A program made the translations under genes and the position numbers. Positions 1 to 64,000 of a stretch of 64,000 bases of DNA are shown piece after piece; the first letter of the stretch is position 1, and each line of letters starts with the position of its first letter. The notes under the pieces are model-generated. The model did not search any database. It saw nothing but the letters and a program-made list of their open reading frames with translations, and was not told the DNA's origin. This stretch comes from Pempheris klunzingeri (taxonomy: Eukaryota; Chordata; Actinopteri; Acropomatiformes; Pempheridae), in assembly GCF_042242105.1 (NCBI RefSeq), contig NC_092032.1, positions 19,158,915-19,222,914 on the forward strand. The letters are read 5' to 3'.

Positions 1-863
1 AGTGCATAGAGCATCCAGGAAACCTTCAAAGTAAAACACCCTGTGCAGACTCCCAATCGTATATTACATGACTACGTCAGATTTGGTTAAAAAATATATA
101 TAGTGTGTGTATGAAGCCGTCTGGAGGACAGAATAACACCACGTCACAGCCTGAATGCACCTTTCTTCATTTAGGGGTCACAAGTTTTTATTTTCCTTCA
201 TTTTTTTTGTTTTAGCGCAAAGCCTAAAACGTCTACATCGTAGAAATTTAGCTGCCTATTTCAATTTGACACAGTATAGAGCTGCAACTCATCTCGGAGC
301 CAAACTCCCGGCATCAGATTTCAAACATCTCACATCCCTCCATCGTGAAGAGAAAAAGAGAGAAAAGCCTGGAATAAGATGCCAGGACAAGTTAAACTCC
401 TAAGGACAAACTCAAAACTGTGAACGTGTCTAAAGCTCCATGGCTCAGCAAACTCAGAGGCAATGTTTACCTTCATTCCCTCTGACTGTTCACACAAGGT
501 ATCAGGCAGCTGTTAGATAAAGCCAAGTAAATATTGGTAAGTGTGGGTGATATAAGGAGACATATTCCCCCAGGGCTTTAGTCGCCCTGGTTGAATTCCA
601 CAAGTCTGCATAATCAGGTGTTCGTCCAAGGACTGCAAGGAAATAACATTGATCCCTCAAAATATGTGCTATTAAATGGAAATCTCACCGATTCTGCTTA
701 TGTAGATCAAACTTGACCTATAATTGTAACTAACTAACCGAACCGAGTTGATTTTGCAAACAAGGAATGGAAAATTGGACACCTAAGAGAAATGATGGGT
801 ACAGTTGGGTATTTGATGTGTATCCATCTATTCTTTATCCATCCTTATCATCATTTTCTAACA

Positions 864-1060
864 ATATATGGCCAAAAGTATATAGACACTCGAACATTAC
901 ACCCTTGTGTGATTGTTGAGTGTCTGATTCCAAGACAATGAGGTGCTGAATGGGATCGAGGTCCTGTTCTTCTACACCGAACTGGGAAAACCAATTGTCT
1001 TTTCTTCAAGGGCTCCACTGGGTTGCATTGCTCTGTACAGACGCTCGTGATGAATCCCAC
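864..1060 (-). mobile_element. Internally deleted Tc1/mariner-like transposon relic
   Basis: Starts with ATATGGCCAAAAGTATATAG, the terminal signature of a common fish Tc1-like family. It then jumps to an internal transposase segment (ATGGGATCGAGGTCCTGTTC, CACCGAACTGGGAAAACCA), which in intact elements lies several hundred bases further in. The transposase would be on the minus strand; the copy is deleted and frameshifted, so it is inactive. Confidence 0.6.
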
Positions 1061-2879
1061 AAACAAATTAAAGGGCGTCATAATATTGCGCAACTCTTAT
1101 CCTTATCTTGTCACCATAACTTCAGCAATTTAAACTCACAGATGCATTTGAATAACTTAGATAAAGATGTTCTTTGGAGCAGACCTTTGCTCTTTTCCAT
1201 GCTGTTCTGCATTTTGCTTAAAACAAAGACCACAGTGTTTTAGTGAAATGCGTCAGCAGCTGTTAAATTACCGTGAGCTCAAATCTATGAGAGGTTTTAA
1301 TGGAGCACTTGTTTGTTTTGTTTATTTATTCGTCCAGATGAGGATGGTGCCGTTTGAAAAATGTGAGTCAGGGGATTCAGAGCGATAACAAACAAGATTT
1401 TATAGGTGAAGTCCAGCTTCTCCTTTGTGTGTTCGTGATCTCCAACTGTATAATCACACTAATAACCCCGGTCAAATCCATCACCTCCCACTTAGAGTGC
1501 AGAGTGCAGTCAGATTTGAATTGACTGCCCGTCTTTTGCTGCCAAATCCTCTAACCTGGCAGGTTGACAGGTAACCACAACTCTGTCCAAAAAATAAACA
1601 ACTTGTGAATTCATGTGACTGTTGTTTAGACGTCTCAGCCGGTGTGAACATTAACAAGGTTTAAACAAGAATGCAGGGATGTAAACCTTCACACAACACT
1701 TTGATCCAAAGAATATAAACCGTGTAGTTGGATGAACAGCGTGGATCAGTTTGGAGACTTTGCCTATCTCTTAGAAATGGAAGTTCAGCAGAATGAGTGG
1801 CTGCGCCGGCTGAGCTCATACGTTGAGTGAACTATTTGCCGTCCTGCATCTTTGTGTTCTTGCAACATGCAAACCTGTCTGTACTCGTTACTACATCGTC
1901 TCCTCGTGACTCACCAGCACTGATTCACACTGGATTAGAGATATAGGGACGGGAGCATAAGCTTGACAGAAAACCTCCAAAAAGCAACATCCAAATGACT
2001 GCCAAGCTCACAGTGTGCCGACTGGTGTAAGTTTATTTAAGTTAAAACATGTATGGCAACATGCAGCCATCAAGAACAATATATACTGGCACCATAAAAG
2101 GCCTCACAGGCCGGTATTCTTCCTTCAGTGGGTAAAACAGACTTTCACCGACTAGTATTGGTCAAAGCTAGAAAAACCTTTAATCCTACATTTCCCATAA
2201 TGCAACGGACCAGCGTCTTTCGTTAGACTCTCCATGATTGGTAAACATCCATGTCATGCAAACTCCATGACCTCAGGCTTTCATTAAACATGTTAAGTTC
2301 CCCAGCTGTAGCTGAGATAATACAAACCCAGACGGAGAAGTGCTCCCCAAGATGAGTAACGTGATGACGTGTGAAGTTGGTGGAGTGCTCCTTTAAAGTG
2401 GATCCTGCATTAGTACCTGATTAAAGGTTCATTTCTCCACGTTGTGCTTCTATTATGAATATCTCTTCACTGACTTGCCTTAAATAAAATCATATCTGGG
2501 GTCAAGTATCAAGGTAATTTGTTTTTTACAGCACAGGGCTGCACAACAAAGTGGAAGTTGAAGTGTTCAAGCACAAGAGCTGGAGGAGAAATACAGGCCC
2601 ATTGATTCGTTTTAGCCCCAGGGCCCCCAGGCGGGTTAATCTGGCCGTGATCACAATCTTCAAATTCTTTGTTTTGTCCAGACAACACACCAAACTCCAG
2701 AGGAAGTCAGTTCACAACAATATGAAAGAGAGCAACAGGGCAATCACCGATCACCTCAGTCATAAATCTGCTAATCTGAACACACTCACATTGTTATGTA
2801 GGAAAATCCCACTGTGGCAGGACTGGATAAGGGCCAGCATGGACAATAGGTGTTAATTTGCCATCTATGCGGCTGTGTT

Positions 2880-2901
2880 CACACACACACACACACACAC
2901 A
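2880..2901 (+). repeat. (CA)n microsatellite
   Basis: Perfect dinucleotide run of about 11 units. Confidence 0.9.
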
Positions 2902-3163
2902 TCGGCCATAAATACTCCACATGCAATCTACTGTACGTCGTCAGGAGTGTGAGACACGGTAGAAAAACTGCAGGAAATGATTTTACACATGAGGAGGAAG
3001 CTGCTCACAAAGCGCTGGAGGTTTACTGCTCACAGAACAAGAAATCAAACTGACATAAACTCTCATTCTAACACGGTAATCCTGCAGGCAATTAAGTTAG
3101 CCGAGAATTAAGAGTTGACACATACTAAATGTTGGATGAAGTCCAGCAGCAGCAAATCAAGCT

Positions 3164-3215
3164 TTGAAAAAAAAGAAAAAGAAAAAGAGAGAGAGAGAGA
3201 GAGAGAAAGAAAAAG
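3164..3215 (+). repeat. A-rich and (GA)n microsatellite
   Basis: AAAAAG interruptions flank a GA run at about 3186-3206. Confidence 0.85.
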
Positions 3216-4534
3216 CAGGGGGGATTACACGGGTTTTCAAATACATGGAGCAAGAAGAAGAAGAAGACCTACATCCAAATGTAATGAGAAATGAAGATAG
3301 CAGCATTCACATTGTCAGGCCAAACTTTACATTTATATTACTGGCAAACCGAATGCAGAGTTTCATTACACAATCTCCTGGAGTCCTCCTCATCTGACCC
3401 TTTTTTTTTTTTTTGCCATTTCACAAATCTGAAAACAACAGCTACACGCTGCATCAGGCACAGCGTGGATGGCCTGTGGCACAGCTGGAGCGCTTATCAA
3501 TTCTAATTCTGCATCTGGAGAGAGGAAACAAGCCACTTACATTTCAATTATCGCCTCGCACCTCCACGACAGAGGGGGCTGAACGTAAAGATGCTTTTGA
3601 TGAGTGAAATGTTTCACTTGACACACACACACACACAAAGCAGATGATAATAAAGGAAGGATGATACAAGATAAGTGGTCAAAGTGTCTCTGAAGCAGAA
3701 ACAAAAACACACACATATTTCTTTCTATTAGACTTCAGAATTAAAGCAAAGGTCAATGTTCAAATCACTTTAACAAAGGGTGACAATGACATTAGTGCAA
3801 CTGGTTAGACCTCCACTGTGAGATGTGTGGTGGAGCTGCAGGAATTCAGATAACAAGACAAAGAAGGTGTGCTTGTGAAACAACAAAAGAACCATACTGA
3901 TTCACTTACAGCAGCTCTGATCTCTGTGGATCACTGTTAACAAATATGCAGCCACAGATAAGAAATTAGTGAGAATAAAACTAAGAAAGTTGGAAATATT
4001 TAAAAGCTGATTTTAACAGAGAACAAATCCATTTCAATTCGGATAATTGCCCCTAAATGAATGCTACAACCAAGCAGCACGCTTTGCATGTCACATTGAA
4101 CGCATGCAAAAGTGTGCAGACAAAGCCAAAGCGGAGGGATGCGTGCCTCTCCCACCTTTCACCGCAAAACAAAGCAGTCCTCCCCCCTTGGAAATAACTT
4201 TGTTGTGTCTCCCCAGCGCTCCAGCCAGACTCCATTCAGCAAACCGTGATTTTGAATGTGGAGCTCACCTTTTGTTAGTTCCTCTGGAGGATAAGAGCAG
4301 CAGTCCTCCCCCCCTCTGTCTGTCTGTCTGTCTGTGGGTGTCTGCTCCCCTCGGCTCCTCCGTACATTTAATCGGAACAGCAGCAGCAGCAGCAGCGGCG
4401 GGTTGCGAAATTGTTGCTGCGCGCTTCGCCTTGTTTGGTGGGCGGCGTGGCTGTTTTCTTCCTCTGTTTCAAACCAGCGAAAACACAGAAAAGCCCTCCC
4501 ACTCAGTCCGCTGGCGCTTCACTGGCTCAGCCTC

Positions 4535-4537
<3 letters not shown>

Positions 4538-4572
<35 letters not shown>
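4538..4572 (+). repeat. (CA)n microsatellite
   Basis: About 17 CA units just upstream of the TATA promoter candidate. A TCTG run (4315-4335) and a CAG run (4378-4395) lie nearby, so this promoter-proximal block is unusually rich in simple sequence. Confidence 0.9.
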
Positions 4573-4574
<2 letters not shown>

Positions 4575-4606
4575 AGCGGATCCGCCTTCTCTCTGCAGGA
4601 GAAATG

Positions 4607-4614
4607 TATATAAA
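4607..4614 (+). promoter_or_regulatory. TATA box of an orphan promoter
   Basis: TATATAAA stands at the edge of a GC-rich segment (about 4330-4760) that contrasts with its AT-rich surroundings. A transcription start would fall near 4637-4645. A donor-like CACACACAG/gtgcgc occurs at about 4840. No recognisable protein follows, so the transcript, if any, may be non-coding or have its coding exons elsewhere. Confidence 0.35.
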
Positions 4615-4969
4615 CGCGCGTCGGAGGCTGCGGGTCCCACGCTGAGGAGGGAGGCTCGTCACCGGGGGCTGTTTGCGGGGTGTGATGTGATGTCTGGCCG
4701 GCGGTGAGCAGCCCGAGCAGGCAGCCAGGAGTCCTGCTGCACCGCTGCGCTCCGCTGGCTCTGGTGGCTCCTGCCTGCGCTGCAAAAAATGTCCATCCTG
4801 ACATGGATTTAGTCTCTGACACAGTTTTAAAGTCACACACAGGTGCGCGCAGTGGTTTTTCTGCCCGCTTGTTTGGACTTGGTGTGTTTTTGCCCTAATT
4901 AGACACTTGAAGTTTAGCCTGTGGAGGCCCTCAGGTTGCACAGACTCTCTCCCTCCTTGACCCATTTTC

Positions 4970-5740
4970 ATCCGTGGTTGCCCAAGTGCCTGCCTGTCAC
5001 CCACTTGTCCTTCATATTGATCCCAGTGTGCCTCATTTCAGTCCCTACGACCACCCAAGCATGGACTCTTAATGCTCCTCTGTTGATTCGAGTGCCCTTC
5101 TCTCCAGCCCAAATTACCCTCAAGATCGTCTGTGTGTCATTCTAGTTGGTCCAAACTTCCCTTTTGATCAGCCCAGACTCCCCTCTGGTTGACCTAAAGG
5201 GCTCTTTGCTGCCACCCTGTCTTTGAACTCAAATGCCCCTCTGGTCAGCCCAAATGCCTCTGTGGTCCCTCATTGGTGGTCCAAGTGTTCCTCTGGTCAG
5301 CACAGATGCATCTTTGGTGCCGTTCTTGTTGCTAAAATGTCCTCTTTTTTTAGCCCAAATGGCCCTTCTGGTTAGCTGAAGTGCTTCTGTGGTCATTAAA
5401 GTGCATATTATATCACTAACATGCCACAATTGCCCATTTTCATGACCCCAAATGCCCCACTGGTTGGCCTAAATGGCCTTTTATCACCCAGTCGTGCCCC
5501 TTTAAGATCAAATCTGGTCAGTCCAAGTGCCCCTATGGTGCCTGTAGCCACTATGGCACCTTTCTTGTTGCTGAAAATGCCCCTCTGGTTGATCTAAGGG
5601 TCCCAAATGACCAAGTTGCCCCTCAGGTTGCCCATATTTCTCTCTGATTAGCCCAAACGCCTCAGACTATGACCAAGCTCCCCTCTGGGGTGACAAACGC
5701 CTCTGTGGTCAGCTCAGGTGCCGCTCTGCTGTGACCTTCA
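4970..5740 (+). repeat. Degenerate minisatellite, unit about 20-40 nt
   Basis: Dozens of diverged units of the type GCCCAAATGCCCCTCTGGTC recur across this stretch (for example CCTCTGGTCAGCCCAAATGC, CCTCTGGTCAGCACAGATGC, CTTCTGGTTAGCTGAAGTGC, CCTCTGGTTGATCTAAGGGT). Spacing is irregular. It starts just downstream of the TATA promoter candidate at 4607. No stable reading frame runs through it. Confidence 0.65.
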
Positions 5741-7010
5741 TACAAAACCTTTACTGTATCATGTAAAAACTCCTTCACGCTCCTCAGAGGCTGCCCCCTG
5801 CCCTTATAGGGGAGCAAAGGGCAAAATCTATTATTACCCCCCCACACACACAAGTGAACCGTCACCATAAACAACATCCTTTTAAAAGGTGAGGCGAAGC
5901 CAGTATACAACCTTCAGTTTTTATTCTGTTCCAGTCTTAGAGGCCACGAACCAAACTGGATATCACACCAAAGGTTTCAGACTCTGGGCCACAACTGCTG
6001 TTACTTCCTGTGTGATCTGCATGAGGAGGCTTGTGTCAGTGTGATAATTAAGAATAGCAGATAATGCAAATGATCTTAATTAGGTCATTAAATACACTTA
6101 AATGTTTAATTAATTAAACAAGCTTTGGAAAGCATGTGTGTGTGTTAACACGTTGTGGCTGCCTTCAAACAGTCCACAAAGGTAGAGTGTGTGTCAGCAT
6201 GTGCAGATTTAAAGTCTTTTGTCTTCAGAAACAGAGAAATATCTACATGTGGAACAGGTTTAAAACACTTCTAAGTAAGAGGTGGCTTTATCCTGAGTCA
6301 CAAATTTAAGAAGCAAGCTGCCTTTGTGACAAAAAAAACATTCCCCAGCATGCAGGAGGGAACGCATTTCAGAATAAATATCACATTTACATGAAATTCA
6401 AGCACATAATAGGCAAAAAATAGGGCTCTAAAAGTGGAATTTTAGCTTTAATGACCTTTTCAGATGGATATTTTTTGCAGCGTGTGGCTGCCCAGACAGC
6501 CATCTAAAGAGATGTGAAAGTGTTTCTTCTGTGAGAAGTCAAGTTAGGACAGATTTGCCTTATTTGAACTGATTATCTCTCAGCCACAGACGAGGGCTTT
6601 GTGCCGTTTAGCAGTGATGTAGATAAACCCAGAGCTGATATATGATATCAAGAACAGAGTTTAATACATTAGACCAGACAAAAGTAGAATATTGCAATAT
6701 TCCCAAGTCAGAATCAATTCTCTGTTGCGCCCCACGGACGCTCCCTCATCGCCCCCCTGAGAGTATAACAGGAGTATTATAAGTCAGAGTAATGTCTGTC
6801 AGTGAAGAAGCTCTGATTTGCTCAAAAAACGATTTCATCGCCGTCAGACTCGACACTATAATTAAACGTGGGTGTAATTAAAAGTGGTGGCAATTACATT
6901 TCGCGGGAAGACGACAGCGATGTACGCTGGGATGTCTCTCAGTTTTGGGTTGAATTATTAAAGGGAACCCCGAGGATGCATTTAACAAGATGCTATATTT
7001 ATATACATAC

Positions 7011-7037
7011 GTGTGTGTGTGTGTGTGTGTGTGTGTT
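7011..7037 (+). repeat. (GT)n microsatellite
   Basis: Perfect GT run of about 13 units. Confidence 0.9.
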
Positions 7038-10031
7038 TGAATATCTTAGAGGCCACCTGGGCTGCAGGCCCAAGTCTCGGTCCCCCTGGAGTTCCCTGAC
7101 AGTATCGCTGCAGTATAAGAAGCCTTTGATATATTTGCTTTAATTATGGAGGATAATGAATTTAAATTTGTGATGCATCAAGGCTCCGAAATGGCATTCC
7201 ACCCCTGGAGCCCGTAAATGCCTGATACTGCTTCAGGCTTCAGGGGAGTTTGGGAAATCTTATACAGGATTGAGTTGATGAAAATAGATAGGCCTCTGAA
7301 ATGCTAATGTTGACTTTTGGTGCCTAAATCTGGCTGCAGCCCGTCGGGACGCACCGAGCTGCAGTGGCCCGCTGGTTCAAATCCACTGGTGTGTGTTTGC
7401 ATGAGAGACGTTTCCAGGGAGAGTAAAGCTAACCTTTAGCTTACCCTCAGATAAACGCTGTACATTTTACTCCCCGCTCATAGACTGGCTGTTCTGCAGA
7501 AGGCATCAATTTGTGCTTCTGAGATCAATCACATGGAACAAAAAGAAACATTGACTTCATTCTGTCGGAGAGCAGCGAAGCTTAAACCTGCCTCAATTTC
7601 TCACCCTTTGTTTCACCAAAAATTACATGAAGCATGAGTTCTGCTCTCCGTCGACATCCATATTCGCTCCGTCCGCCCACGTGAAGCCGAGCCGCTGGCA
7701 ATTAATTAAAGGAAGCACACGCACTGCTCAGCCAGCTTGTCAGGCCTGCCAGTCATCAGCGTGGCGTGACAATGATCTGACCATCACCGGCTTAATTGGC
7801 ATTCTGAGGACATTCTCTCCTCCTCACTGTAGGCTAAATAAACACGCAGGCAGGCAGGATGCAACCTTCATTTCTCTTGATCAATAACCCTGCAACACCA
7901 CATCTGACAGGGGGTAACAGCTAGGAGCATTTTTTAAACCCTGTTGACAGAGCAAGTTTGTGTTTTCACACACACCGACACAGTTTAGAAGTTTGCATCC
8001 AAAGGAATAGTCCTGTTTCATCCCTCTTTCTGCCTTGTGATATTCGACTAGTTTAGCTTAATTATTTGTGAGATCAAGTTGCAGTTTGATCCATAACAGG
8101 GTGCTTTCTGTCCAGCTAATTATCCTCCAGAGCATGACCCGGATATCGATCACAGTCCGCCATCATCGAGGGTTTTCCATAAATGCACCTTGGAGGGGAC
8201 AACAACAGAACCACAGGTGTATCCTATGCAGAAGGTGTTTTCTTTTTACCAGGAGGTAAGAAAACAGACTCAATCCAAAAAATACAAACCTGACAAGACT
8301 CAGAAACAGGAATCGCTGACTGGGATGCTGGAACGTCCGACACAAGGGCACAGGTCAGGGGAAGAGAGCACAGGTGGGAACAGTCAGGGCGGGGCAGACG
8401 ATCACAGGGCAGGAAGTCAAGGGGCCTGAAACAGGAAACACGTGAACTAAACTTGACGAGACATAACACAGCATAACTCAGAGACTCTAACACACAGAGA
8501 CTTTAACGTTTATTAGTAAGATAAAACTGATTATATGTGTGATTATAGGCTTTTCATTTGGCATGCGAGTGTTTCTGTACATGCTGCAGGACACATTAAA
8601 TGAAAGAAAAAGTCCCACTACGCCACATGATTCTGTGTTTCTTCCTTTCCTGTGCCTGGCTGTGGATGAATAGAGGAGGCTTTCACCATCTCCATGTTGA
8701 TGTCTTTGCCTTTGTGCTGACAAAAAAAAAAAAGTACTTTTAGTGTTTTTTCCTTCACTGTTATTCTCATATGTTTGTTGTGCATCAGCCAGCAGAGCTG
8801 CTCTGTATCATTTTGTTCTGGGTTAACGCACCTACAGCAACATTTCGAGTGAATTTGTTTGTGTGAGAAGACAGACGAGGCTACAAAGTCAGACAGTCAG
8901 ATAGAAAGGTGTTAAACAAATCCCCAGATGAGGCAAATTTATTGGGAAAGAAAAGTAAAAGTACAGAAAAACTTTTGATAAAACTCCTGTAACATCTGTT
9001 CAATATGGAGCCGGAGTCTGCGGCTGCTTAGCTTAGCGGGATTATTTCTTGTCTGGGAGTTAATTAGGACGTCACAGCGTGTGACCAAGAACTGTGGTGC
9101 CTTCAAAGTCCATATGAATGACACCGACAGTGACGGCTCTTTAGCTTTAAGGCAACAAAACGTAAGAGCCGTATGTTACAACAACATAACTATAACCACA
9201 ACCGTAGGTTTATCTTTGGCTGTGCAGATGTATCGTCAAAGTGTCCATGGCGACAGTGAGGAACCATATCATGTACGCGACTTCCCAAGTCGTAAGCATG
9301 AGCTCCATTTGAGGGACGCACTCGTCCGGAAATTAAACCCCTACAGCTTATTTTTATGGTTTGTGTACGTATTAAACAAAGATATGAAACAAAGGAGACA
9401 GACTTTGTGACCTTTGGACAGAGCCAGGCGAGCTGTTTCCCTCTATTTCCCCCAGAACTCTTGACGGGGAAGTGAATAAGCGGATTTATTATTCTTTAAT
9501 TCGTTAATTCTATAAGGTAAGTATCTTAAAATTGCACTATTCCCCAAAACTAAACATAATTTAGCCTTTAACCGTTGTGCTCCACCGGCTGGATCCTCCT
9601 TGCCTGCCATCTGAGCAGACAGGTAGGTTGTGTCCATCCTTTTTTTCCTCCTCTGTGGCTGTTTGTTTACACGCGTGTATGTGGACAGACATGTGTCAGG
9701 GTGCATCCTGTCAATCACAGGGTGAAGGCCTTACCCAGCCATCAACCTGGAACAGTGACGAATACGCGGAAATGACAGCTGCGCCCACCCCCACCCCCTG
9801 GTACGCCTCCCTCGTTGCCTTGAATGAATGAGTGATAAAAACACAGAGCACTTACATTCCTGGAAAATTAGGTCAGGTTGAACGAAGCAAAGACTCCAAA
9901 CGGGACGAGAGATGAAAGCCAGCACACTTCTGCTGAAATTTTCACAGCTCCTGTCGACTTTTACATCACAAAACATCATCCACCTGGTACCACTTCCAGC
10001 TGAAAAGAGAGCAGGGAGGGAGGGAGGGAGC

Positions 10032-10054
10032 GGTGGTGGTGGTGGTGGTGGTGG
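10032..10054 (+). repeat. (GGT)n trinucleotide run
   Basis: Seven GGT units after a GGGA run (about 10015-10030); appears as polyproline or polythreonine in chance frames. Confidence 0.85.
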
Positions 10055-10954
10055 GATTTCTTCTTCCTCTACACAATTTGAAGCACCAGAGCCGAGTGTG
10101 TGACTGTTGTGTAATTGCATTCATAAGCACCGACGGCACAAAGACAAATTCCTCAAGCATGCAGTGTTTTCAGCAAGTAAATAAAGGTGATTGTGATTTT
10201 CCTCCTGCCGGGATCAGACTCTTCAAAAGATGCAACATCATCCATCTCACCCCCTTCTCCCCCCCTGTCCTCCCGCCTTTTCCCCATTATATAGACTGTG
10301 TTTCCTGTGCTTCCATGGGAGCTCCTAATTGCCTATTGTGCTTGCTGCTCAGCTGTCTGGGTGATGTGCAGTGACAAGCCGCATCCTCGAAAAAAGTGAT
10401 GTGTACTTGTGAGGTTCTCCGGGAAGAGCTTTATCTGTCTCTCACATGATTTCTCTCCCACACAAATCTCTCACAATCCTCCTCGCTCCCCACCCCCCAA
10501 CCCGTCCCCATCGCAGCTCTTGAAATGTAAAGTACGTATGTCAAGTGGTAGTGTAATGTATGTCGAGTGGAAAGTGAGCGTGCATGCCTTGTTCCCAGGG
10601 CAACTGTGAAAAAAAGTTGAGCAATTTGTCAGTTGTTCTCGCTGCTCGTCCACAGAAGTTTGTTCAAAGTTGTGCTCAGAGGCTGTGAGCCGTTTTCTGT
10701 CTCCACTCAAATGAGTTGGAAAGTCTGGGAAAGGAAGACAAAAGAGTGGGAGAAGCCCTCTATTGTCTCTGCAGACGGCTGTCAGTGATGTTCTCAGGTT
10801 GGAAAAAAGAAAAGGAGGCATTTGTGACCAATAACAACAAAAACAAAGACGCAGTTACATTTCACGTGCAACATTTTTGACTCGTTCACATAAGATAGAG
10901 ATCATGTAGCACTAACATGAGTTCAACTACTCAGACATAACATCACTCTTACAT

Positions 10955-11140
10955 TCAGAGGAATATTTTGAGAAATATGCCTATTGGCTTTCTAACAGAG
11001 AATTAAATGGTACCTCTCTCGTATGTGTCATTCACTATGAAGGTACAGCCTGAAGCTTAAAAGCTCTGTCCAAAGGGAAACAAGTCCACCTTCCAGCACC
11101 TCTGACAGGCTTCATGTTTAACGGACTGAGCCTCTGTTTT
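10955..11140 (-). repeat. Second copy of the AGCTAGCCTGG-type repeat
   Basis: Reads ATTTTGAGAAATATGCCTAT TGGCTTTCT at its left end and CTGTCCAAAGGGAAACAAGT CCACCTTCCAGCACCTCT further on, blocks expected of the reverse orientation of this family. Confidence 0.5.
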
Positions 11141-13734
11141 AAGTGATTGTTAACATTTCTTGTTGGGAAGTCAATCAAGCAACCACAAAGAGGCACAAAA
11201 TAACCAAATAGAGACACAAAGCAATGAACAGGAGAGACGAAATGACCGGGAAAAGAGGGAAAATGCCAAAAAGAAGACACAAAACAATCCCAGAGATGCA
11301 AATATGACAAATAAAGAGACTCAAAATGAATATGAAGAGATGTAAAACTACAGAAGAGAGCAACATGGTACAAAACAAAGAAAGATGTGTGTTTGAATCT
11401 GTCAGTCAATCTAGCCCTCATGTTGCTCTCTAAACCTCCCGTGCACAGATATGAAAGCGATTTTCATGCAACTCTCTGCCAGAAAAGTTGATGAAAGTAA
11501 AAGTATAGTGAATTAGGAAGTGCCCTTATATTTAACTTGATTTCAAAAAGGACATGAAAGATTAACTACAGCTTGTTCTTAGCTCGAACACACTCCCTTC
11601 ACAAAGCTAAATATAAAAAATGTATTGGAGTCTAATCAGATTGGAGTTAATGTGACATTGCTGTGCTCAGAGCTTGGAGGGACGAGAGGGGCAAAAACCA
11701 TTTACATTAAAACAATGCAAAATCAGGCAATGGACCAGACAAGATGAGATGCAAATATTAAGAGTCTAATGTGACAACATGTGGATTCAGTGACATAAAA
11801 ACTAGCTTCAAATGTGTGTATTTGGAACATTTTCTTTTCCAGCCAGGATTAATTGAAAACGGAGACTGATTTGAAGTGAATATACACCTAAATCCATAAA
11901 GGATCATATAGCGTATGTACATGTCAGTGTAATCAAAGCCTGACACGGACTGCTCTCACTCAACGAATGAATTCAGTTCAGAGTTTCAAATCACGACTTT
12001 GATTTGAAACAGCGGGACACGCAGCACGGCTCCAGCACGGACTCCAAATAAAGCAAATCAAAGTACTCAATTTGGAGCGGTGGAGCTTTCCTCTCCGTTA
12101 TAGCTCTGCTTTGTGATTGAGGCTGATTGCACTTGATAGCACATGATGGTTCCCCAACTCTACGACAAAGATTGAGCAAATGCTGAATTGCCAATTTACC
12201 AGTGTGCGATGCATTATGGGATACTGAAGAGTCTGCAGCTCTTGGCCGCCTTTGGACCTCCTTATTCTCAGCTCGGAGTTCTTTCAAAGTCTCTGGTCTC
12301 ACTGGTTTCACGTGAAAAGGGTCATGACCATGTCTGCTCAGTGATATCAGATGTGTTTTATCCACCAGTAGTACATACTGTGTGCTTGTTGTTGGTGAGA
12401 AATGCTTCCAAACCAGTGTGAAAATTCATATTATCTCCCTGTAAACTGAAATGTGCTGATGGTTTTAAGCACTAATGCATTCTGAGGGCAGCATAATGCA
12501 GCCTCTCCACGTGGTGTATAAATAGCAAAAGCTTTTTCAAGACACTTCGCATTTCAGTTCTATGCATTCGAAGCATTTCGTCTGTCGCTTCATGTCATTT
12601 AGTCTCTGTGCACGGGGTGGATGTATGGTTCAAACTGCAGCTTCACACAAGAGCCTGGGGTTCGTTTCCAGTTTGACACCAAAAGCGACCCATCATCCTT
12701 AAAAATCGAACCATGTAACGCTAGTTTTGGTGCGTAAACCTGATGAAATTGGGACTGAAGTGTAATTAAACATTGTTCTCAGCAACCTAAATGTGAGAGT
12801 GTAACAAGAGTTTGCATATTTTATCATTGCTAACTTGGCCACAGAATGACAACGTGTAGTTTTGACGCTTAGGTGAAGCAAACAGCATTAAATTATATGT
12901 GAAACGCTCAAATGCAGACATGTCACACGCAATGTCCTCAAAAAGCATTGCTATTTATATGGCATTCGGTAAGACCAGGCTGTATCATGTTGTCCTCAAA
13001 ATGCAGTGTGCTTAAAATCACTAGGCTATATGCCATCCCTTGAGATCAGGTTATATAATTACAACATATTGTGAATTCCATCATGATATCAAAGCACGCA
13101 GAGGTCATGTCTGAGAATCGGCATTCACGTATTACACGTCTTAAGGCTGGTTGTGTTATTTGTGTGGGTCTGGCTGGAGTAAATATCCATTCTGGGTCAA
13201 AAATATGTACATTTTAGGGATTTAGCATTCTCCAAAAGAATGAAGAAACAACATTTAGATACATGGGAAGGTTGAAATGTGAAGTTTTTCTTCAAAATAC
13301 TGGTGGCTATGGTCAAACTCTCATCTGGGGTGGGGGGGGGGGGTGTATTTTTAAAATCCTCGCTACAGCCCTGATGCGAGGTGCTGCTGATAACACGCAA
13401 CGGCACAAAAATGTCACGAAAACAACTGAGCACACTCAGCAGTGCAGAGAGAACAACAGCAAACACGCAGAGAGAGGTGTTCAGGCGGATGCATAAAAAA
13501 AGGAGGCAAAAGAGAAACTGTACAACAGCCACAGTTCGTCCTGGTTCTCGAACCCAGCAGACTGAAATTAAGCTCATCCGTTAAATTAGTGCAATCAGTG
13601 AAGCTCTCTCAGTGGCCCATCGGAGGGATCTGCCCCGTGCCCCATCTGCTCCGTGCCAATTCCACTGCAGCGCTGCCTCGGCCTGTAGACTGATAGGACC
13701 CCGCAGGCCTGGCACCAGGTTCAGCCACCATGAT

Positions 13735-13795
13735 GAGGACATTTACATTTTAAGCATTTGGCTGATGTTCACATCGAGAGTGATTTACAGTTAGC
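13735..13795 (+). repeat. Fish repeat fragment (ACATTTACATTT..GATTTACAG)
   Basis: ACATTTACATTTTAAGCATT, TGGCTGATGTTCACATCGAG and AGTGATTTACAGTTAG correspond to a short, very abundant teleost repeat whose intact form reads TTTATCCAAAGCGACTTACA in the middle. Confidence 0.5.
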
Positions 13796-14219
13796 GGGAC
13801 CTGAGGGCAGAGGCTGACCTTGTGTGTATCGCTGGTGCTCTTTGTTTTATGACGTAAGCCGTAGCAGTGTGTGTGCACATTCGTGACTCATGTTGTGTGT
13901 TCAGTGCTATCAGGACAGGAGCTGCAGTTTTCCCACAACACTGTACATTTTAAACACTTTGTACCTCTGGAGTGAACCAGTCAACCACAGCAGTGGCGCC
14001 GTGAAATGTGCTGCTGATGCCTGACTAATTAACATGCACATTAGATCAGCGTACGAACTGTTATTCCAGGGTTCTTGATGTACAAAGGATAAAGAGTTGC
14101 GTTGAACTCCGTTTTTTCCAAGTCACAACAGAACAAAAGCACCTTTTGTTCTTCACATACAGCCCATGTACAGATGTCTGCACTTCTGCCATGAAAGCAA
14201 GTTTAAGTAACGTCTACTG

Positions 14220-14475
14220 GGCACTTAAAGGTGCAGTGTGTAGGATTTAGTGGCATTTTGCAGTGAGGCTGCACATTGCAACCAGATAAATCCCCCTCGC
14301 CTCACCCTTCTCTTTCCCAGCGTGTAGCAGAACGTTCATGTTCCTTAACGCTAAATAAGAAATCAAACCAAAGTCAAGCTGCCACTTGAGCGCTACTGTA
14401 GAAGCATGGTGGTGCAACATGTGTGTGGGGAAGGATGCACCCTCCTTCTAAACTAATGACAACACAACAACTCTG
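14220..14475 (-). mobile_element. Second copy of the same MITE-like element
   Basis: Begins TTAAAGGTGCAGTGTGTAGG and continues with GCAACCAGATAAATCCCCCT and CGCCTCACCCTTCTCTTTCC. It later reads CTACTGTAGAAGCATGGTGG, the reverse complement of the start of the 37.7 kb copy. Degenerate, no coding capacity. Confidence 0.6.
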
Positions 14476-14694
14476 AGGGGAAATGATTGAAGCCCGTTGG
14501 AGCAGCGTTAAGAACAGTTTTGGTGTAGTGACCAAAGTAAGAACTGCAGGTCATGTGATACTCTGGCGGCTCTTATATAAAAGTTCAGAAGTCATAATTT
14601 GAGCAATTAGATCCACTAAGAATCAAAAAGTGGTATAACTGTATTATTTTCTTGCTGTTTCTGTGCGCTGTGTCATAAACCTTCCTATATTTCC

Positions 14695-14696
<2 letters not shown>

Positions 14697-14736
<40 letters not shown>
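14697..14736 (+). repeat. (TA)n microsatellite
   Basis: Twenty uninterrupted TA units. Confidence 0.9.
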
Positions 14737-14738
<2 letters not shown>

Positions 14739-16734
14739 CTGAACACTTTATCTCCTGACTAACCACTCCCTGCTGCCAGGACTGTCAGCCCTGCAAAGGA
14801 AAAAGTACTTTCCATCACCTTCCCTCACCTTCAGCTCAAGATCGGAGGAGGATAAGAGGATGAAGAGTTATGTCTTACTAAATCATCACTTTTCAAAGAG
14901 TGCTGTGTGATCCTTTATAACGGCGCTGCAGCTCTGGATAATAGGCAGGTATCTTGTTGATGATGACGCTGGTTCTGCTTCTGTTATACAGACAATCATC
15001 AATTTATTCACCATTCATTCAATCCAATGCAAGTGAGAGGATTCAGGAATAATTATTAGAAAATTAAGTCCTGTACTTAAGTGCAATGATGAGTTACTTG
15101 TCCTCTTTGTAAGCATTTCCATTTTCTGTACTTTATACTCCACTACGTTCATCTGAGTTATTTTGTTATTTTTTCACAAAACATACAACATATGATGTAT
15201 TGTTCTTCTATCAGGTCATTTAAGACTGAAATGGAGCCCTTAAAATTATATTTAAAAAAAACATTTTAACCTGTTTTTAATGCTAATCAGCACGTATCTT
15301 GTCTTCAGATATAAACAGTCATTTGTAGAATAGTTAAGTAAATAAACAGGTTGAAATATTCTCATTATGCTGAAAAAATAAGGTTTTAAGAACCAATAAC
15401 AGACGTATTTGTGCAGATTTAAGAGCCAAAACAAGCTACAATTCTATAATGTACAGTATTATGAGGGGGGGGGGCATTTGGCTTAATAGGTACCTTTACT
15501 TTTGATAGTTTAATTTAAGCTGATAATACTTTTACTTCAACAGAGTTTTATTCTGACTTTAACTCATTTTCCTAAAGCGAAGGACCCGAATCCGTCTTCC
15601 ACCACTGACATGGACAACAAACATGCAAACAAACGCACCACAACGGGCTGAAAGGTGATAAGTGATGTCTGCTGACTCATCCCTCAACTGACCACCTGAC
15701 CGCCGCCTTCACTTCACACTCCAACTGGCACAGCTCCCCTGGCCTTCCCCACCCCCCAAAGGATTTTCTTCCAAAAAGATGGAGGGGGGCGCCGCTGATG
15801 AAAATTTTAGCTGATACACCTCAACCTTTCCGCCTCAACCAATATCGCCCAATCAAATCCCCCTTTCAACCTCGGCTCGATGAGGGAGAGATAGGAGTTA
15901 AGGTGACCTCGTTCTGAATGAGGCCGGCGAGGCTGTATAATTGGATACACTCTGACGCGAGATTGAGTTTATCCCAGGTAAAAAAAAAAAAAAAGAAGGC
16001 CCTCGCTGACCCGCTTTCCCGGAGTCTCTGCTCCAAGATGGGTGCTTGTGAATGAGAGTAATCACTTTACAGAGGCTGAGATGAGGCTCAGAAAAACAAC
16101 AATCAGTTTAAACTGCAGCCCCTGCAGTTAGCTCGCCGCGAGGCAAACACACCAGAGGTCGACTTCCTCTTCACTTACCTTTGACTCCTGTGAAGGATGT
16201 GCTCATAGGTAAGAACCCAGCTGTTCTGTCAGCCGTATTTTTAACCATGCCAGCAGCACGGCTCTGTGGGTGGCAACATCAGTCCAACACTTCGGCCCAG
16301 ACTGAAGTATTATAGCGTGAAACATAAGACTGAGGTGATCACTGACCCACGGCACCTCGAGGAGTTCCAGTGAGAATAATCTAATGAACTATGATTTAAT
16401 TGCCTGGAAGTTAGCCCAATGAGAGAATGTATTTAGTCGTTCACCTCATTTTAAATGATGTCGAGAGTCCATTTAAAACAGAACGAAGGCACAAATTAAC
16501 AACAGTCGTCTGTAGTCGTGCTTTTAAGTTAGATAAAGTTGGTGTTTGCACGTAGGACTTAGAGTATCAGCCAGTCTGGAGGACCAGTTTAACGAGGAGG
16601 TGATGTATGATGGCAAGCAGCCGTTAAGGGATTTAGAAGTAAAGAGAAACTGAATAGTACAATAATGTTCATAGGTTTCACACTTTTAGATGCATATACA
16701 GAAACTTTATGGAACAAAAAAGCCATACATTCTG

Positions 16735-16835
16735 CCATTGTGTTACTTTTGGACAGAAATAAAGTACTGGGGGCCGCCTGGAACCAACTGAAGGACCATT
16801 GGGGGTCCCCAGACCCCACTTTGAGAACCACTGAT
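16735..16835 (+). repeat. hAT-like non-autonomous element fragment
   Basis: GGGGTCCCCAGACCCCACTT followed by TGAGAACCACTGATCTA is the end of a common fish non-autonomous DNA transposon. Only this end is clear. Confidence 0.4.
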
Positions 16836-17180
16836 CTACAGTATAGACAGTTATGCGAATATCCCCAAAACGACACCCTATGAAACACAGGTCTGTGGCC
16901 TGATGTGTATCAGCCCTTGACATCAGAACCACTGCTCAACAGGTTGGATTTTTGGGATTTTGAGTGAAATATATCTTTATATCTTTTATTTTTTTCATCC
17001 ATGCACAGCGACAAATAACAAAAAGTCAGACAGGTCCCTGCAGACTGATGGGAGTGGCATTACTTTTCCAGGTATTTGGTTATAAATACTAAATATAAGA
17101 TGACTTTTACTCCAAAATATCCAATATTTAGTTTTTCTTTGACTTTATTGATCTTATAATGAATATTTTGTGGTTTATGC

Positions 17181-17204
17181 TGTGTGTGTGTGTGTGTGTG
17201 TGTA
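17181..17204 (+). repeat. (GT)n microsatellite
   Basis: Perfect run of about 11 units. Confidence 0.9.
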
Positions 17205-18495
17205 TAACTCCTCTTCTGAAAAGGCCTTTATAAATAAAGTTTACTTTCTTACTCACTAATAGGAAGAGGGAAAAGGGATTACAGGGATAAAACAGCTTCT
17301 CCTTGTTTGATTATTCGTTAGCGTTTAAACCGATCCCTTTAATTATATCCTGATAGATTTTAAAGGGTGCTGCACCGCTGTAAAATGCTCTCTGAAGTAG
17401 TTTAAATCAGCGTGGCGGCCCACAGCCTGTTTGCCTTTGAAGCCAAGCTGAAATGAATGCAGGGAATGTTGCAGTGGAGGTCGGATCAAACTCACACCTC
17501 AGCACATCCAAAGCATTAGTGACTGAATCTCTTTAAAATCAGAATATGCCACTTCTCCTCCACGTTAAAATAAAATAATGAATAAAATATATCTCATACA
17601 TTAACAATCTGTGTCTCCGGTAGTTCCCAGATTTTCTTAAATTTGATTTTGAGTGATGCAGTGCTCGCACCGATGAATGTGGCACTGCTTAAACAGACTT
17701 GAAGTTTAAAAAGATTAATTCAAAAGAACACATTTGGTGACAGACCATGATGCATTGCTGTAGATCAAACTACCCATTAATACACATTAATGCAGCAATG
17801 ATGTTAATCCAGAAACTTCAAATCTAAGAGGGAAACTTTGACATTGAGCATTTGACTGCAGAGTTTTGCCAAAAATACTTTTATCTAAGTAAGGTTTTCA
17901 TTTGACTTTTGCTTACTCACCATATGAAATACCTTAGAGGGCAGCACTAGGAGTTTCACTATTAAGCGTGTGACTGCGGGAGTTTGTTAAAAAGCTGTAA
18001 ATCCACACAGCTTCTGTCTCTGGCTGTATCTCAGTCTGCAGATACACACTTCCTCCACGCTTGAGCACATTTCCCTCTCTCTATTTTTCACTCACTTTGT
18101 CTCTCCACTTTCTCCGCCAAATATCCTTCCTCTTATCTCTCCTCACTGTCTTTCTCTCACATTTTCTCTCACCTCCTCATCCCTCTGTCTAATTAATTCC
18201 CTCACATCTCGTCCCTCTCAGGCTGCGGGTGATCAATGATCTCTCGCTAATTTATTTGGCAGTGCTCAGGCTGGACGCGATCTGGTGGAGTTGGTGGTGG
18301 TCGAGAGTCAGCAGGCGCCCGTGTGAGGTGTATAAAATGAAGTGAATATATAGGAGGCTGTATTAACATCTCTGTCGCAGCGTGGAAATGAAGCAGAAAT
18401 TGAATTTTGAGGCCGGCCGCTTCTTATTTCAGGAGGTTGACCTTCAATTCTAATACTAAGTGGAGATGCATGAATATATTAAATATAGTGTATAG

Positions 18496-18516
18496 ACACA
18501 CACACACACACACACA
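18496..18516 (+). repeat. (CA)n microsatellite
   Basis: Perfect run of about 10 units. Confidence 0.9.
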
Positions 18517-20261
18517 GTCAGACTGCATCCCCTTCTGCAGAGGTTTCTCTAAATTTTCCGCACAGCCTCCTGCAGCGTCCAGAGGTCTAATGACCTTCTT
18601 ATGAAACGATCTCCTGGGAGAAACTTCATGCATTTTTGAGATGAACCAAACCATGACAGTAAATGTGTGCACTTTCACACCTGAATGGCGCCTCTGCCCA
18701 TCGGCACCATCTCCTCCCCACCTCTGATTCCAATTCAGCTCCACTAATCCATGATAGAGGCGCAGCGGGGTCTCCAGAAATCAGTGGCTGGGTCAGATAT
18801 TTCCTATCCATGAGGGATTATCTGAGGCTGCCTCGGGAAAGTAGGAAAAGAAAAAAAAAAAAACTCCATATCTTGTGTTAACAGGCCCCAAAAAGCAGGC
18901 GGGAGATCAAGTTTTTCCTCGCTGTTGAGGTTTATTCATCGCAGTTAAAGGGATAAGCTAATTTTATGGGAAAAGCACTGAATTTAGTGAGGTTACCTTG
19001 ACAATCAGCTTCACTTTGTAGCTTTTACATCAGACCATCGGCTGAGAGAAGCCTCCGTGAGATAAATCATTCTGCAGTTTGAGTATCACAGATTTAATTA
19101 GGTTGTGAAGTGTGTGTGCTGTTGTGGGAGTATCGGCGCTGCCACAATTGTTCCCCGCCTGGATCTTTCAAAATGGGAATGGAGTGTACAGTACAAGTCT
19201 GGGAAAAAGTTCTCAGTGCGAGTCTCTTAGCGGACCACATGGTCGACGCTTTCATGCCATCTGCGCTTCAGTTTCATCATCTTAAGTGAAAATGTTACGA
19301 CGCTTATCGCAGGAGAAGCACAAAGAGAGCTCAGCTAAAAGAAGGGATTACTGAATCTGACGGTACGATAGGCTGCATGTCTCCGTGAGTAAAGCTCGGT
19401 CTGTCCTGTGAGTCTCAGGTACCTTATGATACACTTTTATAGAAGGTTTCTCAGGTTTGGTTTGCAAAACCCACGTGTTAATCTAAGGATCAAGATAAAA
19501 ATACACACAAAAAAGTTCCTGCTAAAGTATTTGTTATAGATTAATGGGTCCTTTCATGGTCAAACACTTACCATGTAAACACACTGGAAAGGTGTTTCCA
19601 TGGTTCTAAGAACAGTTGGAGGGCCCCAGGTTAGCTCCTGCTTCAGCACAAGAGTAACCTTGAGTGATGTGCTTGTGATTGATCGAACATACGAGCCCAC
19701 GCAGCACCCTCAACCGCCATTATTAAAAAGAAACCTGTGTAAAAAAAGTTGGCCTTGTAAACATCAGACGCTGGAGTGTGGATCAGAAGACTGTTGTTGT
19801 TGCTGTATGTCACACAGAAGTGGCGCCCGTCAGCGAATAAACACTTCAGCGCTCCTAATGACGGAATGCAAATGCAAACAGAAGACAAAGCCGAGGACTA
19901 TTTACTTCTTTCTCCATGTGGCCTACATTTAAGGCCTTCTTTCTTTTTCATTTGCTGAACTAAAGAGTTGTGAGAATGTAGAAAAATACTTATGAAACAA
20001 ACCTTTCAGTCGAAGTATTCCCTCGAAAATATGGAGCACATGACCTCAGTGTCTTCAGCATCTCACTGCAGAAACAGACAAACAAACATCCTGTGAACCA
20101 AATCACAAGACGTCCTAGACTCCTAAATATACATACGCTGAACCGTGAGGTTGGATATACGCAGTATCTACAAGATATAAGTTATGTTATGGGTGTCTCC
20201 CTGCCGCCTGCCGGCTCAGACAAATACAAGGCAAGTTTGTTTATTGTACCAGACTGTGAAG

Positions 20262-20700
20262 AGGGAGCTGAGCCGGGAGGCAAAGCTTTTGATTTACAAG
20301 CCGATCTCGGTTCCCTCACCTATGGTCATGAGCTTTGGGTAGTGAAAGGCTGAGATACAAGTGGCTGTGTCTGCTCTCAGAGATAGGGCGAGGAGCTCAG
20401 ACATCCGGAGGGAGCTCAGAGCAGAGCTGCTGCTGCCCGTCTGCGTTGAAAGAAGCCATTTGAGGTGGTTCAGGCGTCTGATCAGGATCCTCCTGGGCGT
20501 CTTTCTTTGGAGGGTTTCCAGGGACGGACACCTCCGGGTAGACGCACAACCCACCGGAGAGATTATGAATCTCATCTGGCTTTGGGAACGCCCCAGGGTC
20601 CCCAAGGAGGAGCCGGAAAAACGTTGCCGGAGAGATGCACATCTAACTAGCGTGCGGTCCTGGAAGAGCAACAGAAAATAGATAGAAATGAATGAATGGA
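20262..20700 (+). mobile_element. 3' end of a fish LINE (non-LTR retrotransposon), degraded
   Basis: The plus strand reads GAGCTGAGCCGGGAGGCAAA, CTATGGTCATGAGCTTTGGG and GAGGAGCTCAGACATCCGGA, then TTGAGGTGGTTCAGGCGTCT. It translates in part to RSSDIRRELRAELLLPV and LRWFRRLIRILLG, the familiar reverse-transcriptase C-terminal tail of a very common fish LINE. It ends in short degenerate repeats (AGATAGAAATGAATGAATGG), as these elements do. Frame breaks make it non-functional. Confidence 0.7.
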
Positions 20701-21322
20701 AGTTTATTCTTTGTCAGTTTCAAGGTGTTGAACAAACAACTTAATTAAAAGTATGAACAGCAGTGTAACAAGATAAAAGGGTGAGTGACAGGAGGCTCAA
20801 ACATCACAGCATTATCAGCTGCTAAACACGCAGAGGAGATGGTGAAAAGCGGAGCTGCTGCCACACAGGTAGGTGTGTGAGTTTCCCCTCTGCAGTGCCC
20901 CCCCACTTTTCCCCACCGCGTTACATAACCAGGATGAGCTCATTTCTCCATCCTGCATGTTATTGTTTGCTAACTCTTGCTATCCTGTAATCCTTTTCTG
21001 CAAATGAACGTTCAGTTCAGCCTCTGATAGCCACATCTGGTACGCGTTTCTGGCAATTAGGCCTGTAGGGGAACACGACGTTCCTTCGTGCCCTCCGAGG
21101 GCCCCCGCTACATGTGTTTGCAATCTCCCTCTTCCTGAATTTAGTCGTCATTGACATTCCCCCTGTGATGTTTGTTTGGGTAAAACGCCCTGTGTACAGG
21201 CCTGTCCCTCTGCAGAGCTTAGACTGAAAAGCCCCAAATGCTATGCTGATTACCTCCGGGTGGGGTAGCAACGCTGCCAAGAACTCAACCCAGGAAACCA
21301 GCTCAGCGCCATGCTATTCACA

Positions 21323-21328
21323 GCGCGC

Positions 21329-21394
<66 letters not shown>
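21323..21394 (+). repeat. Long (GT)n microsatellite with a CG lead-in
   Basis: GCGCGCGC followed by 32 uninterrupted GT units (21331-21394). This is the longest simple repeat in the window and both parts can adopt Z-DNA. Confidence 0.95.
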
Positions 21395-21395
<1 letters not shown>

Positions 21396-22309
21396 TCATC
21401 CGAGCTGATCTATTCAACAAGTAAATATTGTGACATTAATGGCGAGGATGATTATTCCCACAGCAAAGCCACGCGGCTGAGAGCATGTCTCTCTATCTGT
21501 GAACACATACTTTACTGCTGCATATTCAGTCCATGTCTGGAAACAGGTAGAATCAGGATCTCAATATGAGCTGCAAATAACGAGCGTGCATGAGATGAAT
21601 GTTGTTTTTGTTTGTTTTGGGGGGAAGGGAGGGGAAGGGAGGGGTGCCAGTGGACACTTGTAATGTATGGAAGCTCAATTCTGCCAGTTAGGGGTTTTAT
21701 TTCTCATCATTTATGCAGTAAAATAGAAATGATATTTTTAACTTATCCTAATAGTGTTGCTTTTGGGTTTACATATACTTACTGCAATTGTAATGAATTA
21801 TATAAATTAATATAAATATAATAAAGCTTTTTTATTTTGTTAACGTAACGTTGTTACGACATTGACATTTAATCATGCGCCTTCTTACTTCAGTTTCATG
21901 CCCGTTACCTTCTCTTATACCAACAACATAAAGGGGAACGCCAGAATAATGCTTTAAATGGCTCTAGTGACACATTTTCTGTAACGGCACCCTAAAGGCA
22001 GCTTTGTCTCCTAGAAATTATGTTTATATACGATTAATTTGTCAACAGCGCATTATGTTTTCTATGAATATAATGAGGAAATGTTGTTGATTAACCCTGC
22101 AAAGTGGAAAAATGCTGATACTGAACGTGTTGGTAAAATGTTCATGTACAACTTATTTCAAGTATTTTTTATTATTTCACTATATTTCATTTGTTTCCCA
22201 GCAAAGCATCCAAAACTAAATTTTTTTTGCCACGTTTGTATCAATATACAGTATAACAAGCATTAGAAATACCAGCAGTATCGCTCTCTGATGCAGGGTT
22301 TATTAGGGA

Positions 22310-22740
22310 CCGGGCTAGTGGGGCCAGGGCCCCGGGGCCTTGCACTGCCAGGGGGCCTCCAATGCTCGGGCCGCACACGTGACTCAAGACCCAAGGAAGT
22401 TACTGCCAGGGCCCTCAGTGTGCACAGAGCAAGCTGACCACCAGGTCCCTGGGTGCTTATAGTGTAAGCTAACCACCAGGGCCCCCCCAGGACCCTCAGT
22501 GCTTACAAAGTGAGGCCCCTTGGCATTAAAGAATGAGCTGCTGATTAGGGCCCCAAGTTCCCTGGGAGTTTAAGGATGATCTGGCCCCTGGGCCCCTCAG
22601 CACTTACACTGTGAGGTTCCCTCTGCGCTCAAAGCACCTGCTGACCCCTCGGGGCCGGTCGCTGCAGTGCGTACAATATGAGGCCCCTCAGTGCTTAAAG
22701 CGTGAGTTTACCACCAGGGTCTCCGGGACCATGATCTGGC
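22310..22740 (+). repeat. GC-rich degenerate minisatellite
   Basis: Diverged units built on GCCCCTCAGTGCTTA, a short GTGAG or GTAAGCT step and ACCACCAGGGCCCC recur at irregular 45-75 nt intervals, in sharp contrast to the AT-rich DNA before 22260. Not a coding sequence: frames are broken in every unit. Confidence 0.65.
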
Positions 22741-24057
22741 CCTGCTCTGATTCAACCCCGCTCCATCAAATCCTCCTTTTCTCTGAGTGGTTTCTTTCAC
22801 TTCCTGTAAAACCTGGACCACTCTCTCGGGGGTTCACTGCCATTGGCTGCTCCACAAGTCCCCAGGCCTGCGAGGTGCACTTTATGAGCACAGATCATTT
22901 GTCAAAAAAAAGACATTAAAGTGTAAAAGCCCCAGGTATTAAGACCGCAGAGCATGGGCTGATGTATCTACCGTCAGCTCTGCGCTGGAGAAATGCTGAG
23001 CTTGCAGCGAGGGGCGCTGAGGCTGGTTCTCTGCCTCGGCCGTGTGATGGACCTGTTTTACAGCTAAAGAGTGGACACGCTGAACTTTGTGGCTTCTGCG
23101 TCCCTCTGGGCTCAGCCATTACGGTACATGCTGCCTGGAGACCTTACACCATATACCTTTTCACAGTACACTGACTCAATATCCAGTGAGGTCTTTGTTC
23201 GTGTCGCAGAGGGCGGGCAAACAGGAATTTTCTGTGTTGTTGTCGTTGTTGTTGTTGTTGTGATGCTCTGTGGTGTATCTGAGCAGGGCTGAGAGCCCAC
23301 TGCTCCTCAAGCTAAGAGCTGCACGATGGTGTGAATCATCCCGACACAGACAAAAAACAAAAACATGCACCCTTGACATTTATGTGTGGAGCTCGTGAGC
23401 AGCTGTGCATCGCCTCCTTTTAGATTTGACCCCCTAAATCAACACTGAAAACCATATAATCATTTATATAATTAAATTTTACTTGCTTTAATCATCATCT
23501 ATCTATCTATCTGTCTGGGATGATACTTACTGATTCACAGGAAAAAGGATTAAGCCTGCTATACCAGATGTTAAATAGAATTAAAACCAACACGTTAGCA
23601 TAGAGGAAGTACAGCACAGTACACATATACTGTATTATTAAGGGGTTTTTCAGTCTCTGGATGAACCTTTTGTGCAGTTGAAGCGTCACACTGGTACTTT
23701 TCACTGCATTTTAAATGATGAAAGTGCATCATTCACACAGGAGACTGAAGTGTCCACCCCCCAGTCACAGTATAATAAATGATTATTCTAATATAGGCTT
23801 TGTATCAGGTTTGTGCCCTGATAAACACTGTGCCAACTCTGCTTAATTTAGACTCTTGTACAGAGTTAAAACTGAAGCAGCTTCATTTGCTGTTGTTGTT
23901 GTTGTTGTGTGCTATTTTTCAACAATGTAATTCACAGAAGACGACGCACAGCTATGAAAAACTGAAAATAAATGCAAATGATGGTGGGACAGGACCAAAA
24001 CTGGAAAGCATTTCTCTTTATCTCCATGACCATTAGTATATAATCCATACTGCATAC

Positions 24058-24100
24058 TATACTATGTGGCCAAAAGTATGTAGACACCTTGTCTGTATAT
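24058..24100. mobile_element. Terminal fragment of a Tc1/mariner-like element
   Basis: ACTATGTGGCCAAAAGTATG followed by TAGACACC matches the same terminus as the relic at 864. No internal transposase sequence follows, so only the end is preserved. Confidence 0.5.
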
Positions 24101-24380
24101 ATGTCTGAAGCTGTTTTTTCATGATTTAAGGAGGAAGAATTAAAACTAGAGCATAAATTCATTGGGAAAATGTTAACCGAGGTCTTTTTCAGACCAGGAA
24201 GCTGCGTCCACTTCTTTCACACAGTCTATAACTGGGACTAATTTCTTGATATGGTATGAAAGGTGACATCTGGTTAGATTAAACAGCTGTTGATGAGAAA
24301 GATTGTTACCAACTGTCTGTCACGAACAAAACAGAATCACTTTGGCGCTCCTGAGTAAATGTAGTCAGTGTTGCATAAAC

Positions 24381-24494
24381 GCAATAACACAGTCAAGGTC
24401 GTGTTTCACTGTAGCTGCTGATCTACATTTCCTCCAGCTGCAGCTCTCTGCTGCCAATAACCACAGCGCAGCGCGACCTTGACTGTGTTATTGC
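24381..24494. repeat. Perfect 21-bp inverted repeat, 72-nt spacer
   Basis: The 21-nt arm at 24381-24401 is exactly the reverse complement of 24474-24494. The core of the arm is AATAACACAGTCAAGGTC. Such an arm pair can come from a MITE or a local inverted duplication; the spacer is too long for a typical microRNA precursor. Confidence 0.75.
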
Positions 24495-27400
24495 TTAATT
24501 GAGTGCATATACCTGAGTGTGGGGGGGCCCCAGTGGAAATCAAACCTCCAACCCTGCCGATGTTAGTGCCACTGGGCCACACAGGACCACCGCTCTGCTG
24601 AAAAATGACCACACACACTTCACAGCCTCACACACACATGGAAACACACACTTTTAATGGATTTGTCAAGTTTTTGTGCAAATGTTGCATGTTTCTCTGT
24701 GAAAGTAGCCTAATACGCTGATTTCCTTAATAAATGCACCATTTTTTGTGTCTTCCAGTGCTCCAACATAAAGATGAATCTATTTGTGATATTAAAAATA
24801 ATACTGCAGATAGATAATAATGTCTGCTAAACCACTGGCGTGTACAGTGGAGAGCACTACAGCATCTACTGGCCTCACAGAGCTGCTTTTTTTTTTTTTC
24901 TGTGTCCGATGACCAATGGGCTAAACTGCCAAAAAGTCAATGTGGTCCACTGAGTGAGTGATGCTGCCCTCCTACCTTTCAGTCCAGAGTGGCCAGCCGT
25001 AGCCGGCCTCTAATTGGGCGTCTGGATGACAGAAGGGATCCTTCAAAGACGCATCCATCATGTCGTTCAGGAGCCGTGGAGAGCAGACGGCGCTGTCAGG
25101 ACACCGGCCGGGTGTTTGTCTTCGGCTGAAGGAGAAGTGAGGAGCTGATAATGTGGAAACACAGAGATCTTCACCAGTGTACTTGATTCTGACAGTACAG
25201 GTGTTGTGTTGAAACACACGTACTGGTGCTTAGAAATAAGAAGTAAAAGCATGTAAATATTAAAAACAAAATGTGCTTTGTCTTTGTGCTGTTTGCTAAA
25301 AATAGCTGCCTGTTGTTAAGAATTGTGAGTCTGAACCAGTGTTAACGTTACAAATGTGCCATTTTGGTGAAATGCTATCAGAAGAATTAGCTAAAAGAGG
25401 CTAAACAGCTTCACAAAGCTGCAGAGTTTCATGATAATTCTCTGTAGATTTATCACATTGTACATTTATCTCAATATTTATATTTGAAATATTCATTCAT
25501 TCAGTCAGTCTGACTTCAATAAGTTCAGAAATAAACTATAAGTTTAAATTCTCAGCAACACCTTTGAAAATATTGTACAGGTTCTCCCCCAGAATCTTTG
25601 AGTAATGTTCCTGTTTACCGATGTAACAATATCTTGCTGTAATTTCATTCAGGGTTATTTTTATTTCTCTGTAAAAGGAGCAGAGTGCACCGCAGCAAAC
25701 TCTCCTCAAAGTAATCTTGTGTTGTGATACCACTTAGTCATCTCCGAGACGTCTGTTGATGATGAGCATTTCAAAACACTTGAACTGTGTGGCACGCACT
25801 CTGCTGTTCTCCAGGAAAACCAACTTGACAGCTTGACAGAATCACTCCAAACAGTTAAAGAGGCAGAATGGATGCTCTTAACCTCAGACAGCTCTTAAAG
25901 GCATCTCAAGCAGCTTCGCACGCCCACACAGACTGCAAACACACATAGACGGAGCTCACACGGAGGCCTGCTCAGGCTTTAAAGGCAGGGTATGTAACAC
26001 TGGAGAAACTAGCGAGAGTATCTGGGCTTTGGAAGCATCCGACCGAAAATAACCCACCAGATCCAGATGAGATGATGATGATGATGAAGACATTGGTTCT
26101 GTGCACAACAGCTACCACACCTTTTGTTTGTTAAGGTCATCGTAGCGACTGAAGACAGACAGGAGGGAAACAGCGAGCCTGACTCAGTCCAAAGTCCAAA
26201 CATACATCTATCAGCGCCTCTGAAGCTCACTACTGAACATGCTGTGCATCATTTGTTTAACTGGTACGCTGACAGGACAGTAAAATCTGCAATTTTGCCT
26301 GTGGTTGTGAACGTTTCATGTTTTGCATGAGTTCCCTCGTTCCTACTATCGAGCCACTGCTTTCAGTTCATTACAGTCCTTCTTGGTCCCTTCCACTGAT
26401 AAGAGTCAAAGCTTTGTTGATAAAGCACCTTTCTAAGCAAAGCTGCAAAGATACGTCACAGTAAAACCACAAAGGAAACCTGAGAAGATGCTGAATTACA
26501 AAATAATAAAATAAAAACAACTAAAGGTTAACTAGAGTAAAATGAACTAGGAATAAATTTCCAGAAAACAACGTGCATGGTGAGACACGGTACGATTCGG
26601 GTAAGTGAGAAAGTCTTTTAAAGTTGCTACTGAAAAAAAACAACTTCATAATTTCGTTGTCTGTCTGTTTGTCTTTGCTGTTAGTTTTATTTTCTCATAA
26701 ACACAGTGTGGTTTCATGAGTGGATGCGCAAGTCCTTGAAGTGAGGAGCTGTAAAATGTTCTGAGGATTTCCTTCATCTTTTTATCCATAAGGGGACATT
26801 TTGGTGCTCATTCACTGGAATACATCCTCTCACATACGGCCTGTAAAGGGAAATCATCACTGCAGGATGTTTCACCCCCAGAGACCCCGACTGTTTATGT
26901 CAGTCTATACGAAGCGTGCAGCATGTGCCTCCTCCAGCTTTATGTGATACACACAGCTTATCAGAAATCCTGCCACCACCACCTCATACTGTAAATCCCC
27001 TCGGGAGCCAATCACACTGATGCCTTTCACATTTACCCATAATGCAGGCGTCATGAAGATGGAGCAGCAACACGAGGAAGGAGTCGACGGGATATGAGCT
27101 CTGAGACCGTCCAAATCGCGCCGTCCGTCTCAGCCCCAGAACTGACGGATCTGAGGGGAAATCATGTATTGCGCTCCACTGCTGCAATGTTTCTCATCCC
27201 ATCTGGCCTCCCTCACCACACATTGTTAGCTTCAAAGACCCTCTCCTCCCCGTTAGCCAGGAATCACTTAAGAGGGCTGTTTCAAATTGCAAAAGCTTCC
27301 GACTGTCTCTCTTTCAAACAATGCACAAAAGCAGGCCTTTCTTCCCTTTGAAGACGACGCATTGTGTGGGCTTTCTGTGCAGATCTCTCCATGGAGGATG

Positions 27401-28559
27401 AGGAGAAGAAAGCAAAGCAATCTGAGGCAAAGTAAGCAATTTTTGGACCCGTTGCAACACCCTGAAAATCACACACCCACACACCTACATGAAGAAACTG
27501 ACAGAAACATATTCTGCATCCTGGTATTTACCTCCCCTCCAGCCAGGAAAGCTATTATTGCTGCACATGCCATTACATGTTTCATTTGGAACAATGTCAG
27601 TAAAATTGGTTTTAGTGCCTGTTCTCAAAGGCCTGCTGAACACTACATAAGCTCTAATGATCCGGCCCAACACGATTCATTATTTATTCAGTACATTTGT
27701 GAATTTTTCCCCCTTGGGGAGCAACATTGTGTATTATCGGTCAATAATGGCGTTCACAGTCGCCTTCACAGCTTGACGAGAAATGCTATGGATCCAATAA
27801 TGTCCTTTTTGACTATTAATTCAATACAGTGTGGAAACATCTCTTTTTTTTACACTAAACAAAGTCGCCCATCTCAGTATTGTGTTTTCACATAGTAGCT
27901 GGATCAATCAGAAACAGGACTAAGAGGCGATAGCCATGCGAGGCACAGTGGCACTTCAGGCATAATGCACATCAGCATGCTGATGAATAGCAGGTGGAGT
28001 CTTTACCGTGTTTTAATTAAGTGTTGGGCAAGGTGAACGCACGCTCGTGGCTCCAAAAGTGGTTTCTGTCCAAGTCCAGCATCAGAGAACACTCCTGTGC
28101 TCCATTACTTTACAGACATACACAACAGCCAGGCTCGCGCTCATTCAGAACCAGTTAGGACGCGTTTGCGAGTGCAAAGTCAGACCTCACAGTAAATAAA
28201 GTATAGTGCACATCATCTCCTTGGAGGTGCTTGTGTAAGCTGTGTCGAGGATGAAGAGAGAGAAATTTGAACTGTGGCTCTTTTTTCACGTCCGCTCAGC
28301 CAATCACAGTGTGAAGCATGTGTGAATGTTGGATTGGAGGTCTTGGGAAGTTACAGACATTGTCGGATTCAGTCCCCTCTTTCTCTAACATCAATAACAT
28401 GATGGGTGTAGAAGGGAGGGGGTTTCTGAAACTGTTAAACAGTCAGGTCTGGTGGGGTAAACTGGCCCTTCAGTCATCCGAACTAATTTAGCTCCACCAG
28501 TGAAGTGAGCAACTGGTCTTATTTACATTCACAGTCTTTGTAAATGTTCTGCTACTAAA

Positions 28560-28835
28560 AATTCCCCAGGGTTTATTGTGTTAGTATGCTAACATTAGCT
28601 AATTAGCCCTAAAGACAAAGAGCAGCTGAGAGCATCATTAGTTTTATTAGGTATTTTGTCATAAACCAAAGTATTGGACAAACGTTAGCCCTAATGATGG
28701 CGCTAGAGGGAAAGTCAAGATAACGACAGTCATTACTGTTCATCCTGAGGGAGACGTGAAGGTGTGAGCCAAATTTAATGGCAGTCTTTCCAATAGTTGC
28801 AGAAACATTTCACTTAAGAGCACAAATATCAACCT
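28560..28835 (+). repeat. Dispersed fish repeat (copy 1)
   Basis: Reads GTATGCTAACATTAGCTAAT, TTTGTCATAAACCAAAGTAT TGGAC and GATGGCGCTAGAGGGAAAGT, ending near AATAGTTGCAGAAACATTTC. This order of blocks is shared with the copy in the buc-like intron (33100-33330) and with many fish genomes. No coding potential. Confidence 0.6.
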
Positions 28836-30486
28836 CACCTCTACAGGAATCATCCGGGATTCATCTTCTCAGTTTAAAATGAGGGCGTTTCTCCTTCAGA
28901 ACAGAGATGAGGGCTTTTATTTTGGGTCACCGTCACGAACTGCAGTAAAAACCCAAACTGAGACACATTCTGAATTCTCCCAAACCCTGAATAATAATCG
29001 GCATATCCCACACATCTTATTTGGAAAATGCATTTGGAATAAGGCCCAATTTTAAATATCCAAATGGAATATGTCATTCAGAGCCCTGTGAAATTCTCAA
29101 TATTGAGGGATTTGGAATAATGGTGGAATTTTAGTGTGCATGTAAATGTAGTCACTAAATTACTGTCATCTCATTAAGAAAATCATGCTTGAAAAACTGA
29201 AACGAGCGATTCTGCGTCGAAACTGAAATTTTTTTATCAGAACCGCTTCATTTACTCTGAATAATGCAGCCGACTGTGCTGGACTACAGGCCGGTCCGTT
29301 ATCAGAAAGGTCACAGGTTCGATCTCACACAAAACCAACACGAAGTGACTCACATGAACGTGATGAACCACCTTTACATTCACAGAAAGTCATCCTCGAT
29401 AAGACTTTCAGTTTAAAAAAAAAAAAAAAAGGTCATATGCAAATCACAGGCCTGTTTAATGAATTATGTGCAAATCAGTGAAGAAAACCATCAAATGTTT
29501 TCTCCTCAGATTAAACTGGTTTATTGTAATGGTCAAACAGAGAAATAATCTTACCTTCAAAATGTTTTCTCGACTTTATCAAACATTCATCCAGTTTTAT
29601 CTGGATGGTGTTTTGTTTTTCTATAATTTGTTTCATTTATAAACGCTCCAGTGTCGTCCAAAGGACTGAAGCTTGTGTAGAATGAGTTCCATCTACTGGA
29701 CAAATACCATTATTACATACTTTACTCCCCAAACATTATTGGAAAAGCAGGATGTTCTTTTTTTAAAGCAAGACAAATACAAGTACTATTAAATTTGTGT
29801 TTATTTTAATGTTAATAAATAGTGAACATTGTGATTTATATACAATAATTTATGTGGAAATAATTTAAATTAAGTGCACTTTTTTTTCTTTTTTAAAAAA
29901 GTGTTTCTCACTTTGTTGATTTGTGCTCGTGCGTAAATCAGCATCTTGTGTCTTTTCTATGAATTCCTGCAGAGAGAAAAAACAAAATTAACTATAGATA
30001 TTCAGTGTGTGTAAGCAAATTTGCAACCCATCACATAATGATGGATGGTTTAGCAAAAAAAGTTCACCCCAGTTCTTCCAGCAACAGTGGCACCAGTGAA
30101 CTAAAGTTTCAAACCCAGAAAATTACATTCGGTCTACGTCTTTGTCATATTGTGCAAACATAATTTTGGGCCAACAGAACCTGCTTATGCAAGTTATGTC
30201 AGTAATGGTGTAAACAGGTCATTTCAAAATAAAAGCAGAGTGAAAGACTTTAAAAAAGGAAAATGCCAGAAAAGATTTCCCAAAGAGGTAAAAACAAAAA
30301 ACAGGGGAATAAATACAGGAACTAAATGTTATGAAGACCTTAAAAGGGCTTATAATTTGTATATTTCTGGACTATCTGAGCATGAACTTCATGATCCAAG
30401 TATTTGGCTTCTACATACAAATTTGGGCCTGTGCTTGTGCACACATCAACATGTTGAATTCACATTTCTCCTTTTCTGTGAAAATC

Positions 30487-30580
30487 TTTATTTAAATAAC
30501 TTGGGTGGATATTTGAGTACAGTAAAGTGAAATTCCAAAAGCAAACCTTGTGATTGTGGTTGTGACTTCATGTGTTTATT
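30487..30580 (-). terminator. Poly(A) signals of the buc-like gene
   Basis: On the minus strand two AATAAA hexamers follow the inferred stop codon (30600-30602): one at 30580-30575 and one at 30492-30487. Either would give a very short 3' UTR (about 50-140 nt). Their closeness supports the inferred end of the gene. Confidence 0.5.
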
Positions 30581-30599
30581 CAAGTGCTGTGATCTGGCT

Positions 30600-33500
30600 T
30601 CAGTCCTGGAGGCGTCTGGGTTGGGCATCGCTGCTTTCCATGACCTCTCTGTAGAGTTAAGAAAAAGGCAGAGTTACACAACAGCACAGTGAAGATTAAT
30701 GCTCCTCATATCATAAGTGAAAACCACTTGCTTACCAGTCTGCCACCTGTGTGTCAGGTAAATCTGATCCATGTTCCTCCATTTGTCTCGAGGGGAAACG
30801 GGCATGGCGCAGTTCTCATCAATTTCTCGAATGGCGTTGCCGTGGGGACAGTGGCGCAGCCTCTCCCGTGCAACAGACTGATGCTGCAGCTCATTACACA
30901 CACAGTTCTTCTCCCTCAGCTTTGGGTACGTCGCTGAAGGACATTTGTCCAAGTTCTGCTTTGAGGCCAGCGGCCTCTTGAGATCCCTGAGCTTCCGGGG
31001 ATCACCGGCCGCCCTCCATTTGGGCCCAGTGGGACATGAGCTGTTCTCAGAGGATTCTCCCTCAGTGTCGTGTCCGTGAAGGAGGCCACGGACGTCAGAG
31101 CAGGAGCCTTTTCTCATCAGTCGTTTAGTGGAATGAGATTTGCAGGCTTCGCATGTTGGCAAGAGCGCGTCGTTCCACTGTTGGAAAGGCACAGCTTTTC
31201 TTTTTAAGGTCCGACCATCAAGTCCTGGACTGGCGGACGTGCAGATCCGGCGCTTTGCCAGACATCTGGTGCAAAGTCGCTCTCTCTTGGATGCATAGGG
31301 GGTAAACGCGTTCTCATTGAAATTTCTGCTGAAGCAGCATTCATGGTCAGAGAGGCTTCGCCGATCCGCCTTGCCTTTGGGCTTGTATCGCTCTTTTGGC
31401 TTGCGGATGGCAGGTTCTTTGTACTCTAGGTCTAATTTTCTTCTTCTAGAAGGCACGTCTAAACCATGAGTGCTCAGAGGTCTGTTCTGCTTCTTGGGAG
31501 TTGGTGGCAACTTGCTGCAATAGTAGACATTATCAAAGTCAGCTAGCCAGCTGGTTGAGGGGAGGTAGGCTGGCAGTGATTCGAATGAAGTGTCCTGGTG
31601 ATCCTGGACAGTCGTTTCTCGTCCATGTTGGGTTCCATCTGCCTTAATAGGCGAGTTATCCAACAGCAGCAAATAAGGTGCATGAGCAACCTCCTCTGTG
31701 TGCGTCAGTTCAGTCATGGGAACTTCCTCTGCAACAGGAACAGTCATCATAGGGCACATATCAGCTTCAGAGTCAAACTCATCCTCTGGTCCCTCCACGT
31801 TGGGGACCGTGTCCTCAAGTTCATCCTCTACCAGAGGAGGCATCTCAATCATGGGGACGACTTCTTCTGTAGAAGACTCCTCGCTCACCGTCAGGACATC
31901 TGCTGATGGCACAACAGCGGCAAGTGTTTCATCATGAGACTCTGTGTGGCCATTTTGGATCAGTGATTCAGGGGAGGTAATCAAAGTTTCGTCCATTGAC
32001 CAGACGGTGGACTCCATCTTCCTCAGCTCATCCAGGTACTTTGGGTCGAAAGGCAGGTGAACGACTTTAAAGGGAAAGTTCTTGGATGTTCCACTGAGGT
32101 CTTTCTCACCGCTTATCTCCTGAACATCCCCATGAGCAACTACTTGAGAACCGAAAGCAGAGGCAACAGTCAGTGAGTCCATCTGGTTCTTTGGCTCCTC
32201 CAGAGCAGGGATCTTCTCACCACTGCTGGGCGTCCCGACCAACAGGATGTCAGGACAAGCTTGGAGTGCCTGCTCAGACTGGTCTGCAGGAAAGCACAGT
32301 GCCTCGTCCTGCAGCACATGACCCTGGAGGATGGAGCTACACTGGACCACATCCCGGGAAAAGCTGTGGGATACTTCTGCCGTCTCATGAGAATGCAGGA
32401 CCTGTAGACCCACCGGAGTGGTGCAGCATTCAATCCTCACCTCTTCCGTCTGAATCACAAAGCTGCCGTTTGGTGGTGTCCTAGTCGTTGAGGAGGGCAC
32501 CGTGTCCTTTAGCTCCAGAGAATGATCCCCCTTCTGCACAGACAAGACTGGTGATAGCGACTGACTGGTGGGGACACAGATGTTGTCGCCGTTACGGACT
32601 GGGAGGCCACTGGATGCCTCGATATTGCTGGAACCTGGGGTGCTGGTCCTCTGGGTTGCAGACAGTGGCTCAGTTTGCACCTCAGAGCTGGTCATTTCTC
32701 TTGTCTGGCTGTTGTGCTGGTAGCGGAACCTGCGAGAGTGGTACGCCATGGTCTGGTAATACTGAGGGTTGAGCATGCGTCTGTAGTCCATCAAATGGAG
32801 ATGGGTATGGGGTACAACAAAGCCAGGAGGCTCCATGTACGGATTTGGTGAATAAGGGGGCATCATTGGCATACCATAACCTTTAACAGAAGTAGGGAAA
32901 CAACTCATTTCACAAGCACATCTCACTAAATATCTGATTAGTAGATAGTACAAAGTAGAAAAGCATTGCCCAAGAGGGAAGGTTGCATTAGCTTAGCATG
33001 CTAATGGTCAGTCAATAAAGCAAAAACCTTTAAACTGTGTTTTCAGGTCTCAGAGTGGATTTGGGTTTCAAATTTGGCTCAGAAACTAGACTGCAGCCAC
33101 ACTATGGGTTCTGTGAAGCTTTACTATAACCTTTTACTTGTTCACCATCTTAATTTAGCATGTTGGCATGCTCACATTTGTTAGTCAACACTTAAAATCG
33201 TACATTGATGGGAACGTCATTAGTTTTGCAGGTATTTAATCGTAAAGGGTCAGACAAATAAAAATTTTGACCCAATGATGGCACTGAAAAGCCAGAGGAT
33301 CAAAGTCATGAGGATCTCTCATCTAGCAAACATGAATGTCCTCTGCATATATAGCATGAAATAGTTAAGACATTCTTGATGGCATTCACACAATTTGAGC
33401 AGTTGAGACAGTACAGGAATATAAAAGCCAAATGTGAATTTGAATTATTTATATAATGTGATTTAAGCAATACTGTTCTCATTAGCACATCATTAAATCA

Positions 33501-34057
33501 AATAACGCAACATAATTATTCAAACACCTCACTCTTGATTCAGATGCAGCCTCTAAAAATGTGAGCACATTCACATTAATTTAATGTGTGTGTATCGAAC
33601 AGTGTCCAGAGATGTGCACAAACTCATTTATTTAGAAAATTAATGTGGAAAAAAGGAGAATTTCACTGCGTTAATTTCTCTGGGGGAAAGGGCCTCATAG
33701 AACAGTGATTGTTACAAGACAACATGAAGCACAAGTCAAATATTTTAAGGGAGCGTTGCACCAAGTAGAAACAAGAAGATTTGGGATTTGTTGGCACTTA
33801 CCTAAACCAGGGTAGCCATAGTACGGGTTGTAGGACACAGGCATGGGCACTTGTACAGGCCACTGCAGACTCTGCATGGGCAGGTATGGCTGCGAGGGCT
33901 GTACGTAGAAGAAAGGTTTGTGGTGCTGCTCCTCAGGACGTGGGGCTCCTGAAGGCCCTGGATGGGTCCCCTGGGCCTGATGAGCTCCATGTGGTGGGTT
34001 TGGACCGCGAGGGCCCAGACTGTACGAGTGCTGCAAGGTAGATGTGGCTGCTTCCAT
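30600..34057 (-). CDS. Bucky ball-like protein (buc paralog), three coding exons
   Basis: Seen: coding exons 34057-33802, 32880-30736 and 30646-30600 join in phase into about 815 codons with GT-AG introns. The first exon has the hallmark aromatic block PFFYVQPSQPY at about residues 48-58. The second continues with PPGFVVPHTHLHLMDYRRM and the SEVQTEP motif, which together resemble the conserved N-terminal Bucky ball/Velo1 (BUVE) region. A long acidic, disordered middle follows, then a basic C-terminal part with CxxC pairs (CTRC near 627, CEAC near 665) and the tail DQIYLTHRWQT. Known: Buc proteins self-assemble and nucleate the Balbiani body and germ plasm in oocytes. Start chosen at the ATG in the PFFYVQP exon; the frame is open upstream but an acceptor (34060-34062) immediately precedes it. 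It is a diverged paralog of the gene at 37.4-39.9 kb on the same strand. The last 15 codons depend on an inferred acceptor (see separate entry). I am sure of the family, less sure whether published names buc1b, buc2 or similar apply. Confidence 0.9.
32881..33801 (-). other. Intron 1 (coding) of the buc-like gene with a repeat copy
   Basis: Donor gtaagtg at 33801 and acceptor ttctgttaaag ending at 32881 are in phase 1 on both sides. Within it, about 33100-33330, lies a degenerate copy of a widespread fish repeat. It is recognised by GCAGGTATTTAATCGTAAA followed by AATGATGGCACT and GCCAGAGGATCAAAGTCAT. A better copy of the same family lies at 28560-28835. Confidence 0.6.
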
Positions 34058-34395
34058 ATCTGACAAAGAGACAAGAGGCGAGCTCAAACAATCCTTTGAC
34101 TGATTTGTTTTTTGCTGGCAAATTTGTTGCAAGATACCAGATGGTTTCAGTGTATTTTCTGACAACAGACCGGCTGAACAGGTGTACCTGAATGCAGGAA
34201 GAAGATAACCACAGACAAACCACCACAGCCTTCAAAGTATGCTTAAAATTGGAACAAAAGGTGTGGACACATGAGACAGGCTAGCTTGTCAAACACTGTA
34301 TAATTCTGTTTCAAGGTGACAATTGTCCAATTAGTCTTTTTTTGTTTTAATGCCAATGAAAAATGTTTGTCTCCCACTGTCATGCATCAACTCAC

Positions 34396-34460
34396 CTGGG
34401 GGAAAGGCAGACAATAGATCCGATATGTACAGAAGTAGGATTGGTGGATTTCAGGTAGAG
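34396..34460 (-). other. Possible non-coding first exon of the buc-like gene
   Basis: On the minus strand a pyrimidine-rich stretch ends in a consensus donor CCCCCAG/gtgagt at 34396/34395. No ATG lies directly before it, so it would be a 5' UTR exon joined to the acceptor before 34059. A second donor-like site (CAG/gtacac) occurs near 34189. The transcription start is not visible. Confidence 0.35.
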
Positions 34461-35557
34461 GAGGTGAGAAGCTGATTGGCTTTAATTAAGAGCAGACCTG
34501 CAGCTTGTCATAATCATCGGCACAGCTTTCAGATATATGGCTCAGTGTCCCTTGCGGTCTCTTTTAGCATCTTTGCGAAGCTCGACGCTCATTTTCTTGA
34601 GGATTACCTCATTTGCAGGAGCGCCGCGCAACAGATATCTCTAAAATGCAAAGCACATATTCACACAGCCTGTGTTGAGGTGCAGGTTTCACCCCTGAAG
34701 AGCCAATTATGAGTTTAGATGAGAACTTGTTTGGTAGCCTGAAGCAGCATTTACAGATGGTGTTATCCATGAAGAATAATCATGCTCAGTGAGACTCGAC
34801 CAGTGATTTTTAATCAGTATTACTGTGTAAAGAGGTATTCTATGTTTTTGGGCAAAACATTCCTAAAAAAAAGTTTTTTACATTTATTTAAAATCATTAA
34901 TGCCTACAACTGTAATATGTTTTTTCAGGACATTCTGCTATTTGTATTGATCAATGGATGGCATGTTTTGGTGCAAAAAATCCTTTTTCTTGCAATAATC
35001 GATCATCTAAATCAGCAGGATTTGCTTTACAGAAAGCATCCAGGCACCCAAAGGTTGGTAGTATGAGGGCTGTAGCAAATTATTTTTTTCCAATGTTGAA
35101 TACTCTTATTGAATCTTCTCAAAGGATTCATCCATAGGAAAGAGTGAAAAGTGACAATCTCAACTTCACAAACCGGTGTGAAGATGTTTGGTCTGATCAA
35201 CAGACCCAAATATATTCAGTTAATGATGATGAAAAACAGAAGAATCCACCTGTGTGCAGAGCAGTTTGACATTTCTGCTTCATGAATGTAATGTCAAGTA
35301 AACAGACCGATATCTGAGGTATGTGTATGACACACAGTATGAATAACTTTAGTCATTTCGTACTGCTCAGAGTGTAAAATCCCTTTACCGCTCAAATTTG
35401 TTAACTGCTCACTGCATTACTTTAAGTTGTCCCAATGCAGCACCTGTAAATCAGCAAACCTGCTTCTTCAAAAAACACCCAGGATTTTAACAAGTACTAG
35501 AAAATGCACATCAGCTGTTTCCCCGTCCTGCTCCTGTGAGCCACTACGACGTTTCCC

Positions 35558-35618
35558 TGCTCCAACACAACTGATTCAAATGAATGGATCGTTATCATGC
35601 TTCAGTTGTGTTGGAGCA
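35558..35618. repeat. Palindromic MITE-like element with 17-bp arms
   Basis: Arm TGCTCCAACACAACTGA (35558-35574) is mirrored by TCAGTTGTGTTGGAGCA (35602-35618). The intervening TTCAAATGAATGGATCGTTA TCATGC fits a common fish palindromic element. It lies in the spacer between the two buc genes. Confidence 0.65.
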
Positions 35619-36424
35619 CATTCGTAGAGATGGTAATGTTGCAAGATGCTCCGATGTAAAATAATTCAAAACAAAGCTTAAATAATGACATTATTTTATT
35701 GGACTGGCCCCAAACAGTGGCACACCATCATCTGCAACACAACCTTTCAGCCCATTTGCCTGTTCGTGAAATTCATAAATCATGAATAGTGCACGGCAGA
35801 AACTTTATACATTCCTTTTCCTTTTTTTTTTTTTTTTTTTTAAACTTTCATCTAAACAAAAAGAGGCTTTCTGTGCAGTGCTTTTCACCTGGTGATCTAA
35901 ACAACAATTACACCTTTGGGGGGGGGGGGCCTGTGGAGGAAAGAAAGAAGATTAAAACACATTTAAAACACATTTATCCGATAGAGGAGCTGAAACATGA
36001 ACAGTGTGCTGAGTGCATTTTACCTACAGTTCAACACACTTCATTCAGTCAATCCGGGGACGTTAACATCTTGGTTCTCTCATCGTAGAGCCTGACAACA
36101 GAGACCAAAATAAAAATCGCATTCAGGAGTGTGACAGGTCAGGGTTAACGGTGTTGCAGCAGAAAATCTGATTAACCTCTTTCCCAGTGCAACGGTGGCG
36201 GCTCGTCATCATCATTGTCCTCATCTCTTGGCCTGTGGTACATCACTTTCCTCTGAGCGCTCATCTCTATCCAGTGAGATATGAGCACAATAAATTACCA
36301 AGAGCACGACAAAGGAAGCAATGTACTGGCTATAAAGCAGAGGGGGGGAAAAAATGCCAACTGAAACATCACTTACATCCACAGTACGACCAAATAAATT
36401 ACAGGTTCTATTCTCAAGTATTCA

Positions 36425-36720
36425 AAATGACTGGCAGGTACAAAAAGTTTTGGAATTGGTCCAGCAGAACGTCTTAGCCAGCGGCAATGAAACATGCTGA
36501 AACGCCTGCAACGTAACCGTTTTTAGGCAAGTCAATCATCATCAGGACACATCCACTAAAAGTGCTTAGTAGTCGCTACAGGTTCAGATTGTTATTTTAA
36601 GTGTTAATAATTATGGAGGGGATCCCTACAGAGACAGACCTGTACGATCGTATCGCTCTCCTCAAAACCACCAGACTCCATTAACAAAAATAGTAATTTT
36701 GCCTCACAGAACACAGCAGT
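36425..36720 (+). repeat. Dispersed repeat, copy in the buc-like/buc spacer
   Basis: CAGGTACAAAAAGTTTTGGA followed by ATTGGTCCAGCAG, then TCGCTCTCCTCAAAACCACC, AGACTCCATTAACAAAAATA. The same blocks in the same order and spacing occur at 58890-59170. Non-coding, known to me as a common percomorph interspersed repeat. Confidence 0.65.
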
Positions 36721-37369
36721 GGCTGGTCTACTGCCATGATCGGTTAATTTGTTCGTGTTAATGTGTGAGTTTTTTTAAAGGATTTCTTCAGATCCAACAC
36801 AATATTTGTGTAATCCAGCAGCAGCAGTCATTTCAAACACAAAAAAAAAAGGACCAACGTTTAAAAATACCAAAGATTTTCCTAAATGTTGGATGTAGGT
36901 GCGACAGGTCTGATGGGTCGTGATTTATTCTTTTCTACAGGACTAAAACTGTCAGTAGTGGTTTACTTTATAGTGAGCAGTAAAAAGATTTCAAATGCTT
37001 ATGAATCACCATTTTGTGGCATCGAATTTACACCCAGAATTCATTCACTCAGAGTAAATATGGTGCAGCAGGCACCGAATAGGAAGCAACTGTGGACACA
37101 GCCTAAGATATTCAAAGCCAGTTGTCATTGTTGGCTTTCATACTGTGTATTCTGCCCACAACCTTAGACTGCGGTTCCAGCTCAGCATTTCACAAACATA
37201 AAAAAGGATAAATTAATAAATTTAGGACCAAAACTGCTCCAACTTGGCTGCAAAATTCTAATTATGCCACACAAGCTGTTTGGGCAGATGAATCGTGTTG
37301 TTAAATGACTTCAAACTTTGGTTGAATTTGTGTGTTTGTCTCTTTTTTTCTTACAGGACACGCCAGAGG

Positions 37370-39855
37370 CTAAACTTCACCTTGTCGTTGCAGCGCTGTT
37401 GCTTGTCTCCTCCTGGGAACCACATCACTGTCAGCCCACCTGCCTTGGTCTGATGTGCTCAGATCTTCTCTGCAGAGTCTGTCTATCAAAGACTTCACAC
37501 ATTCAGTACATATTTCTGTCATGATTACAGAAATCAGACTGAGAAATGCCAAATAAAAACATTGAAAAGGGCTGCATGGTGAAAGGATTGGGGGCATCTA
37601 TTGGCAGAAATACACTGGTGGAATATTACACTCATAATTAAGTTTCAAGTATGTTTTCAGTAGTGTTAAAATGACCCAAAAATCAAGAACTGTGTCTTCA
37701 TTAGAGTCCGCCATGTTGCACCACCATGTCTCCACAGTGGCCTAGAGCGGACCAACTGGGACCTTGTGCATCGTTTTACATTTAAATGTGGTGTCGGTGC
37801 CCAAACGCACTGGTTTGAGGGTGAAGAAGAGGAAAAGCATTTTTGTGTTGTGACAGAATATTTAGCTCAAGAAAAAGCAAAATATGAATCCTCGTTTGCC
37901 ACCGTAGCTTCTCCTGCATGCTTGGAAAGGGAGGGGTAATCTCGCTGCACCTTTAAGCCGCCTGAAGAGGTCAAAGAGAGACTTACCCTGACATGTTCTG
38001 CACTGCAGCTCACTACTAGTCATCTCCCCAATGTCTCCATCAGCCGACTCCTGCTTACATAGATCATGACCTTCCTCCTGGTTGGCTGGATCTGAGGCGT
38101 CTTTGTATTGGCCTCTTTTGTACCACGGTTTTGCGGCATGTCTCAGAGGGACAGAATGGGGCTTCCTGGGTGCAGAATGCTTCCTCACAACCACTCTGAC
38201 CGGCTGCTCACAGCCTCTTCCATATCCACTTTCCTCCTCAGAGTCTGCCGCTTCGTCCCTGTACATCTTGGAGCTGTGGACTTTGCTCCTACCTGCTGCT
38301 TTCGCCAGGCTTTTCCCACAGCAGGCGCACATGAACCTCTTCGAACCCGGCAGCCACGCTTCCTCTGCCTCCTCGGCAGCTCGTGGAGATGCACTCACGA
38401 CCTCCGCGAGCCTCCTGCCTGGATACACGTGTTTGGGGAAAAGATCTGCGTCGTCCAGATCTGTGGAGAACATCTCGTCTCTGGAGGAAAGCTCGTCCAG
38501 AGACGGACTGAGGACGCTCATCCGCTCGTGGGTGGTGTGCATGGACAGGTAGTTGTAGTAGTAGGGAGCAGAAGGGGAGGACAGGCAGCCGGCTGCAGCG
38601 TCTCCTGATGTCACTGCGCTCTCAAAAGGCAGCTTGAGGATCTGGTAGCTCCGATCGGGCTTCTGGTGTTCAGTCTTCGAGACTCTCTCTCCACTTTTAG
38701 CATCTTTGAGCGCTGGCTGACTGGAGGTGAAGGAGGGAGATGATGTTGCAGGCAGGATCTGCTTCATGAGCTCTTCAGCGTCACACTTGGCAACACTCGC
38801 ATCAGTCACCGAGATATCTGACTGGATATCCGTGACCTCTGCTTTCCCAAGAGGGACAAAGAGTTCATCTGCTGCTGGCTGCTCCAGCTCAGGACACTCC
38901 TCATGAACAGAGGAGCTATCGAGAGGCAGCTCCTCTTCCAGTCCTCCTGACCAGCATCCCTGAGGGCTCAGGATGTCTAAGCTCCTTTGGCTGGACTCGC
39001 CGTCGTACACCGCCGTCGTGGAGTCACTGAAGGTCACGGCTGGAGACTCCAAGTGGCTGACGTCAGGCGCCGAGGGCAGGACGTGACCCTGCTCCTCCTT
39101 TTTCTTCTCCTCTCCCGGAGAAAACATTCCCGAGGACTGCGAGGCAACACCCGAGTCCAGTTCTCTGTCCGCGCCCTGCAGCTCATTGGCCCGAATCTTA
39201 TCCAGGCACTCGATGAGTTTGCTTATGGCGTCGCTGGGGTCGGTTTGTGCCTCCGAACAGGCCATTTCTCGACGCCCGTGGGGCTGCGGGTGATGCTGCT
39301 GGCGAGGAACGTCATTCCAGACGGGAGCGTGGAAGCGAGGTTCATACATGCGCCTGTAATCCATCGAGTATATCGGGGCATGTGGGAAAACAAAGCCAGG
39401 ATACTGAATGTACTGGTAAGGGTGCATGCAGGGACGGCTCAAGTTAAAACCTGTTAGAAATACAGATGCACACAGTGAGATTTCAGGCAGTGAATATTAT
39501 TACAAGAGGGAAATAAGCTTAAACAGCTCGATACCTCCAGGCAAACCATAGTGACTGTATGGGTTGTTCATCTGCCAGTGCTGGTAGAGGTAGTAAGGTT
39601 GAGATGGCGGCTGGACATAGAAAAAGGGCCTGGGATGGTGAGTTCTCTGCTGCCCGCTCCCAAATGTTTGTGGTTGTTTGCCTCCATCTACAGGAAGCAG
39701 TGGTTTAAATTCAAATTAAACATTTTCCTTTAATACCAAGCAGTTATACCAGTCTCTGCTCACTGGGGTTAGTAGAAATGGTGAGTTAACACAGCTCAAA
39801 GGTTTTAAAAATCAACATTTGGGTGTGAAGAAACATGGAAGTCTTTACCGTCCAT
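37370..39855 (-). CDS. buc: Bucky ball (Buc), germ-plasm and Balbiani body organizer, four coding exons
   Basis: Seen: coding exons 39855-39849 (only ATG GAC G), 39687-39535, 39450-37987 and an inferred terminal exon 37467-37370 join in phase to about 573 codons. The N-terminus carries PRPFFYVQPPSQPYYLYQ (about 21-38), then FNLSRPCMHPYQYIQYPGFV and SMDYRRMYEPRF, followed by CSEAQTDPSDAI. These are the aromatic, prion-like BUVE blocks that identify the family. The rest is low-complexity and acidic with a YYYNYLS patch, a CACC cysteine pair near 427 and a basic C-terminal third. Known: Buc is a maternal-effect protein needed for Balbiani body assembly and germ-cell specification in fish. Of the two paralogs here this one reads closest to the canonical Buc pattern. 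All coding introns are phase 1. The last exon is the weakest part; without splicing the frame would run into a transposon-derived tail ending at 37862. Confidence 0.9.
37670..37956 (+). mobile_element. Common fish MITE-like element in the last buc intron
   Basis: Recognised by CCGCCATGTTGCACCACCAT followed by GTCTCCACAGTGGCCTAGA near its start, and GCCACCGTAGCTTCTCCTGC then a terminal GCACCTTTAA near 37947-37956. I know this combination as a non-autonomous repeat frequent in percomorph genomes. A second, oppositely oriented copy is at about 14220-14470 (starting TTAAAGGTGCAGTGTGTAGG). The element ends about 30 nt from the buc exon-3 splice donor (37986). Confidence 0.65.
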
Positions 39856-39899
39856 TTTTCTCTCACGTGCTGCTCAACCTGTCAGAAATAAAACACCGT

Positions 39900-40899
39900 G
39901 CGGGGATGAAAACAACCACATAAGCATCCCCCCCCCTGCTCCGAGCGACCAGAGACAAGTTTCACACTCAGTTCTTCGATAAACAAACAGAAGTAGAGAC
40001 GCTCCACTCTCGGTCCCACGTGACATCCCGCAAACAAAAGCCGAAACATCTCCGCTGATGAGTCAAATAGGAAACACCTGCCCCCCCGCTGGGGCTGTGC
40101 GCTTCACGGACAAACGGATCATTCAGTGCTGATTCAAGTTCAAGCAGGATGAAAATGAAGCTGTATTGTTTTCAGCAAAAACTGGTGAACTCTCCGTTGC
40201 TAAAAAAAAAAAAAGTCCCAATAAATGGAGAAAATTAAACCTAGAGTCAAAAATATTTCAGAATATATTTGACTTAAAAATATTGTCTGCATGGAAAAAA
40301 AGAGAAACACTTTGGCTGCACCATAAAACGATGAAAAATATATACAAGTAAACCACAACTTTATTTATTTATTCATTTATTTATCCATTTATTTATTTAG
40401 GGGGTGGGTTATTATAGAGGACCAACATGGCACAGGCTATTTATTGAATACATGAAAATCACTATTTATTTATTTTAAAGGTATTTCATGATTAATTTAG
40501 TCTTTTATTCTACAGTTCTTTTAATGTTGTTATATTGGTTTTTTTTTATGCCTGAGCAACATACAGAACCGGAATATAACACATAGGACACATTTTTATA
40601 CATTTAATTCAATAAAATATGTATTTAATCTTTATTTAGTCAGACAGTCTCATTGAGATTAAGATCTCTTTCACAGGAGAGACCTGTGAACGAGCAACAT
40701 TTACAAAAACATGCAAAACAAAACATTATTAATTGTTTAAATTCCACTGTTTGAAAGCCTTGGAAGTAATACCAGAAATACAAAATATGATGCAGGATTT
40801 ATTTGTGCATATTTAACCGCTAAATTAGAATATAAAAATGCATTCAAAGTCGACATAAAGGGTGAATACGTCTTTTTTTTGTGCATTGTTTATGAGCGT
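39900..40899. other. Spacer between divergent buc and kbtbd2
   Basis: A CACGTG E-box at about 39866-39871 lies just upstream of the buc start codon. The rest is AT-rich simple sequence (40355-40402) and the repeat at 40620. Confidence 0.4.
40620..40740 (+). repeat. Teleost repeat end (TTTATTTAGTCAGACAGTCT)
   Basis: AATCTTTATTTAGTCAGACA, GTCTCATTGAGATTAAGATC and TCTTTCACAGGAGAGACCTG form the recognisable end of a frequent fish interspersed repeat. The flanking 40150-40620 sequence is AT-rich, with a TTTA/TTTAT simple-sequence run at 40355-40402. Confidence 0.5.
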
Positions 40900-41172
40900 G
40901 TCCTGCAGTGTCGTCGTGTCACCGCCTGGCAGCCAGAGGTCGCTGTTTCTCTTTTAACCGGCCAGGCCTCTTAGGTGGGGCGCATGCGCAGTATCCTCAC
41001 TTGGCCTGTGGTCTTTCGGGCGCTTATGATGCGCTGAAAGGTTGTCCGCCGCTCGGCGCTTCTACATAACAGTTTAATGTCTAAATTCGGCTTGAGGAGC
41101 TTACTTGGCACTTTCTGCTGACGGGAAAAGCCATCGCGACAGTCCAGCGTGTGGAGCCGGCCTACACTTTCC
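40900..41172 (+). promoter_or_regulatory. kbtbd2: Probable kbtbd2 promoter and first non-coding exon
   Basis: A GC-rich, CpG-containing segment in AT-rich surroundings. It carries a perfect NRF1-type palindrome GCGCATGCGCA (40980-40990), a CTCF-like GCCAGAGGTCGCTG (40932-40945), and no TATA box. A donor-like CC/gtaagg at 41172/41173 would end a non-coding first exon joined to the leader exon starting at 44200. The plus orientation and the position 3.4 kb upstream of the start codon suit kbtbd2. The buc start on the opposite strand is about 1.1 kb away, so some shared regulation is possible. Confidence 0.5.
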
Positions 41173-41745
41173 GTAAGGACGCTTGGATTTTGGTTGTTGA
41201 GGTGGTTAACTTGCTAGCTTACGTTTATTTAGCTCTTTTAGCAGTTCGCCTAGCATAGCTGTGTGTCTGCTTGCAGCATGACCGCTCTCTTAATTTGGGT
41301 GCAGCAGAGGTTTGCGCCCATCGTGTCCTTTTCTGAGACTATTTCACAGTTGAGCTGATGATGGCGTACGCGTGACTTTCCTACAGCGAGCTAGCACGCA
41401 TCAACAGGCTGGCTAAGCTACCTCGTTAGCTAACAGCTAACGTTACGTTACCCCGGAACTGTGGAGCCCAGGGAAGCTAAAGTTCAGTGTTTCCGTTATA
41501 TACATTTTGCAGGGGCGGCCCGCTGCTCCTAATGATTACAGCCGCTGCTTCAGGACTGTATAATAATGTCATGAAGTGGCAACAACACGGAGCTGTCCGC
41601 TCCACTGAGCTCACACACGTACGGTGGTCTGCTCTCTCTCCACTTTGAGGATGAGCAACTGGATCAGTGACAGGACGTCAGTCACTTGTGAAGTCATGAC
41701 AACCAGATAAACAACAGTGCGGATAACGTTACAGCATTTCCTCTG

Positions 41746-41746
41746 C

Positions 41747-41783
<37 letters not shown>

Positions 41784-41784
41784 G
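41746..41784 (+). repeat. (CAGA)n microsatellite
   Basis: About nine tetranucleotide units in kbtbd2 intron 1. Confidence 0.9.
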
Positions 41785-43209
41785 GGCAGGAGGAAGGAGC
41801 AGACATTAAAGGGAGGATGTGTAGGATTTAAGAGAAATAGTTGCTAAACTCCTGCACAAATAATCCCTCCCTGTCACCACTTCTGACCCAGCAGTGTGTG
41901 GTGGTGGTGGTGGTGTGTCTGCGTCTATGCTGCCCTCTGTCTGTGTTTTCTTAGGTGTCGTGGACATTTGTGGGCGTGCAAGCCTCCAGCTAATAACAGC
42001 AGGAAAAGTGTGAGGGCGACACTCTGTACAAACTCAGCGACCAGTCTCCAGATCGCATCCACGAACAAGCTGCGAAAATCGTGGACGCGGTGCAGAAAAC
42101 ATGCAAATGTAGCTATAGAGTTTACAGCTTAATAAACCATCGCGATTTATTCTCACTTAGTGTTCACGGCCAAGTAATTTATACCAATACCAATCATAAA
42201 TCCTGAAATAACAGTCTAGTTAACGTTAGGTAATATTCCCAAATAATTTATGAATATCTCCGATGGAGTTTGTTGAAGTATTTCTCGAAGAAGAGGAAGT
42301 TGCGTGATGTTGATGAGGAAGAAAATGTGATAATGTTGCTTAAGCCAGGGAAGTGCTCCAGGTTTTTAAGTTGGCGATCCTCCAAAGATTTACGAAACAA
42401 AACCTTTCACGCCCCACTGCTGAAATAAATCCTAGAGGAAAACGTGATGTACTAACTAAATCGTCAAGCTTTGTTTCGGCGGATCGGTGGTTAACAGTAA
42501 CATGCCAACATAGCTAGCCCAAAAAATACTCACCTGTCAAATATTATCCTTTCGCCTCCAGAAATAACCAATTTTTTAGGACTTTTGAGTGTAAATGCGT
42601 CATAAATGGACCCTTTGTTAGTTTGCTAGATGGCTCACCAGCCATCGAAGCTAACGCTTTGGGAAGTTGATGTGTCTAGATGGTCTAACGTTGCGTGAAG
42701 GATGTGCCAGGCAGTGATTGATGGTGGAAGCTTGCCAACACCCATGTATAGCCTGCACACATCGCTGGTAAAAGGCGTCCCTAACTATTTAGAAACTATC
42801 GACATGATAACATATGGTTACATGTATTGTAGAAGCTATCATTTATCACGTCTCCTTATGCGTGGTATGTCAGGTTTTTTTTTAGCTTACGTATTGGTGT
42901 TCACAGAAATTGCAGGTATTCTGAATCTCATGTTGACAGCTGTCGCAGGGCGTGTTTACAACTGAGGTGTTGGGGTGTGAAGATGACACCAGATCAGAGG
43001 TTGTCTCGGGTCCGGGATTAGCATCCAACAGGTCTGACCCAGTGTGGAGTGGAGTCGGATATGAAAATTCAGCAATTTACAACAGTGAATTTGACAGAAT
43101 TCAGCAGAGAGGTTGATAGAACAATGAAATCAATGATGATTCGTAGCCTAAAAGCCTTATTTTATCCCCTGCTGCCATACATTACATCCACAGTGCTGTT
43201 ATGGGCCAC

Positions 43210-43236
43210 AGTAGTAGTAGTAGTAGTAGTAGTAGT
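43210..43236 (+). repeat. (TAG)n trinucleotide run
   Basis: Nine units in kbtbd2 intron 1. Confidence 0.85.
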
Positions 43237-44199
43237 ATTATTAGTGTTATAGAGGATGCAGCTTCAAGCCAGTGAAGGCATCGGTGGTAAACATGGCTTA
43301 ATGGCTCTGTAAATAACAGTGGAGCTGCTCACATCCTAAGTGTTGCAGCCAACAACCACTCTGTCTAAAGTCGGTTGGTTTACCTCATGAACTAGATGCT
43401 CCATGACATCAATATTCTCATCTTACCAAATAAAAGTCAGTAGATCATAACTAGAAAAAAGCATAAATGAATTAGGGTGGAAAGTTTGAGTTTTGGTCAT
43501 ACCACTGAGGACTATTTAAATCATGTAAATAGGTGGGAATCTCTAGAGCGTTCAACTTCTCGACCATAAAAGCAGTATTGTCTGGATTTTTCCTCTTGTG
43601 TAGTATAACCATGTAAAGAAACGCCTGTCTGAGCCATGCGTGATGATATTTATTTGGATATATCATAGTGGCATCGTTGGCAGACGGACAGATCTGGGCC
43701 CTGTTTCCCAAAAGCATCTTCAGGCTAAGCTGAAGCTCACGTACGTAGAATGGGACAAACATAATGATCGGCCCTGTTAAAGGGACATTCTGTGAAGTGT
43801 GGATGATGTCGCTCTTTACTTGCTACACATGTGAACCAGTTTAACTCAGGTGCTGTCTTATTTTGTGTAAGGTCAATCGACAGAAAATCGCAGTCCTTGG
43901 GGAAATAGTTGTCGCCCGCTTGCATTCGGACTCTCCTGTCGCCAACTGTCAGGCTGTGAGTGCAGTTTCTGGAAGCGAGGGATGATGGGGGAGGGTGTGG
44001 GGGAGGGAGGGAGGGAGGGATGGCAGCAAGTGACCTGCAAAAGGGAGACCATATTGTTGAAAGTGCTGTTCTCTCATGTTGGTGTTTCTCACTGGATGTT
44101 TGCTGCTCTGACATGCCTGAGATGATTTAGGAGTTGTTTCTTCTTCACTGCTTGTATTCGTGGGTTCTGGACTCATTGTTGCTCTTTTGTGTTTTTCAG

Positions 44200-44596
44200 A
44201 CAAGCACTGATGTAGCAGTGTTGCGACAGTTGTCGTGCTCTCCCTCTACCTCCGGTCCCCAGTGCCTCGCTGCATGACCTCAGACGACAGATAGATCCAC
44301 GCGGGGAAAGAGCCCCTTCCCGACCCAGGACCCCTTCCTCTGGACTCCTGACTGTGACACTCGGTAGCCACAACCTTCTCATCTCATCTTTCAACTCATC
44401 TCCAGCAGAAGACGCTTTTCCACACAGGAGTTGAACACCTCCACTCGGACCAGTGGAGGTGTTGAAGAGCTGCCCCCTCCCTCCCTGTTTATTTTTGTCA
44501 AATATTTAAGAATATTTTTTCTCCTGGTTGGCTTGAGTCCGGTTCTGCCGGCCGTGTGACTTTTCAAAACTGGGGCGCGATTCATGGGATGCAACC
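44200..44596 (+). promoter_or_regulatory. kbtbd2: kbtbd2 5' leader exon with upstream AUGs and a hairpin
   Basis: A strong acceptor (gtttttcag, 44191-44199) opens the exon that carries the kbtbd2 start. The 397-nt leader contains a start-stop pair (ATG TAG, 44210-44215), a six-codon uORF (44274-44294), and two out-of-frame ATGs overlapping the main start (44584, stop at 44611-44613; and 44589, stop further inside the coding region). An inverted repeat (arms 44434-44445 and 44452-44463, 12 bp, 6-nt loop) would fold in the mRNA. Translational control is inferred, not shown. Confidence 0.6.
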
Positions 44597-47500
44597 ATGT
44601 CGGATCTCAGTGAGCGCAGGCCGGTCAACACGGACTACGCTGTCTCCCTGCTGGAGCAGCTCAAGTTCTTTTACGAACAGAAATTACTGACTGACGTTGT
44701 GCTGCTGGTGGAGGACACGGAGTTCCCATGTCACAAGATGGTCTTGGCCACCTGTAGCTCCTATTTCAGGTGAGTCCACCATACCGCTGTCAGCACAGTG
44801 CTGGGGGTGTGGAATATCTCATGTTGTATGATGGGGATTTCAGTTTTTAAGAACCTCAGGGTGATTGGGACCATGCTTTGTGTGGTATAGCTCCTACAAT
44901 TTCAATAAATAATGCACCATACAGTGTGGGCTTTTGTGTTTAAAGACAGCAATTATTCCCCCAGTCTGATTGTGATGAGGTGTGGGTACGCTGTCATTAT
45001 GTGGTGCCATTGTTATGTCTGTAAGTGCTCACCTCCTACAGTTACAATGAATAATGCACCACGTTGTAGAGCAAGTGTTACCCCTCTCTATACGCGGGAG
45101 GATGGAAAACAAGGGATGGTGTTTCTTCGAAAGCTGCGGCTCGAGTCGCCCTCTGCTCCGGCTATTCCATCTTTGATACGTTCCTGCACCGGCTACAGGA
45201 AGCAACCTCTAACTTGTACTTGTGCAGATGTATCCCCCAGGGCCCTCGGGAGGCCTCATTTGTACGCACAACATTGCATAATAAAGTGTGCGCACTGCAG
45301 AGAATGTGATAGCAGCAGCCTCTGCTCTGGGAAGAGTCCATCTGTACATGACAGGAGCTCATGGTGCATTTGAACACCCTGTCTAACTTTCCGTCTCACC
45401 CCTCCCCTCTTTCGCTGCACACTCGCATATGCATTCCAAGAAAAGGTCCCGACAACTCGATGCCCCCCTCACACGCACCTCTCCACCATCTTCCCCGCTG
45501 TTTCCCACGCACTCGTTATCTGGTGACAACATGCAAAGAATTTCCCCTCCGGGGTTCAGAGGTGTCGCAGGGCTTCCTCTGAAGCGCTACTCCTCCCCTC
45601 TCTTTCTCTGTCTCTGTTTGTTGCCTCGCCCTCCTCACACGCCTCGCTTCAGGGGAAAGGGGGAGACCGCGAGACTCTGGAGAGAGCTTGTGTTTGGAGG
45701 GGAAAGTCTGGTCACGTAGGTCTTGGTGAGAGATGGAGAGAAAGGGGAAGAAAGAGAGGAAAAAGAGGGAGGGGGTGCGGGGGTATGCCTGCAGGGTTGC
45801 GTAATACGGCCTGGCAGGTTTAGCCCCCGCTGTGAGCAGCACACAGTCACACACCCCCAAAACCCCCCATACAGGAGGGCAGGGCTGATTTGCAGACATG
45901 TTATTGTTAAACGGTAGATGGTTATTTTTTATCATTCACTAATCTCTAAGAAATCAATCAATAAAAGGTCAGAACATTTAGAAAAATGCTCATCAGAACT
46001 TCATGGAGTCCAGTGCAACATCTCCTAAGCGTTTGTTTTAAGGACCGTAACTAACTAACTGTTGTTCTCATTATCAATTAACCTGACTGTTATCTTCTTG
46101 AGTAATTGTGAAAAAGGCTCATCATGATTTCCCAGAGCTGATGTCAACAAATGTCTTTGTTGGTCCACCACCAGTTCAAAACCAACCCAAGACATTTAGT
46201 CTAGCATCCTGTAAGACAGTAAAAACCAGCAAGATAAAGAACTGGAGAAGCTGGAATGAGTAAATGTTATCAAACACAAGGATTAATTGATTATCTGAAT
46301 GGTCTCATCTACAGTTTTCAATTAATTGACTTGAGCGTTTTAGCTGTAATTGTTTTGTGCGACCATCAGTCCCATAAGTGATTAGATAAATGATTTTAAT
46401 GATTTGCACTAATGTTTTACAGTGATAGAAAGGGCATGCATGATTTAATTGATTATCAGAATCGGTCTAAATCTATCGCCTGTCAGTGTAGAAAGTGATT
46501 GATGTGCTAAAGGTTTGGGCTTTGGAAGGTGCTTCTAGTTTCAGTCTGCATATTTTGATCCCTTCAAGGAAATTCCTAAAAAATAATTGTATGTTTGATT
46601 TGGTTTGTACATGATTGTTCAAACCCTTTCCCATGGAGCTGTTCACCCAGAAAAAAAACCAAATTTTGGCAGCGAGGAAGAGATGTGTTTGTGCATTCCT
46701 CAGCAGCAATTGTGTCTTGTGTGGAATAAACAGGATAGTGAGGTCGGCATGTACAGTGACGAGCACCAAGCAGACGATGCCGTTGACGGAAACAAGTCAG
46801 AAAAAGTAGACGCAAGTGATGGAAAAACAGTGGCAGTGAATTGCCGACGCTGTGTGTTTGACATGTGAAGCTCAGAGCATTTGGCGCCGTAATAAATGCA
46901 AATTACCAGTTCGAGCCAACAACGGTTCTACAAATGCACAAAATGTGAGAAATTGATGTGGCGAAGGAGGTTAAAGAGGCTCTGACTCACTCAGAGCTCC
47001 GATGAATGACAACGTGGAAGCGTAGGCGGCCCGCCAAGGCTGCACAGAGAAGCCCAGCTGGAGGAAAACTGTGCACAGCTTAGCCCACCAGGCAGGTGCT
47101 GACTGACACTTTTTTCATTCAGTATTAGGAAACTGGGTTGAGGGACTAAATCGGTGAACAACAGCTGTCAAGTATCAAATCAGTAGTAACATCTGCTCCA
47201 AATAAAGCAGAGGCGTTCAGTCCTGCTCTTCTGAGACCAAGGATACCTCTAGTTTGGTGTTTTGATGTGGCAGTTTGGTCACAACTGAATGATAGAGTCT
47301 ATGCACTTATGAACAGTGGCACAGTATTGAATAGGACTCCATCTAACTGTTATTTTTGAGTATCGATTAAGAGTTTGATCTATAAAGTGTCTGCCTCAGA
47401 TTCCCAGAGCTCAAGGTGACGTCTCCACGTTTCTTGTTTTGTTCAATCAAGAGCCAAAGATATTCAATTTACAACAATATGAAATGGTGAAAAAAACAAA

Positions 47501-50500
47501 ATGGTTGCAGATTGATTTTCGCTTGATCAACCAATTGATCAATCAACCAGTGGTTTCAGCTCTAGTGCTGAACCTGATGAGTAGTTTGTAAAGGGAGAAG
47601 AATGAATTAGTCATGTGGAAATGATGGCCAAGCAGGTTTTGGCATTCGCTGTTTCATTTCACTCACTTTCTTAGTGCGTTCAGAACGTTTTATCGTTTAA
47701 CTGTGTGGTAGCATTTACAGCTGGAACAATTGACAGAAAATTAATTGATAATTTTGATAATCAGTTCATCTTTTAAGTGACACTTTTAAGCAAAAATGCC
47801 AAAAGAAATCACTGGGCACCAACTTCTCTCAAGTTAAAATGTGCATGTTTTCTCCCTTTTCTGTGATACTATCTTGAATATCTTTTGGATTTTCTGATAT
47901 TTTATTAATCAAGCAGTTAATCTATTGAATTAATCAGCTGATTAGTTAATGATTTAAATGAATACTCACTGGTCTAGTAGCTTTTGAAATGATACCATGA
48001 GTGTATCACAGTATTGTAATAATATAAATATAAAATAATCCCAGAAGACATTTGGTGTCTCCATGAAAGTTTCGTATAGACTCTTAATTTCTCTGGATTA
48101 TTTTGCTTTTCACAACACCTTGATTCCAGCAGCAGCCAGTTACAGGTAGCCTGAATGTTTTTACAGCCACGTTGGTGAGGGGCCAACTGTCATTAGGAGG
48201 CTCTGTTTATTTAAATAGAAAAACACCAAGCAGGACTGTGCACTGAAGAGTTGACCACTCAGAATCAGTTTAGCCAAGTGAGTTTACACATGTGTGAAAC
48301 TGTTGTTGGTGTTTTAAGTAAAAAGCAAGAACTGCAAAGTCTAGAAGCACAGAATATAAGATATTTACTATAAATATGTCAGATATACTGTAGAGAATAT
48401 GTTGGATGAAATGTGAAAATGTGCACATGGATGAATTTAATCAGTGTGAGATCTTGTTGTTAACTTCTTCATTCGATAAGTGCCGACTGACGACCCTTGG
48501 TCCCCACAGGGCGATGTTCATGAGTGGCCTCAGTGAGAGCAAACAGACCCACGTCCACCTGAGGAACGTGGACCCGGCCACCCTGCAGATCATCATCACC
48601 TACGCCTACACGGGCAACCTGGCCATCAGCGACAGCACCGTGGAGCCGCTCTACGAGACCGCCTGCTTCCTGCAGGTCTGTGCAGTCAGCTCTTGTCAAC
48701 ACATTTCTCATTTGGATTTACCCCAGCTATAACTGCTCTTATTTCTCTGGGCCATGGAGCTCAAGTATTGGACGAGAACTACTAACTGCTGCTGGAAATA
48801 GTCACAAGAGCGCTGAAAGTGTATTAATCCACCACTGAAAATCTGTTTTTAACTTTGTTTTTGCTTTTTAAAAACATGGTAACCTTGTACGATTGTCTAG
48901 TATTTATAAATATCTATAGTGTTGATGGGAAGACAAATGTGCTATCAGACTGTCATCGCTTGTCCTCTGTCCCCTTTAGGTGGAGGACGTCTTGCTGCAG
49001 TGCAGAGACTATCTGGTGAAGAAGATCAACGCTGAGAACTGCGTCCGCATGCTGAGCATCGGCGACCTGTTCAGTTGTAGCGAGCTAAAGCAGAGCGCCA
49101 AGCGCATGGTGGAGCACAAGTTCCCCGTGGTGTACAGGCAAGAGGCCTTCCTGCAGCTCTCCCACGAGCTGTTGATAGACGTCCTGAGCAGCGACAACCT
49201 CAATGTGGAGAAGGAGGAGACGGTGCGCGAGGCGGCCATGCTGTGGCTGGAGTACAACATGGAAGCACGCTCGCAGCACCTGTCCTCCGTGCTCAGTCAG
49301 ATCCGCATCGACGCGCTGTCAGAGGTGACGCAGCGCGCCTGGTTCCAGGGTCTGCCACCCAACGACAAGTCTGTGGTGGTGCAGGGTCTTTACAAGTCCA
49401 TGCCCAAGTTCTTCAAACCTCGGTTAGGCATGACCAAAGAGGAAATGCTGATCTTCATGGAGGCCATGTCAGAAACGCAGGGTGAGGGATATGTGATGGC
49501 CGGGTCTTTGCCCACTACAGTAGTATGTTACAGCCCGCAGGCGGAGAAGGTCTACAAGCTCAGCAACCCCCCAGGAGACCTGCAGAAGGTGGGAACCCTC
49601 GTTACACCAGACAACGATGTGTTCATTGCAGGTGGACAGATCCCTCTCAAAAACTCTATCACCAACCACGGCAAGAGTGGCAAGTTACAAGCGGTTTTCC
49701 GCTCGGTCGATAGCTTCTTCTGGTTTGACGCCCAGCAGAACGCCTGGGTACCTAAAACCCCCATGCTGTGCGCTCGAATCAAGCCCTCGCTGGTCTACTG
49801 CGAGGGCTACATCTATGCAATCGGGGGGGATAACGTTGGAGGTGAACTAAACAAGCGCACGGTGGAGCGCTACGACTGCGAGAAGGACGAGTGGAGCATG
49901 ATGAGCCCGCTGCCCTTCGCCTGGAACTGGAGCACATCCGTGGTGGCACACGACTGCATCTACGTGATGACCCACGACCTGATGTACTGCTACTTCCCCC
50001 GAGCAGACACGTGGGTGGAGATGGCCATGCGCAAGACCAGCCGCTGTTTCGCCTCTGCAGCTGCCTTTGGTGACCTCATTTTCTACATCGGCGGCCTCCA
50101 TGTGGTCAGCAACTCCGGCATCCGCTTGCCCACGAGCACCATCGACGGCTCCTCCGTCACCGTGGAGATCTATGATGTCAACAAGAACGAGTGGCGCCTG
50201 GCCGCCAACATCCCTGCCAAGCGGTACTCGGACCCGTGCGTGCGGGCGGTGGTGCTGCTCAACTCGCTGTGCATTTTCATGCGCGAAACCCACATGAACG
50301 AGCGCGCCAAGTACGCGATCTACCAGTACGACATGGAGCTGGACCGCTGGTACCTGCGGCAGCCCGTGTCCGAACGCGTCCTCTGGGATCTGGGCAAGGA
50401 CTTCCGCTGCGCGGTGGGGAAGCTGTACCCCTCCTGCCTGGAGGAGTCCCCCTGGAAACCCCCAACCTACCTCTTCTCCCCCGACGGAGCCGAGGAGTTC

Positions 50501-50539
50501 GAGGTGGACGGGGAGCTGGTAACCCTCCCTCACGTATAG
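44597..50539 (+). CDS. kbtbd2: Kelch repeat and BTB domain-containing protein 2 (Kbtbd2)
   Basis: Seen: exons 44597-44769, 48510-48675 and 48980-50539 join in phase to 632 codons. The BTB domain (about residues 20-125) reads [17 protein letters not shown] and [24 protein letters not shown] domain follows (about 130-240, ending in [14 protein letters not shown]), then kelch repeats (about 295-625) with paired glycines such as FIAGGQ, YAIGGD and FYIGGLH. The protein closely follows human KBTBD2, which is 623 residues; the extra residues lie between BACK and the first kelch blade (around [12 protein letters not shown]). Known: KBTBD2 is a Cullin-3 substrate adaptor that targets PI3K regulatory subunit p85-alpha, tuning insulin signalling. 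Start: ATG at 44597 has A at -3 and matches the family N-terminus; ATGs at 44584 and 44589 are out of frame. Exon 3 is unusually GC-rich compared with its flanks, as is common for fish coding exons. The gene is tail-to-tail with avl9. Confidence 0.97.
44770..48509 (+). other. kbtbd2: kbtbd2 intron between coding exons 1 and 2
   Basis: The donor gtgagt at 44770 and acceptor ccccacag ending at 48509 are clear, and the joined arginine codon (AG/G) restores the BTB sequence FRAMFM. The intron holds no exon I can recognise. It contains several degenerate copies of a fish repeat marked by phrases such as CAAAGATATTCAATTTACA (around 47340-47560) and AATTAATTGATAATTTTGAT (around 47725-47960), with a weaker one near 46030-46480. 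Confidence 0.7.
48676..48979 (+). other. kbtbd2: kbtbd2 intron between coding exons 2 and 3
   Basis: Donor gtctgt follows the codon for Q113, and acceptor cccctttag ends at 48979. The junction reads FLQ/VEDVLL, which matches the family sequence exactly, so the boundary is certain. Only short AT-rich intron DNA lies within it. Confidence 0.85.
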
Positions 50540-51479
50540 CTCTTAACCTCCCCTCCCCTACCTCACTGACTGAACCAGGAATCTGTAACGCTGAGGGATG
50601 AACACGAAGGGGGGGCAGATCAGATCTCTGAGATATGAAAGGGTTTGATGTTATCTGTGTTGCAGAGGGATCTCTGGACTTTGGAGGCTTGCATTAGCTA
50701 CAGCTGCTGCTGAGGAACAGTGCAGCCCACAACAAGCTTGGAGAGAAGAAGAGGCCCCTCAGAAATACTAGTAATCTGAAAATTTCTGTTATTTTTGGTT
50801 CTTTTTTTTTTTCCTCTTCTTATTTTTTGTCAGTTGTGACATCTGTTAGATATTATTACAAGTCTGTCATACTGTTTCTACAATGTGATAATCTAAACAT
50901 CAACTGATTTTTGTGATGATGATGAGGGTGATGATGCACTTAACTGGTAAACCTTCTCGAAATGACAATGGCAACTGTACCAAAATCCCCCAGCCCCCTC
51001 CGATTGTGGCTTCCCTCTCTCCCACACCCCCCCACCCCTCTCCTCTTCTTGTTCTCCTCTCTCACCACTGCTAAAGGAACACGCCACTGAAAATCTATCA
51101 TCAGGGCATCAAAAACATGCCTGTAGGCTTTAAAGAAGGAGGCTCTGAAAAAGTTGTAGCTTGCTCCTTTATCAGAGGACTTGCAGATCAGTCAGGCAGC
51201 TTTGATTCAGAAGGGATTCCAGTGGTGACCTGGAGGCGCACCAGTAAAAGCAAGTAAAACTTCTGAAACCACCCCTGTAGGACAACAACGGAGCCTTGGC
51301 ACTACAGCTAGGTGGTAGAAAAATAAGTGTACTGGAACATACTGAACATGTGGATCAGTGGTGGACAAGTGGGTGGTTTGAGAAGTTTTAACGCCCGTCT
51401 TCATGTTGACTTGGAAATATTAGCTTGGCCAAAAAAAATCTTAGTGTCAATTAAAGTCACTTAAATGTGGTTGAAGGTT

Positions 51480-51740
51480 TGTAGCAAGTGGAAATTAGTT
51501 CCACAGGTCAATAACATGTTTTTCACAGAGGATTAATCTGTCAAACGCTTTTTTTTACAGGATTCATCTTTTTGTCTATAAAATGCCAGAATAGTCAGAA
51601 GTGACTTGATTTAACAGTCCAGAAGCCAAAAAGTCTTAAATTTACAGCCATCAAAAAACACATTCTGACGTTGGAGAAGCTGAAACCAGAGAACGTCGGA
51701 CATTTTTGCTTTAGAAATGTGTTTCCAAGCACGAATGTCA
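51480..51740 (+). repeat. Copy of the same degenerate repeat in the kbtbd2 3' flank
   Basis: TTAATCTGTCAAACGCTTTT, TTTGTCTATAAAATGCCAGA and GGAGAAGCTGAAACCAGAGA are the expected blocks, in order, of the family also seen at 47.3-48.0 kb. Confidence 0.45.
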
Positions 51741-51799
51741 AACATCCTGTGGATCCAGCTTCTCTGGTTTTATACATCATTGTAGATTGAATACTTAAA

Positions 51800-51920
51800 C
51801 AACACTTTAATAATAAATAATAATACATTTTATTTAGAGGCGCCTTTCTGGCACTCAAGGTCGCCGTACAAGAAAAACAGTAAAACAATAAAACATAGAA
51901 AATTAAATAAGTTAACACAA
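51800..51920 (+). repeat. Fish repeat (GGCGCCTTTCTGGCACTCAA type)
   Basis: ATTTTATTTAGAGGCGCCTT, TCTGGCACTCAAGGTCGCCG, then TACAAG and A-rich sequence is a recognisable tail of an abundant fish repeat. It contains AATAAA hexamers that should not be taken as kbtbd2 poly(A) sites without RNA data. Confidence 0.5.
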
Positions 51921-52859
51921 TATAAAATACTTTAAGACACTGATTACGACTCTTGGACACGTGTTACTGTTTTCTGACGTTTAATCGACCACACAATTAA
52001 TCAGAAGTGGAAAATGGTGGTTTCTCTGATCTGATTCTGTCACTTGACCTCTCGGACTACTTCAGACGTGTTTTCTTTGAATCCACGAACAGACTGAACA
52101 AAATACAAACTTTTCAGAGCCACGTTTAAAGTGTTTGATGCTCGGTGAGGAGAGATTTTTAACGGAGTGTTCCTTTTTTATTTAAAAAAAAAAAAAAAAA
52201 AACAGAATCCGTGTATTTCTCCAAAAAAGCCCCCCCATGGATGAGAGGAACGGGGGAGGAGGGGGGGGGCGTGGTTTCTGGGAAGGGTGGGGAGGGCTGA
52301 CGGGGCGGGGGGGAAACGAGCGAGAGGCGGAGAGGGTTACAAAGAGGGTGGCTGCAGGTCCGGTCACCCATCACCTCTCCTCCCTCGCCGCTCCGCCCCC
52401 CCCCCCCCTCCCTCCACCCTGACTCCACTATAGCGCCTCCGCAGCCCGTCTGTCAGTCTGTTTGCACACAGGTCTTCCACACAGCGAGCAGTTTACACCT
52501 CACTCCATCCAGCGTCACATGATCATGACACCTTGTTTTCCTTTCCACGAGGGGCTCTGCAGACACACGACTCCACTCTCAGTACAAACACACGTTTCGG
52601 GCTCATGCTTTTTTTTTTTTTATTTTATTTTTTTTTTATTTCCAAGCTGCTGAAATATATATATATAATAAAATATATATTTTTCATATGTTTAAAAGAC
52701 AACTGTTTTAGTGTGTGGGGGGGGAAATAACCAGGTCTATTTTGTATTAGTGTCTTTTTTTAATTTAAATATCAGACATTACTGTAGTGTGATTGTGGGT
52801 AGATATCCATTTTTCCTATCAGATTTAATTTTTCTCGAGTGAATATTGAGGAATCTTGC

Positions 52860-52980
52860 TGCTGATTGGTTGTGAGAGGAGAGGGCTGGCCCGCGGCTGT
52901 TGCTATGGAAATCGTCCCCGTCAACCGCCAGCGGTAGCGGAGAGGGCGGGCCGAGGAGGGACGGGGTCTTCCTCCTACCT
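52860..52980. promoter_or_regulatory. GC-rich element with ATTGG, RFX-like and GC boxes
   Basis: In an AT-rich flank, 120 bp combine GATTGGT (inverted CCAAT, about 52864-52870), GTTGCTATGGAAA (RFX/X-box-like, 52899-52911) and GGGCGGG (about 52946). It lies between the convergent kbtbd2 and avl9, so it may be an enhancer or an unannotated promoter. Confidence 0.35.
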
Positions 52981-53583
52981 TAAAAACATGAGCACAGGTG
53001 CTTCATGACAAACCTCACAAGCATGTTTGGCTGCATCATATTCCTTTGGCACTGTATTTTGAATGAACGTTAATTTATTAAAAAACATACCAAAAACGTT
53101 CCTGAAACGGACTCTCTGCCTGTTTTGTTGTGACTGAAACGTGCTGCTTCTCTGCTTATTTAGAATAGTTGAGCATTAAGGTTGGATATTGAATTTTGAG
53201 TATTGAATTTCTGGACGGTTTAATTGTAAAAATTGCAAATATTAATCTTATTTAGGAAGTTCTTCAGCAGCTGCTTGTGTTTAACATCTATCAAGTTAAG
53301 CTCCTTTTGTTTAAACGGGGAAAATAGGGTTTTTTAATCAGGGAGATCATACACAGTGAATATTCATGTCAGATTCAATACATTCAGATATTACACACAT
53401 CCACAAGTATCATTGAGTAGTCCAAGACATGTTTCAATAATCCAATAATAATATTAATAATTCTGCTTTCCCTCTCATTTTTTAATTATATTCTAAACAA
53501 ATGTATGCCCATCTATTCATAAAGGTACACTCACAACCCGATCTATTTGGCAATCCTGTAGAATCAATATTTTATAGAAGGGT

Positions 53584-53935
53584 AATTAAAGCAAGTCTGG
53601 TCTCTGTGGACCAAATTTCTCTGATTGCATCTTTATAGAAAATGTCCGTCTTTCCATGATGTAAATATGGTGTATAATTTTAAACCAATCATCTAGTGTT
53701 GGAGCATCTGGTTGTAACCACTTCTCAGTCAAGGACTTCAGTAATATTCTCATTAAATATTTGTCTGCTGCAGATTGAATATGCAGAACTACTGCTGGAA
53801 AAACATGCTTATGTTTAGTGAAGAAAGGCTTCAGGACGTCGGCTGTCCAGAAAAGACCACCACGGTCCTTAGTGTACAAATGATCACCGCCCCAAAATTT
53901 ACCAGCAAGGTTTTTCCCAACATTAAATGCATAAC
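53584..53935 (-). pseudogene. LINE ORF2 C-terminal relic (L1/Tx1-like)
   Basis: The minus strand frame from about 53915 to 53586 reads GGLFWTADVLKPFF, LKSLTEKWLQPDAPTLDDWF and HHIYIMERRTFSI. A tryptophan/proline-spaced motif followed by an I..YIMER.TF helix is typical of the C-terminal end of L1-type reverse transcriptases in fish. Only about 100 codons are left and no endonuclease or YxDD catalytic region is in reach. The family assignment is from pattern recognition only. Confidence 0.45.
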
Positions 53936-55190
53936 GTCTGTAGCTGAAACATCATCTGAACGTCACAGAAGACAGAAGTGTATCACAGACTTCTCCGGGT
54001 TGTTTCCAGTGTTACATGTGTTCTGATAATACTGAAATTTTAGCTCCATCTCCAACGTTAGCGATATTCTGCCTGTTAAATCTGTGAAAAAATGGTAAAT
54101 ATAAGAAGAGTCTGAGATCCCTGATCTAAAATGGGTTTATGTTCCATTCATAGCTTTTACTTTTTAGTCATGGAAAAGTCAGGGAATTTTATACTTGACT
54201 TGGAGTGGGACAGTCGTCTAGTTGCTTGTGCTCTTTGGTCCTTTAACTACAACAAGAGGAAATTAAATGACAAAAACAGCAATTACTTATAGTTTAAAAT
54301 GAAGAGTTTGGATTGTGGAACAGCAGTTTCTAGGTGAATTCATGTTTATGGGCTATTATTACTGGACTAAGTGCTTTTTCTTTGGCTGACATCAGGTTAC
54401 GGATGAATGTGGAAATAAACGGTGGCTGCAGGTCGTCCAGTTTTAGAAGAATATGCATGTTTTTCTACAAAAGCTTTTGTTCGTCTTACAAAAGAAGCCA
54501 AAAGTCCAATACTAGGATTTGTGGTACCACTTTACGATGAGACTACCCTCATAAAGGTTTTAGAAATGCTTTGTGATTAGTTTATTAATTATGGTACCTC
54601 TTAATAAACCATTAATAAGCTGTTACACTACGGCTCCATTGTGCCTTAAGTGTTAGTAACTCATCAGTACGGTTAACTGGAAATAGTGAGCCTGCATCAA
54701 TGCATGAAAACTTTCTTAGAACTTGTTTATTAATGATTTAATTGAGTGAACATAAAAAAAACACATTTAAAACTGGAAATATTGTAAAGACGAGTGCAGA
54801 AAAGGTTAATTTATTAATAGTTAACTAAACAATTCCAGTTTTTGAAGTACTGGCTGACTCAAACCTGCTTTTCCTGTCTCACATCATCATGAGCTGAACC
54901 CTTGGTGATTGTTTTTGGCTGCAGAAGGCAGAAGTGAGGAATCAAATTAAGATCAATAAGTGGGTTGATGATGGTCCCGTCACTCAGGACCGCTGGCTGT
55001 GAGGTCCAGCCGGCCGGCCGGCCGCGGGCCCCCCCGAGGTCACCGGGGTCGCGTGTCCCTGTGATGCTGCTGAATTGTTGTCAGACAGCACATGGGTGCG
55101 TTTTTGTCCGACCACGCGCCACAACAACATCCCCCGTCTACAAACACACACTCGCCACCACTTTGTTTGGCTGACCTACATTTGCACCCA

Positions 55191-55193
<3 letters not shown>

Positions 55194-55224
<31 letters not shown>
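55194..55224 (+). repeat. (CA)n microsatellite
   Basis: About 15 units between the convergent kbtbd2 and avl9 genes. Confidence 0.9.
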
Positions 55225-55228
<4 letters not shown>

Positions 55229-56109
55229 CCAGAGGGATGAAAGACGAGAATTATTCCGATATCATAGCCTGCTAAAAATAAAGCTGTGCGGTATGTTTTA
55301 ATCCGTTTTTAATACAGCAATATAGTAGAGTATCACTTTCTTCTCAAATACATTAAAAGCATCTGTCAAGAAAATATTCTGTGAATTTCAGTTCACAATA
55401 CATTCATATCTTTTAAATACAAAATGAAAATATATCATCAGAGGATAAAAAAAGAAACAAAAAGCAGCCTTTACAGCTTTTTTTTAACCTAATAACCCAG
55501 AAATCAAGAAGAAGAAAGTCCCAGAAACGAGTCGATGGCCGAAGAAAGTTTAAAAGCATGAAGAAGAAGAAGAACAACAACAAAAAAAAAAAAAACCACA
55601 AACTATTAAAAGAGTTTAAAGACAGGAGGGAAAGTGGACTGGACAGAGCATGCTCACTGGACCACTTTGAATCCATATTCTTGTAGGATGGAGGGAAAAG
55701 ATCCTGGAAGCACCTCATGAATTACAGTCGTACGAGATAAAGAGTCACATAAATAGAATATTAATGGCTGCTTTGTGCAAATACACACAGTGGTCCACAG
55801 ATCAGGACTTGTTCCAGTGTCGTCATGACAAAACATAACACAGATTTATGAGATTACATGTTCATACACAACAAATAAATAAGATATCTGACTTTAAACT
55901 ACCTGCAGATTTGCTAAATATACTGTAGTTCTCCCGTTATATACTGTATATTCTGACAGCACGGTACAAAAAGGCCCGGGTGCTCGTTCCTTCATAGTTA
56001 CGGGAGCTTTTCGTCACGTTTATTAGGGCACTAAATCAGGCAAGAGGTACACGAGGAGTCACGCAGGAGCACTGTGGTGGTCGCAGCTCTGAGAGCGGAG
56101 AGATTTAAC

Positions 56110-56360
56110 AAGTCTGCAGCTGAGATTATCGGTCGAATAATCAATTTTGTCCACAAATTTTCATGTTTAAAAGGGGAAAAATGTCAGATATTCTAGGTTT
56201 CATGTGCTGCAAAACGTAAGAATTTACAGCTTTTATTTGTTTTATGTCACCTTAAATTAAATATTCTAATTAAAAGTAAGTTGAAGACGTCACAGTGTCA
56301 TAAAAAGGTATCAGACAAGTCAAAAATATAACGGAATAATCAATAAATAATAGTTTGAGC
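56110..56360 (+). repeat. Degenerate fish repeat related to those in the kbtbd2 intron
   Basis: GCTGAGATTATCGGTCGAAT, AATCAATTTTGTCC and later TTACAGCTTTTATTTGTTTT. It resembles the copies at 47340-47560, 47725-47960 and 51480-51740. It lies in the presumed avl9 3' UTR. Confidence 0.4.
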
Positions 56361-57251
56361 TAAATATTTACAATAAAGTAAAATAAAGCTTCCATTTGTA
56401 CATTTTTTTTTAAAGATTTTTTTTAAATCTATTTACTCAAATTTAATTTATTTTAGTTTTATTAATTCTAATTTTTTGTTCCCTGACCAACTGATGGGAC
56501 GTTAATGTAAAAGTGTGAAGCTTTATATATCTGTGTAAGTGTATTTATTATTATTTATTGATATATTCGGTTATATTTTGGGACGTCTGTCTCCATTTCC
56601 TGACATTTTTCTCTTAGACGAAACAAATAATCTTGGAAATAAATCAACAAAATAATCCATAATCAAAATGCCTGTTAGCTGTAAAGTGTGTTTTTCCATC
56701 AGCTCCATCTCAGGCAGACGACCACAGTGTGACCACAGCGAGCCACGTGTCATTTAAGATCCACACAATTCAAATCTTCAGAGGTGCCACAAGCTCATGC
56801 TGCTCTGTAAAATCCTCTGATTCATTTACTTTTTGATCATAGTTTCTCAGCAAAACGGTCGGCTACGTAGACAAACTCTAGAAATATGCAGCAGAGAGCG
56901 AAGAACACCGCAAAGCCCAGCGACAGCATCTTCAGAGTGTCACAGGAAAGCGTCCAGCATTACAAACTGAGACAAACAGGAGACCAGGCGTGATGCTGGA
57001 TTTTCTGGGTTTTTGATCAAAACAAAAAGCGCCGGCAGTCGCTGCCTCACAGTGGGTGTGGACTGTACACGAGGGCGCACGGCAGCGCTGCCTTCCCGTC
57101 CGCGGCGACCTTTCACCTTTTATGGTTCGGACTTCAAATTCCTCGACTGTGGAGATGTTTTTTTTCTGCTCAGATCCGTCGTAGCAGCAGCAGCTGAGCA
57201 CGAGAGAGGACGAGGAGGCGGCCGGGGACAGCGGACTGGTGGCTTTCGGTT

Positions 57252-57903
57252 TCAGGGTTTGACCTCTGCGGCGGGCTCTGGACAGGTCGTCGCGGTTACC
57301 GCCGCGGGCTGGGCCAGCGTGGAGAACCAGGAGGACATGGCCGACTTGGCGCTGGTCAACGCGCCGCCCACCGACTGACCTGAGGACGGTGACACGAATG
57401 AGCCGCCAGTCACAGATTTATACTCGACTTTACTTCTTTTATAAGAACGTTTCTGATTTAAATCATTTCCAACATTCTCATACTAATATTCAAGGATTAG
57501 CGGTGAAACAACTGGGTCAATTAATGGACTAAACACATCAGCAAGAAATGTAGAAACTTTGATAATCATCTGCTGGTTCCTGCCTCTTAAATGAGGATTT
57601 GCTGCAGATTCATCTAAATGGAAATGGACATTTTTCATAATTTCTTACATTTCATAGACAGAATAATTCATTAATCCACTGAAAAGACAATAACCAATAA
57701 ACAATAATCTGGTTTAAAGGCCTTTCACCTTATTTCTGGGCTCTAACGTGAAGAACAGCATCATCAGAGAGTGAGCAGGTCTTATTTTGATTTAACTTTT
57801 CGGAGCTTTCTTACCCACAACCTTCCCCGTCTGGACCACGCTGCGGCTGGTAGTGATCATGGCGTTTCCGATCTTCTTCCCTCTCTCGCTGTTCTGCACC
57901 GAG
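57252..57903 (-). CDS. avl9: AVL9 cell migration associated homolog, last two coding exons (partial)
   Basis: Seen: exon 57903-57815 translates to SVQNSERGKKIGNAMITTSR and SVVQTGKVVG, and exon 57379-57252 to QSVGGALTSAKSAMSSWFST followed by a variable tail ending EVKP and TGA at 57252. The pair reproduces the C-terminus of human AVL9, where the same SVQNSERGKKIG and SVGGAFSSAKTAMSSW blocks occur. Splice sites are sound: donor gtaag at 57814-57810, acceptor cag before 57379 and ctgcag before 57903. The split glycine codon is restored across the junction. Known: AVL9 is a DENN-related protein of the late secretory pathway. The exons upstream, including the NTHNYRVW..NPNHPFQGQYSVSDMKL region, were searched for by eye up to 64000 and not found, so the preceding intron is at least 6 kb and the gene leaves the window. 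Confidence 0.93.
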
Positions 57904-58559
57904 CTGCAGTAGAAGAAGAAGAAGACAACAAAAGGTTCACAAACCATGTCTGCATGCACCCCCCTCACCTCCCCGTCTCTGGTGTGACATTGTAGGAATT
58001 CTTCCTCCTTTCCAGGAAGCAAACTACACAAAAGTGCCGTTGCTAAATGTTGCGCCAACCTGTTAGAGGGGATTATGTAACGGCGGAGGCTGAGCAGCAG
58101 CCACAGGTGGTGTATCTGACCGTCGGAGCTGTCCGGAGAGCGGAAACAAGCAGCAGGCCGTGTTTCACAACAAATGGACGGCCTAAAGTGGCCCCGCCTG
58201 GTTTTATCTGTGCCAATCCAGGACCCGGTCTTCCACATGGGTCCCCACTGACCTGACAGCCACTTCTGCATCATCTGGGAACGGCGGCGACGTTAAAAAG
58301 ACGCCTGTCAGCAGCTGCCACACCGTTAATTAATGGGGAAATAAACCCTGTCACTGTGTTATTTTACTGCACTGCTTCCTCTCCACAGCAGACGTCTGCC
58401 TCATGGACACAACTCCATCACATTAACACACTTTCACCCTTAAAGCTAAAATCCATGAACTGTTTTGCTTAAAATAACTCAAATCATGGTCATCTACACG
58501 GTCGAATGTCGGGCTGGATGATGAAAAAAAAAAATTACAAACCATTTTGGGAAGCAAAG

Positions 58560-58830
58560 GCAAGCGAGAGCCAGGGGGCTATTAGCCTAGCTTAGCATAA
58601 AGACTGGCAGTGGGTGGAAACCGTTTTTCTGTGTCCAAAGTTTAAAAAAAAATAATCAAAAGTTCACTAAACAACATGTTTAGTCTTGTTTGTTTAATTA
58701 GTGAGCTTTAGACGCCCTGCTTCCAGTCTTGATGCTAAGCTAACAGCGTCCTGACTTCTATCTAAATCATAAAAACAAGCAATTTAGTATAATTCCCAAA
58801 ATGTTTAACTGTTCGGACACATTTATGATT
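58560..58830 (+). repeat. Common teleost interspersed repeat (AGCTAGCCTGG family)
   Basis: Degenerate GCTATTAGCCTAGCTTAGCA, TAAAGACTGG, a TTGTTTGTTTAATTAGTGAG block and TTCCCAAAATGTTTAACTGT. The order matches a frequent fish SINE-like repeat. A copy in the opposite orientation is at about 10955-11140. Confidence 0.55.
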
Positions 58831-58889
58831 TCACAGTCTGACAGTATTTTTAAACCTGGTCTCTATTTTTACATATTTTGGGTTTGGAT

Positions 58890-59170
58890 CGACCAGCAGG
58901 TACAAAAAGGTTTGGAACTGGTCCAGCAGCTGAGAGCAGGCGAGCAGTGTAATCCTTCAGGGTAATTACACCCGACCAGAGCACGGCCACTAAAAGAGCT
59001 TGTTTGATCCACCGACAGGCTCAGAGTGTTATTTTAAGTGTGTGACAGCATCATGGGAAGGATCCCTGCAGAGAGAGACCTGGAAGATCCTTCCAGCGAT
59101 TACGTCGCTCTCTTCAAAGCCACCAGACTCCATTGACAAAAACAGTCATTTTAGCTCGCAGCATGAAGGA
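58890..59170 (+). repeat. Dispersed repeat, copy in the avl9 intron
   Basis: Partner of the repeat at 36425: CAGGTACAAAAAGGTTTGGA, then CTGGTCCAGCAG, then TCGCTCTCTTCAAAGCCACC and AGACTCCATTGACAAAAACA. Same orientation. Confidence 0.65.
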
Positions 59171-59324
59171 GCTGCAGGTCAGAACTATAACACAACCTAA
59201 CTATTTGTCAGTGGAGTCTTCAAGCGTACAGTAATATCTGCTAAAGATAAATATAATAATAATATAAATATCTGCTTAGTTATTGTTGTGTTCATGGTGG
59301 CGGTCACTTTTGCTCTTTTGCTGC

Positions 59325-59395
59325 TGTAGCACCAGAATTTCCCCTCTGGGATCAATAAAGTATTTCTATCCATCTATCTAATAACTATTTCTACT
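59325..59395 (+). repeat. LINE/SINE 3' tail
   Basis: GAATTTCCCCTCTGGGATCA followed by ATAAAGTATTTCTATCCATC TATC is the standard 3' tail of several fish retroposons. A similar tail (CATCATGGGACTAATAAAGG) lies at about 60410-60440. No body is recognisable upstream. Confidence 0.5.
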
Positions 59396-59899
59396 GAATT
59401 TACCCTTTAATCCACCATTTTGAGTTTATATTAACTACAGAAAAACTAAGAATTTTCTGTAGAATCATTAAAAACAACAAAAAAAATACAATAATAAACA
59501 CTTAAAAACAGAAAATGATGAATAAGGAGGAAAAGAGATTCAAACAAAGTGAAGTTTGTGGATTTCTGCTTTTTACAAGATGCCGTCTGTGAGAGCAAAG
59601 ATTCAGAGTTAATCTAAAGGAGAAACTCAGCACGTCAAGTCTGTGCATGAAACCTAAAACCAAAAGGAGAAAGTGAGACATGCTGCTGCCATAACTGCCG
59701 TCATTCCTCCGCACCACAGACAGGCACCGTGTTTATCTGACTCCGGCATCAACATGACACCTCTCTGTGCACAACGGGCCCGGCGGAGCGTGAGCAGGCA
59801 CCGCCGCTCGCTGCCTCTGTGGCGTCTCGGGAGTCAGGCGTCCGTCCCGTGGTGCCGTCACTCACGGGACACCGAAGTGGATCCGGCAAACAAGCTGCG

Positions 59900-59922
59900 G
59901 TTGCTAGGCGCTTGTTGCTAGG
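59900..59922 (+). promoter_or_regulatory. Two direct RFX-type half sites
   Basis: GTTGCTAGG occurs at 59900-59908 and again at 59914-59922, inside a CpG-rich patch (about 59770-59930). RFX factors bind GTTGCYAGG half sites. Function is inferred only. Confidence 0.3.
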
Positions 59923-61487
59923 ATCAATAATCCAGCTTCACGGCTGCACGTCCACCAGGAATCTGTCCTCGCTGTGCCAGCTTCCTTTTGTCTTTATTTT
60001 CAAAGTAAGAGACCCGCCGCTGTGCGTTCCCAGCAGTGCTGAGAGGCTTAGCGCGTTTTTGTCATTCAGTTTGAAGCCACTGGGCGCAACATTTTCTATT
60101 TATTCTGCTATTATTCATTTTGTTTGGGAACATCGGTGCAGTGTATCTGCTTCATGTGTCTTCTTAGACTGCCTCAGACATTTTTAAAGTCTACACTTAG
60201 GACAAAGGTGTTTTTTTTTACCTCTCTACAGCATCAAATGACCATAAGCTCCCCTGTAGTATTGATATTACACCTCTGATTTCTGGTTTTCATCACTGAC
60301 TTCTCATCATTTTCGACCTTTTCAAACCTGTTACAGCAGCTCTCGTCCCAACTTTGAGTTTTCCTCCTACTTTTATTTTATCCAGCTACTGCTGCTGTAA
60401 CATTGTACATTCCCCCATCATGGGACTAATAAAGGAATATCTCATCTTATGCTGTGAAATATTTGGGGCACCGTTAATCCCCACTAACAACATCATCATC
60501 ATCATCATTATAATCTCATTATAAAACAATTGGCAAGGCTGCATTGTGTCCAGCGTGAGCTCGGTTGCGTTGCATGTGCCGTCGTCATGGTAACAAGATA
60601 TAGGACCCTATAAGTTACTCATCAGTGCTACTAGTGGTCAAAACCTCCATAAAGCACCTTTAAACTAATGCAAATAAACAATATAATCCCCTCGGCATTA
60701 ATTCCTAATTGATTTACAGGTCTTTAAATACAGAAATCAACTAAATCTTATCATGTTAATATCTATTAGCTATTGTTATGTGTTTTCTGCCTGAATACTT
60801 TTGGTTTTGTCCTTCTTAAGTATGCATTTATTAGTATTTTATTGATTTTAGTTGACCACATATATGGCCAAACTCCCTTTTTTATATCTAGATGTATAAA
60901 TCCCATTTGTAGGAAAAAAAAAAAATGCAAAAGAATCATGATTCAAACGTCTCGACCAAAATACTGTAAGGGTGAAAAACTCCAGCGTGGAAAAAATGTT
61001 AATAACTTTGAATCTGTTGAGGGGGAAATTTGGGTGGAATAATGGAAACACTGTGGTAAAATGATCATGTTTTAACTTTTTTCAGATGCCACCCAGCCCC
61101 AGAAAAGCTCCATTGTAGCAGGGAGCAGTACTTTCCCTGAGCCGCAGAGTACACGGTTAGCTCAGAGAGGAGCCCGGCGGACACACTGACTCCCCATCTC
61201 GCCGGCTGACCCAAATAAACAGCTCCTTATGCAGCGCAGCGTGGTGCGCCGACAATAAAGAAAGATCCACTGACAGCGAGTGTTTGCCTGCAGCCGCGCG
61301 GCTCGTCACATGACTCTGTTTTCTGAGAACATCTCTGCCACCGGCTGCTCTTTGTCCAACACTGATGACGGGGAAGCATGAAAAGGGGTCGGCTGTGTTC
61401 GCCCACAGTGCTTCCATAATACACATGCAACACAGCACATTCAAGGAAGTCATGCGTAGGGCCTAGTTTTTATTTTTTCCAGGGGTG

Positions 61488-61496
61488 TATAAATAG
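61488..61496 (+). promoter_or_regulatory. TATA-like element inside the avl9 intron region
   Basis: TATAAATAG followed by GC-rich sequence. Short frames downstream (from the ATG near 61536, about 70 codons) are proline-rich and not recognised. Could be chance. Confidence 0.25.
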
Positions 61497-63049
61497 AGGG
61501 GAGGTGGCAGGGGCAGCAGCGGTGGGACAAAGACTGATGAGCCGAGCAGAGCGGACGGACTCAGCTTTCCTCTTTCACTTTCTCAACCAGCATCCCGGCA
61601 TGCGGGATACATCAAACCACCAGCCACCGTGTGTCCCACTGACCCCTAGAGCCCCCCACCCCCTCTCTCCACCATGCCACCCAGCCTCAGGTTGCAGAAA
61701 AACAGCTCCATGTTTATCGATGCAGGAGAAAAAATGTCCCCCAGAATAAAAAAAAAATTAAATCTCAGCAGAGGGAGTAAAAGATTAGTGAGGATCCAGG
61801 TGATGTGACGCTCACACAGGGAACCCAATATGCCGGTCGAGGTGTATCCTGTGTGCTGGACACGGATGCCAAAAATATTTTTGAGGTCAATCAGAAGCAG
61901 TGTCGCCGTTACATAGTTCGTCCACTAGAGGTCGCTGTTAGTACGTTTGTTTTTTCGCTTCTGTGTTTGAACACTTCTAGTTCAGTGATCAGCCACAAAT
62001 GCTGCTTAAATAATTCACTTATAGAGTTTTTTGTGTGTATTTTCATAACAGAATATAGAAAAAAACATCTTAAAGTTAGATGCTTTGCTCCCTTTAAACT
62101 CCTCTTGGTAACCTGTCTGCCTCCAGCTGGCTACCTGAGGCTGCTGCTGCCTGCACAGTGAGATCACGATAATAATAAAAAAAAAAGGTTGTGACAAAGA
62201 ACACTTGGTGTTCCTCAGGCGACCTTGTGCAGCCGACTCAAACAATGAGAAACTGTGACGGCTGCTGATGATGGAGACAGAAAACGAAATGTTAAAATGG
62301 GATTCGTTCTGTTCTGTGCAGGGACTCTGGGTTCAGACCAGAGTGGACTGAAGACACCTACTGAATAATGTGATAAACAGCAAAGCTGTCTGTTTCATTA
62401 CTTTATATTCATGTAAAAAAATGTGCAGACGACAATTAGACGGTTCCAATAACAGGAAATGGATCAATACACATCCGTAACGTTCACACTCACAGTAAGA
62501 CTCAATACACAGTACGACTAGAACAAGCAACACTTAGCTCCTCATCCTCTAAACCCTCTGCTGTAAAAGTTGGCTGGATGGATCAAAGCAAAAAGTCACG
62601 TAATATTACAAAAATAAAAAATTTAAGCCGACAAAACTAAAATAAAACTTTTGTAGATTCGTCATTAGCTGATTTTAGCGGATCCCTGTGGAGTTTTTGG
62701 CCTCTGGCGGCGCTTTAGAGACGTTTTTCTATCAGCTGTTTGCTTGCTGGTCACACCACTGTATTTTTAGAAGGACAGATGTTGGTACGATTGTGACATT
62801 AGCGTGTTGGTCATCCTGTTATTGCACGTGACGCAGTGCAGCCGTCACGTTAGCAGAATTTCTTCCTTAAATCAGCGTCTGAGAGCCGAACATGCTTCGA
62901 GCGTGTCGAGTATTTCTACGACGACTGTAACGTCCTTTAGAGATCTTTAGAGTCTGCGAGGCTCCATAAACACTTGTCTCTGAAGTTCAAGGCCACACTG
63001 ACGACTGAGCCGTTTATCTGCCGCCGTGCCCTCACGTCTCCGCCTAGCA

Positions 63050-63050
63050 A

Positions 63051-63093
<43 letters not shown>

Positions 63094-63094
63094 A
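63050..63094 (+). repeat. Compound (CA)n(TA)n microsatellite
   Basis: CA units to about 63068 followed by TA units to about 63093. Confidence 0.9.
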
Positions 63095-63689
63095 ACGTCT
63101 CCAGACCGGCTGAGTCCCCTCCTGTTTTAGGAGCCCCGCTCTGACACAAAGCTCAGGCAGGAAATGAGACGCATTCGTTCCTGAGAAGCTCTGATGGCCG
63201 AGCGCCAAACTTCCTGCCTGCACCCCCTCATCACCTCCCCCCCTTTACCACCATGACGACTATATCCAGAGTTTTATAGCGCAGTGATGGGAGCCAAGAG
63301 CCAGCCGTGCCCCTTTAACCCCTTTTCAAACCCTCAGTAGGTGCAGGGTGCAAGTGTAACACACTAACACTGTGAAGGCTGCAGCTCAGCACCATTTTCA
63401 TGACTGCATATAACTATGAATATATACAAATGAGACAAAGAGAGGAAGAAAAACAGCTATTTTTCAGTGTAAATCAGAGAATTTAAGCAGTTTTGCTTCC
63501 AAAATGGCTTTAATCTGCATTAAAATATGGTTTTAAGAGACTCTTTTTAATCAGTGTTGTTCTTCCATGGTACACAGCAAACCAGTGGGAGGCCATACTG
63601 GTCACATGCTGGTCACTGTGAGGCAATGGGACATGGAGACAATACATAGAGGGGAGGAACGGGGGCTCAGCGGGGGGCCGGAGCTTAGT

Positions 63690-63910
63690 CGTAATAGTTC
63701 TGTCTTTCTTTCCATCTTTTCTATATTCCTTCTTTTTTTTTTTACTAATTTTCCATCGTTCCCTCTTTCCTTACTTCCTTCATTCATCATACTTCTTACC
63801 TTCTTTCCTCCCTTCCTTCTGTCCTTCCATCTTTTTTCATTTATTCCTTATATTATTGCGTCATACATTATTTTCTTCCTTCCTACCATCCTTCTTCTTT
63901 CCCTCTCTGG
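63690..63910 (+). repeat. Pyrimidine-rich degenerate (TTCC)n tract
   Basis: About 220 nt dominated by CTTCCTT and TTCTTTC words, strongly strand-asymmetric. Frames across it are poly-Phe/Ser/Leu and not genes. Confidence 0.75.
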
Positions 63911-64000
63911 CCATGCATAAAAAAAAAAAAACCCATAAAATATTAACATGCTCCATAAATCAATAACATCACTGGACCAATAATGTATTTTTTACTTTTT

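Follow-up and report, generated by a model that had tools for sequence, protein, structure and literature searches.

A tandem pair of Bucky ball family genes beside kbtbd2 in Pempheris klunzingeri and a third family gene on a second contig

The Bucky ball (Buc) family organises the germ plasm in the egg, and Buc is the functional match of Drosophila Oskar. Prion-like self-assembly, localisation to the Balbiani body and the binding of Vasa, Hermes and nanos RNA are the traits of Buc/Velo1. The BUVE region has been placed at aa 23-136 of zebrafish Buc. A zebrafish Buc(1-361) fragment did not pull down the nanos3 3'UTR, and germ cells were induced neither by this fragment nor by Buc(1-601) (PMC6219760).

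The tandem arrangement of buc and bucL beside the neighbours considered here is already described in other fish. According to Skugor et al. 2016 (PMC5080839), gar carries buc and bucL in tandem, and in teleosts buc2 lies beside kbtbd2-avl9-lsm5, with bucL duplicated in several of them; in their scheme, buc1 has rnf31 and rnf152 at its flanks and buc2 adjoins kbtbd2-avl9-lsm5. The same work gives the kbtbd2/avl9 linkage for elephant shark, coelacanth, gar, teleosts and most tetrapods. In medaka, which has both buc and bucl, the bucl RNA localises to the Balbiani body, and the two cDNAs were amplified from an ovarian library (PMC10984276). The published hints on a division of labour disagree (PMC5080839, PMC10984276). 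Paralogue words do not occur in PMC12691124.

The window analysed here is a stretch of 64,000 nt from P. klunzingeri, in which the following features were placed:

36172..39855, minus strand: gene A (buc), 617 aa; from splice sites, frames, paralogy to gene B and a genome search
39855-39849, 39687-39535, 39450-37987, 37515-37381 and 36266-36172, minus strand: coding exons of gene A, introns in phase 1
39236..39640, minus strand: approximate BUVE region of gene A (HHPRPFFYV ... SEAQTDP); alignments with B and C, coordinates derived from the exon model
37381..37515, minus strand: exon 4 of gene A, 45 codons (135 nt), with usable splice sites
30600..34057, minus strand: gene B (putative bucL), 815 aa with an uncertain last-exon acceptor
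34057-33802, 32880-30736 and 30646-30600, minus strand: coding exons of gene B; from splice sites and frames
32666..33925, minus strand: approximate BUVE region of gene B (HHKPFFYV ... SEVQTEP); alignments with A and C
31694..31993, minus strand: acidic segment of gene B, aa 382-481; coordinates from the exon model
48980..50539, plus strand: main exon of kbtbd2, a 519-aa open frame matching PDB chain 8gq6_A (E 1.6e-295)
57276..57911, minus strand: last two exons of avl9, matched with a human AVL9 query

The gene models and their stop-free main exons confirmed that two intact Buc genes follow each other head-to-tail on the minus strand between 30600 and 39855, near kbtbd2, as the preliminary description had proposed. 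The ATG of A, at 39855, lies in a 7-nt coding exon, that of B comes 2 nt after the start of an exon, and the stop codon of B ends at 30600. In the main exon of A (1464 nt), one frame is free of stops and the other two contain 13 and 26, with a chance of approximately 6e-9 under an independent-base model; in that of B (2145 nt), the other two frames contain 30 and 43 stops, with a chance of approximately 5e-14 under the same model. A length of 573 codons had been suggested for the second gene. By arithmetic on the exon lengths of A, this number fits exon 3 joined to exon 5, whereas the inclusion of exon 4 gives 617 aa; as the length of exon 4 is a multiple of three, A with or without it is possible. 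This exon completes a CxxC pair (CRTCQEICTEC) and, when its donor is left unused, an in-frame stop follows, giving 589 aa.

A and B are paralogous, as had been claimed, in the N-terminal BUVE region only, with 39% identity over 141 aa and 80.1 bits; when B was shuffled 500 times, 398 shuffles gave an alignment with A, the best of them at 29.6 bits. Behind BUVE, the A-B score of 21.2 bits lay within the shuffle range (380 of 500 aligned, median 20.0, maximum 32.0). The intron positions had been called identical and of phase 1. A homologous phase-1 intron does split BUVE in both genes (39534-39451 in A, 33801-32881 in B) and all coding introns are in phase 1, but not all positions coincide, and near the 3' end A has one exon more than B. 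The long acidic segment ascribed to the larger gene was recovered in B (28 D/E, 0 K/R), although the VPM words said to be repeated in it occur only twice there, and once in BUVE.

An N-terminal BUVE region, as in zebrafish Buc and Xenopus Velo1, is common to A, B and a third gene, C, described below; we take it to be BUVE from a family sequence and the published zebrafish position. Against a zebrafish Buc N-terminus, as a lead only, A showed 47% identity over 156 aa, and B and C showed 38% each over the same stretch, without the TDPSD..KLI segment. An LPF word, picked after looking, is found at A 327, B 361 and C 386, a candidate counterpart of the conserved central motif of zebrafish Buc (aa 372-394). 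Like Buc/Velo1, A and B are largely disordered, with 76% and 65% of 51-aa windows below zero in a FoldIndex-type calculation, compared to 3% in the KBTBD2 control. Asymmetric divergence of the pair also stood as a statement about sequence: AlphaFold predicted for the main exon of A (two sequences; mean pLDDT 40.5, 439 of 486 residues below 50) a single confident segment, a helix at A residues 125-150, after BUVE, and this predicted helix has no counterpart in the B/C alignment. Pfam returned no family for A and only Zn_ribbon_8 for B, below the cut-off (E 0.23). Bacterial and archaeal contigs, scanned once for a portion of the A main exon, yielded 239 pattern matches and 0 confirmed relatives.

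Neighbourhood searches placed kbtbd2-avl9-lsm5, rnf31 and rnf152 all around the A/B locus, on contig C21. The linkage to kbtbd2 and avl9, put forward as an anchor for the ancestral site, was upheld by the identification of both genes here and had already been published (PMC5080839). No second kbtbd2 was found genome-wide at E <= 1e-30, except for a 37% identical kelch gene on contig C2. The remaining avl9 exons lie outside the window, up to approximately 80 kb in window coordinates, and were matched there by Pfam Avl9; Pfam scans of read-through frames were empty for 50701-64000 (minus strand, three frames) and for 47000-49100 (plus strand, one frame), and therefore the avl9 exons in the window are without Pfam support of their own. 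A putative lsm5 was identified solely through an lsm5 query; with it, the conserved kbtbd2-avl9-lsm5 neighbourhood of Buc/Velo1 is present here. Pfam revealed rnf31, for which a PDB search with a piece of the gene gave a single match (E 0.91), and Pfam RNF152_C settled rnf152, which was not among the 16 RING-type chains that it matched in the PDB. In tblastn with A and B across 144 kb around the window (E up to 5), there were two weak matches beyond the genes themselves (E 0.20 and 3.0), and across the whole window no match to an Rfam family attained the gathering score. For ten long open frames in other parts of the window, the one match was TIG_2, below the cut-off (E 0.059).

The new element is an intact third family gene, C, on the chromosome-scale contig C15, approximately 76 kb from a second copy of rnf31. 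In the genome search, C matched B at 45% (E 1.6e-12) and A at 37% (E 0.0018). Within BUVE, identities were 49% for B-C, 43% for A-B and 39% for A-C, and B grouped with C in 8538 of 10000 bootstraps (85%) computed on 120 columns of A, B and C, without a fetched outgroup. The blastp scores were 125 bits for B-C, 82.4 for A-C and 80.1 for A-B; as the A-C similarity is longer (25% over 386 aa) than that of A-B, B and C are clearly close only within BUVE and two or three short motifs. In both B and C, the ATG closely follows an acceptor and does not occupy a short first coding exon; the two also have in common a Pro-rich N-terminus, the words MPxSYNP and SEVQTEP, the latter lacking the helix, and an RKM..VWS motif. 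The rnf31 copy of C15 is on the strand of C and downstream of it; that of C21 is upstream of A and B and on the other strand, which requires a rearrangement of the block.

No second Buc-like gene was detected in 70 kb around C (E up to 10), and no copy of buc1, kbtbd2, avl9 or rnf152 on C15, nor a second one elsewhere. The search for buc1 scored first-look candidates genome-wide (7 for A, 10 for B), which a strongly diverged buc1 could escape. Matches to A on C12 (E 0.77, with stops) and C1 (E 2.5), and to B on C19 (E 3.7), were taken as noise.

The family, the gar-type tandem and the neighbours are like the teleost system outlined by Skugor et al. 2016, and a duplicated bucL on a second locus is like the salmon, herring and zebrafish paralogon (PMC5080839). 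Unlike their scheme, rnf152, rnf31 and kbtbd2-avl9-lsm5 occur here at one locus, and the second locus has rnf31 and a bucL-type gene only. Judged by its nearest neighbour, kbtbd2, A would be buc2, although the buc1 markers rnf31 and rnf152 flank it too; these two genes alone do not separate buc1 from buc2. Two Buc-family genes are also found in medaka, but a third is unmentioned in the passages on them (PMC10984276).

Taken together, the best explanation, which we hold with good confidence, is that A and B represent buc and bucL of an old tandem pair, retained at the ancestral site beside kbtbd2-avl9-lsm5, with a proposed role of A as scaffold and of B as co-scaffold. B would be of bucL type, being closest to C in BUVE, and zebrafish Buc resembles A more than B. 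Since B is the nearer relative of C, the A/B split is probably older than the duplication of the C15 segment; the tandem duplication would have come first, the teleost whole-genome duplication would then have copied the block, and buc1, kbtbd2, avl9 and rnf152 would afterwards have been lost from the C15 copy. From published Buc/Velo1 work, BUVE, rich in aromatic and Pro/Gln/Asn/Tyr residues, would drive self-assembly into the Balbiani body and the tails would recruit cargo. A most likely acts as the classical scaffold, its predicted helix perhaps aiding oligomerisation, and B may join it in the same oocyte body, its acidic middle and basic, Cys-containing tail recruiting other partners.

A possible, if less probable, alternative is that B has left germ-plasm work for a somatic or other role, with A as the sole organiser. 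The helix following BUVE in A is without counterpart in B, and Skugor et al. consider a germline role of zebrafish BucL2 unlikely and report three salmon buc genes expressed outside the ovary too (PMC5080839). However, the BUVE of B is well conserved in this fish, and bucl RNA marks the Balbiani body in medaka (PMC10984276).

It is conceivable, but rather doubtful, that three scaffolds share germ-plasm assembly: one buc with an oligomerising helix and two bucL from the whole-genome duplication, without the helix and with BUVE kept, might co-assemble through BUVE, recruit different cargo through unrelated tails and replace the lost buc1. With one buc, two putative bucL and no buc1 detected, this fish is a clean case for asking if bucL shares the job.

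A recent tandem duplication in this species or close relatives, with B evolving fast, is highly improbable and largely refuted. The coding parts of A and B are indeed equally oriented and separated by 2.1 kb, but their best protein region is just 39% identical and their DNA similarity is confined to short pieces, the best being 67 nt at 75% inside BUVE (E 6e-7), followed by 34 nt at 76% (E 0.17) and others of 11-23 nt (E 0.17 or worse). Moreover, C is nearer to B than A is although it lies on another contig, and the pair is already present in gar (PMC5080839). The old pair of the preliminary description was thereby supported.

Least credible of all is a decaying pseudogene B, since its 2145-nt exon is stop-free in one frame, the donor and acceptor of the BUVE intron are in place and BUVE is conserved, even if the 815-aa ending requires an unusual GAG acceptor, with the exon starting at 30646. 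A CAG acceptor 2 nt upstream leads into a different frame, open at least to 30500, where the script ended.

Two Bucky ball (Buc) family genes lie head-to-tail in the window (contig C21:19158915-19222914), the canonical buc (gene A) and a probable buc-like gene, bucL (gene B). Such a pair has largely been described before in other fish; new here are a third Buc gene in the same genome (gene C), the lack of any buc1 detected in genome searches with A and B, and flanking markers that fail to discriminate between loci. The predicted models of A and B are:

39855-39849, 39687-39535, 39450-37987, 37515-37381, 36266-36172, minus strand: coding exons of gene A, 617 aa
34057-33802, 32880-30736, 30646-30600, minus strand: coding exons of gene B, 815 aa

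The introns inside both coding parts are in phase 1, and one frame is open throughout each main exon (1464 nt in A, 2145 nt in B). A and B aligned with 80.1 bits (39% over 141 aa) in BUVE, the N-terminal conserved region of Buc/Velo1 proteins; 398 of 500 shuffles of B gave an alignment, the best of 29.6 bits. The pair proposed in the preliminary description is real and was correctly recognised; its 573 codons for A correspond to a count without the 135-nt exon 4 (minus strand). Apparently usable splice sites and the completion of a CxxC pair were the grounds for keeping this exon in the predicted model; without use of its donor, translation would run into an in-frame stop, for a product of 589 aa. 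For B, the 815-aa ending requires a GAG acceptor, and an alternative CAG acceptor 2 nt upstream leads into a different frame that has no stop up to at least 30500. An AATAAA is found at 30575-30580 (minus strand), about 20 nt past the stop codon in that 815-aa model, and its use would leave a very short 3' UTR.

When the 645.9-Mb genome was searched with A (E up to 10), eight matches were obtained (four to A itself, one to B, one to C and two weak), and the search with B gave five (two to B itself, one to A, one to C and one weak). Both searches picked out C15:23595820-23596146, on a chromosome-scale contig, within the following gene:

C15:23596504 to 23593431: gene C, intact and bucL-like, at least 4 coding exons, all with phase-1 ends; 776 aa in the part modelled ahead of the 3' end

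Over 120 ungapped BUVE columns, identities were 43% for A-B, 39% for A-C and 49% for B-C, and B-C was the closest pair in 8538 of 10000 bootstraps of these columns with the three sequences. Blastp gave 125 bits for B-C, 80.1 for A-B and 82.4 for A-C; the last, with 25% over 386 aa, implies that A and C also have something in common behind BUVE. Features common to B and C are a start codon that closely follows an acceptor, a Pro-rich N-terminus and an RKM..VWS motif.

The neighbours of the A/B pair on its own contig, C21, are, in window coordinates:

about 37 kb to the left of where the window begins: rnf152
48980-50539, plus strand: kbtbd2
57.3 kb to about 80 kb, minus strand: avl9
81.2-83.2 kb: probable lsm5, by sequence match
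about 98 kb: rnf31, with its UBA domain

A single Buc locus is thus flanked by all five genes together. Genome searches matched avl9 and rnf152 at this locus only, and kbtbd2 here and, at 37%, at a gene on contig C2 (with 83 of the 102 candidates scored at a cut-off of E 1e-30). C2 also carries a cluster of many C2H2 zinc-finger matches at about 1.82-1.97 Mb (150 of 3227 candidates scored). A 121-aa open frame at 53586-53951 (minus strand) had no Pfam hit; by eye, it looks similar to the C-terminus of a LINE reverse transcriptase.

According to Skugor et al. (2016, PMC5080839), the linkage of buc to kbtbd2, avl9 and lsm5 is conserved, salmon, herring and zebrafish have a paralogon in which both buc and bucL are duplicated, buc1 is lost in most teleosts examined, and rodents and primates show loss or pseudogenes; for pufferfish and mammals, they cite tandem duplicates from an earlier study. 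Their naming tells two loci apart, with rnf31 and rnf152 as the markers of buc1 and kbtbd2-avl9-lsm5 as those of buc2, whereas here both marker sets surround one; therefore, calling A buc2 would be naming by nearest neighbour only.

Besides the C21 locus, rnf31 matched at C15:23517130, about 76 kb from gene C. This rnf31 pair suggests that C15 is the whole-genome-duplication partner of the C21 block, in which case buc and bucL would already have been separate before that duplication, in agreement with the tandem buc/bucL that Skugor et al. report for gar. However, C21 and C15 do not have rnf31 and the Buc genes in the same order and on the same strands; a rearrangement is therefore required, which counts against a simple picture. 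The old age first suggested for the pair is supported.

Behind BUVE, the best A-B local match (21.2 bits) was ordinary (380 of 500 shuffles aligned, median 20.0, maximum 32.0). Therefore, A and B are homologous over BUVE and the remainder has diverged beyond detection, except for a [KH]LPF[DE] word at comparable places, which was chosen after looking; among 5000 shuffles of each protein, LPF[DE] was present in 54 for A and in 100 for B. The middle of A is acidic (net -25 over aa 136-400); B has a strongly acidic stretch at aa 382-481 (28 D/E, no K/R), and its C-terminal part is basic and contains Cys (aa 501-815: net +20, 15 Cys). A division of labour between A and B is a plausible hypothesis. 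In zebrafish (PMC6219760), the fragments Buc(1-361) and Buc(1-601) both bind Vasa but fail to induce germ cells, and the shorter one does not recover the nanos3 3'UTR in pull-downs, so the C-terminal part matters in that fish. In medaka, cDNAs of both buc and bucl could be amplified from an ovarian cDNA library, with RNA of bucl placed at the microtubule dome and Balbiani body (PMC10984276).

Both A and B are predicted to be mostly disordered (FoldIndex-type score). AlphaFold gave the main exon of A, with that of B as the only other row, a mean pLDDT of 40.5; the single confident element was a helix spanning A residues 125-150, for which the A/B/C alignment showed no counterpart in B or C. As a lead only, the helix segment resembles zebrafish Buc.
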